Positions 1 to 21,953 of a DNA stretch of 21,953 nt are shown one piece after another (within the stretch, counting starts at the first letter, position 1; each line of letters starts with the position of its first letter). This stretch comes from Eubacterium sp. TM05-53. Lineage in GTDB: Bacteria; Bacillota_I; Bacilli_A; Erysipelotrichales; Erysipelotrichaceae. Where the stretch lies: positions 1-21,953 of the forward strand of contig NZ_QSPK01000038.1 in assembly GCF_003436425.1 (NCBI RefSeq), given 5' to 3'. The notes beneath the pieces are model-generated. The model did not search any database and was not told where the DNA came from. It saw only the letters and a list, made by a program, of their open reading frames with translations. The position numbers were made by a program, and so were the translations under genes.

Positions 1-16
1 GAGTAGAGTCGAAAAG
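1..16. repeat. Probable left terminal inverted repeat
   Basis: gagtagagtcgaaaag aligns with gagcactgtcgaaaac, the inverted complement of 1726-1741 (12 of 16 identical). It sits 122 bases beyond the transposase stop codon. Confidence 0.5.
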
Positions 17-138
17 TAGGAAGTAAATACAAGAAAAGTCTTGGAAATAGAGGAACGATAGTTTTATAAAGCTATGACTAGAAAACAAGGCGCACTAAAA
101 ATAGTGAAAAATCACTTATTTTTTAAAAATTTCAATTC

Positions 139-1584
139 TTAAACCTCTGCTTTCAACCACGCATCAAGATGAAGGTTGATCCCTGCAATGATTGAGAAGA
201 ATCCGTTCTTTGCACCATTGCGTAGATGCATCTTGTGTAAGCCGTAAGTATTTAATACTGCATTGTTGATTCTTTCAGTGCAGGTACGATCTTTGTAAAT
301 AGATTTCCATTTAGGTGAACCATAAGAAACAGGACCTTTAAATCTAGGCTCATTGTCTTTGTCTTTAACATAGACAACTCTTCCATAGTCAGAGGTAGAA
401 CATGTTTGTGCAAAAGGACAGGAATCAATAAGTCCAGCTTTTAAAGGGCAGCGGTATTTCTTTCTGTAACGAGTATAGTCATATCCATCATATGTCATGG
501 TGTGGCCGCAACTACAGACTGGTATACCATCTGAATTGATAGATTCACCGGTTTTAGATTCAATCGATTTTCTTCGTTTATTATGATCAATCAAAGGAAT
601 GATATTCTTCTCTTGAAAAAACTGATAAATTGAGTTACTGTCAGAAGCGGAGTCTAGACACATATATTTAGGTTTTAGATCCGGGTTGATATCCAGCATC
701 TGAGCCGTAGCCGAAACACAGGTCAAAGCATCATGTCGAGATGCTTTTTCCAGAGAGATAAAAACAGGCAGATCAATGTGTAGAGACGGGTTGTGGAAAG
801 AGATATTGTAGAAAGTGAAGCCGAAAAAATACTGAGCAAGATCACTGTCCCACCCAATATCCGCATCCGGTGCAGAGAAACGATAGTTATTGTCAGGATC
901 AGGAGCATCTTGAACTTTATGTCCGTGACAGGAAGCGTGAACATGAAGGCATGAGCCATCACCAGAAAGAGTCGAATTGGCAGGTTCGATCAGGCCCATA
1001 TCAAGAGAAGGAATCACGACAATAGCGTTAAAAAGAGATTGCATGGTGAACAACAAGCGGTCTCTGTCGAACTCTGCACCGTTTCTGTATTTATCGCAAA
1101 TAGAAGAGGTGTCATCTTTGGTGAAATTAATAAGTTTTTCACCTTTGGCAGGCTTATTCTTAAATTTTTTCTTAATAATGAAAGATTGAGGAGCCAAGTC
1201 TGACAAATGCGGATCGAAGCCAGTAAGGCGAATGATAAAGTCATAGTGAGAAGAAGAATTAGGTGGATCAAAAGAGCCAATGAGATATTGAAGTAAAGAA
1301 TCATTGGCAAGATCATCACACCAAAGTTTGATAGAAGAATACTTAAGATGATTCATCAAGACGAAAGAACGAACTAAAACAGCGGGATCGATAGCGGGTC
1401 TACCTGTAAGAGAATAAAGAGGAAACAAAATATCGGAAGCAAGAGAAATATCGAGCTTGCGCAGTTTAGATAAAGCAGGACGATATTTAGATTTAAGAAG
1501 TTTTAATTGGGAAAGATCAAGATGAGATTTGTGAATAGTCAAGAAATCGCGATACTCCCAAATAGTAGAAACATGGTTAAGCAT
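139..1584 (-). CDS. DDE transposase, 481 aa
   Basis: It catalyses cutting and joining of the element's ends. The N-terminal part (about residues 60-120) has the pattern of the IS5/IS1182 N-terminal transposase domain: GRPAIDPAVLVRSFVLMNHL followed by a PPNSSSHYDF segment. Candidate catalytic residues are the Asp in LSGDGSCL, the Asp in YMCLDSASDSNS, and the Glu in CTERINNAVLNTYGLHKMHL, which has the usual E...R spacing and basic tail of this superfamily. A Cys-rich insert (CSCGHTMTYDGY, then CPLKAGLIDSCPFAQTC) lies between the second Asp and the Glu. The start is the ATG at 1584, preceded by GGGAGG with 8 bases of spacing. The frame is open throughout, so the gene looks intact and the element may be active. 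Confidence 0.85.
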   Translation of the reverse strand: MLNHVSTIWEYRDFLTIHKSHLDLSQLKLLKSKYRPALSKLRKLDISLASDILFPLYSLTGRPAIDPAVLVRSFVLMNHLKYSSIKLWCDDLANDSLLQYLIGSFDPPNSSSHYDFIIRLTGFDPHLSDLAPQSFIIKKKFKNKPAKGEKLINFTKDDTSSICDKYRNGAEFDRDRLLFTMQSLFNAIVVIPSLDMGLIEPANSTLSGDGSCLHVHASCHGHKVQDAPDPDNNYRFSAPDADIGWDSDLAQYFFGFTFYNISFHNPSLHIDLPVFISLEKASRHDALTCVSATAQMLDINPDLKPKYMCLDSASDSNSIYQFFQEKNIIPLIDHNKRRKSIESKTGESINSDGIPVCSCGHTMTYDGYDYTRYRKKYRCPLKAGLIDSCPFAQTCSTSDYGRVVYVKDKDNEPRFKGPVSYGSPKWKSIYKDRTCTERINNAVLNTYGLHKMHLRNGAKNGFFSIIAGINLHLDAWLKAEV

Positions 1585-1701
1585 AGAGCTGACCTCCCTT
1601 CACCTTCTTAGAATGAGAGCGGAGCGAGCCGCGAAAAGTGAGAAAAAGTCAAGAAAAAAGACAAAAAAGTGGAGGGAAATAAAAAAGAAGCTAATAAAAA
1701 A

Positions 1702-1741
1702 GAGCACTGTTTATCAGCTTCGAGAGTTTTCGACAGTGCTC
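1702..1741. repeat. Right IS end: hairpin containing the right terminal repeat
   Basis: gagcactgt (1702-1710) and acagtgctc (1733-1741) form a perfect 9-bp inverted repeat with a 22-base loop. The outer 16 bases (1726-1741) are the partner of the left repeat. The left end has no matching hairpin, so the ends are asymmetric. A hairpin at this place could limit read-in transcription or mark the end for the transposase; that is inference. Confidence 0.55.
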
Positions 1742-1765
1742 CAACAAGTATAGGAGGAAATATGT

Positions 1766-2265
1766 ATGTTTAAAAAGTTGATATTCACAGTCTAAGCTTC
1801 AATCCTTTTGATAAGATTGGAAAAGACTGGCTACTCATCAGTGCTACAAAAAATGGCAAAACCAACACTATGACCGCTTCATGGGGAACGCTTGGTCACT
1901 TATGGAATAAGGATGTTGCGATTATCTTTATTCGTCCACAAAGATACACAAAAGAATTCGTTGATGAAAGTGATACATTCACCCTATCTTTCTTTGATGA
2001 TAAACACAAAGAACTATCTTACTTAGGTACAAAATCAGGTAAGGATGAAGATAAAATTTCAAACGTGAATTTCCACGTTGAAATGGTAGATGGAAACCCT
2101 ACATTTAAAGAAGCTAAAGAAGTTTTTATTTGTAAAAAAATCTATGTTGGAAAACTAGAAAAAGAACATTTCTTATTACCTGAAATCTACGAAAAGAATT
2201 ATCCACTCGATGATTTACACTATGTATATATTGGAGAAATTACAGATGTCTATTCAAACAAATAA
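1766..2265 (+). pseudogene. Flavin reductase family protein, 5' frameshift
   Basis: The body from 1777 encodes a flavin reductase-like (PF01613-type) protein: FNPFDKIGKDWLLISATKNG, then NTMTASWGTLGHLWNKDV, then IFIRPQRYTKEFVDESD. Such proteins bind FMN and reduce it or use it for electron transfer. The expected start is ATG 1766, 8 bases after an AGGAGG site. Its frame reads ATG TTT AAA AAG and runs into a stop at 1793, because the A run at 1772-1776 has five As where six would give MFKK-VDIHSLSFNPF. In the body frame TAA at 1771 closes off the upstream ATG at 1762. The next in-frame ATG is at 1870, which would lose about 35 conserved residues. It is a recent one-base loss, a homopolymer sequencing error, or a gene with slippage. 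The 3' end overlaps pgeF by 20 bases. Confidence 0.75.
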
Positions 2266-3019
2266 GATTATTCATATTAATAATGATCATGTCTTTGGAG
2301 CTACAACACTAAAAGACATTGCACTTCCTGAAAAGAACAATACCGCACTACATGTTTGTATCGATTCAGAAGCTGTTATGATCAACCGCAAAAGATTGGC
2401 TAAAGAATTAAATATGCCCCTAGATAACTGGGCACTTCCTTGGCAAAAGCATACAAACAATATGGCCAGAGTTACTTCTAGTGATAAGGGTAAAGGTGCC
2501 TACAATAAAGATACAAGCATTATGAATGTAGATGCCGTATATACTACAGAACCAAACATTCTTATTGGCGTATTTACAGCAGATTGCTTAGGCATTCTTG
2601 TAGTTGATGAAACGACACCATGCATATGTGCCATTCATTCCGGATGGAAAGGTACAACATTAGAAATCACAAAAAAATGCCTGAGCGAATTAATTGAAAA
2701 AGATTTGATTCACCCTGAATCTTGTCACGTGTATTTTTCTCCAAGTATTCAATATGATTCTTTAGAAGTTGGTATGGAAGTTGTTGAACAAATGAAACAT
2801 ATCAGCATTGACACAACTCCATTCATTCGTTATATGCCAAATGAAAAAGCCTATATTGACAATCAAGGTATTAACATTGAAATGTGTAAAGAATTAGGTA
2901 TTCCCGAGAAAAACATTCATCCAAGTAAATATGATACAAAAAAAGAGCTCGACACTTGTTTCAGCTATCGTAATGATAAACAAACAGGCGAACACTTTAC
3001 ATTTGGATATATTAAATAA
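2246..3019 (+). CDS. pgeF: PgeF/YfiH laccase-domain purine nucleoside phosphorylase, 257 aa
   Basis: Members of this family (DUF152, related to human LACC1) are cytosolic zinc enzymes that cleave purine nucleosides with phosphate and also deaminate adenosine; the old name polyphenol oxidase is misleading. The three metal-ligand signatures are present: QKHTNN (H69), FTADCLGILVVD (C114) and AIHSGWKGT (H131). The family tail CFSYRNDKQTGEHFTFGYI is also there. The start chosen is ATG 2246, 9 bases after GGAGA. A more upstream ATG at 2210 would add 12 residues inside the preceding gene with no ribosome site. It overlaps the flavin reductase reading frame by 20 bases, so the two were one transcription unit. 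A terminator follows directly. The length is normal for the family and all key residues are kept. Confidence 0.9.
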   Translation: MSIQTNKIIHINNDHVFGATTLKDIALPEKNNTALHVCIDSEAVMINRKRLAKELNMPLDNWALPWQKHTNNMARVTSSDKGKGAYNKDTSIMNVDAVYTTEPNILIGVFTADCLGILVVDETTPCICAIHSGWKGTTLEITKKCLSELIEKDLIHPESCHVYFSPSIQYDSLEVGMEVVEQMKHISIDTTPFIRYMPNEKAYIDNQGINIEMCKELGIPEKNIHPSKYDTKKELDTCFSYRNDKQTGEHFTFGYIK

Positions 3020-3045
3020 ACCCAAGTTAGCAGCTTGGGTTCTTT
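3019..3045 (+). terminator. Terminator after pgeF
   Basis: aacccaag (3019-3026) and cttgggtt (3034-3041) form an 8-bp stem with a 7-base loop, followed by cttttg. The stem is also the last codons of the small minus-strand gene that ends at 3027, so the convergent genes share it. Confidence 0.8.
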
Positions 3046-3311
3046 TGTCTTTCGCGAAGACGATTATCTAAATTGACCTTGCGATAGATTTCGGCATGCA
3101 GTTCATAGAAATCCATAGATTTCAACATATCCTTTTTTTCCTTCGAACAATCCGGTCTGTCTAGGTAGTACAAGAACTGTGAATCTTGGCACATATAGAT
3201 AACTACGGCAAGTCCACAATCGAGGACATACGTTCTGGCATAAACATTTTTTTGATTATGAACTAGTTCTCTAGCGAAATCTTCTGGTTCAAGATGGACG
3301 ACTGTACACAT
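3027..3311 (-). CDS. Small conserved-looking protein, 94 aa, paralog of the next gene
   Basis: I do not recognise this protein. It is predicted cytosolic, with no signal peptide or membrane segment. It is clearly related to the protein at 3425-3691. Shared blocks are VVHLEPEDFA versus VVRLNPVDFA near the start, VLDCGLAVVIY versus VLDNGIAGIVY in the middle, LYYLDRPD versus FYYLDRLD, and an ELHAEI/ELRQEI segment near the end. The pattern of alternating hydrophobic strands followed by a helix suggests a small alpha-beta fold. A strong AAGGAGG lies 8 bases before ATG 3311 and a good sigma-A promoter lies just upstream, so it is probably expressed as its own unit. It is rich in charged residues and ends with a basic tail (RLRERQKN). 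Confidence 0.75.
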   Translation of the reverse strand: MCTVVHLEPEDFARELVHNQKNVYARTYVLDCGLAVVIYMCQDSQFLYYLDRPDCSKEKKDMLKSMDFYELHAEIYRKVNLDNRLRERQKNPSC

Positions 3312-3336
3312 TTCTTATACCTCCTTTGACATTTGC

Positions 3337-3365
3337 ATTATGTATGAATTATTGAATCTTCTCAA
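3337..3365 (-). promoter_or_regulatory. Promoter of the 94-aa gene
   Basis: On the minus strand, TTGAGA (3365-3360) and CATAAT (3342-3337) are separated by exactly 17 bases, and the predicted start of transcription falls just before the AAGGAGG ribosome site. Confidence 0.65.
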
Positions 3366-3424
3366 CAGTTTAACTTAATTATTTGGTTTTCCAAGTTTTT
3401 ATTTATGATTCAAAAGATTTTAAG

Positions 3425-3691
3425 TTATTTTGAGTTGGCTACAAAAATTTTAAGCTTTAACGCTATTTCTTGTCTCAATTCCATTACATTCATTTTTCTT
3501 AATTCTTCTTTTTTAGAAACATCAACATCTAAACGATCCAAATAATAAAAATCATCACCTACATAATATCCATATACAATGCCGGCAATACCATTATCCA
3601 AAACAATTGGTGTGGGAATCAATTGTTCCTTATTTTTCATCATTGCCTTCGCAAAATCAACCGGATTTAATCGAACTACCATATCTATCAC
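3425..3691 (-). CDS. Small protein, 88 aa, paralog of the 94-aa gene
   Basis: Function unknown. It aligns along its whole length with the neighbour at 3027-3311 (LNPVDFA, IVLDNGIAGIVYGY, FYYLDRLD, MELRQEIALKLK), so the two arose by tandem duplication and then diverged widely. GTG 3691 is used as start because it gives the same N-terminal length as the paralog. The ATG at 3682 is an alternative, and neither has a strong ribosome site. Both genes are on the same strand, 113 bases apart, and the downstream copy has its own promoter. The family could be linked to the DeoR genes, which start divergently 146 bases away, but nothing in the sequence proves it. Confidence 0.65.
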   Translation of the reverse strand: MIDMVVRLNPVDFAKAMMKNKEQLIPTPIVLDNGIAGIVYGYYVGDDFYYLDRLDVDVSKKEELRKMNVMELRQEIALKLKIFVANSK

Positions 3692-3750
3692 ACGCTTTCT
3701 TTAGACAATCTCATTATGATAGAAAAGCATTTGAAATACATTAAATTATC

Positions 3751-3806
3751 ACAAATAATTTGTATTCCAATTTATTTGTTCATTTTCAAAATATTTCATC
3801 TATAAT
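3751..3806 (+). promoter_or_regulatory. Promoter and candidate operator of the tandem DeoR genes
   Basis: TATAAT at 3801-3806 lies 19 bases after TTGTTC (3776-3781), or 18 after TGTTCA. Just upstream is a perfect palindrome, acaaat-a-atttgt (3751-3763), and a second atttgt at 3774-3779 that runs into the -35. Repeats over a -35 fit autoregulation by one of the encoded DeoR proteins or divergent control of the small gene at 3425. The promoter is the firmer part of this call. Confidence 0.5.
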
Positions 3807-3837
3807 TTAGTTGGATACAAAAGAAAAAGGTGAAATT

Positions 3838-4605
3838 ATGTCAAAGAAAAAAGAAGAAAGACAACTTCAGATTCGTCAAATTCTAGAAGAAAAAGAGAAA
3901 ATAAAAGTTACGGAACTCGCTAAATTACTTTCTGTCACTCCCGAAACACTACGCAAAGATTTAAGTGAACTACAAGAAAGAAAAATAGTAATCAAAGAAC
4001 ATGGCTATGCCAAGATTCAAAGTTCTTCTGTCGAGACGTTTGTCGAATTAAAAGCACAAAAAAACAAGGAAATGAAAAAAGTTGTGGCTCTAGAAGCGTT
4101 CAGCCGAATTGAAAATGGTATGATTGTATATTTAGATTCAGGAAGTACAATTCTAACTGCCATAAGTGCTCTAAAGAATAAGAACGATATCACCATTGTC
4201 ACCAATTCTATTCTTGTAGCTTATGAATGTGCCAACATGAATTTAAATATCATTATGGCAGGCGGTTTATTATTTAATATAGGAAAAAGGACCTATGGAC
4301 ATTTCGCAACTGAAATCATTGACCATTTAAATATAGATCTAGCTATTATGGGAACCGATGCCTTCACTGAAAAGAGTCATGGATTTACAACTATTTCTGC
4401 CGATGAATTAGGTTTTAAAAGACATGTCATGAATCAATCCGCGCAAAAGATCATGATAAGTGATGCGAGTAAAGTTAATAATAAGGCCGATATTGCTCCC
4501 TATGCCTTTTGTAAGTTTAATGAATTTGATGAATTCATCACAAACCATTTAACACCCGAACAATATGATGTTGTAAAAACAATTAAGAAAGTAACACAGG
4601 TGTAG
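3838..4605 (+). CDS. DeoR/GlpR family transcription regulator, 255 aa
   Basis: This is a DNA-binding repressor of the type that senses a phosphorylated sugar or related metabolite. The N-terminal winged helix-turn-helix is clear: ERQLQIRQILEEKEKIKVTE, then LLSVTPETLRKDLSELQERK, then KEHGYA. It is followed by the DeoR C-terminal sensor domain with GMIVYLDSGSTILTAISAL and ITIVTNSILVAYECANMNLN. The start ATG 3838 follows AAAGGTGA with 5 bases of spacing and gives the same MSKKK-ERQ start as the paralog behind it. A TTG at 3811 would add nine residues but lies on top of the leader. The stop is 3 bases before the next gene, so both are cotranscribed. No sugar operon lies beside them, so the target is unknown. 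Confidence 0.9.
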   Translation: MSKKKEERQLQIRQILEEKEKIKVTELAKLLSVTPETLRKDLSELQERKIVIKEHGYAKIQSSSVETFVELKAQKNKEMKKVVALEAFSRIENGMIVYLDSGSTILTAISALKNKNDITIVTNSILVAYECANMNLNIIMAGGLLFNIGKRTYGHFATEIIDHLNIDLAIMGTDAFTEKSHGFTTISADELGFKRHVMNQSAQKIMISDASKVNNKADIAPYAFCKFNEFDEFITNHLTPEQYDVVKTIKKVTQV

Positions 4606-4608
4606 CTT

Positions 4609-5367
4609 ATGTCCAAAAAGAAAGATGAAAGACAATTCAAGATTCGTCAACTTCTACAGGAACACCACAAAATCAAAATATCCGATTTAGCTACTTATTT
4701 CAACACTTCAAGTGAAACTATTCGTAAAGATATTATTGATCTCGAAGATTCCAATATTATAAAAAAAGAACATGGCTATGCCATCCTTTTAGAAGAACCA
4801 GATGAAATGCCCATTTCATTAAGAAATCAAGAATATATCGAAGAAAAGAAACAAATTATGAAGAAAGCTTGTACCTTTATTAAAGAAGGCATGATTGTAT
4901 ATTTAGATGCCGGAAGTACATGTCAAGCAGGCATTCCTTTTCTTCAATCCATCCAAAATATTACAATTGTGACTAACTCCATTTTTATAGCCTACAAATG
5001 CGCAAGACTTAATATGCACGTTATACTCATTGGTGGAAACATTTCCAACAATGCCTATCGCTCTTATGGAAACCTCGCCAGTGAAACTATAGATTATATT
5101 CATATTGATGTTGCGATTTTAGGAACCAAGGGATTTAAAGACAACGATGGATTTACCACTTATGAAAATGAATATGGATTAAAGCGACACATTCTTCAAC
5201 AAAGTGAAAAAATCATTGTGGTAACAGACCATAGTAAGTTCAATATTCAGCCTGAATGCACGTATTGTAAATTTAAAGAAGTAGATGTATTTATTTCAAA
5301 CACATTAACTAAAGAAGAAAAAGCACAAATCCAAGTAATCCCAGAAATAATAGAGGCAGAAGTTTAA
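4609..5367 (+). CDS. DeoR/GlpR family transcription regulator, 252 aa, tandem paralog
   Basis: It has the same architecture as the preceding gene: winged HTH (ERQFKIRQLLQEHHKIKISD, then FNTSSETIRKDIIDLED, then KKEHGYA) and a sensor domain with GMIVYLDAGSTCQAGIPFL and ITIVTNSIFIAYKCARLNMH. The two proteins are closely similar in the first 60 residues, especially the recognition-helix region (SETIRKDI versus PETLRKDL), but differ more in the sensor half. They may therefore read similar DNA sites in response to different ligands, or form heteromers. AGGTG inside the end of the upstream gene, 7 bases before the ATG, serves as ribosome site. The gene ends at a hairpin shared with the convergent CDF gene. 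Confidence 0.9.
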   Translation: MSKKKDERQFKIRQLLQEHHKIKISDLATYFNTSSETIRKDIIDLEDSNIIKKEHGYAILLEEPDEMPISLRNQEYIEEKKQIMKKACTFIKEGMIVYLDAGSTCQAGIPFLQSIQNITIVTNSIFIAYKCARLNMHVILIGGNISNNAYRSYGNLASETIDYIHIDVAILGTKGFKDNDGFTTYENEYGLKRHILQQSEKIIVVTDHSKFNIQPECTYCKFKEVDVFISNTLTKEEKAQIQVIPEIIEAEV

Positions 5368-5379
5368 ACGCTTCTGCCT
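5354..5379. terminator. Hairpin between convergent DeoR and CDF genes
   Basis: aggcagaag (5354-5362) and cttctgcct (5371-5379) form a perfect 9-bp stem with an 8-base loop, lying exactly across the two convergent stop codons. Neither side has a good T run, so it may be a weak bidirectional terminator or mainly an mRNA 3' end protector. Confidence 0.55.
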
Positions 5380-6539
5380 TATGCGTATGGATGATCAATT
5401 GTGAGTACTAAATAAATCTTTTTATTCGATTGAATATGTTTTAGAAGCATTGCCTCAATTTCTTCCTGCGTATATTTTTCTTCAAATGGAATCACCAAAT
5501 CAAACACCAAATTCACATGTGTTGGTCCAGACACAATTCTAAAATCATGAAATCCCCATTTCGGATCAATTTGATGAATGGCTTCGATCACTTTTGCACG
5601 ATACAACTCCGTTTCTGGATCATTTACCTTTACTGGATCCATATGTAAAACCAAATCAATATTCATATTCTCTTTGACTTCACGCTCTATATTATCAATA
5701 TGATCATGCGTTTCAAAAATATCTTTTGAAGAATCCACTTCTACGTGAGCACTCGCAAAAATCTTATTTGGACCATAATTATGCAGCATCATATCATGCA
5801 CACCTAAAATTGCAGGATGGGCCATGATTCTATCTACAATATTGTGTACAAGTTCAGGATCGGGTGCTTCTCCAATCAAAGAATTGATCATATCTCTTAA
5901 TAAGCCATAAGCTCCATAAAGGATAATCCCAGAAACCACAATACCCATATAGCCATCTAAATTGAAATGTAAAACAGGAGACAACAATGTCGATACAAGT
6001 ACGGCTGTTGTTCCACATACATCACTAATGGAATCCAATGCAGTAGCTTCTAATAAACTTGAATCATATGTTTTAGATAGTTTCTTATTGTATGTATACA
6101 TCCAGAATTTTACGATAATAGAAATAATAAGGATAATGACAGACACAATTCTAAAATCAATACTTCCTGGATGAATCACTTTAGAAATACTTTCTTTTGC
6201 GGTTTCAAAACCTAAAACTAAAATCAATATACCTACAAACAAGGACGCAATCGTTTCCGTTCTTTCATGACCAAATGGATGATCTTTATCTGCCGGTTTA
6301 TTGGCAAGATGAAAAGATAGAATCGAAATGATGTTTGATCCAGCATCCGTTAAGTTATTTACACCATCGGCTTGAATAGATACCGAATGTACAATGGTAC
6401 CAATCACAAATTTAATCACAAATAAAAATAAGTTATTAAGAATTCCAACGATTCCCGATAATTTACCAACACTCGTTCTCACACCGGCATCTTTTGTATC
6501 TTGATAATTCTTTATAAATCTACGCACTAAAAAATTCAT
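5379..6539 (-). CDS. Cation diffusion facilitator, probable Mn(II) exporter, 386 aa
   Basis: This is a membrane exporter of divalent metal driven by proton exchange, working as a dimer. It has about six transmembrane segments in residues 25-215 and a cytosolic C-terminal dimerisation domain (about 215-300). An extra tail of roughly 85 residues (HQIDPKWGFHDFRIVSGP onward) resembles a second ferredoxin-like dimer domain. The transport site is N61-x3-D65 (NNLTD, TM2) and D169-x3-D173 (DSISD, TM5). Zinc exporters have Asp or His at the first position of TM2 and His in TM5. The Asn/Asp with Asp/Asp set is the one described for manganese exporters such as MntE, so Mn is the best guess. The start ATG 6539 follows GAGGGTGG by 5 bases; a GTG nine bases upstream would overlap that site. 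It is transcribed alone. Confidence 0.85.
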   Translation of the reverse strand: MNFLVRRFIKNYQDTKDAGVRTSVGKLSGIVGILNNLFLFVIKFVIGTIVHSVSIQADGVNNLTDAGSNIISILSFHLANKPADKDHPFGHERTETIASLFVGILILVLGFETAKESISKVIHPGSIDFRIVSVIILIISIIVKFWMYTYNKKLSKTYDSSLLEATALDSISDVCGTTAVLVSTLLSPVLHFNLDGYMGIVVSGIILYGAYGLLRDMINSLIGEAPDPELVHNIVDRIMAHPAILGVHDMMLHNYGPNKIFASAHVEVDSSKDIFETHDHIDNIEREVKENMNIDLVLHMDPVKVNDPETELYRAKVIEAIHQIDPKWGFHDFRIVSGPTHVNLVFDLVIPFEEKYTQEEIEAMLLKHIQSNKKIYLVLTIDHPYA

Positions 6540-6561
6540 TATTACCACCCTCAGTCTATAA

Positions 6562-6590
6562 AGTATAGCTTACTTAAAGAAGAAACACAA
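6562..6590 (-). promoter_or_regulatory. Promoter of the CDF gene
   Basis: On the minus strand, TTGTGT (6590-6585), a 17-base spacer and TATACT (6567-6562) precede the GAGGGTGG ribosome site. The leader would be only about 15 bases, too short for a metal riboswitch. Confidence 0.5.
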
Positions 6591-6622
6591 AACGAAACAG
6601 GTAGTATTATATAACTTTCAAG

Positions 6623-6649
6623 TTGAAACTTTTTATGAAATCGTATACA
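6623..6649 (+). promoter_or_regulatory. Possible promoter of the HAD phosphatase gene
   Basis: TTGAAA (6623-6628) and TATACA (6644-6649) have 15-base spacing, shorter than ideal. The other -10-like hexamer, GATAAT at 6655, would place the start inside the ribosome site and is less likely. Confidence 0.35.
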
Positions 6650-6672
6650 TTTTAGATAATGGAGGTACATTT

Positions 6673-7524
6673 ATGATTCAAAAAATTGAGGTCTTAGCTG
6701 CCGACGTTGATATGACCCTAAGTTCTAAAGGCAGTCCCTTACCTGAAATCACAATACATGCTTTAAAAGAACTTCATGAAAGAAACGTAAAAATTGGTTT
6801 GGCAACCGGAAGAGAAATCACTGAAATGGAAAAAACAAAAGGAATCTTTTGGAATCTAGGCTTTGAATTTGATTTTATTATCGGAATGAATGGAGGTATG
6901 ATCTATGATCGTAACCTAGAACAATCATTTACGATGGACATGTTGAGCATTGAAGAAATGAAGGAAGTTCTAACTTTCTTGATGCCAATCATCGAAGAAA
7001 ATAAAGTATCCGTAAACGTAGAAGGAAATCAACTACGCAATGTTATGAATATCAGCGAAGATTTATTGGATATGGCCAAACGAAAAAACATTTTACTCGT
7101 TGACAAAACAGGTGATATTGATGGCTTCTGTGAAAAACCTGTTTATAAATTCTTATTTAGAACAGATTCAGAAACAACGCAGCTTATCCGCGATAAAGTA
7201 GAAGAACAATATAAAGGCAAATACCAAACAATTGAAACATTCCCAGGAACGATTGAATTAATGTATAGTGGTTTCTCCAAAGGAAGAGGATTAGAAATGT
7301 ATTGCGAATGGAACCAAATCAACCTAGAAAACACGATTGCGTTTGGCGATAATGAAAACGATAATTCTTTACTACTCACAAGTGGATGGGGCGTATGCCT
7401 AAAAGATGGCAATCCAAACACAAAAGCATTGGCCGATGACATTACCGATTATGATTGTCTTGAGGGTGGTGTTGGTCACTATATATTTGATCATCTATTA
7501 AACAACAAGGATGTGGAATTCTAA
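6673..7524 (+). CDS. Cof-type HAD-superfamily phosphatase, 283 aa
   Basis: This is a cytosolic Mg-dependent phosphatase, probably acting on sugar phosphates or related small phosphates; the exact substrate cannot be read from sequence. Motif I is AADVDMTL with nucleophile D11 and acid/base D13. Motif II is LATGR (T45). A large C2-type cap lies in the middle, then the lysine region SKGRGLEMY, and motif IV is FGDNENDN (D226 and D230). The Gly usually found after the second Asp of motif I (DxDGT) is Met here (DVDMT), which is uncommon but keeps the catalytic pair. The start ATG 6673 follows GGAGG by 6 bases. The gene is divergent from the CDF exporter and is followed by a strong terminator. Confidence 0.88.
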   Translation: MIQKIEVLAADVDMTLSSKGSPLPEITIHALKELHERNVKIGLATGREITEMEKTKGIFWNLGFEFDFIIGMNGGMIYDRNLEQSFTMDMLSIEEMKEVLTFLMPIIEENKVSVNVEGNQLRNVMNISEDLLDMAKRKNILLVDKTGDIDGFCEKPVYKFLFRTDSETTQLIRDKVEEQYKGKYQTIETFPGTIELMYSGFSKGRGLEMYCEWNQINLENTIAFGDNENDNSLLLTSGWGVCLKDGNPNTKALADDITDYDCLEGGVGHYIFDHLLNNKDVEF

Positions 7525-7541
7525 AGTTCCACACCCTTTTT
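7509..7541 (+). terminator. Terminator after the HAD phosphatase gene
   Basis: ggatgtggaa (7509-7518) pairs with ttccacaccc (7527-7536), 10 bp with one mismatch and an 8-base loop, followed by five Ts. The stem includes the last codons and the stop. Confidence 0.88.
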
Positions 7542-7543
7542 CA

Positions 7544-7735
7544 TTAAAAGAACATTAAATAATAAATTGGTAAATAAATGATTTTACCCTTTTGTCTTAT
7601 TGTTCTCTCATTCGATACAACATACCTTATGATATATATTTTACCAATTTGATGTGCTCCATCCACTAATAATATTTTATTTGAACCACTCTTTGAGTGT
7701 TGTTCAATAGTATATTCAATCTTTCGATAAAGCAT
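7544..7735 (-). pseudogene. N-terminal remnant of an AAA ATPase (DUF4143-type)
   Basis: The first 40 or so residues (MLYRKIEYTIEQHSK, then NKILLVDGAHQIGKIYIIRYV) match the start of the ATP-binding proteins of the AAA_14/DUF4143 group, where the P-loop normally reads GARQVGKTYIIR. Here the Walker A has H for R and, more seriously, I for the Thr after GK. After residue 40 the sequence loses all resemblance and stops at 63 residues, while full members have about 400. The start retains a strong GGAGGTGAAAT ribosome site. This is the 5' stub of a deleted gene, not a working ATPase. Confidence 0.75.
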
Positions 7736-7749
7736 ATTTCACCTCCGAA

Positions 7750-7794
7750 ATGACTTTTCAATATAATTTAGAGCTTATTTTTATGACTTTTCAA
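7750..7794 (-). promoter_or_regulatory. Possible promoter and 12-bp direct repeat before the AAA remnant
   Basis: atgacttttcaa occurs at 7750-7761 and again at 7783-7794. On the minus strand the outer copy supplies TTGAAA (7794-7789), with TAAATT (7770-7765) 18 bases later. It may be the surviving promoter of the deleted ATPase gene or a repeat created by the rearrangement. Confidence 0.35.
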
Positions 7795-7798
7795 CAAT

Positions 7799-7823
7799 TA
7801 AAAAAGATGACCTAAGCCATCTT
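7799..7823 (-). terminator. Terminator after the EIIB remnant
   Basis: On the minus strand, AAGATG (7823-7818) pairs with CATCTT (7809-7804) around an 8-base loop, followed by a T run. The stem overlaps the stop codon of the remnant. Confidence 0.6.
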
Positions 7824-8030
7824 CAATTCTAATTTTGCTTTTTTAAGAATTTCATTAAAGTTTTCAGATGAATCTGTAAGAACCTTACGAACATCAATCT
7901 TAATTCCCATAGATACGGCCTTTGTACATACTACCTTTCCTTGAGAGTGTGCCATTGAACCTAAGTTCAATTCTTTGTTGGCTGGTTTATGCATCTTGTA
8001 CTTTTTCGGATTAAAAGAACGAAAACCCAA
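7812..8030 (-). pseudogene. Decayed second copy of the mannose-type PTS EIIB 3' end
   Basis: The protein reads KELNLGSMAHSQGKVVCTKA, then VSMGIKIDVRKVLTDSSENF, then EILKKAKLEL, nearly the same as the last part of the EIIAB gene at 10244. By eye, 7825-7910 matches 10251-10336 at about 77 of 86 bases, and 7911-7977 continues the match at 10379-10445. The 42 bases between (10337-10378, 14 codons) are missing. In the intact gene both edges of that segment carry CCCAT, so the loss is an in-frame deletion between short direct repeats. Beyond 7978 only a scrap (tgcatcttgt) still resembles the parent, and the IIA domain, phospho-histidine and most of IIB are gone. It lies directly behind the intact operon, on the same strand. 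Confidence 0.88.
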
Positions 8031-8052
8031 TCAACATAATGCTGACTGGGTT
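8013..8052 (-). terminator. Terminator of the mannose-family PTS operon
   Basis: On the minus strand, AACCCAGTCA (8052-8043) pairs with TGATTGGGTT (8033-8024), with one G-T wobble and a 9-base loop, followed by TTCGTTCTTTT. It lies 8 bases after the DUF956 stop codon. Confidence 0.75.
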
Positions 8053-8060
8053 AATAATAC

Positions 8061-8447
8061 TTAATTGTTTGAATGTAGTAATTTATTTGGAATATACATT
8101 AAACCGCGTTTAAACACATCCCAAAAACTTAATGATCGAAGCATTCGATCTGCAGGTACATATTCTCTTATAGCACGAAGTGTTTTTTTGTTGTCTTTTG
8201 TAGAGAAAGTAAAATATGTTTTCTCATTTATGAAAATCACAAATCTAGAAATACTCTTATTAAATAAGACACTCGCTTCTACACGATCAATTGTATCCCA
8301 AGGAATTTGAATACAATCTTCAACATTTCTTTCATTGTAGAATTCAAATGCTTTATTTCCAACCATGACATTCCCATTGGAACTCAATCCCGCAAAAGAT
8401 GTTGCCTTGATTGTTAAATCAACTTTTGAATTTAATGATTGTGCCAT
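8061..8447 (-). CDS. manO: DUF956 / ManO protein of mannose-family PTS operons, 128 aa
   Basis: DUF956 proteins are encoded almost only at the end of mannose/glucose-type PTS operons (manLMNO in lactobacilli). Their role is not firmly known; a part in control or in association with the EII complex is assumed. The sequence shows a short N-terminal strand region (SKVDLTIKATSF), the block GLSSNGNVMVGNKAFEFYNE, a central IQIPWDTIDRVEASVLFNK, and a C-terminal amphipathic segment (FWDVFKRGLMYIPNKLL). There is no signal peptide. An AAGGAGG site lies 5 bases before ATG 8447, and the gap from EIID is 18 bases, so it is the last gene of the operon. The position and length fit the family well. Confidence 0.85.
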   Translation of the reverse strand: MAQSLNSKVDLTIKATSFAGLSSNGNVMVGNKAFEFYNERNVEDCIQIPWDTIDRVEASVLFNKSISRFVIFINEKTYFTFSTKDNKKTLRAIREYVPADRMLRSLSFWDVFKRGLMYIPNKLLHSNN

Positions 8448-8465
8448 ATGTACCTCCTTAAGCTA

Positions 8466-9383
8466 TTACATAATTCCAATTACACGACCAACGATACCAA
8501 CTACGAATAATGCGATGATAATTGTGATTGGAGAAACTTTCTTCTTCAATAATTTACAGCATAATAATGTTAATAATAAAGCTGCAAGACCTGGAATCAA
8601 TGAATCTAAGTTTTGTTGTAAAGTTGTAACTTTGATTTGGTTCAAACCAGTAGCTCCTAATGAAGAATATTGTTCTAATGCACTCTTAATACCGTCTGCA
8701 TTTCCTTGGATTTGTGACCAGTCAATGTATGCACCTTCAGATTGAGTAACACTTGAAACAACTGGTGTAAATGAAATACTTACCCAACGTTGAACCAATG
8801 CACCAATGATAAACATACCTAAGATACTTGCACCTTGAGTAATTTTACCAAGAAGTCCACCAGACATGTCTTCAGCAATTTTAGTACCTACATTGTAACC
8901 AAATTCTTGTGTATACCACATGAATGCTAAACGAATTACGTTCCATAATACGAAGAATAAGATTGGTCCTAAGATATTTCCACTTAATGCCAAAGAAGCA
9001 CCTAAAGCACCTAAAATTGGACGCATAGTAAACCAGAATACTGGGTCACCAACACCAGCTAAAGGACCCATCATACCTACTTTAACACCTTGGATTGCAG
9101 TATCATCTACATTTTCACCATTTGCTTTTTCTTCTTCCAAAGCAAGAGTAACACCCATTACTGGACTTGATACATAAGGGTGAGTGTTATAGAACTCCAT
9201 GTGACGTTTTAAAGCCGCAATTTGATCTTCCTTGTTAGGATATAATTTCTTGATTGCAGGAATGATTGAATAGCACCATCCACCATTTTGCATACGTTCA
9301 TAGTTCCAAGAACCCTGAAGGAATTGATGACGCCACCAAACTTTTTTACGATCTTGTTTAGTTAATGTAATTTTTTCAGCCAT
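8466..9383 (-). CDS. manN: PTS mannose/glucose-family EIID membrane component, 305 aa
   Basis: With EIIC it forms the sugar channel of mannose-type PTS permeases. It has the long cytosolic N-terminal part typical of EIID (LTKQDRKKVWWRHQFLQGSW, then NYERMQNGGWCYSIIPAIKK), the conserved GVKVGMMGPLAGVGDPVFWF, and C-terminal hydrophobic segments ending in ALLLTLLCCKLLKKKVSPITI. The first ATG of the frame (9389) lies only 3 bases after GGAGG, so the second ATG (9383, MAEKITL) with 9 bases of spacing is preferred. The spacing of 23 bases to EIIC and 18 to the DUF956 gene shows one operon. The length is normal and the frame is intact. Confidence 0.92.
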   Translation of the reverse strand: MAEKITLTKQDRKKVWWRHQFLQGSWNYERMQNGGWCYSIIPAIKKLYPNKEDQIAALKRHMEFYNTHPYVSSPVMGVTLALEEEKANGENVDDTAIQGVKVGMMGPLAGVGDPVFWFTMRPILGALGASLALSGNILGPILFFVLWNVIRLAFMWYTQEFGYNVGTKIAEDMSGGLLGKITQGASILGMFIIGALVQRWVSISFTPVVSSVTQSEGAYIDWSQIQGNADGIKSALEQYSSLGATGLNQIKVTTLQQNLDSLIPGLAALLLTLLCCKLLKKKVSPITIIIALFVVGIVGRVIGIM

Positions 9384-9406
9384 TTTCATTTACCTCCTTC
9401 AAAATC

Positions 9407-10225
9407 CTAGTAGTCATTCAAGATGTCGCCTAATGGATCACCAGAACCAGTATTTGATCCTCCACCACTATTTTTAGCAGCATCTTTCAAACCTAAATAA
9501 ACGATTGCGATAACAACACCAATTACACCTAAAGCAATTAATGTAAATTCACTTACACAAGCAAATACGAAACCTAAAGCGAAGAATGGCCAAGTTTCTT
9601 TTGTAGCCATCATGTTGATAACCATTGCATAACCAACAGCAGCAACCATTCCTCCACCAACTGTCATACCACCAGATAACCAAGCAGGCATTGCATTTAA
9701 TACGCTTGTTACAGCTGAACTAGGTACGAAACATAAAGCAGCAGCAGGAATCGCAATACGAATACCTTGTAAGCAAATACCAACAATTTGCCAACGTTCG
9801 ATTGCACCAAAATCACCTTTTTCAGCAGCAGCATCCATGAAGTGAACTACTGGAATTGCAAGTGTACGGCAAAGCATAGTTAAGAATAAACCAGCAACTG
9901 ATAATGGAATAGCTACGGCAATGGCTGTAGAAATAGCAGCTGTAGTATCTGTTGTTCCACCATTTAAACCTAAAACCATGATAATTGCAGAAGCAACTGA
10001 AGCTAGTGCAGCATCTGGTGCAACCGCTGCACCAATGTTTGCCCAACCTAAAGCCATCAACTGCAAAGAACCACCTAACATAACACCTTCTTTTAAGTGA
10101 CCAGTAACCAAACCAATTAATGTACATGCTACTAATGGTTGGTGGAATTCATATTGGTCAAGAACCCCTTCCATACCGGCTAAGAAGGCTACAATTATAA
10201 CTAAAATAACGCTAATCGCTGACAT
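9407..10225 (-). CDS. manM: PTS mannose/glucose-family EIIC membrane component, 272 aa
   Basis: This is the integral membrane sugar-translocating subunit. Family signatures are EFHQPLVACTLIGLVTGH and EGVMLGGSLQLMALGWANIG near the start, then several hydrophobic segments to about residue 250. Unusually polar for this protein is the C-terminal tail KNSGGGSNTGSGDPLGDILN, a Gly/Ser-rich cytosolic end. Similar tails occur in other Firmicute EIICs. The ribosome site is GAGGGAGA before ATG 10225. It lies between EIIAB (18 bases) and EIID (23 bases). In several Firmicutes the EIIC/EIID pair is also the docking site of class IIa bacteriocins; whether that holds here is unknown. Confidence 0.92.
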   Translation of the reverse strand: MSAISVILVIIVAFLAGMEGVLDQYEFHQPLVACTLIGLVTGHLKEGVMLGGSLQLMALGWANIGAAVAPDAALASVASAIIMVLGLNGGTTDTTAAISTAIAVAIPLSVAGLFLTMLCRTLAIPVVHFMDAAAEKGDFGAIERWQIVGICLQGIRIAIPAAALCFVPSSAVTSVLNAMPAWLSGGMTVGGGMVAAVGYAMVINMMATKETWPFFALGFVFACVSEFTLIALGVIGVVIAIVYLGLKDAAKNSGGGSNTGSGDPLGDILNDY

Positions 10226-10243
10226 AATAATCTCCCTCTAAAT

Positions 10244-11224
10244 TTACTTTAATTCTGTTTTTGCTTTTTTAAGAATTTCATTGAAGTTTTCAGGTGAATC
10301 TGTTGGCACCTTACGAACATCGATTTTAATTCCCATTGCTAATAACTCATCAAATGTTTTTACATCATCACTTCCCATAGCTACGGCCTTTGTACATACA
10401 ACCTTTCCTTGAGAGTGTGCCATTGAACCTAAGTTCAATTCTTTGATATCAACTCCACCTTTGATAGCTCTTAATGCATCTTGTGGTGTTTCAAACAACA
10501 ACATTGCTTTTGTAGCTCCAAAACGAGGATCCTTTGCGACCTGGATCATCTTGTCGATTGGAACAACATTCGCTTTTACTCCTGGAGGAGCTGCCTGTTC
10601 GATCATGCTCTTTCTTAATTTGTCATGAGCTACATTATCACTTACAACAATGATACGGTTTGGTCCAACAGTCTTTGTCCAAGTTGTTGCTACCTGACCA
10701 TGAAGTAAACGTGTATCAATACGTGCTAATCCGTATTTGATATGTCCATCTCCAAGTACTGTTCCTTCTGGAATAGCACCTTGTGGAGCTGCACTTACTT
10801 CTGCTTTCTTTTCTTCTTTTGGTTCTAATTCTTTTGGATTGATTTGAACACCCTCTTGTGCAGTCTGCATAACGTGCGCTGCAATTTCGTGTGCTTTCTC
10901 CATTGAGAATCTAGAAGCATACGTTTCAATTAACATAGGCAAGTTCAATCCTGTGACAATTGCCCATTTGTCTTCGTGACCATCTAACAAAGCACTTGCC
11001 TGATTGAATGGAGTTCCTCCCCATAGGTCAACTAAGAACAATACTTCTTCTTGGTTTTCAAAAGAAGCGATCGCATCTTCCATCTTCTTTCGAATGTCTT
11101 CAGGTCCTTCACTAGGCATCAAAGTACAAGGCTTTACATTGGCTTGTTCACCAAAAATCATAGCTCCTGACTGGAAGATACCATTCGCAAATTCACCATG
11201 ACTTGCAAGAATAATTCCTACCAT
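10244..11224 (-). CDS. manL: PTS mannose/glucose-family EIIAB, 326 aa
   Basis: This is the cytosolic phosphocarrier that moves phosphate from HPr to the incoming hexose. The EIIA domain (residues 1-125) has phospho-His H9 in IILASHGEFA and the DLWGGTPFNQA loop. A charged and Ala/Pro-rich linker (about 130-157, ELEPKEEKKAEVSAAP) joins it to the EIIB domain (160-326), which has phospho-His H175 in LARIDTRLLHGQVATTW. It is the first gene of the manLMN-manO operon, with AAGGAT before ATG 11224. The leader carries a cre-overlapped promoter, a RAT and a terminator, so expression should need both CcpA relief and antitermination. The last third has a decayed copy at 7812-8030. The transported sugar (mannose, glucose or related) cannot be fixed from sequence alone. 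Confidence 0.93.
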   Translation of the reverse strand: MVGIILASHGEFANGIFQSGAMIFGEQANVKPCTLMPSEGPEDIRKKMEDAIASFENQEEVLFLVDLWGGTPFNQASALLDGHEDKWAIVTGLNLPMLIETYASRFSMEKAHEIAAHVMQTAQEGVQINPKELEPKEEKKAEVSAAPQGAIPEGTVLGDGHIKYGLARIDTRLLHGQVATTWTKTVGPNRIIVVSDNVAHDKLRKSMIEQAAPPGVKANVVPIDKMIQVAKDPRFGATKAMLLFETPQDALRAIKGGVDIKELNLGSMAHSQGKVVCTKAVAMGSDDVKTFDELLAMGIKIDVRKVPTDSPENFNEILKKAKTELK

Positions 11225-11257
11225 ATATTTTCATCCTTTCTTAGAAATTCAATACGC

Positions 11258-11345
11258 AAAAAAAGACAGACATATACATTTAAACTGAAGATATACAATA
11301 AACCAATAAAGATTATATCTTCAATCAAAATAGTAAATGCCTGCC
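11258..11345 (-). terminator. Long leader terminator of the mannose-family PTS operon
   Basis: On the minus strand, GGCAGGCATTTAC (11345-11333) pairs with GTATATGTCTGTC (11277-11265), with two G-U wobbles and one mismatch, directly followed by seven Ts (11264-11258). The stem goes on inward with AT-rich partial pairing and then a perfect 9-bp arm pair, 11322-11314 with 11295-11287. It lies wholly in the leader, ending about 33 bases before the EIIAB start, so it must be opened for the operon to be expressed. It would also stop transcripts coming from ptsG and the antiterminator gene. Confidence 0.75.
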
Positions 11346-11359
11346 TAACCAGTTACACG
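11337..11359 (-). promoter_or_regulatory. RAT (ribonucleic antiterminator), GlcT type
   Basis: Minus-strand sequence is CGTGTAACTG, six bases (GTTAGG), then CAGGCAT. This has the core of BglG-family RAT sites (TGTTACTG, loop, CAGGCA) and is closest to the GlcT-type version, in which CGTGTTACTG is followed after 6-7 bases by CAGGCAT. The 3' half (GGCAGGCAT) is also the 5' arm of the terminator stem, so RAT and terminator hairpins exclude each other, as required for antitermination. The downstream flank lacks the usual AAACC of LicT/SacY sites. Confidence 0.75.
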
Positions 11360-11387
11360 CTATTGAATATTCACTTTTTACACAAGA

Positions 11388-11416
11388 AATGTACCACCAT
11401 CTGAAAGCGTTGTCAA
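11388..11416 (-). promoter_or_regulatory. Promoter of the mannose-family PTS operon with overlapping cre
   Basis: On the minus strand, TTGACA (11416-11411), 17 bases and TACATT (11393-11388) form a near-consensus sigma-A promoter. TGAAAGCGTTGTCA (plus strand 11402-11415) matches the CcpA cre core TGNAANCGNWNNCA at every fixed position and covers the -35 and half of the spacer, so CcpA bound here should block RNA polymerase. No sigma-54 type -24/-12 element is seen. Confidence 0.85.
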
Positions 11417-11424
11417 CAAGAAAA

Positions 11425-12264
11425 TCAAGAAGTTATCGTACTCGACAAAATTCTCTCCAAGTGCAAAGCTAAATAACCCAACTCTGAATCCGGCAATTCT
11501 TTATGCAGCACACGACTCAATTGTTCACATAAAACACGAGCCTGTTCATAAGCAAACGGAAACTTTTCCTTTGTGAACTCTGTAATATCCATTTGTAATT
11601 CCTCATCATTATTGAGTCTCAACAACAAAAATTTAATATGATTCATTAAACGAATATAGGATAGTGAATTCGCATCAATACGAATATTTAAATCTGCCTG
11701 TAATTTTTTGAAAAACTCACGAATCACACGCATAACTTCCATCGACTGCCCTACTTTATTCACCGATATAGCCGAGTGAATATGTAAGGTGATAAACGCA
11801 ATTTCATCTGCATTTATTTCTTCATGCGTATATTTTTCAATAACATCCTTTGCCTTTAATGCCACTGAATACTCATCTGGAAACATAAGTTGAATATCCA
11901 TATTAAATGGATTGGATGGGAAATCCTTCTCTTTAATTCTTTTTATCGCAAAATAAATATGATCCGCTAAAGATAATAAAATATCGTGTTCTACTTTACC
12001 AAATTTCTCTTTTGTTAAAGTAATAATTTCAGATGAAATTTCAATATACATTGGATCAATGTAATCAAAAATATTATTCGACTTCTGTTTCGCCTGATAT
12101 GACTTTTGCATCTTATACTGCTTTGCATTGCGAGGAACATCCACTTGTTCCCCTTGCTTTTTACCAAAGCCAATTCCTTTAGACATCACAATTATTTCTT
12201 CATTTTCTTTTAAAACCAAGATTGTATTATGATTCAAAACCTTTAAAATTTCATACATATCCAT
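11425..12264 (-). CDS. glcT: BglG-family transcription antiterminator, GlcT-like, 279 aa
   Basis: This RNA-binding protein prevents leader termination when its cognate PTS sugar is present. The RNA-binding CAT domain (residues 1-58) contains LKVLNHNTILVLKENEEIIV and SKGIGFGKKQGEQVD; the FGKK form is that of GlcT, while LicT/SacY proteins have FQKK. PRD1 (about 65-170) has phosphorylatable H102 (LADHIYFAI) and H161 (ITLHIHSA). PRD2 (about 175-279) has H209 (RLMNHIKF) and H268 (LALHLERIL). All four PRD histidines are present. The start codon overlaps the ptsG stop (TAATG); a second ATG two codons in has better spacing to AAAGG. Cotranscription with the EIICBA fits control by that permease. The likely RNA target is the RAT in the next leader downstream. 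The gene name is by likeness of the RNA-binding domain. Confidence 0.88.
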   Translation of the reverse strand: MDMYEILKVLNHNTILVLKENEEIIVMSKGIGFGKKQGEQVDVPRNAKQYKMQKSYQAKQKSNNIFDYIDPMYIEISSEIITLTKEKFGKVEHDILLSLADHIYFAIKRIKEKDFPSNPFNMDIQLMFPDEYSVALKAKDVIEKYTHEEINADEIAFITLHIHSAISVNKVGQSMEVMRVIREFFKKLQADLNIRIDANSLSYIRLMNHIKFLLLRLNNDEELQMDITEFTKEKFPFAYEQARVLCEQLSRVLHKELPDSELGYLALHLERILSSTITS

Positions 12265-14354
12265 TATCCCTTTACCCTTAACATCATATCATGACATTGC
12301 ATTTTTCCATATTTTTTTTCTATTTCTGCACCATCTTTTATTTTCGTAAATACAACTATAATATTCTCATCTAACGCATTGTCTTTGATATACTTTAAAT
12401 CTGCATTCCACAAAACGTCTCCAGCATTAACTTTCTGGTTTGGTTTTACCAACAATTCAAAACCCTTGCCATTTAATTTCGCCGAATCCGTACCAAAATG
12501 AATCAAAATCTGTGTATTATCATCGATTGTAATACCAATCGCATGTTTTGTAGGATAAATCATTGAAATAACACCATCACACGGCGCTACAACAACACCA
12601 TCAATTGGACGAATCATAATACCATCACCCATCAATTTATGCGCAAACATAGAATCGGATGCTTCCTCTATAGGCATGACCTCACCATTTACAGGGCATT
12701 CAAGTTCCAACTGTGTTTTAGTTTCTAAAACAACTTCTTTCTGTTCAAAATCATAACTTTCCGGCACATTCAACATATACTCATCCAGTTTTGTCTTTAT
12801 ATTCGAAGCCTGAGGACCATAGATAATTTGAATCGCATTTGGCTGACACATAATAGCTGCAGCCCCTGATTTTTTTAACACTCCTTCATTTATTAAAGTA
12901 TCATCGTGAATTGTAGCCCTTAATCTTGTGATGCAACAATCTAAATCCGTAAAGTTACTTCGTCCACCTAAGCCTTGAACAATCATCTGGCTTCTAGGAT
13001 CAATCAATGATTTATCAAAACTAAAATCGTACTTTTTCTTATCAAACACCTTAATACTTTCATCGCGTCCAGGCGTTTTTAAATCATATTTCACAATTAA
13101 AAATTTAAATACCCCATAATAAATAAAGAAATATACTAGACCAAGTAAAACTATAACGATCCAATTTGTCTTCGCATTTCCCTGTAAAATTCCAAACAAT
13201 GTAAAATCAAGCAATCCGGCCGAAAAAGTAAATCCAATCGCAACCTGTAAAGCTTGTGCAACCACAAAACATGTGGCAGCCAAAAATACATGAACAACAT
13301 ATAATAATGGTGCCACAAACAAGAAAGAAAATTCAATCGGCTCTGTAATTCCTGTTAATGCACTCGTTAAAGCCGCTGATAGTAATAGGCTCGCTGTCTT
13401 TTTCTTAGCCTCTGGATTTGCACATTGATACATAGCTAAAGCCGCACCAGGCAAGCCAAAAATCATAAAAATAAATTCTCCAGAGAAAAATTTAGTTGCA
13501 TCCACACTAAAATGAGTCACACTTGGATCGGATAATTGCGCAAAGAAAATATTCTGCGCACCGGATATAATTGAACCATTTACCATTTGTACACCGCCTA
13601 ATGCACTCTGATAAAATGGCATATACCAAACATGATGCAAGCCAAAAGGAACTAAACTACGCTTAATAATTCCATAAATAAATGTACCAAAATAGCCAGA
13701 GTCAGATATAAATTGTCCCAAATTATAAACACCCTGCTGTAATGGTGGCCAAATAAAATACATAAGCACCCCTATAAATACATATGTAATAGCACAAATG
13801 ATTGGAACAAATCGTTCTCCTTCATAAAAAGAAATCACATTTGGTAATTGAATCTGGTAAAAATGATTATGCAAATAACTAACACCAAGTCCAACGACAA
13901 TTCCTCCAAACACACCCATTTCAAGTGATAACATTCCACATACCGAAGTAATAGATCCATCTAGAATATAATTTGAAACTACACCATTAACAATACTTCC
14001 ATCTAAACAAAGTAACGTATTGATTGTGGCATGCATCACAAAAAAGGCAATAATAGCTGCAAGAGCAGCGACTTCTTTTCTTCGCTTAGACATTCCTAAA
14101 GCTATAGAAACCGCAAAAATCAAGGGTAGATTATCAAATAAAACTTTGCCTACTTGTTTCAATAAAATTAAAACACTATATAAAAAGGTTCCTTGCCCTA
14201 ATACCGATTCTAAATGCAATGCAGCTATCGTTGTTTCATTGGTTAAAGAACTTCCTACACCCAAAAAAATACCTGCAACAGGAAGCACTGCGATAGGTAA
14301 CATAAAGGATTTTCCCATCCTTTGTAAAAAACTAAACACATGATGTTGTTTCAT
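12264..14354 (-). CDS. ptsG: PTS glucose-family EIICBA permease, 696 aa
   Basis: This membrane permease imports and phosphorylates glucose or a close relative such as glucosamine or N-acetylglucosamine. EIIC (residues 1-425) contains SFMLPIAVLPVAGIFLGVG, VPFGLHHVWYMPFYQSALGG and the substrate-site GITEPIEFSFLFVAP. EIIB (about 455-530) has phospho-Cys C474 in LDCCITRLR. EIIA (about 555-690) has H604 (KHAIGI) and phospho-His H619 in ILIHFGTDSAKLNGKGFELL. All three domains are complete. A very short AGAGG-containing leader precedes ATG 14354, and no RAT or hairpin is seen there, unlike the ptsG genes of bacilli that GlcT controls. It forms a two-gene operon with the antiterminator. The gene symbol gives the family; the substrate is not proven. 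Confidence 0.88.
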   Translation of the reverse strand: MKQHHVFSFLQRMGKSFMLPIAVLPVAGIFLGVGSSLTNETTIAALHLESVLGQGTFLYSVLILLKQVGKVLFDNLPLIFAVSIALGMSKRRKEVAALAAIIAFFVMHATINTLLCLDGSIVNGVVSNYILDGSITSVCGMLSLEMGVFGGIVVGLGVSYLHNHFYQIQLPNVISFYEGERFVPIICAITYVFIGVLMYFIWPPLQQGVYNLGQFISDSGYFGTFIYGIIKRSLVPFGLHHVWYMPFYQSALGGVQMVNGSIISGAQNIFFAQLSDPSVTHFSVDATKFFSGEFIFMIFGLPGAALAMYQCANPEAKKKTASLLLSAALTSALTGITEPIEFSFLFVAPLLYVVHVFLAATCFVVAQALQVAIGFTFSAGLLDFTLFGILQGNAKTNWIVIVLLGLVYFFIYYGVFKFLIVKYDLKTPGRDESIKVFDKKKYDFSFDKSLIDPRSQMIVQGLGGRSNFTDLDCCITRLRATIHDDTLINEGVLKKSGAAAIMCQPNAIQIIYGPQASNIKTKLDEYMLNVPESYDFEQKEVVLETKTQLELECPVNGEVMPIEEASDSMFAHKLMGDGIMIRPIDGVVVAPCDGVISMIYPTKHAIGITIDDNTQILIHFGTDSAKLNGKGFELLVKPNQKVNAGDVLWNADLKYIKDNALDENIIVVFTKIKDGAEIEKKYGKMQCHDMMLRVKG

Positions 14355-14372
14355 TGATTAATACCTCTACTG

Positions 14373-14401
14373 TATTTATGATGATAAATGACATTTGTCA
14401 A
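14373..14401 (-). promoter_or_regulatory. Probable promoter of ptsG-glcT
   Basis: On the minus strand, TTGACA (14401-14396), 17 bases and TAAATA (14378-14373). The predicted start would fall at the edge of the AGAGG ribosome site, leaving almost no leader, so the -10 may be slightly further upstream. Either way there is no room for a RAT-terminator pair. Confidence 0.45.
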
Positions 14402-14429
14402 AAAGTCCATAAGAAAAGGCAATGAAGCT

Positions 14430-14465
14430 TTCATAAGAAAAAAAGTAGAAATCAGATTTCTACTT
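14430..14465 (-). terminator. Terminator after the alpha/beta-hydrolase pseudogene
   Basis: On the minus strand, AAGTAGAAAT (14465-14456) and ATTTCTACTT (14452-14443) form a perfect 10-bp stem with a 3-base loop, followed by a long T run. It insulates the ptsG promoter. Confidence 0.88.
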
Positions 14466-14467
14466 GA

Positions 14468-14860
14468 TTAAATATGTTCTTTGATAAAAGAAGAAATTGT
14501 TTCTTCTACTTTATCACGTGCTTCTATAGATGCGAAGTCATGTCCTCCATTTGAAACTTTATGAAACTTGGCATTTTGATACCCCTGAGCATAACGTATG
14601 CAAGTTTCTTCATCCACTTGATCATCATCATCTGCACGTATCAACATAACTGGACCATTATATCCTTTAGCTTCCGTAAAAGGATCTGGATGTTTTGTCA
14701 TTTCATTATTAAAAGATGCCTTAAATCATACACTCTCTATATCAATGTAATCTTGGCCCATTTATTTCATAGCCTCTGCCATTTGATCACGACTAAACCT
14801 CAGGCAAACACCTGGACATAATAATATCAAACCATGAGACTGAATTTTAGGCGCACATGA
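14468..14860 (-). pseudogene. Alpha/beta-hydrolase, 5' truncated with two in-frame stops
   Basis: The last 77 residues are the C-terminal end of a serine hydrolase. PVMLIRADDDDQVDEETC holds the triad Asp region and VSNGGHDFAS the triad His, followed by the closing helix. Upstream in the same frame, with no ATG needed, the sequence still reads hydrolase-like (KIQSHGLILLCPGVCLRF, then SRDQMAEAMK, stop, MGQDYIDIESV, stop, FKASFNNEMTK). The stops are TAA at 14764-14762 and TGA at 14728-14726. The part with the nucleophile Ser is absent: the homology ends near 14860, where a plus-strand AraC remnant begins. So it is a broken gene cut by a rearrangement and then mutated. The terminator behind it survives. 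Confidence 0.8.
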
Positions 14861-14998
14861 AATTACTTTACCAAGATTTTTAAGAAAGTAATGAACAAAA
14901 CACCTAGTGAATATTTCAAAATCATTAAAAATGAAGCTAGAAGTTCATAATATACTGATTCAAACCATTAGAATATCTAGTGAATTCAAAGAAAAAAA
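14861..14998 (+). pseudogene. Fragment of an AraC-type regulator 3' end
   Basis: 14861-14912 is identical to 20181-20232, the 3' end of the AraC gene, except at two positions (50 of 52). It encodes NYFTKIFKKVMNKTPSE, the last part of the second helix-turn-helix. The frame then drifts to a stop at 14948. A second scrap, agtgaattcaaagaa (14979-14993), repeats 20226-20240 of the same gene, so the 3' end is present in two overlapping pieces with 66 unrelated bases between. It lies on the plus strand, behind the terminator of the glucuronidase operon, and abuts the hydrolase pseudogene at 14860. It is a remnant with no function expected, but shows that a second AraC copy once stood on this side of the operon. 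Confidence 0.8.
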
Positions 14999-15004
14999 TT
15001 GCGA

Positions 15005-15029
15005 GAAAAAAGCGGTCATTTAATTGACC
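15005..15029 (-). terminator. Terminator of the glucuronidase-transporter operon
   Basis: On the minus strand, GGTCA (15029-15025) and TGACC (15018-15014) form a short stem with a 6-base AT loop, followed by GCTTTTTTC. It lies 62 bases past the transporter stop codon. Confidence 0.6.
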
Positions 15030-15090
15030 ACTTTATTCACATATAGACTATTTATAGGTTTAAAGGAGAACAAATTGGGTAGTCGATATG

Positions 15091-16479
15091 TTAGATTTCG
15101 CCACGACGCTTCTTAAGTTCTAATATATTCGCTTCGACACGATTTTTACTTAATGGATATAAGAACATCAATACCAATGCGATTCCAACAAATCCAATCG
15201 CAGGAATGATACAAGTCATATTAAAGATGCCATTAACTACTTCTGGATTAAATGCAGTGGCTGCAGTATATCCAATCACTGATAACAATGCACCAATCAT
15301 ACCACTTGATAAAGCTTGTCCAAGTTTACGTGCAAATGAGTATACTGAATAGATTGTTCCATCTTCACGAACACCGTTTTTAACTTCTGCATCATCAATT
15401 ACGTCAGTAATCATTGCCCAGATAACCATATTGAAGAATCCAACACCAATATTGGCTACCACATAGAATACAACATATGTATATGGATTCTCTGGTTTTA
15501 ATACCCAACAAATCAAATAAACAACAGCACCAAATAAACATGAACCAATAGCTAATTCTTTTTTACCATATTTTGCAGATAACTTTGTAGCTAATGGTGC
15601 ACAAACAACTAACATAACAAGACTACCAGCTAATGCAGCTACCGATTGAGCAGCTACATTACCATAGAAATTCGGGAACAAATACGCATTCATACCTTGC
15701 ATAGTAAGCATTACAAGTAGTAACAAGATTGCGGCTGCAATAATACCAATCAATGAACGGTTTGTAACTAAACTCTTCATCAAATCACCGAAGTTAAATT
15801 TTGTATTGTTTTGAGGAACTTCTACACGTTCAGTTGCTAACTTGAAGCACAACATATAACAAATCACAGCCATAACACTGAATACACCAGCAATAATTGT
15901 CATACGATTTCCAGATAATATAGTATTTCCATTGACTGTTTCATATGCGAACAATGGAGTACCTACACCAATTACTAAACCAGCTAATGTGGAACCGATT
16001 GACCTCCAAGTTGATAAACTTGCACGATCTTTTGCATCTGCTGAAATCGCAGAAGCCATTGAACCATAAGGAATATTGATTGAAGTATAGAAAATACTTC
16101 CCCATAAAATATAAGTTACAATCATCCAAACAACTTTGAATAAATACGGCATATTCGCAAATCCAGATTGGAATACCAAGAAACTAGAAATCGCAACAGG
16201 ACCGCACATACGTCGAAGCCATGGTTTAAACTTTCCGTCTTTTGTAGGCTTAGAACGGTCTACAATCTGGCCCATTGCAACATCCGTGAAGGCATCCACA
16301 AATCTTGCAGCCATCATTAACACACCAACAACGCCTGCATGAATACCCATAACGTCTGTATAGAATTTCAACATAAAGCTTGAAGACAAGATGAATGTAA
16401 AATCATTTCCAAAGTCTCCAAACATGTAACCGATTTTATCTTTGAACCCAAAAGGACGAACATTATTTTTTTCACTCAT
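15091..16479 (-). CDS. GPH-family sugar:cation symporter, probable glucuronide transporter, 462 aa
   Basis: This is a twelve-segment inner-membrane symporter of the glycoside-pentoside-hexuronide family (UidB/MelB/XynP type), importing beta-glucuronides or related glycosides with H+ or Na+. The N-terminal signature is FVDAFTDVAMGQIVDRSKPT after the KIGYMFGDFGNDF segment typical of the family. A central cytosolic loop follows after residue 215 (LATERVEVPQNNTKFN), and the conserved REDGTIYSVYSFARKLGQAL lies in the second half. The family-typical MITDVIDDAEVKNG is also present. It begins 12 bases after the GH2 stop codon with a GAGG ribosome site, so it is cotranscribed with the glucuronidase and should carry its substrate. 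The exact symbol is left open because the substrate rests on context. Confidence 0.9.
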   Translation of the reverse strand: MSEKNNVRPFGFKDKIGYMFGDFGNDFTFILSSSFMLKFYTDVMGIHAGVVGVLMMAARFVDAFTDVAMGQIVDRSKPTKDGKFKPWLRRMCGPVAISSFLVFQSGFANMPYLFKVVWMIVTYILWGSIFYTSINIPYGSMASAISADAKDRASLSTWRSIGSTLAGLVIGVGTPLFAYETVNGNTILSGNRMTIIAGVFSVMAVICYMLCFKLATERVEVPQNNTKFNFGDLMKSLVTNRSLIGIIAAAILLLLVMLTMQGMNAYLFPNFYGNVAAQSVAALAGSLVMLVVCAPLATKLSAKYGKKELAIGSCLFGAVVYLICWVLKPENPYTYVVFYVVANIGVGFFNMVIWAMITDVIDDAEVKNGVREDGTIYSVYSFARKLGQALSSGMIGALLSVIGYTAATAFNPEVVNGIFNMTCIIPAIGFVGIALVLMFLYPLSKNRVEANILELKKRRGEI

Positions 16480-16491
16480 ACTGCTTATCCT

Positions 16492-18753
16492 CTACTTCTT
16501 AATCTTGATCAATTGCGCATTTAAACTTTCAATAAATCCTTCTGGAACTAGACTACCAGCCATTTTTTGCATATTTTCCATATTCATACCCTTCATCATA
16601 TCCCACATACCTTCACCAGGTGCGATATTGAAGTTTGTCGCAAGTTTAACTGCCTTTTGAACAATCGCAAAGGCATCTTTATTATGAGAAATTTCTTCCA
16701 TCGTATCTTTGATACTGTACATTCCTTCAGGGAATTCCATTGGAGCTTTAAGATCCATATCTCCAACGGCTTCAAACCAGTTTTTAACACCTTCTGCACG
16801 CTCATTTACTTCAGGCAAGACATAAATTGAAGGTTCTTTTTCAACCTTTTCTAATGTAATGCTGTCTTTTACATCACCCGCAACAGCTAATACTGTATTG
16901 AAACCATCTTTTAATGCTACATTGAACACAAATACTTTATCTGCACTTAATTCTTGTACCAATTCATCATTTAGATATAATGCTACACTTGGCTGGTTTG
17001 AATACACACGAATTTGAGTTGTTTCTCCAGCTCTTTGTGCATAGCGACTACCACATACATGTACCATTGGTTCTGCATTCCAATATGCTTTATAAATGAA
17101 GTAGCTATCTTTCTTTGTCTTACGATCCATTGTGACTAGCCCCTTGTTGTTACGACCTTTAACGCCGCCCTCATCACGAGCTGCACATCCAAAATCAAAC
17201 ATATTCCATACATGGCTTGACCAGATCCAAGGACGATCATTCAATACTTTGGCCATGTGCTCATGGTACAATGCCTGATATTCTTCACTGTAGTCTTTGC
17301 AGGCTGGATTAGGTCCATGATAAGTGATAATACCTTCACAACCATATTCAGATAGACCTAGACATAAATCTGGATGTTTTTCATGGAACATATCCATCCA
17401 AGGACCATTGTCCTCCATTTTTCCGCCATACCATCCGAAATAGTGGTTGTAGCTGATCACATCTGTAATTTCATGCATTGGACTATCCACTGGAGTCATA
17501 CTTACATGTGCAATTGTAGTTAAACGAGATGGATCCAATTTTTTAGCCAACGCATTCAATTCTTTATGGTTTTCCACCAACTTTTCACTGATTCCACCAA
17601 TCAAGATTTCATTTGAGATTCCCCAGAAACAAATAGACGGGTGATTGTAGTTTTGGATAATCAATTCTTTCAACTGACTGATACAATTTTGATGTGCGTC
17701 TGGATTCTTATTGAATACACTGATAAATGGAATTTCAGCCCAGACGATGAAGCCTAATTCATCACATGCCTCATAGAAATCTTGACTGTGTTGATAGTGA
17801 GCCAAACGAATTGTATTTGCTCCTAGATCTTTAATGATTCTTGCATCTTCATAGTGATCTTCACGAGTCAACGCATTTCCTTTATACAATTGATCTTGGT
17901 GACGACTTACACCACGTAATGGTGTTTCTACACCGTTGATAATAAATCCTTTACTTGGATCACATGAGAAGCTACGAACACCTGTCTTCACTGTCACTTC
18001 ATCAAATGTTTCATTACGTCTTTGTAGTTTCGCTGTTACTGTATATAAGTATGGATTGTCGATATCCCAGTTTGTCGTATCTGAAACAAAGACAGATACT
18101 TTTGTAGAATCTGCAGGACGACAAGTTGAAGCCACTTCTTTTCCATCGGCATCTAAGATTGAATATAATACGGTAAAGTTTTCATCGGCATCCTTTACGA
18201 ATGATTCGATTTCAAAGTTTGCACCGCCATCACATGGATAAGGCATCACTTTAATTCCAGGACCGCCATAGTACTCTAAATCAAAGTGAGCTTCTGTTGT
18301 ACAAATGATGTTGACTCCACGATACAAACCTCCATAGAATGTAAAATCTGCACTTTGGGGATATACACTGTCTTTATACTCATTGCTGCAAGCAATCACT
18401 AATAAGTTTTCTTCATCTTCTTTGCACAAATCAGTAACATCGGCACGGAAGATTGAATATCCACCTTCATGATACGTAACCTTAGTACCATTCACATACA
18501 CTGTAGCTTGTTGGCCAGCAGCCAATACTTCTACGAATACTTTAGAACCACCAAACGCTTGCGTTGGAGTTTTAAAAGTTTTCGCATACCAGTAGTTTCC
18601 ACGATCATATGAACCATTTCCATCGTGTCCATCTACCGCATTCCAAGTATGAGGCAAATTCACTGTTTGCCAGTCTGTCGGCATAACATTAGGTAGCCCA
18701 ACGTCTTTTTGAATAAACAGCCAATTTTCATTTAAATTAATAATTTTTCGCAT
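16492..18753 (-). CDS. uidA: GH2 beta-glucuronidase, 753 aa, with extra C-terminal domains
   Basis: This retaining glycosidase, predicted cytosolic with no signal peptide, would free glucuronate from glucuronides. The order is a sugar-binding jelly roll (1-155), an immunoglobulin-like domain (about 165-260) and a TIM barrel (265-560). Acid/base is E382 (FWGISNEIL) and nucleophile E469 (LGLSEYGCEG). N535-x-K537 (RNNKGLV) matches the NxK motif that binds the glucuronate carboxylate. Because related GH2 galactosidases can have NDKGLV at the same place, the assignment leans on uxaC, the symporter and AraC nearby. Residues 560-640 look like a DUF4982-type beta domain, and 650-753 is an added helical tail not found in the 600-residue E. 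coli enzyme. The start ATG 18753 follows AAGGAG by 7 bases; a longer frame upstream has no ribosome site. Confidence 0.85.
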   Translation of the reverse strand: MRKIINLNENWLFIQKDVGLPNVMPTDWQTVNLPHTWNAVDGHDGNGSYDRGNYWYAKTFKTPTQAFGGSKVFVEVLAAGQQATVYVNGTKVTYHEGGYSIFRADVTDLCKEDEENLLVIACSNEYKDSVYPQSADFTFYGGLYRGVNIICTTEAHFDLEYYGGPGIKVMPYPCDGGANFEIESFVKDADENFTVLYSILDADGKEVASTCRPADSTKVSVFVSDTTNWDIDNPYLYTVTAKLQRRNETFDEVTVKTGVRSFSCDPSKGFIINGVETPLRGVSRHQDQLYKGNALTREDHYEDARIIKDLGANTIRLAHYQHSQDFYEACDELGFIVWAEIPFISVFNKNPDAHQNCISQLKELIIQNYNHPSICFWGISNEILIGGISEKLVENHKELNALAKKLDPSRLTTIAHVSMTPVDSPMHEITDVISYNHYFGWYGGKMEDNGPWMDMFHEKHPDLCLGLSEYGCEGIITYHGPNPACKDYSEEYQALYHEHMAKVLNDRPWIWSSHVWNMFDFGCAARDEGGVKGRNNKGLVTMDRKTKKDSYFIYKAYWNAEPMVHVCGSRYAQRAGETTQIRVYSNQPSVALYLNDELVQELSADKVFVFNVALKDGFNTVLAVAGDVKDSITLEKVEKEPSIYVLPEVNERAEGVKNWFEAVGDMDLKAPMEFPEGMYSIKDTMEEISHNKDAFAIVQKAVKLATNFNIAPGEGMWDMMKGMNMENMQKMAGSLVPEGFIESLNAQLIKIKK

Positions 18754-18806
18754 CTTTTTTCTCCTTTTTAATATTTTATTTACCAAACACAAATCTTTAT
18801 CTATAT

Positions 18807-18820
18807 TGTAATCGCTAACA
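18807..18820 (+). promoter_or_regulatory. cre (CcpA-type) site upstream of the glucuronidase gene
   Basis: TGTAATCGCTAACA, flanked by T on both sides, fits WTGNAANCGNWNNCAW at every position. It lies 54 bases before the glucuronidase start, where its promoter must be, so CcpA or another LacI-family repressor could block the operon when better sugars are present. Confidence 0.7.
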
Positions 18821-18825
18821 TTGCA

Positions 18826-18906
18826 TGATGGTAGTAATATATTATTGTTTTATAGTAATTTATTACTGTATCCCCTTACATTATCGAAAATTATTTCTTA
18901 CCATCA
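18826..18906. promoter_or_regulatory. Nested palindromes in the divergent uidA-araC region, candidate AraC operator
   Basis: Two related 14-bp palindromes, AGTAATATATTATT (18833-18846) and AGTAATTTATTACT (18854-18867), have centres 21 bp apart, two turns of the helix. They are bracketed by an 8-bp inverted repeat, tgatggta (18826-18833) and taccatca (18899-18906). They lie just upstream of the cre and so just behind the expected uidA promoter, where an AraC activator would bind. This is about the only structured sequence in the 278-base region apart from the cre and the araC promoter. Confidence 0.5.
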
Positions 18907-18969
18907 GCTTATTTAACTCGATTTAAGAAAAAAAGGCAACAGATTAATACCTTTATATATAGCACATTA

Positions 18970-18998
18970 TTGACTTAATCATAATATTATACGATAAT
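18970..18998 (+). promoter_or_regulatory. Promoter of the AraC regulator gene
   Basis: TTGACT (18970-18975), 17 bases and GATAAT (18993-18998), followed by AAAGGAG (19018-19024) before ATG 19032. It faces away from the glucuronidase operon. Confidence 0.65.
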
Positions 18999-19031
18999 AC
19001 AGTTAAATATTACTATTAAAGGAGAAATATT

Positions 19032-20252
19032 ATGGATTATGAGAGAGAATATGCATTTGTCATTAAATATTTGAATAAATTATCTATCAAAACAGCGCTT
19101 ATCCATATATATGAAAACGATACCCCTACATTTGATCTAGGTCTTAGAAAAATTATATATGGTACTGATGACTACCCTAAATTTTTTGAATTTTTAACAT
19201 CTGCAGGTAAATCTAATACAATCTATCAAATCAATGATAAGTATTTTTGTAAGTACTATGCGCTACGTCTTCCGAATAAACCTGGTACTTATTTGATGAT
19301 TGGTCCTTATTTGGATCAAGAGATCACCCAAGAATCTTTATTAAACCTAGCCGATCATTATAATTTTTCACCGCAAATATTTTCTCAACTAAAATACTTC
19401 TATGAAAAAGTTCCTATTATTAAAGATATCGATCATTTATTATTACTCATCATCACCCTAGGCGAATATTTATGGGGTAATATGAACAACTTTTCACTTG
19501 AAAAAGTCGATCCTCATTCCATTGAATGGGCACAGCCTGTTTCTAGAGAAAAAAAAGAAACAAATGATGATGCATTTCTAACAATGAAAGCTATGGAAGA
19601 ACGATACGCCAGAGAAAATGGACTTATACAGGCTGTCTCAAAAGGATTAATTCACGAAGCTGAACAATTTTCTTCCTCATCGATTTTTTTTGAAATGGAA
19701 AAAAGATTGAGCGATCCCATTCGCGATATTAAAAACTATACGATTATTTTAAATACGATATTAAGGAAAAGTGCCGAAAAAGGAAAAGTACATCCAATAC
19801 ATCTTGATGCACTATCGAGTCAATTTGCGAAAGAAATTGAGAATATCACCTCGGTAAAAAAAGGTATTGAACTTCAAAAAAATATGGTTGAAAAATATTG
19901 TCTATTGGTTAAAAAACACTCCATCAATCATTATTCTTTACCTATCCAAAAAGTCATCACATATATTGATACGGATTTAACTGCGGATTTAAGTTTAAGT
20001 GCTCTTTCAAACTTATTAAATTTAAGTCCAAACTATTTATCAGCCCTCTTTAAAAAAGAGGCAGGAACTACACTTACAAACTATGTAAACACAAAAAGAA
20101 TTGAACATGCAGTCTATCTACTGAGTTCAACAGATATGCAGATTCAAAACATTGCTCAATATTGTGGTATTCCTGACGTAAATTACTTTACTAAGATTTT
20201 TAAGAAAGTAATGAACAAAACACCGAGTGAATTCAAAGAAGATATTCGATAA
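19032..20252 (+). CDS. AraC-family transcription regulator of glucuronide genes, 406 aa
   Basis: This is a cytosolic DNA-binding activator. The C-terminal 102 residues (305-406) hold the two helix-turn-helix units, LSLSALSNLLNLSPNYLSAL for the first and IQNIAQYCGIPDVNYFTKIF for the second, with the family end KVMNKTPSEFKED. The N-terminal 300 residues are a sensor of unknown fold, not a cupin by eye. A middle segment (about 255-300, AKEIENITSVKKGIELQKNM) is similar to a block seen before the HTH in many Firmicute AraC proteins. It is divergent from the glucuronidase operon and convergent with uxaC, so it probably senses a glucuronide or glucuronate and activates both. A near-identical fragment of its 3' end lies at 14861-14998. 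The start has AAAGGAG 7 bases upstream. Confidence 0.9.
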   Translation: MDYEREYAFVIKYLNKLSIKTALIHIYENDTPTFDLGLRKIIYGTDDYPKFFEFLTSAGKSNTIYQINDKYFCKYYALRLPNKPGTYLMIGPYLDQEITQESLLNLADHYNFSPQIFSQLKYFYEKVPIIKDIDHLLLLIITLGEYLWGNMNNFSLEKVDPHSIEWAQPVSREKKETNDDAFLTMKAMEERYARENGLIQAVSKGLIHEAEQFSSSSIFFEMEKRLSDPIRDIKNYTIILNTILRKSAEKGKVHPIHLDALSSQFAKEIENITSVKKGIELQKNMVEKYCLLVKKHSINHYSLPIQKVITYIDTDLTADLSLSALSNLLNLSPNYLSALFKKEAGTTLTNYVNTKRIEHAVYLLSSTDMQIQNIAQYCGIPDVNYFTKIFKKVMNKTPSEFKEDIR

Positions 20253-20288
20253 AAAAAGCGTACTTCACACTACCAAGAAGTACGTTTT
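20251..20288. terminator. Bidirectional terminator between araC and uxaC
   Basis: cgtacttc (20259-20266) and gaagtacg (20277-20284) form a perfect 8-bp stem with a 10-base loop. Four Ts follow on the plus strand and seven As precede it, giving a T run on the minus strand, so it serves both convergent genes. Confidence 0.9.
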
Positions 20289-20301
20289 CTCTTACATATT
20301 A

Positions 20302-21705
20302 TTATTTTACATTAAAGCCAAAGTAGCGGACTGCATTATTATATGAAATCCCCTTAACAATCTTTTCTAAAGCTTTATAATCGGCTGGATATTCACCATT
20401 TTCTACCCAATTCCCCAATAATTCACAAAGAATACGACGGAAATACTCATGACGTGTATACGACAAGAAACTACGAGAATCTGTCAACATACCGACAAAG
20501 TTTGATAATAAGCCAAGATTTGCCAGAGACGTCATTTGATCCGTCATACCTGTTTTATGATCATTAAACCACCACGCTGAACCTTGTTGAATCTTTCCAA
20601 TGTTACTTGAATCTTGAAAACAACCAATAATTGTACCAATGGCTGCATTATCCATTGGATTTAAAGAATATAGAATTATTTTAGGCAACTCATCCGTGAT
20701 CGCAAGTGCATTTAGATAATCTGCCATTTCGCTTGAAGGTGCAAAGTTATTGATACAATCAACACCTGCATCTGGACCTAACTTATTAAATACAGCCTTG
20801 TTGTTGTCACGCTTAACCCCATAGTGTAGTTGCATCACCCAATTCTTCTTATTGTATTCTTTACCTAAAGCCACCATAAATGCAGTTTTAAACACTAACT
20901 CTTCCTCATGCGTAATAACCTCCCCCTTGAAACGCTTCGCAAAGATTTCCTCAACCGTTTCAAACGATGCTGGTTTATACATTACATACTCTAATCCATG
21001 ATCACTTACACAACACCCATTGGCTTCAAAGAAATCCATTCGATTCTTTAGGGCTTTAATCAATGTTTCAAAACTATGGATTTCAATTCCACTTACTGAA
21101 CTTAAACGAGTTAAGTACTCCAAGTAGTCTGGCTTTTCTAAACTCATAGCTTTATCTGGACGCCATGCTGGAAGAACTTTAACATCAAAAGAATCATCTT
21201 CAGCTAGCTTTTTATGCCATTCTAAAGAGTCTGCCGGATCATCTGTAGTACATAATAATTTAACATTCGAGTTTTGAATTAAACTACGAGCGCTCATACC
21301 CTTCAATTTTTCATTACATAAATTCCATACTTCTTCCGCTGTATCTCCATTTAAGTAACCTTCATAACCAAAATATTTTTTAAGCTCTAAATGAGACCAA
21401 TGATATAAAGGGTTGCCAATCGCCATTTCCAATGTTTCGGCCCACTTTTGGAATTTTTCGCGATCCGATGTATTTCCTGTAATATATTTTTCCTCCACAC
21501 CATTCGAGCGCATTTGACGCCATTTATAGTGATCCCCACCAAGCCATACTTGTGTTATATTTTCAAACTGACGATCCTCATAAATTTCTTTTGGATCCAA
21601 GTGACAATGATAGTCAATAATTGGCATATTTTCAGCGTATTCATGATACAACTTTTGTGCGGTTGGCGTAGATAATAAGAAATTTTTATCCATAAATTGT
21701 TTCAT
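20302..21705 (-). CDS. uxaC: Glucuronate isomerase, 467 aa
   Basis: It converts D-glucuronate to D-fructuronate (and galacturonate to tagaturonate), the first step of intracellular hexuronate breakdown. It belongs to the amidohydrolase-like TIM barrels: MPIIDYHCHLDPKEIYED carries the metal-site pair H33 and H35. Further signatures are VWLGGDHYKWRQMRSNGV, LCTTDDPADSLEWH, LPAWRPDKA, CCVSDHGLEY, WVMQLHYGVKRDNN and GMLTDSRSFLSYTRHEYFRR. Length and order match the family and no residue seems lost. The start ATG 21705 follows CAGGA by 7 bases; an ATG four codons on is possible. A 12-bp hairpin lies in the leader. The genes for the next pathway steps (fructuronate reductase, mannonate dehydratase) are not in the window. 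It receives the product of the neighbouring glucuronidase. Confidence 0.95.
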   Translation of the reverse strand: MKQFMDKNFLLSTPTAQKLYHEYAENMPIIDYHCHLDPKEIYEDRQFENITQVWLGGDHYKWRQMRSNGVEEKYITGNTSDREKFQKWAETLEMAIGNPLYHWSHLELKKYFGYEGYLNGDTAEEVWNLCNEKLKGMSARSLIQNSNVKLLCTTDDPADSLEWHKKLAEDDSFDVKVLPAWRPDKAMSLEKPDYLEYLTRLSSVSGIEIHSFETLIKALKNRMDFFEANGCCVSDHGLEYVMYKPASFETVEEIFAKRFKGEVITHEEELVFKTAFMVALGKEYNKKNWVMQLHYGVKRDNNKAVFNKLGPDAGVDCINNFAPSSEMADYLNALAITDELPKIILYSLNPMDNAAIGTIIGCFQDSSNIGKIQQGSAWWFNDHKTGMTDQMTSLANLGLLSNFVGMLTDSRSFLSYTRHEYFRRILCELLGNWVENGEYPADYKALEKIVKGISYNNAVRYFGFNVK

Positions 21706-21741
21706 ATATATTCCTGCTTTCTAGTTGTTTTAAAGTAATAT

Positions 21742-21777
21742 GGACCGATATTCATAGGGAAAATAGAATACCGATCC
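21742..21777 (-). promoter_or_regulatory. Inverted repeat in the uxaC leader
   Basis: On the minus strand, GGATCGGTATTC (21777-21766) pairs with GAATATCGGTCC (21753-21742) over all 12 positions if two G-U wobbles are allowed, with a 12-base loop. In plus-strand RNA the same two positions would be C-A mismatches. It ends 37 bases before the uxaC start. It could be an operator for a hexuronate-responsive regulator or a leader RNA hairpin. Confidence 0.5.
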
Positions 21778-21895
21778 TTTTTTATATATAGTAACAGACG
21801 ACTAAAAGTTAGACATTTTAATGTAAGTATATTGTTGTTGTAAATCAGGAGAAATAAATACATGATAGTAATCTGTTGCTACCTAAATTATTGGT

Positions 21896-21953
21896 TTATC
21901 TTTGAACGCGGCCTGAACCGTCTCCACCAGCTAATTTCAACACTTCATCCATG
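21896..21953 (-). CDS. C-terminal end of an unidentified protein (partial)
   Basis: The minus strand reads MDEVLKLAGGDGSGRVQR and then TAA, entering from outside the window. The run is more GC-rich than its surroundings and reads like coding sequence, a helix followed by a Gly-rich tail. I do not recognise the protein. The Met shown is simply the first complete codon and need not be a start. The gene points towards uxaC, 190 bases away, but the long gap with its own hairpin suggests uxaC has a separate promoter. Confidence 0.4.
   Translation of the reverse strand, partial: MDEVLKLAGGDGSGRVQR

Follow-up and report, generated by a model that had tools for sequence, protein, structure and literature searches.

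What controls the mannose-class PTS operon that follows a glucose-family permease gene and an antiterminator gene in the 21,953 nucleotides of DNA analyzed here from the Holdemanella-related gut bacterium Eubacterium sp. TM05-53 (the whole stretch, hereafter the window)? Considering the anatomy of its leader, the mutually exclusive folds of that leader, their conservation and covariation, and the co-occurrence of RAT and GlcT, all observed here, we regard it as very probable that the answer is an antitermination switch of the BglG/SacY type, formed by GlcT and RAT, which gates this operon. On the minus strand, the IICBA gene and the antiterminator gene precede the leader (11416-11225) and the IIAB, IIC, IID and DUF956 genes (11224-8061), whose domains bear out the mannose-family operon read from the letters in the earlier note: IIAB (manX/manL; 10244-11224) carries the Pfam domains EIIA-man and PTSIIB_sorb, IIC (9407-10225) carries EII-Sor and scores above the cut-off of NF011647, IID (8466-9389) carries EIID-AGA and scores above that of TIGR00828, and the manO-like protein (8061-8447) carries DUF956. 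A 13-pair stem-loop with a T-rich tail, likely the operon terminator, follows DUF956 on the same strand (8024-8052).

Elsewhere in the window, two DeoR-family regulator genes stand in tandem (3811-5367), and a likely glucuronide cluster (15091-21705) comprises a GPH symporter, a GH2 beta-glucuronidase-like enzyme, an AraC-family regulator and the glucuronate isomerase UxaC. Between ptsG and the upstream GPH symporter (14430-14900), reading by eye gives the impression of AraC-type and alpha/beta-hydrolase gene remnants, the latter a 77-aa frame without a Pfam match.

The gene directly before the leader (11425-12264, minus strand) encodes 279 aa with a CAT RNA-binding domain (CAT_RBD, 58.5 bits in Pfam) and two PRD stretches, PRD1 and PRD2. 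Its best NCBIfam match is GlcT (NF047357) and its best solved relative the PtsGHI operon antiterminator (PDB 3rio), in agreement with the GlcT-type gene that had been placed just upstream of the operon. Since its 218.5 bits fall below the equivalog cut-off of 320, although no family scores better, we call it GlcT-like rather than GlcT. Its nearest named relatives are the antiterminators of Holdemanella biformis and H. porci (96% and 95% identical). All five PRD histidines (102, 161, 163, 209 and 268) are present, including those for phosphorylation of both PRD1 and PRD2, and histidine occupies these columns in 33, 35, 33, 35 and 35 of 35 aligned proteins. The CAT-two-PRD order, these histidines and a RAT/terminator target together point to a BglG/SacY-family antiterminator. 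Eight columns of the CAT domain, considered as specificity residues for GTGTAACTG versus GTGTTACTG RATs, do differ but follow ancestry too closely, and were discarded.

The adjoining gene (12264-14354, minus strand) encodes a glucose-family permease of 696 aa in the order IIC-IIB-IIA (Pfam PTS_EIIC, PTS_EIIB and PTS_EIIA_1), whose best NCBIfam match, TIGR02002 glcB, reaches 512.9 bits, under the cut-off of 591.8; its scores lie below the cut-offs of all IIBC models listed. From its family and position, this permease is the likely sensor and modifier of the antiterminator. No RAT was found within 400 bases upstream of ptsG in the window or in nine other ptsG-glcT loci, that is in 10 of the 10 readable ones (15 loci were given, of which five do not reach the ptsG start and were left uncounted), so the switch apparently does not act on the sensor operon itself in the ptsG-glcT-RAT-man layout.

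Within the leader, a GlcT-type RAT hairpin, AATAGCGTGTAACTGGTTAGGCAGGCATTTACTATT (11364-11329, minus strand), is recognized by pattern, by fold and by its presence before IIAB in relatives. Its elements, CGTGTAACTG (11359-11350), six bases and CAGGCAT (11343-11337), can be read directly, as they had been at the outset, and the core pattern GTGTNACTG-N4to8-CAGGCA has a single match in the window (11358-11338) and none in 100 shuffles. Folded alone, the RAT reaches -6.2 kcal/mol, with a lower stem AATAG:CTATT, an internal loop, a middle stem, a bulge and an apical CTG:CAG stem. Rfam returned no RAT family match: the three matches in the window, like the three on the loci of 11 relatives, all lie far below gathering scores.

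The terminator stem (11345-11265, minus strand), indicated by fold and covariation, is built of outer arms at 11345-11333 and 11277-11265 with an A+T-rich hairpin nested between them, and is followed by a run of seven Ts (11264-11258). The segment 11381-11264 folds as this terminator at -31.5 kcal/mol (z -4.57; none of 200 shuffles did as well). The earlier note had described a 13-bp stem ending in seven Ts and sharing nine bases with the RAT; the T run stands, the stem proves to be 12 pairs in 13 with one U-U mismatch, and the overlap has to be revised, all 13 bases of the 5' arm (11345-11333) lying inside the RAT. RAT and terminator are therefore mutually exclusive, and folding the leader in both states, the check proposed with the original reading, yields both forms at the energies given above. 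With promoter, RAT, terminator and T run all in place, the leader appears to hold the complete antitermination switch first envisaged. A simple terminator scan does not list this terminator, presumably because it allows only loops of 3-8 bases.

Upstream of the RAT lies a promoter TTGACA-17-TACATT with TG before the second hexamer (11416-11388, minus strand; 10 of 12 consensus positions), whose -35 box starts nine bases beyond the glcT stop codon. Promoter-like sites are as frequent in the window as in shuffles (42 against 42.4), so the promoter call rests on position. An exact cre core, TGWNANCGNTNWCA (equivalently TGACAACGCTTTCA), overlaps the -35 hexamer (11402-11415) as a candidate CcpA site; the near-consensus promoter with a perfect cre core across it, as earlier described, is thus confirmed. 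Exact cre matches number two in the window for 0.13 expected, and the second cre-like match (18807-18820) lies in the likely glucuronide cluster. Among the RAT-bearing mannose leaders, an exact cre within 400 bases is present in 4 of 20 and missing in 16, and the H. biformis (G002) and H. porci (G001) genomes have theirs at nearly the same place as the window. Of the two stacked controls that had been suggested, CcpA is plausible as a second layer at the Holdemanella promoter, where an exact cre lies on it, but 16 of the 20 leaders are without one. A sigma-54-like site (TGGCA[CT]N5TTGC[AT], one mismatch allowed) was not found within 400 bases of the IIAB start of the window, and two other loci (L090 and L103) hold a one-mismatch match.

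The earlier note had made the switch stand or fall with the RAT/terminator overlap in relatives, where this overlap is present and covaries. We compared 38 distinct RAT leaders (17 mannose, 12 ptsG and 9 glycosidase), drawn from 42, among which the G038 mannose leader recurring in L132 was dropped as a duplicate and none was left out for want of a terminator arm. Pairing between the RAT 3' half and the terminator arm averages -18.1 kcal/mol within a leader and -14.3 with swapped arms (0 of 20,000 permutations as good). This first comparison chose as arm the best-pairing T run for the RAT of the same leader; when swapped pairs were given an equal choice, the values were -18.1 and -14.4 kcal/mol (again 0 of 20,000), and within classes 0 (mannose), 4 (ptsG) and 23 (glycosidase) of 20,000 permutations did as well. 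A compensated change is seen in three leaders of g46 genomes (L100, L102 and L104), where a RAT with GTAGGCA goes with an arm containing GCCTAC. Covariation of the RAT lower stem is weak by itself, with 256 of 5,000 shuffles as good. The terminator arm also pairs with the CAG of the RAT apical stem in 15 of 17 mannose leaders (the exceptions being L096 and L042) and in none of the 12 ptsG or 9 glycosidase leaders; a longer RAT-terminator overlap has been speculated to raise termination, as an excerpt of one source has it (PMC12628678).

A look for the same leader in related genomes had been proposed, and it occurs there. The strict GlcT-type RAT pattern finds 39 sites in 30 of the 315 genomes of the order (4 sites in the reversed control): 18 before IIAB, 11 before ptsG-like genes, 9 before probable secreted glycosidases and one (G041 C91) that runs off its contig. 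The gene after a RAT was taken as the longest reading frame starting within 500 bases, with some start codons wrong in consequence; the ptsG label of L075, L076, L079 and L080 was confirmed on checking, two of the nine glycosidases were assigned to types, one as a GH3 protein with FIVAR and the other as an MGH1/YgjK-like glucosidase, and the other seven, like the secretion signals, were judged by eye from translations. To these sites can be added a diverged RAT before IIAB in G054, outside the strict pattern, and a RAT before ptsG in G008, missed by the strict pattern and met by a looser one, which brings to 12 the relatives with a RAT-ptsG pair. The two Holdemanella genomes have one strict RAT each, adjoining glcT. 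Before IIAB, the strict core is kept in five genera while the rest of the leader drifts, and in a sample of the phylum a RAT was found in 9 of 392 genomes, all inside the order. Mannose IIAB itself (E <= 1e-60) occurs in 46 of the 315 genomes, 18 of which have a strict RAT before it; the other 28, the diverged G054 among them, imply that the order has other arrangements besides the RAT-man linkage.

Two further features of these leaders can be recorded. GCGCGC occurs within 40 bases past the T run in 9 of 9 glycosidase leaders (L127, L128, L129, L130, L131, L132, L133, L134 and L040), 1 of 12 ptsG leaders (L043) and none of the 17 mannose leaders; in most cases it forms the loop of a short hairpin whose stem varies, L129 folding otherwise. 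Four RAT-less mannose operons (L106, L107, L113 and L119) have, by eye, a hairpin-like stretch with CTGACGAG shortly before IIAB, possibly a different leader control of the mannose operon; in G042, G043, G048 and G070, whose leaders have no RAT, the CTGACGAG motif looked ribozyme-like, an idea that was abandoned, as the loci of all four are without Rfam support.

That the RAT works with the GlcT-like protein had at first been a matter of adjacency, and co-occurrence across genomes now supports the pairing. Close GlcT relatives (E <= 1e-45) are found in 48 of the 315 genomes, namely in 28 of 30 RAT genomes against 20 of 285 others (Fisher 7e-25, relatedness uncorrected), and among the genomes with IIAB, in 17 of 18 with a RAT against 5 of 28 without, in a Fisher test that likewise ignores relatedness. 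In G071, the one RAT-IIAB genome counted as GlcT-less, the contig end leaves only a C-terminus just before the leader, and this is antiterminator-like. Conversely, four genomes (G049, G051, G088 and G089) have a GlcT and no RAT found before IIAB. In nine distinct genomes the RAT-mannose leader immediately follows the antiterminator gene, which in two more stands at the end of the same operon; G038 and G054 have the order RAT-man-DUF956-ptsG-glcT, a layout that would be self-gated. Two tandem GlcT-like genes, 36-37% identical to the window protein, precede a RAT-mannose leader in G041 (L047).

Could this RAT nevertheless be bound by another BglG-family antiterminator of the genome rather than by its neighbor? 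Several f2 genomes do have more than one antiterminator match among the matches listed, PRD-only ones included, and the H. porci genome has among its listed matches a further full-length relative at 32% identity. We nonetheless hold this improbable, for the presence of the RAT follows close GlcT relatives and the antiterminator gene adjoins the RAT-mannose operon in the counts just given, whereas in H. biformis the sole other match among those listed is a weak PRD region in a 639-aa frame. The RAT form GTGTAACTG...CAGGCAT also differs from the bgl type, GGATTGTTACTG-N6or7-CAGGCGAGACC, as given in the excerpted text of PMC12628678.

Slightly more improbable still, in our estimate, is that the stem and T run only terminate the ptsG-glcT transcript, the operon being under its promoter and CcpA alone and the RAT being a relic. 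The nine bases between glcT and the -35 box and the exact cre over the promoter would suit such an arrangement, but the promoter lies upstream of the RAT, so RNA started there always runs into the terminator; five genera retain the RAT core ahead of IIAB, the terminator arm changes along with the RAT, and the exact cre is missing in most of the leaders, as counted above. We thus return to the GlcT/RAT switch as the reading to be developed.

Transferring the start site, binding, phosphorylation logic, inducing sugar and CcpA action from what is known of the family, we would picture its operation as follows. In general accounts of these antiterminators, and in portions of two sources (PMC6148471, PMC9981650), the cognate permease phosphorylates PRD1 and thereby inactivates the antiterminator when substrate is missing, while PRD2 phosphorylation by HPr is usually activating. 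Transcription would start near 11381, and transcripts of glcT may also extend into the leader. As long as the GlcT-like protein is inactive, the 3' half of the RAT would pair with the downstream arm and transcription would end at the T run. With substrate, the permease would stop phosphorylating PRD1, and the protein could dimerize and, through its CAT domain, bind and stabilize the RAT, so that the terminator could not form and IIAB-IIC-IID-DUF956 would be transcribed. In Holdemanella, CcpA at the cre over the -35 box would repress initiation. The inducer is likely whatever the IICBA permease takes up, which its family suggests to be glucose-like, in which case expression of a mannose-class transporter would be switched on by a sugar entering through a glucose-family permease.

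How the linkage arose may have more than one answer. The Holdemanella proteins join the mannose-linked GlcTs of another family in the GlcT tree (support 85/63 only), and lie outside that family's RAT group in the IIAB tree (99/96), whose starred branches force at least four changes of RAT label. As some of these changes may be losses (G049 and the second G038 copy), the trees are compatible with an early gain followed by losses as well as with gain or transfer on several occasions. The two operon copies of G038 (L041 and L161) agree at 99.94% over 3,234 bases, and only one of the two has a RAT leader; their identity starts 14 bases before the IIAB start codon, and the IIAB of the RAT-less copy is identical in protein to that of the RAT-bearing one. 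This pair is a ready-made comparison of a leader with and without a RAT.

Mannose leaders show, in addition, a third helix, in which the bases immediately ahead of the RAT are paired with those that directly follow the T run. In the window, this clamp joins GAATATTCAATAGC (11359-11372) to GCGTATTGAATTTC (11244-11257, between the T run and the Shine-Dalgarno sequence), both on the minus strand and both identified by own-versus-swapped pairing and by fold. Over 15 distinct mannose leaders, reduced from 20, own pairing averages -8.6 and swapped pairing -5.8 kcal/mol (0 of 20,000 permutations); with one leader per genus (32 picks, six genera) the p values have a median of 0.0014 and a maximum of 0.0083, and with five genera, G054 being set aside, these become 0.008 and 0.042. 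L096 and L042 do not show the clamp, and L095 shows it weakly. It is absent from ptsG leaders (7,779 of 20,000 permutations as good) and is at best faint in glycosidase leaders (654 of 20,000, p 0.03, at a mean of only -4.2 kcal/mol). The minimum-energy fold of the read-through leader is terminator plus clamp at -39.9 kcal/mol, against -24.9 kcal/mol with the RAT pairs forced, a figure that excludes protein binding.

Since its 3' arm is made after the T run, the clamp should not affect termination, and mRNA stabilization and GlcT release are the roles we would infer as candidates. We give about even chances to the clamp being a 5'-end stabilizer of the read-through mRNA without any part in switching: it can form only after read-through, the predicted start lies some nine bases from the first base of its 5' arm, and the Shine-Dalgarno sequence follows closely on its 3' arm. 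In several leaders (e.g. L108 and L109), however, it also covers the 5' stem of the RAT, which would be needless for a pure stabilizer. It is conceivable, if rather unlikely, that the clamp is a built-in reset, in which bases past the T run would take the RAT 5' half while the terminator arm takes the 3' half, so that the RAT would be dismantled, GlcT set free to act again and the 5' end tied up in a long hairpin in front of the ribosome site. If so, GlcT made in small, unregulated amounts from the sensor-permease operon could serve a highly expressed transporter of another class, and a clamp resetting the RAT would add one step to the two-state model of antitermination.

In Bacillus subtilis, the ptsG RAT overlaps a terminator, as it does here. 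The GlcT/ptsG switch of that species resembles the present one in its CAT-PRD1-PRD2 protein (3rio), and here too a glucose-family IICBA gene lies beside the regulator. GlcT is the specific regulator of ptsG as described in an excerpt of PMC6148471, whereas the target here is a mannose-class PTS operon; moreover, no RAT was found before the permease gene in any readable ptsG-glcT-RAT-man locus, the terminator arm reaches deeper into the RAT, and the clamp helix is extra. In the B. subtilis SacX-SacY/sacB system, the permease is mainly a sensor for an antiterminator that also controls other genes (PMC6148471, in part), and sacXY is itself RAT-controlled (PMC9981650, in part). Relatives here come close to this in putting a RAT before probable secreted glycosidases; SacX-SacY is a sucrose system, however, and its extra target is not a PTS of another class. 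The N-acetylglucosamine permease NagE belongs to the glucose superfamily. In Enterococcus faecalis, NagY acts on nagE and hylA through a RAT that overlaps a terminator with compensatory changes, the second target being a polysaccharide lyase gene, and the portion of the source concerned describes no mannose-class target for this N-acetylglucosamine permease system (PMC9981650). A RAT/terminator overlap with compensatory changes is common to that system and to ours.

With the mpt operon (MptR/ManR/LevR, sigma-54), the window shares a mannose-class operon ending in a DUF956/manO-like gene, manO being presumably the same as DUF956. CcpA control of mannose-class operons is known. The E. faecalis mpt operon is controlled by sigma-54 and MptR and has a manO-like gene at its end, according to an excerpt of PMC2941500, which bears out for that species the sigma-54 control that the earlier note had set against the present case. 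There, a sigma-54 activator works at the promoter; the window is without such a site and has an RNA switch instead. Among the papers listed in searches of the open-licence PMC literature, we found no antiterminator-controlled mannose-class PTS. The type of switch is known, and what differs is its mannose-class target: an RNA antitermination switch appears to gate a mannose-class operon, with a glucose-family permease as its likely sensor.
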